Source: Anaerolineae bacterium
GTDB lineage: Bacteria; Chloroflexota; Anaerolineae; B4-G1
Assembly (NCBI GenBank): GCA_016931785.1
Contig: JAFGED010000319.1
Location: 1 to 38,722 of the forward strand
Length of the DNA: 38,722 bases
Direction: 5' to 3'
Shown: in pieces, positions 1-38,722 of the stretch
Numbering within the stretch: the first letter of the stretch is position 1
Layout: each line of letters begins with the position of its first letter
Program-made: the position numbers and the translations under genes
The notes under the pieces: generated by a model
What the model was told of the DNA's origin: nothing
The model's database searches: none
Seen by the model: the letters and a program-made list of their open reading frames with translations, nothing else

Positions 1-121
1 CGCGTGTGAAAAGAGAGGGGGCGGGGGTTGGGAGAGCGGCGAAGCCGCTCTCCCAACCCCCATCTCTCCCTTTTTCGAGCGAGGGAGGGAGACTGCTCGG
101 GCGAATAGCCTGAGCAGTTAC
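1..121. mobile_element. Partial MITE-like palindromic element, copy 1 (left end outside window)
   Basis: The core is a perfect 18-bp-arm hairpin (GGGGGTTGGGAGAGCGGC, loop GAA) at about 23-61. The right flank, read on the minus strand, begins GTAACTGCTCAGGC and aligns with the left arm of the complete element at 4927-5077, so the two copies lie in opposite orientation. The element ends at the C of 121. If it made an 8-bp target duplication like the other copies, the right duplicate is GATTGGAT (122-129), but the left end is outside the window. No coding capacity. Confidence 0.72.
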
Positions 122-154
122 GATTGGATTCGCTATCTGAATGAGGAGCAGAGC

Positions 155-2290
155 ATGAGAGGTACAGCGTCCCTAGTTAGATTGCCCAGAGATGGGTACG
201 AGCTGTGGCTGGACTACCGCCCGGTCCGATCCGCCGAGCGCCTTGAGGCGTATCGAGCACTCTTGCAAGAGATCGCCGTCCCCGGCGATTCCCCCACCCT
301 GGCGGCGGTCCGTGCGGAATTGCAGCGCGGGCTGGCCGGACTGCTGGATCGACCGGTAGACGTTAGCCGAGACCGGCTGCGGGGAGCTGGCTTGCTCGCC
401 GGAACGCCGCAGACGTCATCCCAGATCGCCGCCCTCGGTTGGGACGAGCAGATCGGGGCGCAGGGGCCGGAGGGGTACCTGATCCGCTCATTTGTGATGG
501 ACGGCAAGCCGGCGGTCGTGATCGCCGCCAAGAGCGAGGTGGGAGTGCTGTACGGCAGTTTTCACCTGCTGCGACTGTTGCAGACCCGGCAGCCGCTCGC
601 CGGGCTCGACGTCGCCGAGCGGCCAAAGGTCCAGCTGCGCCTGCTCGATCACTGGGATAACCTGGATGGCTCCGTCGAGCGCGGGTATGCCGGCAAATCC
701 ATCTGGAAGTGGGAGGAACTGCCCCACACGCTCGACCCGCGCTACCGGGATTATGCCCGGGCCTGCGCCTCGATTGGCATCAACGGCGCCGTGCTGAACA
801 ACGTCAACGCGAGCCCGATGATCCTGCGGAGCGACTATCTGGAAAAGGTGGCGGCCCTGGCAGATGTCCTGCGGCCCTATGGCATCACGGTGTACCTCTC
901 TGCCAATTTCGCCTCGCCCCTGGGGCCGTCGGATACCCCGGGTCGATCCAGAAGACGAGGTGGCGTTGGGAATCTGGACACCGCCGACCCGCTCGATCCG
1001 GACGTCCAGCGGTGGTGGAAGGAGAAGGCGGACGAGATTTACCGTCACATCCCCGATTTTGGCGGGTTCCTGGTGAAGGCGAACTCGGAGGGTATGCCCG
1101 GCCCGTTCGACTACGGCCGCACCCACCTGGATGGCGCGAACATGCTGGCCCGGGCGCTGGCTCCTCAAGGGGGGATCGTCATGTGGCGCGCCTTTGTCTA
1201 CGACCCGCACGTCGATCCCGACCGGGTGAAACGGGCGTACAAAGAGTTCGTGCCGCTGGATGGCAAGTTCGAACCCAACGTGTTCGTGCAGGTCAAGAAC
1301 GGTCCCCTGGACTTTCAGCCCAGGGAGCCTTTCCATCCCCTCTTTGGCGCGATGCCCGAGACGCCGCTGATGATCGAGTTCCAGGTCACCCAGGAATACC
1401 TGGGGCAGGGGATACACCTGGTTTACCTGGCGCCGATGTGGAAGGAGGTGCTCGACGCGGACACCTTTGCTCGGGGCGCGGGCTCCACGGTGGCCAAGGT
1501 CATCGACGGCAGTCTGCACGGCTATCCTATGACGGGCGTCGCGGGCGTGGCCAACGTCGGCTCCGACCGCAATTGGAGCGGGCATCACTTTGCGCAGGCC
1601 AACTGGTATGCCTTTGGCCGGCTGGCCTGGGATCACACTCTCAGCCCGGAGCAGATCGCCGAGGAGTGGATTCGCGCCACGTTCACCGACGACGATGGGA
1701 CTGTGGCAACCATCCGCGACATGATGATGAGCTCGTGGGAGGCGTGCGTGGACACCATGATGCCGCTTTGTCTGCATCACATCATGCGCGAGGGGCACCA
1801 TTATGGCCCGGCTCTTGAATATGACGCGGGACGCGAGGATTGGAACCCCCAATACTATCACCGCGCCGACGCCGCGGGATTGGGGTATGATCGCAGTCGC
1901 AGCGGCAGCAACGCCGTCGAGCAGTATTTTCCGCCGCTGTGCGATTTGTTTGACGACCGCACGACCTGCCCCGAGGAATACCTGCTGTGGTTCCATCACA
2001 TCCCGTGGGATCACGGGATGCGTTCGGGGCGGGCGCTGTGGGACGAACTTGCCTGGCTTTATGGCCGCGGCGTGGCGGCCGTCAGCCGCATGCTGGAAAC
2101 CTGGGTGGGGTTGAAACCCGCTATCGATTCCCAGCGCTACGAGGAGGTGCTGACCAAGCTCTCGACGCAGGTTTCCGATGCCAGCGAATGGCCGCGGGTA
2201 TGTCTGTCCTATTTTCAGAAATTCAGTCGGCAACCGATTCCGGCGGGCGTCTCTGGTAATGCCACCAAACAGCGCGATGAAAGTCATTGA
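155..2290 (+). CDS. aguA: GH67 alpha-glucuronidase
   Basis: Glycoside hydrolase family 67 enzymes remove (4-O-methyl)glucuronic acid from the non-reducing end of xylo-oligosaccharides. The 711-aa length is normal for the family. Family blocks are clear: RLLDHWDNLDGSVERGYAG, DFGGFLVKANSEG, NGPLDFQPREP, FQVTQEYLGQ and AGVANVGSDRNWSGH. By alignment with characterised members, the general acid should be E312 (in NSEG) and the base pair D386 (in PLDF) and E414 (in TQEY); their spacing of 74 and 28 residues fits the family. No signal peptide is seen, so it is probably intracellular and acts on imported oligosaccharides. The start has a good GAGGAG site 6 nt upstream. Oddity: between NFASP and TADPLDP there is an arginine-rich insert (about residues 255-274) absent from the family pattern, possibly a pair of compensating frameshifts. 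The next gene overlaps by 14 nt. Confidence 0.95.
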   Translation: MRGTASLVRLPRDGYELWLDYRPVRSAERLEAYRALLQEIAVPGDSPTLAAVRAELQRGLAGLLDRPVDVSRDRLRGAGLLAGTPQTSSQIAALGWDEQIGAQGPEGYLIRSFVMDGKPAVVIAAKSEVGVLYGSFHLLRLLQTRQPLAGLDVAERPKVQLRLLDHWDNLDGSVERGYAGKSIWKWEELPHTLDPRYRDYARACASIGINGAVLNNVNASPMILRSDYLEKVAALADVLRPYGITVYLSANFASPLGPSDTPGRSRRRGGVGNLDTADPLDPDVQRWWKEKADEIYRHIPDFGGFLVKANSEGMPGPFDYGRTHLDGANMLARALAPQGGIVMWRAFVYDPHVDPDRVKRAYKEFVPLDGKFEPNVFVQVKNGPLDFQPREPFHPLFGAMPETPLMIEFQVTQEYLGQGIHLVYLAPMWKEVLDADTFARGAGSTVAKVIDGSLHGYPMTGVAGVANVGSDRNWSGHHFAQANWYAFGRLAWDHTLSPEQIAEEWIRATFTDDDGTVATIRDMMMSSWEACVDTMMPLCLHHIMREGHHYGPALEYDAGREDWNPQYYHRADAAGLGYDRSRSGSNAVEQYFPPLCDLFDDRTTCPEEYLLWFHHIPWDHGMRSGRALWDELAWLYGRGVAAVSRMLETWVGLKPAIDSQRYEEVLTKLSTQVSDASEWPRVCLSYFQKFSRQPIPAGVSGNATKQRDESH

Positions 2291-3053
2291 ACTCACCGAC
2301 AAGCCCCAAATCCTGGCCTACCTGGAGACCGATTCTCTCTACGCCGCTTACGCCATCGGTGACCTGGAGCCCGGGTTGTTCATCCACTGCACGTGGTTCG
2401 GCGCGGAGCAGGATGGCCGGTTGCGGGCCGTGGCGCTGCATTACAGCGGCCTGGGATTTCCGAGCGTGTTCCTGATGGGGGAAACCGATGGCCTGCGGGC
2501 GGTCTTTGAAGATGCACTGACTATCGAGCAGGCTTATTTCACCTGCCGCCGGGAGCACCTGGGGATGATGCAGGATTTTTACAACTGGGAGCCGATCCCG
2601 ATGTGGCGCATGGCGCTGCGACCTGAAAGCTTCCGGCCTGTGGGAGATGATGGCGTTCCGCTCGCGCTCGATCACGCGGAACAGCTTGGGGCGCTGTACG
2701 CTCACGGTGAGGGAAATGCCTTCGACCCCAAGCAGGTGCCGGGAGGCGCTTTTCACGGCGTTTTCGAGGACGGTCGGTTGGTAGCGGCTGCGGGCACCCA
2801 CCTGATCAGCCCGACCTATGGCGTGGCGGCGGTGGGCAACGTCTTTACCCATCCGGACTTTCGAGGGCGTGGCTACGCCACAGCAGCCACCGGCGCCGTC
2901 GTGACCGAGCTTTGGTCCCGAGGCATGCACGCTATCGTGCTCAACGTCAATCAGAAGAACGAGACGGCCATCCGCATCTACGAGCGGCTTGGTTTTGAGC
3001 GCTGCTGTCCCTTCTTCGAGGGGATGGCTTGCGTACGGGCGACGTATTCCTGA
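2277..3053 (+). CDS. GNAT family N-acetyltransferase (FR47-like)
   Basis: The 258-aa protein ends in a typical GCN5-related acetyltransferase fold. Motif A is GNVFTHPDFRGRGYATAAT (the acetyl-CoA pyrophosphate loop RGRGYA lies near residue 197), followed by LNVNQKNETAIRIYERLGF, the usual motif B region. The N-terminal half is divergent, as in FR47-like members, and the acceptor cannot be predicted. The ORF track starts at 2178, but that stretch is inside the GH67 gene. ATG 2277 begins a natural-looking sequence (MKVIELTD) and overlaps the GH67 stop by 14 nt, which suggests translational coupling. No strong Shine-Dalgarno site is visible, and ATG 2259 is an alternative. A repeat-bearing gap follows before ahcY. 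Confidence 0.85.
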   Translation: MKVIELTDKPQILAYLETDSLYAAYAIGDLEPGLFIHCTWFGAEQDGRLRAVALHYSGLGFPSVFLMGETDGLRAVFEDALTIEQAYFTCRREHLGMMQDFYNWEPIPMWRMALRPESFRPVGDDGVPLALDHAEQLGALYAHGEGNAFDPKQVPGGAFHGVFEDGRLVAAAGTHLISPTYGVAAVGNVFTHPDFRGRGYATAATGAVVTELWSRGMHAIVLNVNQKNETAIRIYERLGFERCCPFFEGMACVRATYS

Positions 3054-3075
3054 TGCTAGAACGAGACTTTGACCA

Positions 3076-3141
3076 AGCATCCTGAGCTTGTCGAAGGGCG
3101 CGGGTTTTGTCGAACAGCCATCCTTCGACAGGCTCAGGATG
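3076..3141. repeat. Dispersed inverted repeat (TTCGACAGGCTCAGGAT type), copy 1
   Basis: Left arm AGCATCCTGAGCTTGTCGAAGG (3076-3097) faces right arm CCTTCGACAGGCTCAGGATG (3122-3141). Six-frame translation gives the familiar spurious peptides SLSKD, FDKLRM, PEPVEG and LRQAQD, which mark this widespread intergenic repeat. A second copy lies at 9990-10075. The rest of the 3054-3223 gap holds a small hairpin (GTTGCG-CGA-CGCAAC) and the ahcY ribosome binding site. No clear promoter was seen. Confidence 0.85.
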
Positions 3142-3220
3142 ACCGTCACGGTTCACGTTGCGCGACGCAACCACGTACTGGGAATGCGCCGCCCCAACGA
3201 GATCGAAAATATAGGAGTGA

Positions 3221-4489
<1,269 letters not shown>

Positions 4490-4867
4490 ATGGATGAGCG
4501 AGAGACCACACGGCTAGAACAAGGTCGGATGGATGAGAGCACCCAGCGGCGGGTCTATCGCGGGAATGCTTTTGACATCACCGCGCTGATTGCACTGGCT
4601 ACGGGATTGTTGACGCTGCTTACGTGTGCGTCGATGGGCTACATGATCTACTGTATGCCCGTGATTCCGCTGGCTCTGGGCATCGTGGGTCTGGCGACGG
4701 CGCGTAAGGCGGTCGATCCAGAGAGAACGCGCCTGCTATCCTGGATCGGCCTTGGCTCTGGCGGCGTGTTCTTGTTGATGGCGCTTGCCTTTTTCGTCAT
4801 ATGGTTGGCGGTGGTAGCGGCGTGGGTGTTTATTATGATTCCTTTCATGATGGAAAGTGGCGCGTAG
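4490..4867 (+). CDS. Small DUF4190-like membrane protein
   Basis: The 125-aa protein has a charged 25-residue N-terminus followed by about three hydrophobic segments: FDITALIALATGLLTLLTC, YCMPVIPLALGIVGLATAR, and a long C-terminal stretch from LLSWIGLGSGGVFLL to the end. The arrangement, with a short ARKAVDPER loop, resembles DUF4190-type membrane proteins of unknown function. It begins directly after the ahcY stop (TAA then ATG), with a purine-rich GGGAGGAGGGAA site, so it is cotranscribed with ahcY. No functional link to ahcY is evident from the sequence. Confidence 0.75.
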   Translation: MDERETTRLEQGRMDESTQRRVYRGNAFDITALIALATGLLTLLTCASMGYMIYCMPVIPLALGIVGLATARKAVDPERTRLLSWIGLGSGGVFLLMALAFFVIWLAVVAAWVFIMIPFMMESGA

Positions 4868-4883
4868 CGCTGAGAGGTAATGT

Positions 4884-4917
4884 AAGCCTCCCTGTCGGTC
4901 TGGCCACAGGAGGGCTT
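4884..4917 (+). terminator. Probable terminator after ahcY operon
   Basis: An imperfect hairpin (AAGCCTCCCTGT with ACAGGAGGGCTT) lies 17 nt after the stop codon and is followed by GGATTTTA. The stem has one mismatch and one G-U pair, and the T-run is short. The adjacent MITE inserted immediately downstream. Confidence 0.5.
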
Positions 4918-4926
4918 GGATTTTAG

Positions 4927-5077
4927 GTATCTACTCAGGCTGTTCGCCCGAACAGTGGCCCTCGCTCAAAAAAGGGAGAGGCGGGGGGTTCGAGGGCGGC
5001 TTCGCCGCCCTCGAACCCCCCGCCTTCCTCCTCTTTTTGTCGCAAAAGGCAACTGCGAAGCAAGGCTGAGTAGTTAC
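4927..5077. mobile_element. Complete MITE, copy 2, with 8-bp target site duplication
   Basis: This is a 151-bp imperfect palindrome. The left end is GTATCTACTCAGGC and the right end, reverse-complemented, is GTAACTACTCAGCC. The centre is a perfect 21-bp-arm stem (GGCGGGGGGTTCGAGGGCGGC) with loop TTC. The direct repeat GATTTTAG flanks it exactly (4919-4926 and 5078-5085). GTA-type ends and an 8-bp duplication are features of the IS66 family, so an IS66-like transposase may have moved it in trans; that is inference. It has no coding capacity. It forms most of the 278-bp gap between the 4490 and 5146 genes. Confidence 0.88.
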
Positions 5078-5086
5078 GATTTTAGG

Positions 5087-5125
5087 AGAAAAAGACCGCA
5101 CGGCCTGCGGAGGAGCCATGCGGTC
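5087..5125 (-). terminator. Intrinsic terminator of the RRM gene
   Basis: Read on the minus strand, the stem GACCGCA...TGCGGTC (5094-5125) encloses a GC-rich loop with further pairing potential and is followed by TTTTT (5089-5093). It lies about 20 nt beyond the stop codon of the RRM protein. Confidence 0.8.
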
Positions 5126-5145
5126 AGTTGGCGTGACTGAGATAT

Positions 5146-5469
5146 CTAATAGCGTCCGCGGCGTCCGCCGCCGCCACCGCCACCGCCACCGCCGCCACCA
5201 TCCCAGCTATCGCGGCGCTCTCGGCGCGGGCGTGCCTCTGCCACCTTGATTTCACGCCCGTCCAATTCCTTGCCGTTGATTTCGGCGATGGCCTGTTGAG
5301 CGGCGCTCTCCTCTGCCATCTCGACGAAGGCAAAGCCCTTGGATCGACCAGACATTCGATCTGTGATGAGGTTCACCGAAGCGACTTCTCCGATTTCTCC
5401 AAAGAGCTCGGACAGGGCGCTCTCAGTTGTCGAGTAACTTAGGTTACCGACGTAAAGTTTCTTAGCCAT
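5146..5469 (-). CDS. RRM-domain RNA-binding protein, glycine-rich tail
   Basis: The 107-aa protein is a single RNA recognition motif. RNP2 is LYVGNLSY (residues 4-11) and RNP1 is KGFAFVEM (about 44-51), both with the aromatic residues that stack on RNA bases. The tail is basic (EARPRRERR) and ends in a glycine run (GGGGGGGGGGGG) with RRGRY. This architecture matches the small cold-inducible Rbp proteins of cyanobacteria and other bacteria, which act as RNA chaperones. The Shine-Dalgarno site AGGAGG lies upstream of ATG 5469. A predicted promoter about 160 nt upstream leaves a long structured leader, and an intrinsic terminator follows, so the gene is probably monocistronic. Confidence 0.93.
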   Translation of the reverse strand: MAKKLYVGNLSYSTTESALSELFGEIGEVASVNLITDRMSGRSKGFAFVEMAEESAAQQAIAEINGKELDGREIKVAEARPRRERRDSWDGGGGGGGGGGGGRRGRY

Positions 5470-5625
5470 TCTTTTCTCTTCCTCCTGATGCAGCGTATCG
5501 CTGCCTGAACGGGCTCTAGAGCCCTCTTCGACATGGCGGAAGGGCTGCTGTAACGAAAAAGGCCATCCGGCCTCCGCAAGCCTGGACGGTCCACGCGCAC
5601 AGTCAAAGCCAACTTCGCCCTAGTG
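5470..5625 (-). promoter_or_regulatory. Long structured 5' leader of the RRM gene
   Basis: On the minus strand the stretch contains AGGCC-GGAT-GGCCT followed by TTTTT (5556-5573, possible attenuator, only a 5-bp stem), the 14-bp palindrome GGGCTCTAGAGCCC, and the hairpin GCAGCG-ATA-CGCTGC just before the Shine-Dalgarno site. Long structured leaders are typical of cold-shock mRNAs; a role in cold regulation here is inference. Confidence 0.45.
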
Positions 5626-5631
5626 CAATCT

Positions 5632-5660
5632 AGTTTACCATTCTTGCCTGGAAAGGTCAA
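5632..5660 (-). promoter_or_regulatory. Sigma-70-type promoter for the RRM gene
   Basis: Minus strand: -35 TTGACC (5655-5660), 17-nt spacer, -10 TAAACT (5632-5637). It overlaps the divergent promoter at 5644-5672, so the two polymerase sites are mutually exclusive. Confidence 0.6.
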
Positions 5661-5672
5661 ATGGCGTACAAT
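5644..5672 (+). promoter_or_regulatory. Sigma-70-type promoter for the Vps62/PrsW fusion gene
   Basis: -35 TTGCCT (5644-5649), 17-nt spacer, -10 TACAAT (5667-5672). It leaves a leader of about 25 nt containing the GGGAGG ribosome binding site. Confidence 0.65.
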
Positions 5673-5704
5673 TTTGCAAAGTGTGTTATTCGGGAGGTGC
5701 GGCG

Positions 5705-8053
5705 ATGAGAGAGCGATGGCTGATCGTTTGGATTCTGATAACAACGGTGGTTCTGATCTGTGTCGTCCCCGCCCTCGCCAGTTCACCTTCATCTGAGGAT
5801 GACCTCGAACTGGCCCAGCGCTATGCCCCCGTTTTCTACTTTCACCCCGATGAGATCTTTCGCCCTCAGCCGGTGGGGGTGATCGTCGAGCAGGCCCGGC
5901 TGCGACAGAGCCAGCGACTGTGGTTTGACGCCAATGTCCTCCTTAGCCTGTCTGTACCTGACCTGCTCGCTCTCGATAGCGACGAGGGGCAGTTTCTCGA
6001 TGTGTGGTATGGCGATGACGGCAGCTCGGCCTATACTAACTATTCCGCCCACCGTCTTTACTACGAGGCGGTGCTGAGCCCTGAGGCGGGCGGGCCGCCC
6101 GTGGCTGTCTACGCCCACGTGGTGCGGGACGAGGTCCCCGGGTATGTGACCATCCAGTACTGGGCGTTCTACTTTTACAACGACTGGTTCAACAAGCACG
6201 AGGGCGATTGGGAGATGGCGCAGGTGATCCTGACCGATGCGGGCGAGCCGGGGTGGGTGGTGCTCAGCCAGCATCACGGCGGCACGCGACGGGCCTGGGC
6301 GCAGACGCCGGTGGAGGAATCTACCCACCCGGTGGCCTACGTCGCGCTGGGCTCCCACGCCAACTACTTTGCCGGGGGTGAGGTCTATCCCAATGGCAAA
6401 GACGTCGGCACCACGCGGATCGAGATCATGGACCGCACCGGTTCTGCCGGACGCGTGATTCCCGAAGTGATCCTGATCCCCGGGCGGGCGGATGTGGCGG
6501 CGGATGCAGTGTCTTGGCCCGGGGCGGAGTGGTTGCCTTTCCGCGGCCACTGGGGCGAGCTGGCAGCCCAGGGTGATTTCGGTGGGCCGCTGGGGCCGGC
6601 GGATAAGGGCGAGCAATGGGAGTCGCCCTACACCTGGGGGATGGCTCAGCCGCTGGATACCGACGCGTGGTACGCCAACCGGCTGCGGGTGGAGGTGGTC
6701 GGCGCCGCCAGCGAGGAGATAGGGATCCGCTTGACCGACGCGAGCGGCAGCGCGCTTCCAGAAGCAGAGTTGCTGGGCAACGTAGCGATCCTGCACGCCG
6801 ACCCACCTGTGACGGGAGCCAGAGCAAAGATCGTCGCGCCCGCTGGCACACGCTGCGACGTCGTCGCCCGCTGGCCCGAGGCCGGCAAGGGCTACGTGGT
6901 CGAGATGCGCTTTGCCGACGTGCGCTTTGCAGGATCGGGCCAGGCGGTGCTCGAGTTCGTGGAAGGCGGCGAGGCGAGCCTGACAATCCCGGGCTCTGGC
7001 CCACCTCTGAAGCCATCGGAGACGGAGGTGGTCGAGGCGACGTGGGACGCGCCCGACCTGGTTTGGATCGGCGGCATCCTGCCCGCACACCAGGTGGTGA
7101 CCGGAGTGATTTTGGCGGTATCCGCGGCGGTGGTGCCATCGTTCATCTACATCGGCGTGCTCTACTGGGTTGACCGGTACGAGAAGGAGCCAAAGCGGTT
7201 GCTGGCAACGGCTTTCCTGTGGGGCGCTATCCCGGCGGTGTTGATGGCGCTGGCAGTGGAGCTGTTCTTCAGCTTGCCGCCCGACCTGATCGGCCCCAAG
7301 GCACTGGAGGCGGTGCGGCTTGGATTGATCGCTCCACTGCTGCAGGAGGCGCTAAAGGGGTTGGTGGTGCTCTTTATCGCCTGGCGCTACCGGCGCGAGT
7401 TCGACAACGTCCTCGATGGACTGATTTACGGGGCGCTGGCGGGCTTTGGCTTTGCGATGACGGGCAACCTACTCAGCTACGTCGGCAGCTTTTTGCTTTG
7501 GGGCTTCCCCGGGTTGAGCGGGACGGCCATCATCGAGGGAGTCGTCTATGGGCTGGACAGTGCTTTCTACTCGGCGATCTTTGGCGCGGGACTGGGGTTG
7601 GGCCGGCTGGCACAGAAGCGATGGCAGCGTTGGGCATTTTCCGTGGGGGGATTTGTGCTGACTGTGGCAGTCCACGCGCTGCACAGCGTGCTGGCGTACA
7701 ACCTGCTGGGCTTGAACGCGATCACGGTCGCCTCGACGTTGGTCGGCGTGGTCCTGATCGTAGCGGTGGGCGTGGGATCGCTGAAGCGGCAGCAGCGGTG
7801 TCTGCGGGCGGAGTTGAAGGATTTGCCGCAAGAGGTGTATCAGGTGATGGTCACGCCGGGGGCGAGAACGCGCGCGCAGTGGCAGGCGCTGCGGCGTGGT
7901 GGAATCGGCGGTTGGCGGCGGGCGCGGCAGCTCTATCAGTTGTGCGCAGAGATGGCCTTCAAGCGCATGCAGGCGCGGCTGCGCCCTGATGAAGCGGAGA
8001 TGGTGCGAGAGGCGGAAGAGTTGCAGAAGAGGGTTGAGCGGCTGCTCGGGTGA
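5705..8053 (+). CDS. Secreted Vps62-like domain fused to a degenerate PrsW-like membrane domain
   Basis: The 782-aa protein has an N-terminal signal peptide (WLIVWILITTVVLICVVPALA). A Vps62-like domain follows (about residues 35-300), with YAPVFYFHPDE, HEGDWEM and ALGSHANYF. A beta-rich linker (about 330-440) comes next, then a multi-spanning PrsW-like domain (about 455-680) with YWVDRYEKEPKR and FDNVLDGLIYGALAGFGFA. PrsW enzymes are membrane glutamic proteases whose first motif is EExxK. Here it is QEALK (Q547-E548), the second-motif Glu is absent (GFAMTGN), and the usual His of the third motif appears to be Ser (DSAFYSAIFG). His in AVHALHSVL remains. The membrane domain may therefore be catalytically altered or inactive. 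The C-terminus is basic and helical. GGGAGG precedes ATG 5705; the GTG at 5681 in the ORF track is less likely. Confidence 0.82.
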   Translation: MRERWLIVWILITTVVLICVVPALASSPSSEDDLELAQRYAPVFYFHPDEIFRPQPVGVIVEQARLRQSQRLWFDANVLLSLSVPDLLALDSDEGQFLDVWYGDDGSSAYTNYSAHRLYYEAVLSPEAGGPPVAVYAHVVRDEVPGYVTIQYWAFYFYNDWFNKHEGDWEMAQVILTDAGEPGWVVLSQHHGGTRRAWAQTPVEESTHPVAYVALGSHANYFAGGEVYPNGKDVGTTRIEIMDRTGSAGRVIPEVILIPGRADVAADAVSWPGAEWLPFRGHWGELAAQGDFGGPLGPADKGEQWESPYTWGMAQPLDTDAWYANRLRVEVVGAASEEIGIRLTDASGSALPEAELLGNVAILHADPPVTGARAKIVAPAGTRCDVVARWPEAGKGYVVEMRFADVRFAGSGQAVLEFVEGGEASLTIPGSGPPLKPSETEVVEATWDAPDLVWIGGILPAHQVVTGVILAVSAAVVPSFIYIGVLYWVDRYEKEPKRLLATAFLWGAIPAVLMALAVELFFSLPPDLIGPKALEAVRLGLIAPLLQEALKGLVVLFIAWRYRREFDNVLDGLIYGALAGFGFAMTGNLLSYVGSFLLWGFPGLSGTAIIEGVVYGLDSAFYSAIFGAGLGLGRLAQKRWQRWAFSVGGFVLTVAVHALHSVLAYNLLGLNAITVASTLVGVVLIVAVGVGSLKRQQRCLRAELKDLPQEVYQVMVTPGARTRAQWQALRRGGIGGWRRARQLYQLCAEMAFKRMQARLRPDEAEMVREAEELQKRVERLLG

Positions 8054-8084
8054 GTTTTCGTCGTGTGGTTTCGTCGGCCAGGCG

Positions 8085-8204
8085 CTCGTCCTGCGCGCTG
8101 TTCAGCAGCGGGCCTTCGATCTTGCTTTCGCTGAAGGTGCGATCCTGGTAGGTGGGTTCCCCGTTGATGAAGAACTGTTCGCCTTGTATGGTGGCCGTGG
8201 TCAT
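8085..8204 (-). pseudogene. 5' remnant of a conserved glycoside-hydrolase-like gene
   Basis: The first roughly 38 codons read MTTATIQGEQFFINGEPTYQ then DRTFSESKIEGPLLNSAQ. From memory this resembles the start of a much longer protein common in Chloroflexota genomes (FFINGxPTYxGRT...KIEGLLxNSR). After this point the similarity stops, and the ORF continues antisense into the 3' end of the Vps62/PrsW gene. A plausible Shine-Dalgarno site (AGGGAGA) precedes ATG 8204. It looks like a gene truncated by deletion or rearrangement beside the tRNA. Family assignment is from memory of the motif, not a search. The remainder of 8205-8368 shows nothing beyond a short CTTCAGAACTGAAG palindrome. Confidence 0.6.
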
Positions 8205-8368
8205 CGGTTCTCCCTAGGCGCGCTTCAGCCTCCAAAATGGGTGGCTAGGTGATGTTGGCATTTCGCTTCAAGAACCTTAAAGTACAAACACACCCTAGGC
8301 AGCAGCAAGTTGGGCAAGTGACAGTATTCTCACTTCAGAACTGAAGCGCACTCGGTGAAACGCACCCC

Positions 8369-8397
8369 TTGTCGCACGGGAAATGGCGTGTTATAAT
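8369..8397 (+). promoter_or_regulatory. Promoter of tRNA-Arg
   Basis: -35 TTGTCG (8369-8374), 17-nt spacer, consensus -10 TATAAT (8392-8397). It ends 13 nt before the mature tRNA 5' end. Confidence 0.75.
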
Positions 8398-8410
8398 CGG
8401 CGCAGAACAA

Positions 8411-8484
8411 GCCCCTGTAGCTCAGTAGGATAGAGCAGGAACCTCCTAAGTTCAAGGTCGTGCGTTCAAATCGCACCAGGGGCA
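8411..8484 (+). tRNA. tRNA-Arg(CCT)
   Basis: Acceptor arms GCCCCTG and CAGGGGC pair fully, with discriminator A at 8484. The D arm is GCTC-AGTAGGATA-GAGC. The anticodon loop is CTCCTAA with anticodon CCT, decoding AGG, and the stem has one terminal G-A mismatch. The T arm is GTGCG-TTCAAAT-CGCAC. CCA is not encoded; TTTT follows. Confidence 0.95.
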
Positions 8485-8530
8485 TTTTGGTGCGGTGTGG
8501 TGCAACCTTTGGTTGGAGCGCATCGCACTT

Positions 8531-8572
8531 GGTCTATGGGGACAAGCCTTCAAGGGCCCGTCCCTATGGACC
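8531..8572 (-). terminator. Long inverted repeat after the solute-binding protein gene
   Basis: GGTCTATGGGGAC (8531-8543) pairs with GTCCCTATGGACC (8560-8572), with two positions that do not pair by Watson-Crick rules. It starts right after the minus-strand stop codon. There is no T-run on the minus strand, so termination is only likely, not certain. Confidence 0.45.
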
Positions 8573-8573
8573 T

Positions 8574-9896
8574 TCACTCCAGGCTCTGGGCGGCGGCTCG
8601 CGCGGCTTCCTGGGGAGAGGCCTCGCCCGTCAGCACATTTTCCACTGCCACCTGCATGGCCGGCCCGACTTTTGCCATCACGTCCTGCGAGGGTGCGGGG
8701 ACGGCGGCGTCCAACAAGTCGCGTAGCGCAGCCTGTTGCGCTTCCGATATATCCCACATCCGGAGCGCGCTGCGGGTGCCCGGCAGATAGCCCACCGCCT
8801 GTGTCCACTCCGCGGTATTGTCGGGGGCGGTGAGCCAGGCGAACAGTGTCATCGCCAGGGCCTGCCGGTCGGGGTCGTCGGTGACCATCGCTATCGCCCA
8901 GGCCTCTCGGGCGATGGTGAAGGGAAATCCGTCGCGAGTGGGCACCGATGCGGCGATGTAGGGCTCGTCCGTTGCACTGGCAAGAACCTCTCGCCAGTAG
9001 AGACTGGCTTGCACTACGGCCATGTCGCCTTCTCCGGCGTCGAATCGCTCCCAGGATAGTTCCGCGCTTGTGATGTTTAGCACTACCGTCGGTGAAATTG
9101 CGCCGGTGCTGACGCAGTCATCGTAGAAAGTTAGGACTTTGAGCAAGGTTCGCTCATCCAAAAAGGGATTGCCTTCCGGGTCGGTCACCTTGCCGCCAGC
9201 GGCCATGTATTGAATCAGCGTCGTATCGTTGACCTGCAGATCACGCCCGCCGGCGGGGAAGATGAAGGACACGGGAGGGGTGATGACCTGTGTCCAGGAG
9301 ATGGGAGGGGAGCTCGACGGGGTTTTGCGATAGATCAAGTGCTGCATATCGGCGCCGATGACAAAGCCCACCGTGACGGTCCCATCTCCCTCTTGGCTTT
9401 TCACCGTGCCCATCTCGACGGCGAAAGGGAAGCGATCGGCAGCTTGGGACGTGGGGAGGAGAGCATCGAGTGGCTGGATGTAGTTTGAGGTGGCCATAGT
9501 CGCCATGTCGTCTGCGCCCACCACGATCAGATCGGGCAGGATGGACGGGGCTGCGTCCCGTGCTGTGCGCAGGTAGTCGATCATCCCGCCTCGCCCGTGG
9601 ATATTTTTCACAAACACTTCCACCTGCAGGTCATCGTGGCTTTGGTTGAACTCGGCCAACTGCTGCAGGAGGATTTCCGCCCCAGGGGCGTCGCTGTAGG
9701 GGTTCAGCTCTTCGGGCAGCCACAGCGTCAGGGTGGTGGTCGTCGGCTGTGGTTCGGGGGTTGGTATGAGCACCGCCGTGGGCGAGATGGGAGTTGGCGT
9801 TGGGGGCACTGCTGTGGGTTTTGCAGTCGGCGCTAAACCTTTGCAACCCGTTAGGGCCAGGAACAAAAGGATGGAAAGAACTGTTCGGGATCGCAT
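8574..9896 (-). CDS. Extracellular solute-binding lipoprotein (ABC sugar-type)
   Basis: The 440-aa protein begins with a lipoprotein signal peptide ending LALTGCKG, so Cys is lipidated and the protein tethered outside the membrane. A Pro/Thr-rich linker (PTAVPPTPTPISPTAV) precedes a family-1 solute-binding fold: TLTLWLPEELNPY, LAEFNQSHDDLQVEVFVKN, PDLIVVGADDMATMA and WTQAVGYLPGTRSAL. Such proteins deliver a ligand, often a sugar, to an ABC importer. No permease or ATPase gene lies beside it, so it is an orphan here. The ORF track start (TTG 9908) coincides with its own Shine-Dalgarno region; ATG 9896 follows GGAGG with good spacing. A TATAAT-like -10 lies at 9929-9934 without a well-spaced -35. 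Confidence 0.88.
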   Translation of the reverse strand: MRSRTVLSILLFLALTGCKGLAPTAKPTAVPPTPTPISPTAVLIPTPEPQPTTTTLTLWLPEELNPYSDAPGAEILLQQLAEFNQSHDDLQVEVFVKNIHGRGGMIDYLRTARDAAPSILPDLIVVGADDMATMATSNYIQPLDALLPTSQAADRFPFAVEMGTVKSQEGDGTVTVGFVIGADMQHLIYRKTPSSSPPISWTQVITPPVSFIFPAGGRDLQVNDTTLIQYMAAGGKVTDPEGNPFLDERTLLKVLTFYDDCVSTGAISPTVVLNITSAELSWERFDAGEGDMAVVQASLYWREVLASATDEPYIAASVPTRDGFPFTIAREAWAIAMVTDDPDRQALAMTLFAWLTAPDNTAEWTQAVGYLPGTRSALRMWDISEAQQAALRDLLDAAVPAPSQDVMAKVGPAMQVAVENVLTGEASPQEAARAAAQSLE

Positions 9897-9989
9897 TAGG
9901 GCCTCCAATCGATGTGATCGATGCGCCCATTATAACACAACCTGGCGTCAAGCCCTACTTGTTGGTGATTATCCACAATTCAAGCTCGT

Positions 9990-10075
9990 AAGCACCCTGA
10001 GGGGCCTCGTCGAAGGGGGCGGCTTGTGCCAAGGCGCATTCTTGCGCCCTGCATCCTTCGACAGGCTCAGGATGC
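9990..10075. repeat. Dispersed inverted repeat (TTCGACAGGCTCAGGAT type), copy 2
   Basis: Left arm AGCACCCTGAGGGGCCTCGTCGAAGG and right arm CCTTCGACAGGCTCAGGATGCT form an imperfect inverted repeat around a GC-rich spacer with its own short hairpin (AAGGCGCATTCTTGCGCC). It is the same family as 3076-3141 and shares the downstream GTCACGG. It lies between two divergent transcription units. Confidence 0.83.
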
Positions 10076-10129
10076 TTGTCACGGCATACAGCGAGAGTAT
10101 TTTCTATATGTGGGTAAACGCCAGCCTAC

Positions 10130-10158
10130 TTGCCAACTGTGTTAGGTTGGGGTATGAT
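10130..10158 (+). promoter_or_regulatory. Promoter of the three-gene glycosyltransferase operon
   Basis: -35 TTGCCA (10130-10135), 17-nt spacer, -10 TATGAT (10153-10158). The TTG that opens the 10158 ORF in the track lies at the edge of the -10 box, which excludes it as the start and supports ATG 10188. Confidence 0.72.
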
Positions 10159-10187
10159 TGACGCGCTCCCCTGAGAGACCTTGCGGA

Positions 10188-12275
10188 ATGGCCGAGTCCC
10201 AAAGCCCAAACCCCAGAGCGCGATATGCCCGTTGTGCCAGATGGGAATGGGGGCTGCTTGCCCTGATCCTATGCCTGTCTGCGGCGCTGCGGCTGTGGCA
10301 ACTGGATGGCGTGCCGCCGGGTTTCACCCACGACGAGGCCGGACACGGTCACGATGCTGTCGCGATACTGAATGGTGCCCGGCCCATCTACCAAACGGTG
10401 GGGTATGGCCGCGAGCCCCTGTACGATTACCTGGTCGCCGGGCTGATGGCGCTGTTTGGCCCTACCGGCGGCGTGCTGCGGTTCTCTCCTGTGCCGCTAG
10501 GGCTGCTCACTCTACTGGCGACGTTTCTCTGGGTGCGAGAGGCCTTCGACCGGCCCACGGCGCTGGCGACGACGGCGCTTCAGGCCGTCTCGTTCTGGTC
10601 GCTGGCGGTGAGCCGGCAGGCGCTGCGCTCTGGGCTGCTGCCGGTGTTGTTCGCGTTTGCGGTGTATTTCTATTGGCGGGGTTGGGGCGAGGCGCGGCTG
10701 GCCGTGCCTCGCCCTTACGGGGCGGCGTTGTGCGCGCTGTTCGTCGGGGCGACGCTGTGGACGTACCTACCGGCGCGTGTCACGTGGGTCGTTTTCCCCG
10801 GTTTCCTGGCCTACCTGGCAATCACGCACCGGGCGACGTTCCGGCGTGCGTGGCTGCCCACGCTGTTCGCCGTATTGGTCGGGCTGCTTCTGGCCGCGCC
10901 GCTCTTCGTCTACCTGCAGGCGCACCCGGAGGCGGAGCAGCGGCTGGCGATGCTGGACGAGCCGTTGCAGGCGCTCACGAGCGGAGATGTGTCCGTGGTG
11001 CTCGGCCGGGCGTGGAGCTGTGTGGCGGGGTTCTTTATCCCCGGTGCGGGCGATCGGTTCCTGGCCTACAACGTCCCCGGCCGCCCGACGTTCGACCTGC
11101 TGACCGGCGTGCTTTTCCTGGCCGGGGTGGTGCTGTGCCTGGTTCGCTGGCGGCGGCCGGCCTACGCCTTTGCGTTGCTGTGGTTCGTCGTCGGCGTCGC
11201 TCCCTCGCTGATCACGGGGGCGACCGCCAGCTTCACCCGCAGCATCGCCGCGCTGCCGGTGGCCTATCTCTTCCCGGCACTGGCCGTGGTGACAGTCGTG
11301 AGGTGGATAGCGACACGTTGGGGACACAAGGCCGCCTTGGTCGCCGGGCTGGGATTCGTCGCGCTGACCGTTGCCAGCGGCGCGATCTCGGCCCACGCTT
11401 ATTTTGTCACCTGGGGCCAGTCGCCCGACGTGCGGGCGGCCTACATGCATCCGCTCGTCGAGATCGCCGATTATCTGGACGCAGCCCCGATGGGCGAGGG
11501 CGTGGGGATTTCCACCTACCTCCCACACGCGCCGCACGATCCTTATGTTTTTGACATGCTCTCGCGGCGGGGTGACCGTTCGGCAAGCTCACGGCAAGGT
11601 CTGTCGCTGCGCTGGTTCGACGCCCGGCGGGCTATCGTGTTGCCGCCGGAAGCGAGCGCCGTGCTGATCGCGCTTGCCGGCGCGCCCCTCGATCCTTACT
11701 TTGTGGGTCTTCCTGGCCTCAGCGTGCGGGAGCGCGTGGCGCTGCGGGAGGACGACGCGGACCCATATTTCGACGTCTACGAGTGGGAGCCGCAAGTGAT
11801 GGCGGCAGCGCTGCAGGGGAGAGTACGTGGAGAGCCGGCGGACTTTGGCCCTTCGCCGGGCTCAGGGCAGGCTCCCGTGCGCTTCATCGGCTACGATCTG
11901 CGCACGCCAGAGGTCGCGCCGGGTGGGACGGTCGAACTGGTCACGCTGTGGCGCGTCGTCGCCCCGGAGCCGCTGCGGCCCCGGAACCTATCAAATGCGG
12001 AGGAGGACTGGGTGGTGTTCACCCACGCGTTGGACGGGGCGGGGAACGTCGTCGGACAGGAGGACCGGCTCGACGCGCCTGCCTGGGACTGGCAGGCGGG
12101 TGACGTGGTGGCGCAGATTCACCGCTTCGAGCTGCAACCCGATCTCGGCGCAGGTCCGGTCGCGCTCGAGGTCGGCATATATCGTCGTTCCGATGGCCTC
12201 CGTCTGCCTGTCTTGGCGGATGGCAACGTTGTGGAAGATCGCGTGATTTTGCAGTCTTTGGAAATTGTGAAGTGA
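10188..12275 (+). CDS. PMT/ArnT-like membrane glycosyltransferase (GT-C), paralogue 1
   Basis: The 695-aa protein starts with a basic cytoplasmic tail, then about a dozen hydrophobic segments. The first external loop carries the acidic motif GFTHDEAGHGHDA (about residues 45-57), as in PMT/ArnT-type GT-C enzymes that transfer sugars from polyprenyl-phosphate donors on the outer face of the membrane. A lumenal stretch (YFVTWGQSPDVRAAYMHP) is shared with the next gene. Residues from about 564 to the end form a beta-rich module (IGYDL, PGGTVELVTLWRV, VGIYRRSDGLRLPV) found in five other proteins here. Compared with paralogue 2 it has two in-frame insertions of repeat-derived sequence (SASSRQGLS and PSPGSGQAP). 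Donor and acceptor are unknown. The start is weak in Shine-Dalgarno signal. Its TGA overlaps the GTG of the next gene. Confidence 0.85.
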   Translation: MAESQSPNPRARYARCARWEWGLLALILCLSAALRLWQLDGVPPGFTHDEAGHGHDAVAILNGARPIYQTVGYGREPLYDYLVAGLMALFGPTGGVLRFSPVPLGLLTLLATFLWVREAFDRPTALATTALQAVSFWSLAVSRQALRSGLLPVLFAFAVYFYWRGWGEARLAVPRPYGAALCALFVGATLWTYLPARVTWVVFPGFLAYLAITHRATFRRAWLPTLFAVLVGLLLAAPLFVYLQAHPEAEQRLAMLDEPLQALTSGDVSVVLGRAWSCVAGFFIPGAGDRFLAYNVPGRPTFDLLTGVLFLAGVVLCLVRWRRPAYAFALLWFVVGVAPSLITGATASFTRSIAALPVAYLFPALAVVTVVRWIATRWGHKAALVAGLGFVALTVASGAISAHAYFVTWGQSPDVRAAYMHPLVEIADYLDAAPMGEGVGISTYLPHAPHDPYVFDMLSRRGDRSASSRQGLSLRWFDARRAIVLPPEASAVLIALAGAPLDPYFVGLPGLSVRERVALREDDADPYFDVYEWEPQVMAAALQGRVRGEPADFGPSPGSGQAPVRFIGYDLRTPEVAPGGTVELVTLWRVVAPEPLRPRNLSNAEEDWVVFTHALDGAGNVVGQEDRLDAPAWDWQAGDVVAQIHRFELQPDLGAGPVALEVGIYRRSDGLRLPVLADGNVVEDRVILQSLEIVK
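11577..11600 (+). repeat. In-frame dispersed-repeat fragment inside glycosyltransferase 1 (a)
   Basis: CGTTCGGCAAGCTCACGGCA is a variant of the TTCGACAAGCTCAGGGCA family. It encodes residues missing from the paralogue at the aligned position (GDRSASSRQGLSLRWFD against RDDVRVRWFD). Confidence 0.6.
11850..11875 (+). repeat. In-frame dispersed-repeat fragment inside glycosyltransferase 1 (b)
   Basis: CCTTCGCCGGGCTCAGGGCA followed by GGCTCC resembles the intergenic repeat CCTTCGACAGGCTCAGGA. It encodes PSPGSGQAP between the membrane part and the C-terminal module, where paralogue 2 simply has FGGGVEL. Confidence 0.6.
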
Positions 12276-14311
12276 CCAAATCTCCAATCTCTAGTCTCAA
12301 ACCTCAAGTCACGAATGGTCTACTGGTCATCATCCTTCTTGTGGCCGCTTTCCTGCGCCTGTATCGCCTGGACGAGATCCCGCCCGGCGTGACGCACGAC
12401 GAGGCGGACACGGGGTACTTTGTCGAGGTGGTGTATCGCACTGGTCGGCCCTCGCAGATTGAGACGCCCTACGGCTACGCCTACAAGCCGTTCACCCAGG
12501 TCTCGGCGGCGCCCTTTATGACGCTCTTTGGCGCGAACGATCTGGCGCTGCGCTTTCACGCGGCGTTCTGGGGAATGGTGCTGCTGGTTTTCACGTACCT
12601 GTGGGCGCGGCGGGCATTTGGCGGCGCGGCGGGCTTGGGCGGCGCGGCGGTGATGGCCGTGACTTTTTGGACGGTTTTCGACAGCCGCTTTGCCCTCAAC
12701 TCGCCGCCGTCTCCGGCGCTGTTCAGCGGGGCGGTGTACTTCCTGTGGCTGGCGATGGAGGATGGAGGGGGCAAGCGGCGCTGGTGGGCCTGGACGCTGT
12801 TCGCCCTGATGCTGACCGGGTCGTTCTACGCCTACGAGGCCGCGGGCGCGGCGGCGATGGCTTTCGCGCTGTTCTTCGTCTACCTGTTTTTCGCCGACCG
12901 CGCGCGCTTCCGCCGCCACGGTGCGTGGCTCGCCGGTTCGTTGATCGTCGCCGGGCTGCTGGTCGCGCCGCACGTGCTCGATCCATCCTCGTGGGGGCGT
13001 ACGAACACGCTATCGGACCCGATACGTGAGGCGGCTCGGGGCAACTTTTGGCCGCTGCTGAACAACGTCGTCAGCACGTTGGGGACGTTCAGCTTCAGCG
13101 GCGATAGTTTCGTCACCTACAACCTGCCCCACAGGCCGATCTTTGATCCGGTCGTCAGCGTGTTCTTCTACGGCGGCATCCTGCTGTGCCTCTGGCGCTG
13201 GCGGAGACCCGCCTACGCGTTCGTGCTGATGTGGATGGTCCTGGGCATCCTGCCTTCGCTGCTGCTGGGGGAGTGGACGAGCACGCTGCACAGCAAGGCG
13301 GCCGAGACGCCGATCCTGGTACTGCCGGCTCTGTGCGCCGTCGAGGTGGGACGTTTTGTGGCCCGGCGTTTCGGCCCGCGATGGCGGAGGGTCTTTGCCG
13401 CGGCTTGCCTGGTCTGGCTGGCCGTCGTCGCCGCGCTCACCGGCTACGATTATTTTGTCCGCTGGGGGCAGTCGCCCGAGGTGCGGGCGGCCTACTTTCA
13501 CAACTTGGTCTCTATCGCCGACTACCTGGAGGATGGGGACTATAGCGGCGACGTGGCGCTTTCGTCCCCCTTCCCCGACGTGCCCCTCGATCCGTTCATC
13601 GCCGATATGCGCCTGCACCGGGACGACGTGCGCGTGCGCTGGTTCGACGCTCGCTGGGCGCTTGTCTTTCCCGGTGTGGAGCGCGGTCTGTTCGTGCTGC
13701 CGCCCAACACGCCTCTCGATCCGTACTTTGCCGAGCGGCTGGATTTGCAGCTCGTCGAGCGCGTGGAACTGCACCCCGAGGACGTCGATCCCACTTTCGA
13801 CGTCTTTGCGTGGAGGCCGCAGAGCGCATTTGCGCATGCGTTGCCAGAGACAGCGCAAGTGGTGAGCGTCGGAGGGGAGGCGCGCGGGCTGCCGGTGAGC
13901 TTTGGCGGCGGGGTGGAACTCGTCGCCTACGACCTGCTGACGCCGGAGGCCGCGCCGGGAGGGACGATCACGCTGGTCACCTTCTGGCGCATACGCGATC
14001 CGGGCGCGCTGGAGCCGGTGGAACCCCGGCATTACGGGCGCGCCGCTGCACTTTTTGTGCATGCGCTCGATGCGGAGGGCGAGATCGTCGGCCAGGACGA
14101 CCGGCTGGACGCGCCTGCCTGGGATTGGCGCGCGGGCGACGCCTTCGCGCAGATACACCGGGTTCGGCTGGACGACGGTGTGCCGCCTGGCCCCTACGAC
14201 TTGGCGGTGGGCATCTACAACCGCCACGCGGAGACACGTCTGCCCGTCGTCGGCGGCACGGTGGTGGACGACCGTGTGTTCTTGGGTCCGGTGAGGGTTT
14301 CGGGCGAATGA
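12272..14311 (+). CDS. PMT/ArnT-like membrane glycosyltransferase (GT-C), paralogue 2
   Basis: The 679-aa protein has the same build as its upstream neighbour: about a dozen membrane segments, first-loop motif GVTHDEADTGYF (about residues 39-50), a shared YDYFVRWGQSPEVRAAYFHN segment, and a C-terminal beta module from about residue 547 (VELVAYDLL, PGGTITLVTFWRI, LFVHALDAEGEIVGQDD, RLPVVGGTVVDDRV). Its likely role is sugar transfer from a lipid-linked donor at the outer membrane face. It starts at GTG 12272 in a GTGA overlap with the preceding stop and ends in an ATGA overlap with the next start, so translation is coupled across three genes. Codons 3 to 16 are encoded by a heptamer-periodic repeat (ISSLKPQVT). 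Confidence 0.85.
   Translation: MTKSPISSLKPQVTNGLLVIILLVAAFLRLYRLDEIPPGVTHDEADTGYFVEVVYRTGRPSQIETPYGYAYKPFTQVSAAPFMTLFGANDLALRFHAAFWGMVLLVFTYLWARRAFGGAAGLGGAAVMAVTFWTVFDSRFALNSPPSPALFSGAVYFLWLAMEDGGGKRRWWAWTLFALMLTGSFYAYEAAGAAAMAFALFFVYLFFADRARFRRHGAWLAGSLIVAGLLVAPHVLDPSSWGRTNTLSDPIREAARGNFWPLLNNVVSTLGTFSFSGDSFVTYNLPHRPIFDPVVSVFFYGGILLCLWRWRRPAYAFVLMWMVLGILPSLLLGEWTSTLHSKAAETPILVLPALCAVEVGRFVARRFGPRWRRVFAAACLVWLAVVAALTGYDYFVRWGQSPEVRAAYFHNLVSIADYLEDGDYSGDVALSSPFPDVPLDPFIADMRLHRDDVRVRWFDARWALVFPGVERGLFVLPPNTPLDPYFAERLDLQLVERVELHPEDVDPTFDVFAWRPQSAFAHALPETAQVVSVGGEARGLPVSFGGGVELVAYDLLTPEAAPGGTITLVTFWRIRDPGALEPVEPRHYGRAAALFVHALDAEGEIVGQDDRLDAPAWDWRAGDAFAQIHRVRLDDGVPPGPYDLAVGIYNRHAETRLPVVGGTVVDDRVFLGPVRVSGE
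12277..12318 (+). repeat. Heptamer-periodic repeat in the start of glycosyltransferase 2
   Basis: It reads as seven-base units CAAATCT, CCAATCT, CTAGTCT, CAAACCT, CAAGTCA, CGAATGG. The first three are closest to each other. It resembles the short tandemly repeated heptamers (STRR) described in cyanobacteria. Confidence 0.6.
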
Positions 14312-16371
14312 GTAAATTGCAAATCGCAAATCGCAAATCGCGAATCGCAAATTGGCTGATCGTCGGCATACTCCTGCTTACCTGGGGCTTGCGCCTCTGC
14401 TGCCTGGAAGCCATCCCTCCTGGCTGGCGTGACGACGAGCTGATCGAGGTATACGCCCTCTCCGGGGAGGTGCTGGCCGGGCGCCCGACGTTCTACTTCA
14501 CGGGGGCCTCCGGCCACGAGCCGCTCTACCACACGCTCCGCGCCGGGGCGCTCGCGCTGTGGGGCGTCAATGCCCTCACCAATCACCTGCTGCCCATCGT
14601 CTCGGGGACTCTGGCCGTCCCTCTGACCTATCGACTGAGCCGGAGGTTGTTCGGGCGAAAGGTCGCGCTGTCGGCGGCGATTCTCATGGCTGTGGGTTTT
14701 TGGCCGCTGATGTACAGCCGCTTTGGCGTGCGCCACCAGATGCTTGTGCCCCTGGCGCTGGCCGTTTTCTACTTTCTGTGGCCTGCGGAGCGCTCTTCGC
14801 CTGCCAAGGCCCGCGCGCGGATGGTGGCGAGCGGCGTGGCTCTCGCCGCCGCGCTCTACACCTACACGGCCAGCCGCTTGATTCCTGCCGTGCTGCTGGT
14901 CTTTGGCCTGTACCTGGCTCTCTGCCACCGGGAGCGATTCCGCCGCTGGTGGCGGCCTCTGCTGGCGACCTCGCTCCTGGCGGCGGTGCTGACGGCGCCG
15001 ATGTGGCTCGCCATCGCGCGCGGGCGCAGCGAGGCGGCCGCGCAGGGCGTGGGGGCCGACGCGCGCCTGGCCGAGCTGGCCGTGCCGCTGCGCGAGCTGC
15101 AAACCGGCAATCTCCGCCCGCTGCTGGAGAACGTTTGGACGACGCTGGGGATGTTCCACGCCGCCGGCGACCCGGAGTGGCTGTACAACGTCGCCGACCG
15201 GCCGGTGTTCAACCTTCTCGGCGGCGCGCTGCTGTGGGCGGGCGTCGCGATCTGCCTGTTCCGTTGGCGACAGCCGCGCTGCTTTTTTCTGCTCCTGTGG
15301 CTGGGATTTGGGCTGGCCCCCACTTTCATCAGCGTCCCGCCCGCCAGCCTGAGCCACTCCATCCTGGCCCAGCCCGTCGTATACATCCTACCGGTTTTGT
15401 CGCTGGTCGAGGCTTGCAAGTATGCAAGTGGCAAGTATGCAAGTGGCAAGTATGCAAGTGGCAAGTCGCTCATTCGCCCCGGCCGAAGGCCGGCATTCGC
15501 TCATTCGCTGTTTGCCATTTGCTATTTTATATTTGCGATTTTTCTGTTTAGTAATGCCATCCGTGACCTCTACGACTATTTCGTCGTCTGGCCACGGCAG
15601 GAGCTGGTGCGGGTGCTTTATCGCGCCGATTACCGCGAGGCCTCGCGCTACCTGGACGCCCATCCCGAGATCGCAGACGTCGCAATGTCCAGCACGCTGC
15701 TCGGGCCCTGGGATCGGTTGGCGCTGGATGTGGACACGCGGCGTGACGACGTCGACGTGCGCCTGTTCGATCCGGGACGGGTGCTGGTCTGGAGCGCGGG
15801 CGATGCGCCGGCGACTGTATTGTTGGCGTCTTGGCCGCCTGCGGATTCGACCACCGACGATTTTTTGGAATCGCCGGAGGCTATCTCGCCTGACCTCACG
15901 CGCTACACGCTCCCGCCGATCTCTGATCTCCAGTCTCTAGTCGCTACTCCGACGCGCTTTGCCAATGGCCTGGAGCTGGTCGAGGCTCGTTGGGTGGACG
16001 AGCTCGAGCTGCTGACCGTCTGGCGCGTCGCCGAGCCGCTCGACCTGCCGCCTAGCCCTATCGTGGCCAACCCGCCCCCACCGGGCGTCTACTCCGGGCC
16101 GCGGCTGAAGGTCTTTGCCCATCTCCTGGCCGCCGATGGCGCGCAGGTGACCGGGGACGACGGCCTGTGGGTAGACCCGCTCACGCTCCGGCCCGGCGAC
16201 TATTTCCTCCAGGTCCATCGCTTCACGCTTCCGCCGGACGCGCCTGCCGGGCCTTATGGAGTGAGGCTGGGGTTATACGATCCAAAGCCGGGGGAGGAGA
16301 TGCGCTGGCATGTGTTGGACGGTGCAGGGGAAGCCCTTGCCGATCACGTCCTGGTGCCAGCTGGCGAATAG
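14308..16371 (+). CDS. PMT/ArnT-like membrane glycosyltransferase (GT-C), paralogue 3
   Basis: The track ORF begins at 13810, but its first 166 codons are a shadow of paralogue 2. ATG 14308 overlaps the upstream TGA by ATGA and gives a 687-aa protein. Its first loop carries GWRDDELIEVYA (about residues 38-49) and GHEPLYH, and membrane segments follow. The C-terminal module (from about residue 550: LELVEARWVDELELLTVWRV, FAHLLAADGAQVTGDD, GVRLGLYDPKPGEEMRW) is more divergent than in paralogues 1 and 2. Several stretches come from simple repeats: the N-terminus QIANRKSRIAN, a loop KYASGKYASGKYASGK, a membrane helix FAICYFIFAIF, and a linker ISDLQSLVAT. It is the last gene of the three-gene operon; two hairpins follow the stop. 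Confidence 0.83.
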   Translation: MSKLQIANRKSRIANWLIVGILLLTWGLRLCCLEAIPPGWRDDELIEVYALSGEVLAGRPTFYFTGASGHEPLYHTLRAGALALWGVNALTNHLLPIVSGTLAVPLTYRLSRRLFGRKVALSAAILMAVGFWPLMYSRFGVRHQMLVPLALAVFYFLWPAERSSPAKARARMVASGVALAAALYTYTASRLIPAVLLVFGLYLALCHRERFRRWWRPLLATSLLAAVLTAPMWLAIARGRSEAAAQGVGADARLAELAVPLRELQTGNLRPLLENVWTTLGMFHAAGDPEWLYNVADRPVFNLLGGALLWAGVAICLFRWRQPRCFFLLLWLGFGLAPTFISVPPASLSHSILAQPVVYILPVLSLVEACKYASGKYASGKYASGKSLIRPGRRPAFAHSLFAICYFIFAIFLFSNAIRDLYDYFVVWPRQELVRVLYRADYREASRYLDAHPEIADVAMSSTLLGPWDRLALDVDTRRDDVDVRLFDPGRVLVWSAGDAPATVLLASWPPADSTTDDFLESPEAISPDLTRYTLPPISDLQSLVATPTRFANGLELVEARWVDELELLTVWRVAEPLDLPPSPIVANPPPPGVYSGPRLKVFAHLLAADGAQVTGDDGLWVDPLTLRPGDYFLQVHRFTLPPDAPAGPYGVRLGLYDPKPGEEMRWHVLDGAGEALADHVLVPAGE
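14319..14353 (+). repeat. Tandem heptamer GCAAATC x5 in the start of glycosyltransferase 3
   Basis: Units are GCAAATC three times exactly, then GCGAATC and GCAAATT. They encode the cytoplasmic N-terminal tail QIANRKSRIAN just before the first membrane helix. Confidence 0.85.
15416..15466 (+). repeat. 15-bp tandem repeat inside glycosyltransferase 3
   Basis: GCAAGTATGCAAGTG is present three times perfectly (15416-15460) plus a partial fourth unit. The 15-bp period keeps the frame and encodes the repeated peptide KYASG. Each unit splits into related 7- and 8-mers (GCAAGT core), linking it to the other heptamer tracts. Confidence 0.92.
15511..15538 (+). repeat. Heptamer-periodic repeat encoding a membrane helix
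   Basis: Units TTTGCCA, TTTGCTA, TTTTATA, TTTGCGA resemble the reverse complement of the GCAAATC units. They follow two CATTCGCT 8-mers (about 15494-15509) and encode most of FAICYFIFAIFLF in glycosyltransferase 3. Confidence 0.7.
15918..15952 (+). repeat. Heptamer-periodic repeat before the C-terminal module of glycosyltransferase 3
   Basis: Units GATCTCT, GATCTCC, AGTCTCT, AGTCGCT, ACTCCGA encode ISDLQSLVATP. They are close in sequence to the 12277-12318 tract. Confidence 0.62.
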
Positions 16372-16408
16372 GCTTGGGCATCTACAATAGTCAAATGCCG
16401 CTCTGAGG

Positions 16409-16457
16409 GCAGTTTTGACCGCAGGTCAAAACTGCTTTGGGTCGGCGGAGCCGACCC
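16409..16457. terminator. Two hairpins between convergent genes (likely bidirectional terminator)
   Basis: GCAGTTTTGACC-GCA-GGTCAAAACTGC is a perfect 12-bp stem (16409-16435). GGGTCGGC-GGA-GCCGACCC is a perfect 8-bp stem (16439-16457) three bases later. They lie between the convergent 14308 and 16460 genes. The core GACCGCAGGTC recurs downstream of the macroglobulin gene at 38555-38566. Confidence 0.65.
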
Positions 16458-16459
16458 TC

Positions 16460-18196
16460 CTAACCAGCGCAATCGGTCCAGTTGAGCACGAAATCGCGGA
16501 ACGCCTCGTTGGACCCGCCATCGCGCTGCACGACGACGAGCCCCCAATCGCGGAAGACGACGCCGTAGCGGTCGATGTCGAGTTGGGAGAAATACTCCCG
16601 ATACTGCTCGCAGATCATAAAGCGCTGGTCGTACAGGTTGATGAATACGACGTCGGGATCGGGCGGCGGCTCGCGCTGGGCGGGGATGCCGATGATGTAC
16701 AAACCCTCCCGCCGGGCCAGGTGGGGGGCGTAGGCGTTGGTGGTGACCACGGAGGCATCGGGCGGAACGGTGGCGAGGGCCCGATGGACCGCCTCGGCGT
16801 TGGGCAGTTCGGCGAGCGGCGGTGGAAGCTCCTGGCCCTCGGTGAAGGGGTTGTCGATCGCCAGCGCCAGCACGGCCAGAGGGATGACGGCCAGCCCGAT
16901 GGCGTGCGAGAGCCAGCGCTGGCCCAGCCACTCTTTGAGCCTGTGCAGGCCGAGCACTGCGGCGATAAAGACGAAGGGGATGATGGGCACCGTGTACTGG
17001 CAATAGATCTCGGCCTGGCAGTGATGTTGGGCCAGGATGTTGATCGCCAGTCCGGGCGCGGCCAGCAGGAGCTCGGGCAGGCCCAACAGCGCCAGGAAGC
17101 CGACGGGGAGCAAGAGTTGTAACAGGTAGAGTGCTCGGTTGGGCTCGGCCAGGGTCCGGCAGACTGCGCCCGGTTGGGAGATCAGCGTCCACGCCATCTG
17201 GCCGGGGCTCTCTCCCAGCCAGCCGTACCGCTCCAGCGTGTCGGAGGGGCCCTGGCGCAAGGAGGGGATCAGCCAGAACATCGTGGCGCTCGATACGATC
17301 AGCCCCACGCCGGCCCAAACGAGGCCGAAGCGCACGCGCCGGGGAGTGCGTTCTCGCAGGGCGGTGTAGAGGCCAAAGGCGGCCACGCTGAAGCCGAGGT
17401 TCTCCTTGCTCAGCAGGGGCACGAGCAGCCACAGCGAAGCGATCTCTAGATCGTCGCTGTCGAGCGCCTCGAAGGCGGCGATAAAGGCCGGGATGGCCAG
17501 GGCCTCGGGGTGAAAATCAAAGCGCTCGGTGAAGCCGATGGCCGGATAGAGCAGGTAGGCCGCCGCCACGGCCAGCGCAGGCCACGGGCTGTTCAGGCGG
17601 CGTTGCGCGAGCCGATATAGCGGGATAGCGCCCGCCGCCAGCCCGACGACCTGCACCCACAGCAGCAGCTTGGGGGAAGGGAACAAAACGTAAAGCGGGA
17701 TGAGCGCCAGCATCACCGGCTGAAAGTGATCGGCGAATGCGTTCTCCACCTCGGGCGAGCTGGCGAAAAAGCGCCCGTGCAGCGTGTTCCAGACGACCTG
17801 CTCCTTGATCGCCAGGTCAAAGCCGGTGGAGTTGAAGCGCTCGTGGCGCTGGATGGCGAGCCACCCGTAGGCTGCGACGTGGGCAAGGATCAGCAGGGCC
17901 AGCAAGATGAGGGCCGGATAGCGCTTGCGTGGAGAGGGCTGGCTGCCGGTGTTGCTCAATCGATACCCGAGAAAGTAGCCGGCCAGCAGGCCGATGCCCG
18001 CGAGGGCGAGCCAGGCGCCGCTGATGGCGAGCAACCCGCGCAGCTTGGGCAGCTGCCAGGGGAAGATGCCCTCCACGTTGCCCTCTCGGGCCAGCGCCGC
18101 CGCCCAGAGCGCCAGGGCGGCGAGGGTCAGGAGGATGGCCGCCGTGGCGAGCCAGTGGATGGCTCTCTTGCGATTGGGTGTAATGATCGTCGCCAC
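16460..18196 (-). CDS. DUF2079 family integral membrane protein
   Basis: The 578-aa polytopic protein belongs to the DUF2079 family. The hallmark stretch FDLAIKEQVVWNTLHGRFF (about residues 124-142), then ADHFQPVMLALIPLYVLFPS and GFTERFDFHPEA, matches the family pattern. The proteins resemble GT-C glycosyltransferases in topology and probably modify surface glycans, but no activity is established. Its C-terminal soluble part has VFINLYDQRFMICEQYREYF. The start is GTG 18196: a near-consensus promoter places the transcription start at or one base from this GTG, so the mRNA is probably leaderless and no Shine-Dalgarno site is present. It is convergent with the upstream operon and divergent from the gene at 18299. 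Confidence 0.87.
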   Translation of the reverse strand: MATIITPNRKRAIHWLATAAILLTLAALALWAAALAREGNVEGIFPWQLPKLRGLLAISGAWLALAGIGLLAGYFLGYRLSNTGSQPSPRKRYPALILLALLILAHVAAYGWLAIQRHERFNSTGFDLAIKEQVVWNTLHGRFFASSPEVENAFADHFQPVMLALIPLYVLFPSPKLLLWVQVVGLAAGAIPLYRLAQRRLNSPWPALAVAAAYLLYPAIGFTERFDFHPEALAIPAFIAAFEALDSDDLEIASLWLLVPLLSKENLGFSVAAFGLYTALRERTPRRVRFGLVWAGVGLIVSSATMFWLIPSLRQGPSDTLERYGWLGESPGQMAWTLISQPGAVCRTLAEPNRALYLLQLLLPVGFLALLGLPELLLAAPGLAINILAQHHCQAEIYCQYTVPIIPFVFIAAVLGLHRLKEWLGQRWLSHAIGLAVIPLAVLALAIDNPFTEGQELPPPLAELPNAEAVHRALATVPPDASVVTTNAYAPHLARREGLYIIGIPAQREPPPDPDVVFINLYDQRFMICEQYREYFSQLDIDRYGVVFRDWGLVVVQRDGGSNEAFRDFVLNWTDCAG

Positions 18197-18203
18197 GTTG
18201 CAG

Positions 18204-18231
18204 ATTATACGATAGGCGTTCGGGGTGTCAA
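18204..18231 (-). promoter_or_regulatory. Near-consensus promoter giving a leaderless transcript
   Basis: Minus strand: -35 TTGACA (18226-18231), 16-nt spacer, -10 TATAAT (18204-18209). Seven bases separate the -10 from GTG 18196. It stands back to back with the plus-strand promoter at 18248, the two -35 boxes being 16 bp apart. Confidence 0.8.
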
Positions 18232-18247
18232 ACAGTCATCGTAGCAG

Positions 18248-18276
18248 TTGACAGCGCCTGGCGCAGATGATACAAT
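18248..18276 (+). promoter_or_regulatory. Near-consensus promoter of glycosyltransferase 4
   Basis: -35 TTGACA (18248-18253), 17-nt spacer, -10 TACAAT (18271-18276). The ORF-track start (TTG 18248) is this -35 box, so translation must start later, at ATG 18299. Confidence 0.82.
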
Positions 18277-18298
18277 GCCCCGCCGGTTGGAGTTTTTG

Positions 18299-20857
18299 AT
18301 GAAAGGTCTAGGTCGACGGATTGGTTTGCTTGCAGCGGCGGCGATTCTAGGGGCTGTGATTCTAGCGGTGCCCCTTCCGCTCGTGCGCTTTGGCGCGGCG
18401 TTCGTCCTGCTGTGGGTGCTGCCGGGCTTGGCTTGGACGTCCCTCATCCCACAGAGCGCACTCGATCGCATCGAGCGGGTAGCCGTGGGTTTGGGCCTCA
18501 GCTTTGCCGTGTCCCCCGTCGTTACGCTGTTGGTCACGGACCTCCCCGGACCGGTTAGCCGCGGTGGCCTTTTGATTGCGATGATGGCGGGGATCGGCTC
18601 GCCGCTGGCTCTATCGGCGCTGAGGCGCCTGGTGCCCGGGTTGAGGGAGCGCCCTGTGGATGCCGAGCCGCGCAGGTGGATGGGCCTCAGGGCGGCCTTT
18701 TGCAGTCAGCAAACCCTGTGGCGCGGCGGTTGGGCGTGGCTCTTGGTCGCGGTTCTCATCGCCGCTGCGCTGCGCGTGGTCAATCTGGGGTATGCCGAGT
18801 TTCAGGGGGACGAGGCCGCCGTGCTGGTGCGCGCTGCCCAGGCCCTGGAGGGGGATGAGGCCGCTGTCTTCCAGCACAAAAAAGGCCCGGCGGAGCTCGC
18901 GGTGGTGATGGCGGGTTGGCGCTTGACCGGGATGACGGGCGAGTGGATGGCGCGCCTGCCCTTTGCCTGGGCGGGGGTGCTGGGTGTGGCCGCCGTGTTC
19001 CTGTGCGGTCGCCGCCTGGGCCGCCCGCACGCAGGAGGCATCGCGGCGTGCTTGCTGGCCATCGAGGGATTTTTCGTCGGTTTTGGGCGCATCGTGCAGT
19101 ACCAGAGCCTAGTGTTCGCTCTTGGCACGCTGGGCTTGTTGTGCCTGTTTGCCTATCGGGAGCGCGGGCGCGGCGGCCTGGTCATCGCCGGCGCGGCTTT
19201 CTTCGCCTGCGGTATGCTGGCTCATTACGACGCCATGCTGGCGCTGCCTGCTGGCCTGCTGCTCGTGGCCGCCCGGCTGTGGCGCGACCGCCAAACGGGC
19301 TGGCGGGCCTTGGTCCCGATCGTGATCGCTGCCCTGGTCGGTCTCGCGCTGTTGGGGTTGTTCTACGTTCCCCTCCTGCGCAGCTCATACGCGGGGGATA
19401 CGTCCTATTACTTGTCGGGCCGCATAGGCAGCGGCTTTTATAATCACCTGGAGTCCACGTTCGAACTGAGCGCCGTCTACGACGCCGTCTACTTGCTGGC
19501 GGTGATGGGGTTGGCGCTGGCCGGTCAGATCGCGGTGACGTGGGGCCGGTGGCGCCGCGTGGGGCTGGCGCTGGCGGTCGCGCTCCTCGCGCTGGCGGTC
19601 ACGGGGTTGGTTTTGCCGGAGCGGTGGGTGGTCGGCGAGCGGACGTTAGCCTGGATACCCTTTGCCATTCTGCTGGCCGGAGCCGTGCTAGCTCCGAGGC
19701 AAACGGCGGGCGAGCGGGCCCTGTGGCTGTGGTTGGCAGTACCGGCCTTGTTCTACCTTTTCCTCGTCGCTCTGCCGCTGACACATATTCACACAGCCTT
19801 CCCTGCCTGGGCGCTGCTGGCCGGCGTGGGACTCGCCGGCTTGGGGCGCTGGTTGGCGAGCAAGTCCAGGATAGCGCTGCGCTTCGTCGCGGTCGGCGGT
19901 GTGGTGGTGTACGTGCTCTGCGGCTGTTACGCGGTGATGATGTTCGTGAACCACATCCCCGAGTATCGGCGCACGTTCCCGCAGTCCAGGAACCCGGTAT
20001 ACTGGACGCCCTACGAGCAGATGCCGGAAGCTGGTTTTTTCGGCTTTCCCTATCGCGCGGGCTGGAAGGTCGTGGGGCACTTGATAGATGAAGGGGTGTT
20101 GGTCGGCACTTATGATAGCAACGAGGAGCAAGAGATCACCGACTATTACACCCGCCAGGCGGTGCGCCTGAGATGCGCCACCCCTGATATGTACGTCATC
20201 GCGGCCAACGTTCAGGACCAGGTTCCAGTGCCCTGGGAGCAGATCGAAGAGGAGTACGAGGCGATTGCCACGATCACGGTTGGCGATCAGCCCAAGATCA
20301 CCGTCTATGGCCGGGGTGGATCGGGCCAGCCCAAGGTCTATAAGGTGGAGGCGTATGACCGGCTGTTCGACCTTTGGTCGACGCCGGATCGAGTGGCGTG
20401 GCTCACTTCGGACAGGCTGGAGGCAGCCATACCGGCGGAATACGTGCCGTACGAAGTCACCTTCGGCAACGTCGCCCGCTTGCTGGGCTACACGGTCGAT
20501 ACCAGCCACGCTGTCCCCGGTGGCTACGTGGAATTGACCCTGCTTTGGCAGGCGTTGGAGCCCACGCCGGTTGACTACCACGTGTTCACGCATCTCCACG
20601 ACGGCGAGGCGATGCGCGGGCAGCTCGATGGGCAGCCGGTGTGTGGCGGCTTTCCGACCTCGCGCTGGCAGCCCGGCCAGGTTATCGCCGACCCCTACCG
20701 CATCCCGGTGTGGGGGGACGCGCCTCCCGGCCAGGTGCCCCTGCGCGTAGGCATGTACGATTTCGTGACCATGCAGCGTCTGCCTGTGACATCGCCCGAT
20801 GGAGCGCCTGCCGGTGACAGCGTGCATCTGACCGATGTGGAGATACGGGAGCCTTAG
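18299..20857 (+). CDS. Long PMT/ArnT-like membrane glycosyltransferase (GT-C) with extra N-terminal membrane region
   Basis: The 852-aa protein carries about 150 extra N-terminal residues with four hydrophobic segments (FGAAFVLLWVLPGLAWTSL, resembling the DUF1616-type region of other surface-polysaccharide proteins). A standard GT-C body follows. The first-loop motif AEFQGDEAAVLVRAAQAL (about residues 167-184) contains the acidic GDEA, which recurs at once in EGDEAAVFQHKKGPAEL. The C-terminal beta module begins near residue 724: ARLLGYTVDTSHAVPGGYVE, VDYHVFTHLHDGEAM, PPGQVPLRVGMYDF. ATG 18299 has GGAG 6 nt upstream and is consistent with the promoter. Lipid-linked sugar donor and acceptor are unknown. 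It is separated from the next gene by a new promoter. Confidence 0.85.
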   Translation: MKGLGRRIGLLAAAAILGAVILAVPLPLVRFGAAFVLLWVLPGLAWTSLIPQSALDRIERVAVGLGLSFAVSPVVTLLVTDLPGPVSRGGLLIAMMAGIGSPLALSALRRLVPGLRERPVDAEPRRWMGLRAAFCSQQTLWRGGWAWLLVAVLIAAALRVVNLGYAEFQGDEAAVLVRAAQALEGDEAAVFQHKKGPAELAVVMAGWRLTGMTGEWMARLPFAWAGVLGVAAVFLCGRRLGRPHAGGIAACLLAIEGFFVGFGRIVQYQSLVFALGTLGLLCLFAYRERGRGGLVIAGAAFFACGMLAHYDAMLALPAGLLLVAARLWRDRQTGWRALVPIVIAALVGLALLGLFYVPLLRSSYAGDTSYYLSGRIGSGFYNHLESTFELSAVYDAVYLLAVMGLALAGQIAVTWGRWRRVGLALAVALLALAVTGLVLPERWVVGERTLAWIPFAILLAGAVLAPRQTAGERALWLWLAVPALFYLFLVALPLTHIHTAFPAWALLAGVGLAGLGRWLASKSRIALRFVAVGGVVVYVLCGCYAVMMFVNHIPEYRRTFPQSRNPVYWTPYEQMPEAGFFGFPYRAGWKVVGHLIDEGVLVGTYDSNEEQEITDYYTRQAVRLRCATPDMYVIAANVQDQVPVPWEQIEEEYEAIATITVGDQPKITVYGRGGSGQPKVYKVEAYDRLFDLWSTPDRVAWLTSDRLEAAIPAEYVPYEVTFGNVARLLGYTVDTSHAVPGGYVELTLLWQALEPTPVDYHVFTHLHDGEAMRGQLDGQPVCGGFPTSRWQPGQVIADPYRIPVWGDAPPGQVPLRVGMYDFVTMQRLPVTSPDGAPAGDSVHLTDVEIREP

Positions 20858-20906
20858 AGGTCCGCTAGGGCGGCGTAAACGCGAGATTATGTCATCCGCG
20901 CACTGG

Positions 20907-20935
20907 TTGACAGTGCTCGCAGCAGGTGGTACAAT
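20907..20935 (+). promoter_or_regulatory. Near-consensus promoter of the DUF11 surface protein
   Basis: -35 TTGACA (20907-20912), 17-nt spacer, -10 TACAAT (20930-20935). It has the same boxes and spacing as the promoter at 18248. Confidence 0.82.
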
Positions 20936-20978
20936 CCCCCTGCTCCCCCAAAAGTTAAGTGAGCGAGAGAGGTGAAAA

Positions 20979-22835
20979 GTGGAGATTTACGAGAAATTAC
21001 GTACGCGCCCGGTGGCTTTGGTGTTGACGGCGGTTGGACTGGCTTTGCTGCTCGTGACTATCCTTTCATTGTCGCTTTCTGCACGCGCAGAGCCGGCGGC
21101 TGATCTGGATGTGAGTAAAACGGTCAATACAGGCCAGGCTGCACCTGGCGATACGCTGACTTACACTATTCACATAACTAACAACGTACAGGTCAATTTT
21201 GCTCTATGGATGACGGACACGCTACCGCCGGAGGTGGATTATGTCGCTGATAGCTTGCAGGTGATCCCTCCAGGAACAGGCAGTGCCGGCATCGCGAATG
21301 ATGTGTTAACCTGGACGGCCGCCTCATTTGGCTGGAATCAGCAGGTCATAATCGTCTACAGTGCTCAGATATCTACCGCACTTGCTTCTGCTACAATCAC
21401 CAACACCGCTGAGGTCACCGGTACCGGTAGCCTGGTCACGTCGAACATGGTTTCCACGGGGGTTTCCCCTGGAGAGCTGCAGGTCTCCAAGGAGGCCGGT
21501 TCGTCCTTCGCCCGTCCTGGCGAGCAGTTGGGCTACACCATCCACATAGCCAACGTCGGCGGCGGCGCCGTCAGCGCGGTGTCGATGACGGATCCCCTAC
21601 CGCCGGAGGTGAGCTATGTGAGCGGCCCAAGTGTATCCGGGTGGGGTGAGGGAAGCTGCGGTGTGTCGGGGGACTTCATCACCTGCACCGGCCGCATGGA
21701 GTCGGGGGAGGCGGCCACCATCGATTTCACCGTCGTCGTCAGCGCCGGGTTGAGCGAGGGCACCTACTTTACAAACACGGTGTACGTCAGTGGTGCCGGG
21801 CTTCCGCTCTCGGCCTCCGTGGCAATGCAGGTAAACGAGAACATGATGTATTATCTGCCTATGGTGATGTATAACTACCCCCCTGTAGTTGTCATGGATC
21901 CTATCGAGGTGCTTGAGGGGATTGTCTACACCGTCACCTGGGATTGTGGTTCCTGTGAGCTGCAGGCAGATCAATTCGTGCTTCAAGAGGCGACGGACGC
22001 TGACTTTACGCAAAACGTGACCGAGTATACGACCACGGCGACGTCGCGCTTTTTCAGCAAAGGCTCGTCTTCGGACATTTACTTCTACAAGGTTCGGGCC
22101 GACGGCGACTGGGGGCAGGGCCAGTGGAGCAACGTCGAATCGATCGGCTTTTACGACGAGTTCGATGACGCCTCGACCGGGTGGCCGGACGATAGGGGAG
22201 TGATGTACGTTGGTGGGGACGGAGTCGTCCACTACTGGTGGCGAAAATACCTGCCGACGACGGGCAGCGGGCAGTATCGCATCCTGATCGACCAGGGCGG
22301 GCCCTACGCCTGGTTCTACCAGCCTTTTGCGCCTGCTCCTTACGTTCCGTCTAGCAACAAGTATTGCATCGAGACCGAAATGAAGTTCGAGGAAGGCAAT
22401 ATGTGGGCGAACATGGGAGTGGTCATTGGCGCTCACGAGACAGATACGCAGATATATGCCTTCTGCATGTCTCGGAACAACGAGGATGGGTTAGGATGGT
22501 TCCTCATGCGCAAAGATGACTATCAGTTCCCAACCGACGAGCCCAAGTACCGCCGCGGCTGCTCCGGCCCGACGTTCAAGATAGAGGGCTTTGCACCGGC
22601 TGGACAGGGAGTACGCACCGGCACTAGCCGCGAGAGCTGGAACCGGGTGCGGCTCGGCATCGATGGGGACACGGTCAAGGTCTACATCGGCAATTACTAT
22701 AAGGGCGAGGCGACGTTGGCTGGCCTGCACAACACGACGTATATCGGCTTGATCGGCGGTGATTACGAACTGACCCCGATAGACATTCGCTTTGACTACT
22801 TTAAGGTGATACAGGGCTCGGACTGCAGTTACTAA
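20979..22835 (+). CDS. Secreted DUF11-repeat surface protein
   Basis: The 618-aa protein has a long signal peptide (PVALVLTAVGLALLLVTIL...SARA). Two DUF11 beta-sandwich repeats follow: DLDVSKTVNTGQAAPGDTLT at about residues 43-150 and LQVSKEAGSSFARPGEQLGY at about 163-280. A short linker YYLPMVMYNYPP comes next, then a region with a possible Ig-like segment and a C-terminal concanavalin-like or laminin-G-like domain (FYDEFDDASTGWPDD, WNRVRLGIDGDTVKVYIGN, IDIRFDYFKVIQ). Such proteins are adhesins or wall-layer components; a specific ligand cannot be given. GTG 20979 is preceded by GAGAGAGGTG. Flanked by glycosyltransferases, it is a plausible glycosylation target, which is inference only. Confidence 0.83.
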   Translation: MEIYEKLRTRPVALVLTAVGLALLLVTILSLSLSARAEPAADLDVSKTVNTGQAAPGDTLTYTIHITNNVQVNFALWMTDTLPPEVDYVADSLQVIPPGTGSAGIANDVLTWTAASFGWNQQVIIVYSAQISTALASATITNTAEVTGTGSLVTSNMVSTGVSPGELQVSKEAGSSFARPGEQLGYTIHIANVGGGAVSAVSMTDPLPPEVSYVSGPSVSGWGEGSCGVSGDFITCTGRMESGEAATIDFTVVVSAGLSEGTYFTNTVYVSGAGLPLSASVAMQVNENMMYYLPMVMYNYPPVVVMDPIEVLEGIVYTVTWDCGSCELQADQFVLQEATDADFTQNVTEYTTTATSRFFSKGSSSDIYFYKVRADGDWGQGQWSNVESIGFYDEFDDASTGWPDDRGVMYVGGDGVVHYWWRKYLPTTGSGQYRILIDQGGPYAWFYQPFAPAPYVPSSNKYCIETEMKFEEGNMWANMGVVIGAHETDTQIYAFCMSRNNEDGLGWFLMRKDDYQFPTDEPKYRRGCSGPTFKIEGFAPAGQGVRTGTSRESWNRVRLGIDGDTVKVYIGNYYKGEATLAGLHNTTYIGLIGGDYELTPIDIRFDYFKVIQGSDCSY

Positions 22836-22888
22836 GGGCCCGTAAAAGGATAACTTGCGGTTTCGAGTCGTGATCTTGCAGCGAGGAT

Positions 22889-22914
22889 GGGGATGCTCAT
22901 ACCTGGGCATCCCC
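22889..22914 (+). terminator. Hairpin after the DUF11 gene
   Basis: GGGGATGC (22889-22896) pairs with GCATCCCC (22907-22914) across a 10-nt loop, followed by GTTACTTT. The T-run is interrupted. It lies only 15 nt before the next start codon, so it may attenuate rather than end transcription. Confidence 0.6.
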
Positions 22915-22929
22915 GTTACTTTGTGCTAA

Positions 22930-24933
22930 ATGGAGAGACTCTTTTCGATTCCCAAGCGTGAACTGATTCTGTCGTGCGCCATCGTGCTCCTGGCGGCCTG
23001 GCTGCGCTTTGATCGCATCGACCAGGCCGAGTTCCTGTGGGATCAGGCGGAGATATCCAAGTGCGGGTTGACGATGGCGCGGGAGGGCGAGATCGCCTGG
23101 GTCGGGACGCTCTCGTCCACGGGGTTGAACTTTTTCATGGGGGCGGCTTGGTTGATGGCTATCCCCCATGCTCTCTCGACCAGCCCCGTTTTCGCTACCG
23201 GTTTCGTGGCGTTTATCAACTTACTGGCCGTGGTAGGCTGCTACTTTCTTGCCCGAACGTGGTTCGGTCGAACGGCAGCCCTGGTGGCGACCTTACTGTT
23301 CGCCGTCTCGCCGTGGGCTGTGATCTATTCCAGAAAAGTGTGGCATCTGAACTTTTTGCCACCCTTTGTGCTGCTCTATGCGGCGACCGGCTGGCTGGCC
23401 TTTGTGCGCGGTCGTCGTTGGGCCGCGGTGGCGCATGCCCTTGCGTTAGCGGCTCTCGTGCAACTTCACTTTGCCGCCTTTTCCTTCATCTTTCTGACGG
23501 TGCTGTGGGCGCTGGTTTTCCGCAAGCGGCTGGATTGGCAAGCCGCATTGATCGGAGGTGTGCTGGCTGCCCTGACCTTTGTCCCGTACTTTGTCGTCGA
23601 CGCGCAAAGGGACTGGCGCAACGTACGGCGCTTTATCGAACTCGTGCAAAAGCCGTCGGTGATGAGCGCGGATGCGGTGTACGATACCTGGGTCATCACC
23701 ACCGGGCTGGACCTGCATTGGCTGACCGGCCCGGACCGTTACGCCGAGTTCGTCGCCGGCACACTCAACGTGCGCTGGCTCTTTGCCATCGTGGGCGCGC
23801 TGGCTATCGCCGGGAGTATCATCGCGTTGTGGAAAGTGATCCGCCGGGCGCGCGTTGGCCTCGATGAAGAGACCGCCGCTGCCTTGATGGCCGTCACCTG
23901 GCTGGCAATGCCCGTCCTGCTCATGACGCGATACACCGTGCCGCCCGCTCCGCACTATTTCACCGCGACCTTTTCGGCCCAGTTCATCCTCGTTGGCTGG
24001 GTGGTGGCGCTGGCAGCCCGCCTGCCGCGCTGGATCGGGCGGGTTGGTCCGGGAGTGCTCGTCACGGTCTTGGTGGTCGTCGCCGCCGCGCAGGTCTACG
24101 AGGTCACCTCTGTGTTGCGGTTCGTGACGACCCACGACACGCGGCGTGGCTATGGCACTCCCGTCGGCTATGAGGTCCAGGCAGTCCAGACGGCTGAACA
24201 CCTGGGCCAGGAGATCGATAGCAAAGAGGTGATCGTTCTCTCCGAGGGTGACGAGCCCGGCATGTACGAAATACCCGCCGTGGCCGATGTGCTGATGTAC
24301 GGAGAACCGCACCGTGCGGTGGATATCCGTACGGCGCTCGTATTTCCTGCCGCCCCCGCCGTCTATTGGGCGGCCTACGATATGACGCCCGGCGAGGAGT
24401 TGCTGGCTGCGCTCACCCCCGAGGTCGCAGATGCTCGCATCCCGCTGCGCGAGGGAATCCGTTCCTTCCGCTTCTACCGCTGGCCGGGAGGTGAGCCCGA
24501 TATCGCGTGTATGCAACCCCTGCCCGATGGCCCGCGCACCTGGGCCAGCGGCGCGCAGTTGGTTGGCTATTGTCTGGAAGGGGACCTGAGCCCTGGCAAT
24601 ACCGTGCATTGGACGTTGATCTGGCGGGTAACCCGTACCACAACCGAGGATATCTACTATCATTGGTTCAACCATCTGTTGGATGGAGAAGGGCAGAAGC
24701 TCGAGCAGCGGGACGGACCGAGTCTTCATACCGAATACTGGCGGTCCGGCGATACGGTTCTCAACTGGTTTGATCTGCAGATCCCGGGGGACGCGCCGCC
24801 AGGCGATTACACGATGCGCGTGGGCATGTACACCTACACGCGTTCTGACGTCATCGAGAACGTGCCGCTGGTCGACGCGGACGGCGAGCCGGCGGGAGAG
24901 TGGGTCCTGATCGGACCATTGCAGGCAAAGTAG
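22930..24933 (+). CDS. PMT/ArnT-like membrane glycosyltransferase (GT-C) 5
   Basis: The 667-aa protein begins with a short cytoplasmic tail and about a dozen membrane helices. The acidic first-loop motif is altered to AEFLWDQAEISK (about residues 34-45), with Gln between Asp and Ala-Glu. The segment FAVSPWAVIYSRKVWHLNFL is typical of this GT group. The shared C-terminal beta module begins near residue 543: AQLVGYCLEGDLSPGNTVHW, YYHWFNHLLDGEGQKLEQRD, APPGDYTMRVGMYTY. No Shine-Dalgarno site is obvious before ATG 22930. It is followed after 26 nt by the YfhO-like gene and probably opens an operon running to 30484. Confidence 0.84.
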   Translation: MERLFSIPKRELILSCAIVLLAAWLRFDRIDQAEFLWDQAEISKCGLTMAREGEIAWVGTLSSTGLNFFMGAAWLMAIPHALSTSPVFATGFVAFINLLAVVGCYFLARTWFGRTAALVATLLFAVSPWAVIYSRKVWHLNFLPPFVLLYAATGWLAFVRGRRWAAVAHALALAALVQLHFAAFSFIFLTVLWALVFRKRLDWQAALIGGVLAALTFVPYFVVDAQRDWRNVRRFIELVQKPSVMSADAVYDTWVITTGLDLHWLTGPDRYAEFVAGTLNVRWLFAIVGALAIAGSIIALWKVIRRARVGLDEETAAALMAVTWLAMPVLLMTRYTVPPAPHYFTATFSAQFILVGWVVALAARLPRWIGRVGPGVLVTVLVVVAAAQVYEVTSVLRFVTTHDTRRGYGTPVGYEVQAVQTAEHLGQEIDSKEVIVLSEGDEPGMYEIPAVADVLMYGEPHRAVDIRTALVFPAAPAVYWAAYDMTPGEELLAALTPEVADARIPLREGIRSFRFYRWPGGEPDIACMQPLPDGPRTWASGAQLVGYCLEGDLSPGNTVHWTLIWRVTRTTTEDIYYHWFNHLLDGEGQKLEQRDGPSLHTEYWRSGDTVLNWFDLQIPGDAPPGDYTMRVGMYTYTRSDVIENVPLVDADGEPAGEWVLIGPLQAK

Positions 24934-24959
24934 CAGGTTAGACGAGAGGGCAAGGCCAA

Positions 24960-27212
24960 ATGAGAAGGATGAGCGGATTATGGTGCAGAATCTGGTCCGT
25001 GGCTGTGCTGGCGCTGCTGTGCGGGGTCTTTTTCTGGGACGTGCTGTGGCTGCCCGGCAACCGCATCGTCGCCGGGAACGACCTGGCCAACATGTTCACT
25101 CACTGGCTCGGCTTTGCCTCCTCCTCGATCCGGCAGGGCCGGCTTCCTCTGTGGAACCCCTATCTTTCTTCGGGCCTGCCTTTCGTGGCCAACCCGCAAC
25201 CGGCGTTGTTCTACCCCCCCACGTGGCTGGCGCTGTTGGTGCCAGTCCCCAAGGCGCTGGGCCTGATCGTCGTGCTGCACCTGTGGCTTGCGGGCGTGGG
25301 GATGGTCGCCTGGCTGCGTTCGGAGGGGGCGTCGGAGGCGGGGGCGCTTCTGAGTGGAATCGTCTTTGCCTTCAGCGGCTACTTTTTCGTGCGCGTGCAG
25401 GCGGGCCACCTGGGCGTCATCACTACGGGTTCGTGGCTGCCGTTCACGCTGTGGGCCTACCGGCGGGCCGTGACGCGCCGCTCGTGGGCTCTCGCCGCTC
25501 TGGGCGGGCTGCCGGTCGGGCTTTCGATCCTGGCAGGGCACACGGCCTCTTTCCTCTACGTGGCGCTGGGGCTGGTTGCCTACGCCGCCTTCTGCGCCTG
25601 GGGGCGCTGGCGGGAGGAGCGGTCGGCGCGCGCGCTAGCCTTGCCCCTCGCTTGGTTGAGCGTGATGCTGATCGTCGGGTTGGCGCTGGCGGCGGTGCAG
25701 GTCCTGCCGATGGTCGAGTTGGTGACCCACTCGATCCGCCAGACCGCCAGCTACGATTTTGCCGCCCGGTTTTCCTGGCCTCCGGGCCACCTGCTGACCC
25801 TGCTGGCGCCCAACTTTTTCGGCGAGCCGCTGCACACCGGCTACTGGGGCGACGGCATCTATGACGAGTTCGTCTTTTACGTCGGCATCTTGCCGCTGCT
25901 GCTAGCGCTGCTGGCGCTAAAGCTGCGCCACCGGTTGAACCCGTTCCTGTTCGCCCTCGGCCTGGGCGCGTTGCTGCTGGCCTTTGGGGAGTACGGCGCG
26001 CTCCATCGCCTGTTCTACCGCTTCGTGCCGCTGTTCCAATCGGCGCGGGCGCCGGCTCGGGCCGGCTTCCTCTTCACGGCTGCCGCCGCCGCATTGGCTG
26101 GCCTGATGGTGACGGCGCTCCAGCCTGCCGACCGTGAAGAGCGCGAGCGGCTGCTTTCGCCGCTAAAGTACTCGTTGGTCTTGACCGTGGCGGGGATCGG
26201 TTCGGCGCTGGTCGTGGCCGGATTCGCGGCCTTCGCCTGGGGGCGGGAATCGAACCCGGCGGCCGGGCGGCTGTACCACCTGGCCAACCAGGCGGCGGTG
26301 TTTGTGCTGTTCTTTCTCCTGTCGGCTGTCCTGTTGAAAGCCTGGCGCTCGGACGCGCTCCCGCGCGTCCTGTTCTTGCTGCTGGCGCTCGGGCTGGTGG
26401 TGCTGGACCTGTGGACGTTCGGCGGCCGGGCGGTGGAGCCGGTGGACGTGGAGGAGAGCGGCTACTGGCGCAGCGTGGCCCAGGCGGTGGACGATCCTCA
26501 AACGACGCGGGTGCTCCCCTGGGGCTTGAACGACATCGAGCACAACGGCGGCATGCCGTTTGGGCTGCGCAGCGTCTTTGGATACGACCCGCTCGTCCTC
26601 CAGCGCTATGAGGAGTTTATCACCTCCGTGGCCGATCCCCGCGCGCGGACCTACGATCTCTTGAACGCGGGCTACCTGGTGACGACCGCCCCGCAGGATT
26701 TCCCCGACGCGCCCGGCTCTCCGCGCTTGGTGTCGGAGCAGTCCGGCGTGTGGGTCTACGAGCGGCCCGGCGCGCTGCCGCCTGCCTGGGTCGCGCCGCA
26801 GGTCGAGGTGCTGGACGATGCCGGCATCCTGGCCCGCATCCACGGGCCGGACTTTGACCCGCGCGCGGTGGCGCTGGTAGAATCGCCGCTGGCGTGCGCG
26901 GGCGATGGCTCCGGCGAGGTCGAGATCGTGCGCCGCGAGGGAAATCGGGTCGAGGCGCGGACGCAGGGCGGCGGTGGGCTGCTGGTCTTTAGCGAGGTCC
27001 ACTATCCTGGCTGGCGGGCCGAGGTGGATGGTCAACCTGTGCCGCTGGTGCGCGCCGATTACGTCCTGCGCGCCGTCTGCGTGCCCGCGGGCGAGCACAG
27101 GGTCGTGCTGGCGTACGATCCGCCGCTGCTAAAGATCGGCCTGGCGGTCACCGGCCTGGCTTTGCTATCCACCATCGGCATCGCCGTGTGGCGACTGCTG
27201 CGGCGGAGGTAA
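24960..27212 (+). CDS. YfhO-like polytopic membrane protein
   Basis: The 750-aa protein has an N-terminal helix, then GNDLANMFTHWLGFASSSI and WNPYLSSGLPFVANPQPALF, the opening pattern of YfhO-family proteins (bacterial GT-C-like membrane proteins; B. subtilis YfhO is implicated in lipoteichoic acid glycosylation). About a dozen membrane segments follow. The soluble C-terminal part ends GLLVFSEVHYPGWRAEVDGQ, then PAGEHRVVLAYDPP before a last helix, also a YfhO signature. It lacks the beta module seen in the neighbouring glycosyltransferases. It probably works with them in decorating a surface polymer. ATG 24960 is chosen; ATG 24969 is possible. The next gene starts 7 nt after its stop, with its GGAGG inside the end of this gene. 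Confidence 0.84.
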   Translation: MRRMSGLWCRIWSVAVLALLCGVFFWDVLWLPGNRIVAGNDLANMFTHWLGFASSSIRQGRLPLWNPYLSSGLPFVANPQPALFYPPTWLALLVPVPKALGLIVVLHLWLAGVGMVAWLRSEGASEAGALLSGIVFAFSGYFFVRVQAGHLGVITTGSWLPFTLWAYRRAVTRRSWALAALGGLPVGLSILAGHTASFLYVALGLVAYAAFCAWGRWREERSARALALPLAWLSVMLIVGLALAAVQVLPMVELVTHSIRQTASYDFAARFSWPPGHLLTLLAPNFFGEPLHTGYWGDGIYDEFVFYVGILPLLLALLALKLRHRLNPFLFALGLGALLLAFGEYGALHRLFYRFVPLFQSARAPARAGFLFTAAAAALAGLMVTALQPADREERERLLSPLKYSLVLTVAGIGSALVVAGFAAFAWGRESNPAAGRLYHLANQAAVFVLFFLLSAVLLKAWRSDALPRVLFLLLALGLVVLDLWTFGGRAVEPVDVEESGYWRSVAQAVDDPQTTRVLPWGLNDIEHNGGMPFGLRSVFGYDPLVLQRYEEFITSVADPRARTYDLLNAGYLVTTAPQDFPDAPGSPRLVSEQSGVWVYERPGALPPAWVAPQVEVLDDAGILARIHGPDFDPRAVALVESPLACAGDGSGEVEIVRREGNRVEARTQGGGGLLVFSEVHYPGWRAEVDGQPVPLVRADYVLRAVCVPAGEHRVVLAYDPPLLKIGLAVTGLALLSTIGIAVWRLLRRR

Positions 27213-27219
27213 ACGCGCT

Positions 27220-29436
27220 ATGGTAGCAACCCTTCGCCGTTGGTCATTACTTCATTGGTCATTGCTAATTATCCTGGCTGCCTACCTGGCGCTGGCCGTC
27301 GCCTACAGCCTGGCCTCCCCTATCTACGAGCCCACCGACGAGGTGCGCCACTTTCGCTACGTGCGCCACATCCTCGTCTACCGCGAGCTGCCCGTGCAAT
27401 CGGCCGAGGGGCCGCGCGCGCAGAGCCATCACCCGCCGCTCTACTACGCGCTCGGCGCGCTGGCCAGTTGGTGGGTGCCGGTGGAGCAGGACGTCTACTA
27501 CGACCCGCCTACCAATCCCCACTGGGACAACCGCCACTGGGAGGTCAGCGACGATAACAAGAACCAGTACCTCCACGGCGCCGGCGAGGCCTTTCCCTTC
27601 CACGGCGTCACCCTGGCCGTGTACGCGGTGCGCTGGATGACGGTGCTCATCGGCGCGGGCGTCGTCTGCGTCACCTATTTTATCGGGCGCGAGGTTTCTC
27701 CCGACCGGCCTGCGGTGGCTGTAGGCGCGGCTGCGCTCGTCGCCTTCACCCCGCAGTTTATCTACCTGAGCGGCGCGATCAACAACGATATCGCAGCGGC
27801 GCTGGCGGGCACTGCGGTGCTCTGGGCGTGCGTCCGGCTGGTGCGGCGCGGCCCGAGCTGGCGCGCCGATGTGATGATGGGCGTGCTCTACGGCTTGGCG
27901 CTCCTCACCAAGTTCAACCTCCTGGTCCTGCTGGCGCTGATCGAGCTGGCCTACGTGCTGGCCGTGTGGAGGAACCATGATGGGCGTGCATTCTTGCGGG
28001 GCAATGGGATCGTCCTGGGGCTGACCGCCCTGATCGCCGGTTGGTGGTTCGTGCGCAACTGGGCGCTCTACGGCGACCCTGCCGGTTTGAGCGTGCTCAA
28101 CGATCTGTGGGCCGGGAGGCCGTTCTTTGAAGGGCTGTGGGCGATTCCCCAGAGCCTGCCCTACCTGTGGAGCAGCCTGTGGGGGCGCTTTGGATACGGG
28201 CAGCTTCCTCTGCCCGAGGCCGTTTACCAGGGGCTGTTCTGGTTTTACGCGGCGGCGCTGGCTGGACTTGTCGTTATCCGGCGGCGCGACGGCGCGCTTT
28301 CGGTCCTGGCGCTTTTGGCGGGCAGCGTTCTGATTTTCACGGCCTGGGTGCTGTACTACATCGCGATCCAACCCGCCGGCCCGATGGGGCGCTTTCTGTT
28401 CCCCTGTTTGCCGGCGTTTGCTCTGCTGGTCGTTCGGGGTCTGAGCCAGTTCCTCCCCAGCCGCTGGGGTTGGCTATCGGGAGCGGTCGTGGCGGTGGGG
28501 ATGGCGGCGCTGGCCGTCTACGCGCTGGTCGGCGTGCTGGCCCCGGCCTTTGGCCGCCCGCGGCCGCTGACCGCCGCCGAGATCGAGGCTATACCGAATC
28601 GCGCGGACGTCGATCTTGGCGGCATAGCGCGCCTGCTGGGTTACGAGGTCGCGCCGACCACCGCCAGGCCGGGCGAGGTGGTAGAGGTCACGCTCTACTG
28701 GGAGCCGCTGGCGCGGACCGAGCAGAACTATGCCGTTTTCGTTCACCTGTTGAGCGACGTGGGCACGATGGTGGCCCAGCGCGATACGTATCCCGGCCTG
28801 GGGCGCTACCTGACCACCGCGTGGGAGCCGGGCGTCGCTTTTGCCGATACCTACCGCGTCCACATCCCCGAGGCGGCCTACGCTCCGGACGCAGGATATA
28901 TCCAGGTGGGCCTCTACCTGCCCGATGGCCCGCGCCTCGCCGCGCCCGACGGGCGCGACGCGCTGCGCCTGGCGACGATCGAGATCCTGCCCCACGCGAG
29001 CGAATTCCCCAATCCGCTGGACGCCAACTTTGACGGCAAGGCCGCGCTGATCGGCTATACGCTGGATAGACGCATCGTGCGCCCTGGCGAGACCATCCGC
29101 CTGACCCTCTACTGGCGGGCGCTGGCCCCGATGGAAAAGAGCTACGGCGTGTTTGCCCACGTCCTCGGCGATCAGGACCAGGTCTGGGCGTGGAAAGACG
29201 GCTGGCCGGTTGATGGCCTCGCGCCGACCTTTACCTGGCAGCCCGGGCAGATCATCGAGGACGTGCGCGACCTGCCGTTGGGGGAGACGACGCCGCCCGG
29301 CTTTTACGATATCGAGGTGGGCCTGCACGGCGATGGCCGCCTGCCGGTCGTGGCGCAGGATGGTCGCTGGCTGGGCAATCGCGTGTTGTTGAGCAAGATC
29401 CGCGTGGTGGAGGAGACGTATCTTTTCAATAAATAG
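27220..29436 (+). CDS. GT-C membrane glycosyltransferase 6 with duplicated C-terminal module; stop codon supplied by a MITE
   Basis: The 738-aa protein has first-loop motif YEPTDEVRHFRYVRHI (about residues 35-50) and AQSHHPPLYYALGALASWWV, typical of a GT-C subgroup, then membrane helices to about residue 460. Two copies of the beta module follow: ARLLGYEV...PGEVVEVTLYWEPL (about 468-595) and ALIGYTLD...PGETIRLTLYWRAL (about 607-731). The Shine-Dalgarno site GGAGG lies in the end of the upstream gene. Residues WSLLHWSLL are encoded by a TTGGTCA-type repeat. The final residues YLFNK and the TAG stop come from the MITE at 29418-29510. Removing the element and one duplicate restores an ending EETSQ with TGA overlapping the next ATG. 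Confidence 0.86.
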   Translation: MVATLRRWSLLHWSLLIILAAYLALAVAYSLASPIYEPTDEVRHFRYVRHILVYRELPVQSAEGPRAQSHHPPLYYALGALASWWVPVEQDVYYDPPTNPHWDNRHWEVSDDNKNQYLHGAGEAFPFHGVTLAVYAVRWMTVLIGAGVVCVTYFIGREVSPDRPAVAVGAAALVAFTPQFIYLSGAINNDIAAALAGTAVLWACVRLVRRGPSWRADVMMGVLYGLALLTKFNLLVLLALIELAYVLAVWRNHDGRAFLRGNGIVLGLTALIAGWWFVRNWALYGDPAGLSVLNDLWAGRPFFEGLWAIPQSLPYLWSSLWGRFGYGQLPLPEAVYQGLFWFYAAALAGLVVIRRRDGALSVLALLAGSVLIFTAWVLYYIAIQPAGPMGRFLFPCLPAFALLVVRGLSQFLPSRWGWLSGAVVAVGMAALAVYALVGVLAPAFGRPRPLTAAEIEAIPNRADVDLGGIARLLGYEVAPTTARPGEVVEVTLYWEPLARTEQNYAVFVHLLSDVGTMVAQRDTYPGLGRYLTTAWEPGVAFADTYRVHIPEAAYAPDAGYIQVGLYLPDGPRLAAPDGRDALRLATIEILPHASEFPNPLDANFDGKAALIGYTLDRRIVRPGETIRLTLYWRALAPMEKSYGVFAHVLGDQDQVWAWKDGWPVDGLAPTFTWQPGQIIEDVRDLPLGETTPPGFYDIEVGLHGDGRLPVVAQDGRWLGNRVLLSKIRVVEETYLFNK
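27240..27268 (+). repeat. TTGGTCA heptamer-type repeat in the start of glycosyltransferase 6
   Basis: Units TTGGTCA, TTACTTCA, TTGGTCA, TTGCTAA encode most of WSLLHWSLLI before the first helix. TTGGTCA-type heptamers are known short tandem repeats in cyanobacteria. Confidence 0.65.
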
Positions 29437-29510
29437 GGGAAGATGGGGGGTGTGAGGGCGGCGTAGCCGCCCTCACACCCCCCCCGCTCCCCGGATTATT
29501 GAGGTGATAC
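29418..29510. mobile_element. Complete MITE, copy 3, with 8-bp target site duplication
   Basis: This 93-bp element has ends GTATCTTTTCAATAA and, reverse-complemented, GTATCACCTCAATAA. The core is the 18-bp-arm hairpin GGGGGGTGTGAGGGCGGC with loop GTA. It is flanked exactly by GAGGAGAC at 29410-29417 and 29511-29518. It inserted in the last codons of the upstream gene and separates it from the downstream gene, which it formerly overlapped. Confidence 0.93.
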
Positions 29511-29516
29511 GAGGAG
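29511..29516 (+). promoter_or_regulatory. Ribosome binding site regenerated by target duplication
   Basis: GAGGAG lies 8 nt before ATG 29525 and is part of the duplicated target GAGGAGAC. The site that served the downstream gene before insertion was copied, so initiation is preserved. This also selects ATG 29525 over the GTG at 29504, which lies within the MITE. Confidence 0.85.
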
Positions 29517-29524
29517 ACTTCTCA

Positions 29525-30484
29525 ATGAAAAAGCACTGGATGAACATCCTGCGGGTGGCGATCACCGTGGCGGCATTGGCCTTCCTGTTCTTGACGGTCG
29601 ATCTGCGCAAGGTGTTGGGCAATCTGGGAGAAGCCAACCTGTTCTACTTGGGAGCTGCGTTTCTGCTCTTTGTGTTCAGCTTGGGCCTGCGAGCCTATCG
29701 CTGGTTCGTGCTGCTGCAGGGGCTCGACCCCGAGGTGCCCTTTGGCCGCCTGCTGCGCCTGTATTTTGTCGGGCAGTTCTTTAGCTCGTTCCTGCCCAGC
29801 GGCTACGGCGGCGACGTGGTGCGGGCGCTGGAGCTGACCCAGGATACCGAGTCCTCGGCGGCTATCGGCACCGTTCTGCTCGACCGTGCGACCGGCCTGC
29901 TGGTCAACTTTGCCATCGGGCTGATCGTGCTGCCCTTCGTCGCCGCTCGCATGGAGCCCTGGCTGGTGTGGTTGCTCATCGTCGTGGCGGGCGGCGGGCT
30001 GATCGCTGGCGCGTTGATCCTGGAAGGGCGCTTGCTGCGGCGGATCACGGGTTGGCTGCCGGCCAGGCTGTCGCTGGTTGGAGAAGGGCCGCTGGCCAAG
30101 ATCTATGCGGCGATCACCGGCTGCGGCTGGCCGGCGGTCCTGCGCGCCTTTGGCGTTTCGCTGGCGTTCAACGTCTTGAACGTCGTCATCAATTGGTTGT
30201 GCGGGCAGGCGCTCGATATCGGGGTCGACCTGGGGTACTTTTTCGTCGTCACGCCGCTGCTCTCCGTGGCGACGCTCGTTCCCTCCATCGGTGGGTGGGG
30301 GATTCGGGAGAACGTGAGCCGCGCCCTCTTTGCCCCAACCGGCGCGGCCGAGGATGTGTCGGCGGCGTTGGGCGCGTCGATCGGGCTGATCACGCTGGCG
30401 TCAGGGTTGGTCGGCGGGGTGGTTCACGGGGTCGAGCTGCTGCGCGGCTTTCGCCGGAAGCCGCCGGAAGAGGGTGTCGATTGA
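29525..30484 (+). CDS. LPG-synthase-TM / UPF0104 family membrane protein (flippase-like)
   Basis: The 319-aa protein has eight or so membrane segments and the family signatures FFSSFLPSGYGGDVVRALEL (about residues 85-104) and LVPSIGGWGIRENVSRALF (about 254-272). This family includes the membrane half of lysylphosphatidylglycerol synthase (MprF), whose membrane part flips the lipid, and many stand-alone proteins next to glycosyltransferases. A role in translocating or transferring a lipid-linked precursor fits the context but is inference. No aminoacyl-transferase domain is attached. Originally the start overlapped the upstream stop (ATGA); a MITE now separates them. The stop TGA overlaps the -35 box of the next gene's promoter. 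Confidence 0.85.
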   Translation: MKKHWMNILRVAITVAALAFLFLTVDLRKVLGNLGEANLFYLGAAFLLFVFSLGLRAYRWFVLLQGLDPEVPFGRLLRLYFVGQFFSSFLPSGYGGDVVRALELTQDTESSAAIGTVLLDRATGLLVNFAIGLIVLPFVAARMEPWLVWLLIVVAGGGLIAGALILEGRLLRRITGWLPARLSLVGEGPLAKIYAAITGCGWPAVLRAFGVSLAFNVLNVVINWLCGQALDIGVDLGYFFVVTPLLSVATLVPSIGGWGIRENVSRALFAPTGAAEDVSAALGASIGLITLASGLVGGVVHGVELLRGFRRKPPEEGVD

Positions 30485-30508
30485 CACCGCGTGTGGCTGT
30501 GCTATCAT
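30481..30508 (+). promoter_or_regulatory. Promoter of the FemAB/CelD-like gene
   Basis: -35 TTGACA (30481-30486), 16-nt spacer, -10 TATCAT (30503-30508). The -35 overlaps the stop codon of the preceding gene. Confidence 0.68.
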
Positions 30509-30538
30509 AAGGCTCTCAGAGTCGTTGGAGGTTTCATC

Positions 30539-31552
30539 ATGGCCTTATCGATAGATACCTATCGCAGCGTGAGCGGTTTCAAGGAGTTGGAGGATGAGTG
30601 GAACGGCCTGCTGCACCGCTCTTCTGCCGACACCGTCTTTCTCACGCTAGAGTTCCAGCGCGTCTGGTGGCGCTACCTGGGCGAGGGGGAGCTCCTCATC
30701 GTGACCGTGCGCGATGACGGCGAGTTGACCGGTATCGCGCCGCTTTTTGCGACTGCCAATTCCGAGGGCAAACGCGTGCTGGCGATCGTCGGCTGCGTGG
30801 AAGTCGCCGATTACCTCGACCTGATCGCGGCCAAAGGGAGGGAGGAGGAGGTCTGTGCGGCGTTGGCGAACTACTTGGCGTCGCCGCATGTTCCTGCCTG
30901 GGACGTGCTCGACCTGTGCAATGTCCACCAGGATTCGCCCACGCTGGCGGTTTTGCCGTCTCTTGCCGAGAGCCACGGTTGGACGGCCTCGATTGCCAAG
31001 GAGGATGTCTGTCCCGTCGCACAGTTGCCCGGCTCGTGGGATGAGTACCTACAGGCGCTGAACAAGAAGCACCGGCACGAGCTGCGGCGCAAGCTGCGGC
31101 GGGCCGAGGCTGAGGCGGACCTGGGTTGGTATATCGTCGGCCCGAGCCACGATCTGGGGGATGAGGTTGAGAGCTTCCTGGATCTGATGGCAGCCAGCGC
31201 GCCGGATAAAGAGGCCTTTCTCACGCCGCAGATGCGCAGCTTTTTCCGCCAGTTGGCGCACGTGATGTACGATGCCGGTTGGCTGCAACTGGCGTTTCTC
31301 GAGGTCGCAGGGCAGAAGGCGGCCGCTTACTTGAACTTTGTCTACGATAACCGCGTGCTGGTCTACAACTCGGGGCTGGACTGGCAGTCTTTTCCCCATC
31401 TCAGCACGGGCATCATCCTGGCTGCTTACTGCATCCAATACGCCATCGCGCATGGATGCGAGGCGGTCGACTTTATGCAGGGCGACGAACGCTACAAGTA
31501 TCAGCTCGGCGGCCAGGATGTAGAAGTGCGGCGGCTTACCATCCGCAAGTAA
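30539..31552 (+). CDS. FemAB/CelD-like GNAT acyltransferase (BioF2-like domain)
   Basis: The 337-aa cytoplasmic protein has the double-GNAT arrangement of the CelD/BcsL and FemAB-like group: FLTLEFQRVWWRYLGEGELL, the second-half block KKHRHELRRKLRRAEAE (about residues 176-192), and the closing pattern STGIILAAYCIQYAI and VDFMQGDERYKYQLG. Members transfer acyl or aminoacyl groups in polysaccharide, peptidoglycan or small-molecule pathways; the substrate here is unknown. The track start at GTG 30491 precedes the -10 box, so ATG 30539, with GGAGG 8 nt upstream, is the start. It has its own promoter and a strong shared terminator, so it is probably monocistronic. Confidence 0.85.
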   Translation: MALSIDTYRSVSGFKELEDEWNGLLHRSSADTVFLTLEFQRVWWRYLGEGELLIVTVRDDGELTGIAPLFATANSEGKRVLAIVGCVEVADYLDLIAAKGREEEVCAALANYLASPHVPAWDVLDLCNVHQDSPTLAVLPSLAESHGWTASIAKEDVCPVAQLPGSWDEYLQALNKKHRHELRRKLRRAEAEADLGWYIVGPSHDLGDEVESFLDLMAASAPDKEAFLTPQMRSFFRQLAHVMYDAGWLQLAFLEVAGQKAAAYLNFVYDNRVLVYNSGLDWQSFPHLSTGIILAAYCIQYAIAHGCEAVDFMQGDERYKYQLGGQDVEVRRLTIRK

Positions 31553-31585
31553 AAGTGCCGGGCATCTCTCAGATGCCCGGCACTT
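31553..31585. terminator. Bidirectional terminator, perfect 15-bp stem
   Basis: AAGTGCCGGGCATCT (31553-31567) pairs perfectly with AGATGCCCGGCACTT (31571-31585) over a CTC loop. It fills the gap between convergent genes. T-runs are short on both sides. Confidence 0.82.
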
Positions 31586-31590
31586 GCAGA

Positions 31591-32175
31591 TCATCCTCTC
31601 GCGCGCTCAAGCAATACCATCATCAGCAGGCTCAGGATGGCTTGCCTTTCCTCTGCCTCGCTGATTTCCGTTAGCTTATCGAGGCGGAACTTGCCCTCGA
31701 AGAAAGCGGGCTGCTTGGTCAGCCGCAGGACGGGGGTCCCATCTGCGCGCGAGATCAAGTACTTGGGGTGGAACAGGTAGCTGGTCGCTATCCCCACCAA
31801 CGGGATCTGCTCGAGCACCGCATCAACCACCCGTATCCACGGGTTTTCCTCGGCGATGCCCATGACGATTTCCTCGCCATCCAGGATGTCGTAGCGCGCT
31901 TTCCACAGCGACTTCATCCCCTGGCGCTTGACCGATCCCAAGGCGTTGCCCGCCGTATCGGAGAAATGGTAGCGGGCCGAGAAATCGATGACCCGGTCGG
32001 CGTTGATCTTGTACAGCGGTCGGGTCTGTTCCCGATCGGCAAAGACGGTGACCTCTTCCTTGAGTTTAAAGACCTTTTGCTTCACATAGTAGACCAGGTT
32101 TCCACCCGCGTCCGCGACGGCGAGCTGTGGCGCAAAGGCCAGGACTTTGAAAGAAAAGTTCAGAGGGTATTCCAT
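31591..32175 (-). CDS. LURP-one-related (tubby-like beta-barrel) protein
   Basis: The 194-aa protein resembles bacterial LURP-one-related proteins: YPLNFSFKVLAFAPQLAVAD at the N-terminus, then VYYVKQKVFKLKEEVTVFAD, RVIDFSARYHFSD and LGSVKRQGMKSLWKARYDIL. This family shares the tubby-like fold, a 12-strand barrel around a central hydrophobic helix, here probably the C-terminal ILSLLMMVLLE. Function in bacteria is not established; related proteins bind phosphoinositides or scramble lipids. The Shine-Dalgarno site AAGGAG precedes ATG 32175. It has its own promoter and a shared terminator, so it is probably monocistronic. Confidence 0.8.
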   Translation of the reverse strand: MEYPLNFSFKVLAFAPQLAVADAGGNLVYYVKQKVFKLKEEVTVFADREQTRPLYKINADRVIDFSARYHFSDTAGNALGSVKRQGMKSLWKARYDILDGEEIVMGIAEENPWIRVVDAVLEQIPLVGIATSYLFHPKYLISRADGTPVLRLTKQPAFFEGKFRLDKLTEISEAEERQAILSLLMMVLLERARG

Positions 32176-32216
32176 CGGCGTCTCCTTTTTAACTGGGTTT
32201 ATGTTTCGACTTGCAA

Positions 32217-32246
32217 ATTATAGCATAGTTTCTCAATGGGCAGCAA
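32217..32246 (-). promoter_or_regulatory. Promoter of the LURP-one-like gene
   Basis: Minus strand: -35 TTGCTG (32241-32246), 18-nt spacer, consensus -10 TATAAT (32217-32222). Confidence 0.65.
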
Positions 32247-32301
32247 CTCGATTCCTGGAACCTTTTTCCCTTCTCGTGCGTCTTGTAAACAGGCCGCTTG
32301 C

Positions 32302-32389
32302 GTATCTTCTCAATAAGGGGAAGATGGGGGGTGTGAGGGCGGCTACGCCGCCCTCACACCCCCCGCCCCCTGGATTATTGAGATGATAC
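32302..32389. mobile_element. Complete MITE, copy 4, with 8-bp target site duplication
   Basis: This 88-bp element has ends GTATCTTCTCAATAA and, reverse-complemented, GTATCATCTCAATAA. The core arms are the same 18 bp as copy 3 but with the loop TAC instead of GTA. It is flanked exactly by CCGCTTGC at 32294-32301 and 32390-32397. It lies just upstream of the macroglobulin promoter. Confidence 0.94.
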
Positions 32390-32417
32390 CCGCTTGCTAT
32401 TGTGCGGGCGTGTCTTG

Positions 32418-32455
32418 TGATATACTGTTGATGCAGCATCGTGCCGCGCGGCACG
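32418..32455 (+). promoter_or_regulatory. Extended -10 promoter and leader palindrome of the macroglobulin gene
   Basis: TGATATACT (32418-32426) is an extended -10 without a good -35. The leader contains the perfect 16-bp palindrome CGTGCCGCGCGGCACG (32440-32455), four bases before the AGGAGG ribosome binding site. The palindrome could be an operator or an RNA hairpin affecting ribosome access. Confidence 0.55.
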
Positions 32456-32472
32456 GCGCAGGAGGTATTCCG

Positions 32473-35400
32473 ATGAAAAAGACGTCCCTTTATAGGGTCC
32501 TGGTGTTCGTTTTGCTTTGCAGCTTGCTGGCAGGCTGCCTGTGTCCCGCCGATCCTACGGCGACCCCTGTCTCGACTCCTCCGCCGTACACGCCGCCTCC
32601 ACCCGGGAACGTCGCCCCCGTCGTCGTCCAGCGCACGCCGGAGCCGGGCGAGGAGCTGGCGATCGATGCCGCCATCCAATTGGTCTTTGACCGGCCGATG
32701 GACAAGCGCTCCGTCGAGTCGGCTTTCCTCGTCGGCCCTGGCATCTCAGGCGCCATCGAGTGGATCGACGACCGTACGGTGAACTTTCGGCCCGCCCGCG
32801 CGCTGGAGCGGGATGCGGAGTACCTGGTCACCGTCGGCCCGGAGGCAAAGGCGGCCGACGGCAATGCCATCGATGGGGCTTACCGCTTTCGCTTTCGCAC
32901 CGTCGGCTTCCTTGAGGTGGCGCAGGTTATCCCCGCCCCCGGCACGGCTGACGTGCAGGCTGAGAGCGCCATCACCGTCATCTTTAACCGGCCCGTCGTC
33001 GCGCTGACGGCGGTCAGCGACCCGGCCTACACGGAGCTGCCCCAGCCGCTCGCCTTCGACCCACCCATCGCCGGCGGCGGCGAGTGGCTCAACACCTCGA
33101 TCTACGTCTTTACTCCCGACAGGCCCCTGGCCGGGGGTACTACCTACACCGCGCGCATCGCAGCCGGGCTGGAGGATACCACCGGCGGCGTGTTGGGCGA
33201 GGACTATGAATGGACGTTCTCCACCCAGCCGCCACAGGTCGTGTGGCTCGCGCCGTCCGAGGACGAGCAGTTGGTCGGCGTCGATACCGCCGTGCAGGTC
33301 ATTTTCAATATGCCGATCGATCCGGCCTCGGCAAAGGCGGCGTTCCACCTGGAGGCTGCGGGCGCGCAGGTCGCCGGCACCACGGAGGTGGACGGCTCGA
33401 CGCTCGTCTTTACCCCCGACCGCTGGCTATCCTTCGATACGACCTACACGGCGCGGGTGGATAAGGGCGTACGGAGCGCAGGGGGTGGCGCCGGCATGCG
33501 GGAGGACTATGTGTGGCGTTTCACCACCGTTCCCCTGCCGTACATCGTGAGCACCAGTCCTTACAACGGCCAGCGGGATGCCTGGCCCTACACCACCTTC
33601 TCAATCGTCTTTAACACACCCATCGATCCTGCCACGGTGATGCCAAACCTGGAAATGACGCCGCCGCTTTCTCCGACGCAGGTTTATACGTACTTTAGCC
33701 GTTGGGACAACACCTTCGTGCTCAGCTTTGGCGCGCAGCCATCCACCGATTACGAGGTGCGCATCGGGCCAAACATCGCCGATCCCTACGGCAACGTCAC
33801 CGGCCAGGAGTTGACGGTGCGCTTCCGCACCGCCGACCTCGACCCCTGGGCCGAGATCCGCGTGCCCTCGACGGTCGGTACTCTCGACGCCAACCAGCCG
33901 GCGCGCGTCGCGGTCAGCCACCTGAACACCAATCGGCTCGACCTGAGTCTCTACCGGCTTGATGTGGACGAGTTCTTCCGCGCTCAGCAGAATTGGTGGG
34001 AGTACGCACCGGCCGGCAGCCCGATTCGTCAGTGGTCGGTAAGTGTGGAGGCGCCGCTCAACGAGACGGAATCCGCGCTACTAGACCTGGCTGATGGCGG
34101 GGCACTCGCGCCGGGTGTCTACCTGCTCGATCTCAGGGCCCCCGGTGTGAGGTACGATAACTGGAGCCACCGCAAGCTGTTGGTCGTCTCCAAGTACAAT
34201 CTGACGCTCAAGCGGAGTTGGGACAAGGTGTGGATATGGGCGACCGATCTGGAGACCGGGCAGCCTGCCGGCGGGCTCAAGTTGGCGGTGCTCGACTACT
34301 CCGGCTCGGTGATCGGCTCTGCGACGACCGGCGCGGATGGCGTCGCGTCCCTCTCGCTGAGCGCCACGGGTGATGTCTACGTCGTGGCGCAGGAACCTTT
34401 CGTGATCGCCGGGACGAGCTGGGACTGGAGCGCGGGCATCAGCCCGTGGGAGTTTGGCCTGGAGACGGAGCCCACATACCCGCATTACCGCGCGCACGTC
34501 TACACCGATCGACCTATCTACCGGCCCGGACAGACCGTCTACTTCCGCGGCGTCATCCGCATGGAGGATGACGTGCACTACAGCCTGCCGGCGGGGCGGA
34601 ACGTCGCGGTAAGCATCTACGACGCCGTTGGCGAGGAGGTCTACCGGGAAACGCTCTCGCTGGATGAATACGGCGCTTTCCACGGCGAGTTGGCGCTGCC
34701 GGAGGGGGCGTCGTTGGGCGGGTATTACCTCAATGCGCACCTGGGCGAGGATTACTTTGACGCCATGTTCCAGGTCGCCGCCTACCGCCCGCCAGAGTTC
34801 GAGGTGGTCGTCACACCGCAAAAGACGGAGCTGGCTGCCGGACAGTCTACCAAGGCCAGCGTCGAGGTGAGCTACTTTTTCGGCGGGCCCGTCGCCAATG
34901 CCGCCGTCGAGTGGCACGTTCTCTCCACGCCTTACCGCTTCGAGCCGACCCAGTTTGGCCGCTATAGCTTTGGCGATGACGACGACCCCTGGGTCTGCCG
35001 CTGGTGCTGGTGGTGGGAGGAACCCACGCCCGAGTTCGTCCTCGGAGGCTCCGGGTCGACGGATGCTGATGGGCGTTTGACCGTCGTCCTGCCGACGGAG
35101 GTGATGACCGGCGGGCAGAGGCTGACGGTCGAGGCCACCGTCTATGGCAACGATGGACAGGTCATCTCCGGCCGCGGCGACATCGTGGTGCACAGGGGCG
35201 AGTTCTACGTGGGCCTGGCCCCACAGCAGTATGTCGGCGAGGCCGGCAAGGAGATGGCGGTGGACGTCGTGACCGTGAATTGGGCGGGCGAGCGACTGGC
35301 CAGGCAGGACCTGGAGTTCGAGGTTTACCGCCGCGAGTGGATCAACACGTTCGTGGAGAGTGAGGGGAGTGGTCACTGGGAGTGGGAGACTGAAGACACG

Positions 35401-38400
35401 CTGGTCTATTCCGGCACGCTGACCACCGACGCCCGCGCCGAGGGCGTGGTGGCCTTTACTCCTGAGGTAGGCGGTTCCTATCGCGTCGTCGTAGGTAGCC
35501 CCCCCTTAGCCCCCCCCGCAAGCGGGGGGGGAACGGAAGGGATGCGCAGCTCTACGTGGGTGTGGGCCACCGGGGATGGGTACATCTCCTGGCTGCGGCA
35601 GAACAACGACCGCATCACCCTCATCAGCGACAAGACCTCCTACGTCCCCGGCGAGACGGCCGAGGTTCTGATCCCCAGTCCTTTTGCGGGCGAGCATTGG
35701 GCGTGGATCACCGTCGAGCGAGGCGGTGTGTTGACCCAGGAGGTGCTGCGGCTGGAGAACAACTCCACCGTCTACAGGCTGCCCATCACCGCCGACCACG
35801 CGCCCAATATCTACGTCTCTGCGGTCATCTTCAAGGGGCCGGATGCCGCCTCTCCTGACGGAGAGGGAGAGCCGGTGGCGACCCACAAGGTGGGCTACGT
35901 CCTGCTGACGGTCGAGCCGGTGGAGCAGACGTTGAGCGTCACGCTGACCCCCAGCGCTAGGCAGGCGGAGCCGGGCGATACCGTCACCTTTGACGTGCTG
36001 GTCCGCGACGCCGCTGGCAAGCCGGTGCAGGCCGCCTTCTCCCTCGACCTGGTCGACAAGGCGGTGCTCAGCCTGCAGCCGCGCACGCCGAACGCCATCA
36101 ATGAGGAGTTCTACCGGCAGCGGGGCCTGGGCGTCACGACCTACAGCGGGTTGGCCATCTCTGTCAACCGGCTGGTGGAGGAAGAAAAGGAGGATCTCGG
36201 GGCGCCCTTGGGCATGGGCGGCGGAGGCGACGCGGGGGAGGAAGCGCCATCTGAGCTGCCCCCGCCGGCAGCGCCCACGCCCGCGCCGGGAGTTGAAGAG
36301 GATAAGCGCAGTGAGGCAACTGGGCTTCCGCCCGGCGTCGAGCTGCGAGAGGAGTTCGAGGACACCGCCTTCTGGAACGCCAACGTCGTCACCGATGGGG
36401 ACGGCCGCGCCACCGTCGAGGTCAAGCTGCCCGATAACCTCACCACCTGGGTCATGCGCGGCGTCGGCGCGACCGCCGACACGCATGTGGGCGAGGGGAC
36501 GGTCGAGCTGCTGGTCACCAAGCCGCTGCTGGTGCGGCCCGTGGCGCCGCGCTTCTTCGTCGTGGGCGACCGGGTGCAACTGGCGGCGCTGGTCAGCAAC
36601 AACACCGGCAAGGCGCAGGAGGTTGAGGTTTCGCTGCTTGCCGAAGGGTTGAAAATCAGCGGATCGGCGAGCCAGCGAGTGAGCATCGCCGATGGGGGCG
36701 AGGCCAAGGTCACCTGGTGGGTGGAGGTCGGGGACGTGGAGGCGGTCGACGTGGTGATGAGCGCCGTCGCCGGGGAGTACTCCGACGCCGCGCGACCTCG
36801 ACTTACAACTGGCCCCGACGGCACGCTCCTGGTTTACCGCTACGCCGCGCCCGAGATCGTGGGCACCGGCGGGCAGCTGGTGGGCGAGGACGCGCGCACC
36901 GAGGTGATCGCGCTGCCGCCCAAGTACGACGACCGGCAGGGCGAGCTCACCGTGCGGCTCGATCCATCGCTGGCGGCGGGGATGCGCGACGGCCTGACCT
37001 ACCTGGAGCATTATCCATACGAGTGCACCGAGCAGGTAGTCTCGCGGTTCTTGCCGAACGTGCTGACCTACCAGGCGCTGAAGAGGCTGGATATCAGAGA
37101 TCAAGAGCTGGAGGCGCGGCTGCCCGGCTTGGTCGAGGAAGGGATAGATAAGCTCGTCCTGCGGCAGAACGGCGACGGCGGCTGGGGATGGTGGTACGGC
37201 AATGAGAGCAACCCCTACCTGAGTGCTTACGCCGTCTTTGGGCTGGTCAGGGCGCAGGAGGCCGGGTTCGAGGTGCCGGAGGGGACCCTGCGGCGCGGCC
37301 TGGCTTACCTGGAGGGCACGCTGGTGCGCGCTCGCGACCTGCAATCCTATCGTGAGGCCAACCGGCAGGCGTTCGTGCTCTACGTGCTGGCCGAGGCCGG
37401 CGAGACGAAGCGCGCAAGCGAATATGTAGGTGACCTCTTCGACCGCCGCGACAAGCTCAGCCACTACGGGCGGGCGTTCCTGGCGATGACGCTGGGGTTG
37501 ATCGACGCGGGCGATGGCCGGATCAACACTCTCCTCTCAGACCTGCAAAACGACGCCATCCTCAGCGCCACCGGCGCTCACTGGGAGGAGGCCAATTACG
37601 ACCGGTGGGCGATGAACACCGACACGCGCTCCACGGCGGTCATCCTGGACGCGCTGGTGCACCTCGATCCCGGGAACGCCGCCGATGGCGGCCTCATCCC
37701 GCAGGTGGTGCGCTGGCTGATGGTCGCCCGCAGGGACGGCATCTGGGAGACCACGCAGGAGACGGCCTGGGCGCTCATCGCACTCTCCGACTGGATGGCC
37801 GTCACCGGCGAGCTGGAGGGCGAGTATGCGTACGGCGTGTGGCTCAACGGCGATGCCCTAGCTGCGGGTGAGGTGACGCCGTCAACTGTCGACGAGTCGG
37901 TGCACTTGCGCGTGGGAGTGGCGGAGCTACTTGCCGACGCGGGCAACCGGCTCACTGTGGGGCGCGGGCCGGGCGAGGGTCGCTTGTACTACACCGCGCA
38001 TCTCAAGGTCTACCTGCCGGTGGAGGAGATCGAGCCGCTCAACCGGGGCGTCATCGTCCAGCGCCGGTACGTCGATCCCGATTGCACGCTGGGGGCCAAG
38101 TGCCCGGAGGTGAACAAGGTCGAGGTCGGCGACGTGGTGCAGGTGCGGCTGACCATCATCGCGCCGCACGATCTGTACTATGTGGTCGTCGAGGACCCGC
38201 TGCCGGCCGGCGCCGAGGCGATCGATCCCAGCCTGGCGACGACGAGCTTGGCGGCGGAGGAGCCCGGGCTCTATCGCGGGAAGGAAGGGGAGGAGGGGTA
38301 CGACTTTTACCACTGGTGGTGGCGCTGGTACAGCCACAGCGAGTTGCGGGATGAAAAGGTGGTGCTCTTTGCCGACTACCTGCCGGCGGGTACCTACGAG

Positions 38401-38529
38401 TTCGTCTACACCTTCCGCGCCACGCTGCCGGGCGAGTATCACGTCATCCCCACCGTGGCCTACGAGTTCTACTTCCCGGAGGTGTTTGGCCGGGCGGATG
38501 GGCGGTTGTTCGTGATCGAGGAAGAGTAG
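32473..38529 (+). CDS. Bacterial alpha-2-macroglobulin lipoprotein with thioester motif
   Basis: The 2018-aa protein has a lipoprotein signal ending LLAGC (Cys22), so it is membrane-anchored, followed by a Pro/Thr linker. About four Ig-like Big_5-type domains span residues 50-455, with recurring FDRPMDKRS / FNMPIDPAS / FNTPIDPAT. Macroglobulin domains follow, including MG2 with VYTDRPIYRPGQTVYFRG (about 675-692). The A2M block DTAFWNANVVTDGDG is near 1297. The thioester motif YPYECTEQ has Cys1518 and Gln1521 and precedes an alpha-toroid (NGDGGWGWWYGNES). The C-terminus has a DUF11-like domain. These proteins trap proteases by covalent linkage. ATG 32473 follows AGGAGG; the track start at 32383 lies inside the MITE. 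A poly-C/poly-G hairpin repeat is inserted in frame at about residues 1008-1021. No pbpC neighbour is present. Confidence 0.94.
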   Translation: MKKTSLYRVLVFVLLCSLLAGCLCPADPTATPVSTPPPYTPPPPGNVAPVVVQRTPEPGEELAIDAAIQLVFDRPMDKRSVESAFLVGPGISGAIEWIDDRTVNFRPARALERDAEYLVTVGPEAKAADGNAIDGAYRFRFRTVGFLEVAQVIPAPGTADVQAESAITVIFNRPVVALTAVSDPAYTELPQPLAFDPPIAGGGEWLNTSIYVFTPDRPLAGGTTYTARIAAGLEDTTGGVLGEDYEWTFSTQPPQVVWLAPSEDEQLVGVDTAVQVIFNMPIDPASAKAAFHLEAAGAQVAGTTEVDGSTLVFTPDRWLSFDTTYTARVDKGVRSAGGGAGMREDYVWRFTTVPLPYIVSTSPYNGQRDAWPYTTFSIVFNTPIDPATVMPNLEMTPPLSPTQVYTYFSRWDNTFVLSFGAQPSTDYEVRIGPNIADPYGNVTGQELTVRFRTADLDPWAEIRVPSTVGTLDANQPARVAVSHLNTNRLDLSLYRLDVDEFFRAQQNWWEYAPAGSPIRQWSVSVEAPLNETESALLDLADGGALAPGVYLLDLRAPGVRYDNWSHRKLLVVSKYNLTLKRSWDKVWIWATDLETGQPAGGLKLAVLDYSGSVIGSATTGADGVASLSLSATGDVYVVAQEPFVIAGTSWDWSAGISPWEFGLETEPTYPHYRAHVYTDRPIYRPGQTVYFRGVIRMEDDVHYSLPAGRNVAVSIYDAVGEEVYRETLSLDEYGAFHGELALPEGASLGGYYLNAHLGEDYFDAMFQVAAYRPPEFEVVVTPQKTELAAGQSTKASVEVSYFFGGPVANAAVEWHVLSTPYRFEPTQFGRYSFGDDDDPWVCRWCWWWEEPTPEFVLGGSGSTDADGRLTVVLPTEVMTGGQRLTVEATVYGNDGQVISGRGDIVVHRGEFYVGLAPQQYVGEAGKEMAVDVVTVNWAGERLARQDLEFEVYRREWINTFVESEGSGHWEWETEDTLVYSGTLTTDARAEGVVAFTPEVGGSYRVVVGSPPLAPPASGGGTEGMRSSTWVWATGDGYISWLRQNNDRITLISDKTSYVPGETAEVLIPSPFAGEHWAWITVERGGVLTQEVLRLENNSTVYRLPITADHAPNIYVSAVIFKGPDAASPDGEGEPVATHKVGYVLLTVEPVEQTLSVTLTPSARQAEPGDTVTFDVLVRDAAGKPVQAAFSLDLVDKAVLSLQPRTPNAINEEFYRQRGLGVTTYSGLAISVNRLVEEEKEDLGAPLGMGGGGDAGEEAPSELPPPAAPTPAPGVEEDKRSEATGLPPGVELREEFEDTAFWNANVVTDGDGRATVEVKLPDNLTTWVMRGVGATADTHVGEGTVELLVTKPLLVRPVAPRFFVVGDRVQLAALVSNNTGKAQEVEVSLLAEGLKISGSASQRVSIADGGEAKVTWWVEVGDVEAVDVVMSAVAGEYSDAARPRLTTGPDGTLLVYRYAAPEIVGTGGQLVGEDARTEVIALPPKYDDRQGELTVRLDPSLAAGMRDGLTYLEHYPYECTEQVVSRFLPNVLTYQALKRLDIRDQELEARLPGLVEEGIDKLVLRQNGDGGWGWWYGNESNPYLSAYAVFGLVRAQEAGFEVPEGTLRRGLAYLEGTLVRARDLQSYREANRQAFVLYVLAEAGETKRASEYVGDLFDRRDKLSHYGRAFLAMTLGLIDAGDGRINTLLSDLQNDAILSATGAHWEEANYDRWAMNTDTRSTAVILDALVHLDPGNAADGGLIPQVVRWLMVARRDGIWETTQETAWALIALSDWMAVTGELEGEYAYGVWLNGDALAAGEVTPSTVDESVHLRVGVAELLADAGNRLTVGRGPGEGRLYYTAHLKVYLPVEEIEPLNRGVIVQRRYVDPDCTLGAKCPEVNKVEVGDVVQVRLTIIAPHDLYYVVVEDPLPAGAEAIDPSLATTSLAAEEPGLYRGKEGEEGYDFYHWWWRWYSHSELRDEKVVLFADYLPAGTYEFVYTFRATLPGEYHVIPTVAYEFYFPEVFGRADGRLFVIEEE
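35496..35533 (+). repeat. In-frame C/G hairpin repeat inside the macroglobulin gene
   Basis: TAGCC followed by a C-rich stretch with TTAGC ends in the stem CCCCCCCGC / GCGGGGGGG with loop AA. It encodes SPPLAPPASGGG, a low-complexity segment between domains. It is intergenic-type repeat sequence carried in frame. Confidence 0.7.
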
Positions 38530-38537
38530 ATGGCGAA

Positions 38538-38584
38538 CCTTCCCGAAAGCTCAAGCGACCGCAGGTCGCCGCTTTCAGGAAGGT
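38538..38584. repeat. Imperfect long palindrome after the macroglobulin gene
   Basis: The outer arms CCTTCC...GAAAGC and GCTTTC...GGAAGG enclose the inner stem GCGACC-GCA-GGTCGC. The core GACCGCAGGTC is identical to the hairpin core at 16418-16427, suggesting a small dispersed repeat. Confidence 0.65.
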
Positions 38585-38588
38585 CAAA

Positions 38589-38618
38589 AGCCCTCGGCCA
38601 TTGGCCGAGGGCTTTTTT
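38589..38618 (+). terminator. Strong intrinsic terminator of the macroglobulin gene
   Basis: AGCCCTCGGCCA pairs perfectly with TGGCCGAGGGCT and is followed by TTTTTT. It has the classic form of a rho-independent terminator. Confidence 0.93.
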
Positions 38619-38638
38619 ACTTGAGCGTCTGTCATGCG

Positions 38639-38666
38639 TTCGCGGCGATGAGTCGCCGACTACGAA
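38639..38666. repeat. Short palindrome at the window end
   Basis: TTCG-CGGCGA-TGAG-TCGCCG-ACTACGAA has a perfect 6-bp inner stem and an outer TTCG/CGAA. It may be another dispersed palindromic repeat. No gene start is visible from here to the window end. Confidence 0.45.
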
Positions 38667-38722
38667 CCAAAACGGGTTTTTTTAGCGCGTTCTCACGGCG
38701 CCTTGTCGGTGACGCTCACCAC

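What the first reader, a model, noticed from the sequence alone, without database searches (positions are those of the whole stretch)
29410..29528. A MITE supplies the stop codon of one gene and duplicated the ribosome binding site of the next
The 93-bp element (29418-29510) is flanked by perfect GAGGAGAC repeats. Its left end encodes YLFNK and the TAG stop of glycosyltransferase 6. Removing the element plus one repeat gives codons GAG GAG ACT TCT CAA TGA, where the TGA overlaps the ATG of the flippase-like gene as ATGA. The ancestral state was therefore a translationally coupled pair. The duplicated target is also the Shine-Dalgarno site of the downstream gene, so initiation survived while coupling was replaced by a strong hairpin. 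This is a clear case of a palindromic element remodelling an operon junction without destroying either gene.
Basis: seen in the sequence. Interest (0 to 1): 0.82.

Follow-up and report, generated by a model that had tools for sequence, protein, structure and literature searches.

The report
Jumping DNA element remodelling an operon junction
A 93-base mobile DNA element, one of dozens of copies in this uncultured Chloroflexota genome, jumped between two overlapping genes, gave the first a new stop codon and copied the ribosome-binding site of the second, so both genes stayed intact; this is a well-documented example of a known kind of event.

Summary
A 93-bp palindrome (29418-29510) lies between perfect GAGGAGAC repeats. 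It is one of at least 60 copies in this genome (31 with exact 8-bp target duplications, 12 more with one mismatch). I found the likely source: IS66-type elements (single ORF, ISBst12-like) in relatives, with the same GTATCTTMTCAATAA ends and 8-bp duplications. No exact empty allele was available, but eight orthologous junctions lacking the element were found. Six overlap or abut; two have 25-28 nt spacers. The inferred pre-insertion ending, RVVEETSQ* with an ATGA overlap, matches the commonest state. So "stop supplied, Shine-Dalgarno site duplicated, overlap lost" is well supported. Loss of coupling is inferred: the 88-nt gap far exceeds the ~20 nt that abolishes reinitiation elsewhere. The hairpin has no terminator-like T-run, and folding predicts a more accessible start site after insertion, so reduced downstream expression is not indicated. 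Duplication of a Shine-Dalgarno site recurs at other copies in this and a sister genome, but not clearly more often than intergenic insertion would give. MITEs entering operons harmlessly, or supplying stops, are known; this is a good new member, not a new kind.

The parts
27220..29436 (+). membrane glycosyltransferase gene (PMT/ArnT-like, 738 aa); last 5 codons (YLFNK) and TAG come from the element
   Evidence: PF02366 2.8e-9; orthologues end ..KIRVKDG*..IRVEEP*..QIRVADD*
29410..29417 (.). left copy of the 8-bp target duplication GAGGAGAC (still coding: EET)
29418..29510 (.). 93-bp MITE, GTATCTTTTCAATAA...TTATTGAGGTGATAC
   Evidence: 40 scored places in own genome incl. this one; 60 copies examined; alignment A2
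29434..29436 (+). TAG stop codon inside the element
   Evidence: a second copy supplies the same kind of tail, YLLDK*, at L201
29511..29518 (+). right copy of GAGGAGAC, serving as Shine-Dalgarno site of the flippase-like gene
   Evidence: GAGGAG ends 8 nt before ATG 29525
29525..30484 (+). flippase-like gene (LPG synthase TM / TIGR00374), 319 aa
   Evidence: PF03706 2.4e-36; TIGR00374 5.7e-15
32302..32389 (.). second copy of the same MITE family, target duplication CCGCTTGC

Best explanation
The palindrome is a non-autonomous IS66-type (ISBst12-like) MITE that transposed into an overlapping glycosyltransferase/flippase gene pair. The cut fell in the last codons of the glycosyltransferase, exactly over the Shine-Dalgarno site of the next gene. 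The 8-bp target duplication left one copy of GAGGAGAC in the upstream coding frame and put the other, with its original spacing to the ATG, in front of the flippase gene. The element's end supplied five codons and a TAG stop. Shown: copies, ends, duplications, partner element, overlapping state in relatives. Inferred: the insertion event itself at this site, and that the 88-nt gap now makes flippase translation independent of termination-reinitiation. The hairpin itself is probably a passenger.
For: Exact 8-bp repeats here and at 30 further copies. The same ends and 8-bp duplications flank a 1757-bp element with one 552-aa IS66-type ORF in two relatives (duplications GACCGGGA and CGCAAAAC) and a 1835-bp one with an internal TAG in a third (TGCAGATG). 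In the sister genus G002, which has over 200 copies of the ends, an IS66 N-terminus starts just inside the same end and runs off its contig. Relatives lacking the element: ATGA overlaps in G001, G027, G025 and DCVT01000054; 8-nt overlap in G002; 8-nt overlap or 1-nt gap in G004. About 20 nt of spacer nearly abolishes coupling in E. coli and H. volcanii (PMC10666635).
Against: No empty allele from the same species or genus. Two relatives (G008, G035) have 25-28 nt spacers, so overlap is not universal. The closest flippase relative (G003, 73%) has another upstream gene. No intact transposase of this type was found in the own assembly. No expression data.
Confidence: 0.9

Rival explanations
1. 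The element was kept because it does something at this junction: its long hairpin stabilises or punctuates the mRNA, or exposes the duplicated Shine-Dalgarno site, so the ratio of the two proteins is now set independently.
For: Very stable hairpin. Folding gives mean unpaired probability of about 0.70-0.77 for the Shine-Dalgarno site and 0.76-0.87 for the ATG with the element, versus 0.38-0.39 and 0.31-0.53 without it, over five window sizes.
Against: The same hairpin sits at at least 60 unrelated sites, as expected of a transposon. No terminator-like or promoter-like site. Folding of naked RNA ignores translating ribosomes.
Confidence: 0.2
2. The family prefers ribosome-binding sites as targets, so Shine-Dalgarno duplication is a property of the element rather than luck.
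For: Exact target duplications overlapping a Shine-Dalgarno core before a start codon also at L301/L009 (GH4 enzyme), L076 (MoxR-type ATPase), L034 (ferredoxin), L193 (hydrolase), and in G002 at L291, L294, L298, L300.
Against: A rough estimate (about 5 usable positions per gene, about 12% non-coding DNA; my own figures, not measured) predicts 2-3 of 60 copies; 5 were seen. Insertions that break an RBS without duplicating it would be lost, which biases survivors. No shared target motif was seen.
Confidence: 0.15
3. The hairpin is a native terminator or junction structure of this operon, not an insertion.
For: Position between two co-directed genes.
Against: Multi-copy family with duplications; absent from the same junction in all relatives examined; no T-run.
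Confidence: 0.01

Closest known systems
ISBst12 group of the IS66 family (e.g. ISDge4 of Deinococcus geothermalis)
   Same: Single-ORF IS66-type transposase, 8-bp direct repeats, ends GTGACTACTCAGCA / GTAACTGCTCAGCA (PMC12898284); the partner elements here have one IS66-type ORF, 8-bp repeats and GTATCTTMTCAATAA ends; a remnant in the own genome ends GTAACTGCTCAG
   Different: The 93-bp element has no transposase; its ends diverge after GTAWCTNCTCA; the partner transposase scores below NCBIfam's IS66 cut-off (120 vs 180) though above Pfam's
Chunjie MITE of Geobacter uraniireducens
   Same: A MITE inserted in an operon without disturbing it (title of the 2008 Genetics paper, cited in PMC10969869)
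   Different: That paper is not held here, so details were not compared; 178-235 bp, other family
MITEAba12 of Acinetobacter
   Same: Non-autonomous element of similar size with duplications; its end fuses to a gene and supplies a stop (PMC6382973)
   Different: 9-bp duplications, another IS partner, and the fused gene lost 398 aa whereas here only the last codons change
Rickettsia palindromic elements
   Same: Palindromic elements adding codons to host genes (PMC10969869)
   Different: They insert within reading frames in frame; here only a 5-residue C-terminal tail and a stop are added

Membership tests
MITE (non-autonomous DNA transposon) | terminal inverted repeats | tested here: met
   GTATCTTTTCAATAA / GTATCACCTCAATAA
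MITE (non-autonomous DNA transposon) | target site duplication of fixed length at many copies | tested here: met
   31 of 60 exact 8-bp, 43 of 60 with at most one mismatch
MITE (non-autonomous DNA transposon) | short, no coding capacity, multi-copy | tested here: met
   93 bp; 95+86 end matches with one mismatch allowed, none for the control pattern
MITE (non-autonomous DNA transposon) | autonomous element sharing the ends | tested here: met
   1757-1835 bp IS66-type elements in G045, G047, G028; partial in G002; none intact in the own assembly
IS66 family, ISBst12 group | IS66-type DDE transposase as the only ORF | tested here: met
   partner elements only: PF03050 2.7e-12, over its cut-off, single 552-aa ORF; NCBIfam NF033517 E 1e-34 but below cut-off
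IS66 family, ISBst12 group | 8-bp direct repeats | tested here: met
   ISDge4 has 8 bp
IS66 family, ISBst12 group | mobilisation of this element by that transposase | not testable with these tools
   inferred from shared ends only

The most novel reading that the evidence does not exclude
An IS66-type MITE family repeatedly lands on ribosome-binding sites, where its 8-bp duplication regenerates the Shine-Dalgarno site and its left end supplies stop codons in two of three frames, so it can uncouple overlapping genes without killing either: a built-in 'safe' way of turning coupled gene pairs into independently translated ones.
Probability: 0.12. Interest if true: 0.65.

Novelty: new member of a known kind. 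Interest (0 to 1): 0.4.

Why it matters
It is a base-resolved case, backed by relatives lacking the element, of a small mobile element changing an overlapping gene pair into a spaced one while keeping both genes readable. Such events are one route by which operon junctions, and hence protein ratios, could change. The family and its likely IS66 partner in these Chloroflexota also give many natural replicates for testing what such insertions do to translation.

Tried and rejected
PF01609 and PF00872 transposases as partners: their neighbourhoods carried no matching flanking end pair. A 1487-bp pair of ends in G002 (L132) turned out to enclose an RNase H-like gene (own reading of the ORF) between repeated targets, not an IS. 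L073 lone end: no transposase beside it. Terminator reading: no T-run. Rfam: nothing at the junction. The Chunjie paper was not held.

Full report
What was checked. The finding's coordinates are right. GAGGAGAC occurs at 29410-29417 and 29511-29518; the 93 bp between them form a near-complete palindrome with 46-nt arms, folding at -70.1 kcal/mol against -34.8 for shuffles. The glycosyltransferase frame enters the element, reads YLFNK and stops at TAG 29434-29436. Joining the flanks with one repeat gives a 735-aa protein ending RVVEETSQ, whose TGA overlaps the flippase ATG by 4 nt.

It is a MITE. The element has many copies in its own genome (481 contigs, 90% complete): 40 places scored with the element as query, and 95 forward plus 86 reverse matches to the end motif with one mismatch allowed, none for the control. 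Of 60 copies with both flanks readable, 31 have exact 8-bp flanking repeats and 43 have at most one mismatch; no copy in this genome showed an exact repeat of 4-7 or of more than 8 bp. The sister-genus genome G002 carries 219 + 207 exact ends, mostly of a 110-bp version, with 8- or 9-bp repeats. A second copy lies in the window at 32302-32389 with CCGCTTGC on both sides.

The likely source. An IS66-type search of the order found elements bounded by these very ends. G045 and G047 hold a 1757-bp element with GTATCTTATCAATAA ends, 8-bp duplications (CGCAAAAC, GACCGGGA) and a single 552-aa ORF. G028 holds a 1835-bp one with GTATCTTCTCAATAA ends, duplication TGCAGATG and one internal TAG. The ORF matches PF03050 over its cut-off and NCBIfam IS66 below its cut-off. 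One end of each continues TCCGGGGG, as the right end of the MITE does (TCCGGGG in this copy). In G002 an IS66-type N-terminus lies 136 bp inside such an end and runs off the contig. ISDge4, an ISBst12-group IS66 element, has GTGACTACTCAGCA/GTAACTGCTCAGCA ends and an 8-bp repeat (PMC12898284), close to GTAWCTNCTCA here and to an IS66 remnant in the own genome (L112). No intact copy was found in the own assembly, so mobilisation is inferred.

The pre-insertion state. Eight relatives have a recognisable glycosyltransferase relative directly before the flippase gene and no element there. The gene ends overlap as ATGA in G001, G025, G027 and DCVT01000054; by 8 nt in G002; by 8 nt or with a 1-nt gap in G004, depending on the start chosen. 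Two have spacers: 28 nt in G008 and 25 nt in G035. The glycosyltransferase C-termini (KIRVKDG, PIRVEEP, QIRVADD, PIEVLE) resemble the window's KIRVVEE; none has a YLFNK-like tail. In G025 and G027 a Shine-Dalgarno-like GGAGG also lies in the last codons of the glycosyltransferase. The closest flippase (G003, 73%) has a different upstream gene and is uninformative. An exact empty allele was not available, so the event is inferred from strong but indirect evidence.

Consequences. The stop-to-start distance is now 88 nt. In E. coli and H. volcanii about 20 nt nearly abolishes termination-reinitiation (PMC10666635), so loss of coupling is likely but untested here. The regenerated Shine-Dalgarno site keeps its original 8-nt spacing. 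RNA folding over five window sizes predicts it and the ATG to be more open with the element than without (about 0.70-0.77 against 0.38-0.39 for the site; 0.76-0.87 against 0.31-0.53 for the ATG). There is no terminator-like site.

Is it special? Other copies do the same two things. L201 gives its upstream gene the tail YLLDK* in the same phase, and L071 gives a TAA. Exact duplications overlapping a Shine-Dalgarno core occur at four more copies here (L301/L009, L076, L034, L193) and four in G002 (L291, L294, L298, L300). Six of these eight downstream genes match a Pfam family over its cut-off; L294 matches only weakly and L300 was not tested. A back-of-envelope estimate of my own predicts 2-3 of 60 from intergenic restriction alone, so a target preference is not shown.

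Placing it. MITEs inside operons (Chunjie) and MITEs supplying stops (MITEAba12) are already described, as are palindromes adding residues (Rickettsia elements). I found no paper in the held library describing an IS66-derived MITE in Chloroflexota or duplication of a Shine-Dalgarno site by a MITE's target repeat, but the library is partial. Verdict: a true, well-supported and tidy example; a new member of a known kind.

Noticed in passing
window 32302-32389 and 32383-38529: Second MITE copy upstream of an alpha-2-macroglobulin-like gene; the first ATG of the listed ORF (32383) lies inside the element's right end, so the real start is probably ATG 32473 behind AGGAGG.
   Followed up: partly
window 4927-5077 and 1-121: Another MITE type with GTATCTACTCAG / GTAACTACTCAG ends (ISBst12-like), with 8-bp repeat GATTTTAG at 4927-5077; a partial copy of the same type opens the contig.
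   Followed up: partly
L077 4614-4772: Two elements with this family's end lie back to back after the same sequence TTCACGATAG, as if the second landed at the duplicated target of the first.
   Followed up: no
L039 1501-1640, L066 2541, L074 2517: Some copies carry an extra stretch in the loop of the palindrome (CTTTCGGCTTCGCCCCTCGACTCGCTCGGGGGGCGCCTCAGGACAGGCGCC-like), suggesting a second repeat nested in the hairpin centre.
   Followed up: no
window 10158-29436: A run of large membrane-glycosyltransferase-like genes (PMT/YfhO type) in tandem before the flippase-like and GNAT/FemAB-like genes.
   Followed up: no
G002 (sister genus), e.g. L205-L210: Over 200 copies of a 110-bp relative of this MITE in one genome, far more than in any other genome of the order examined.
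   Followed up: partly
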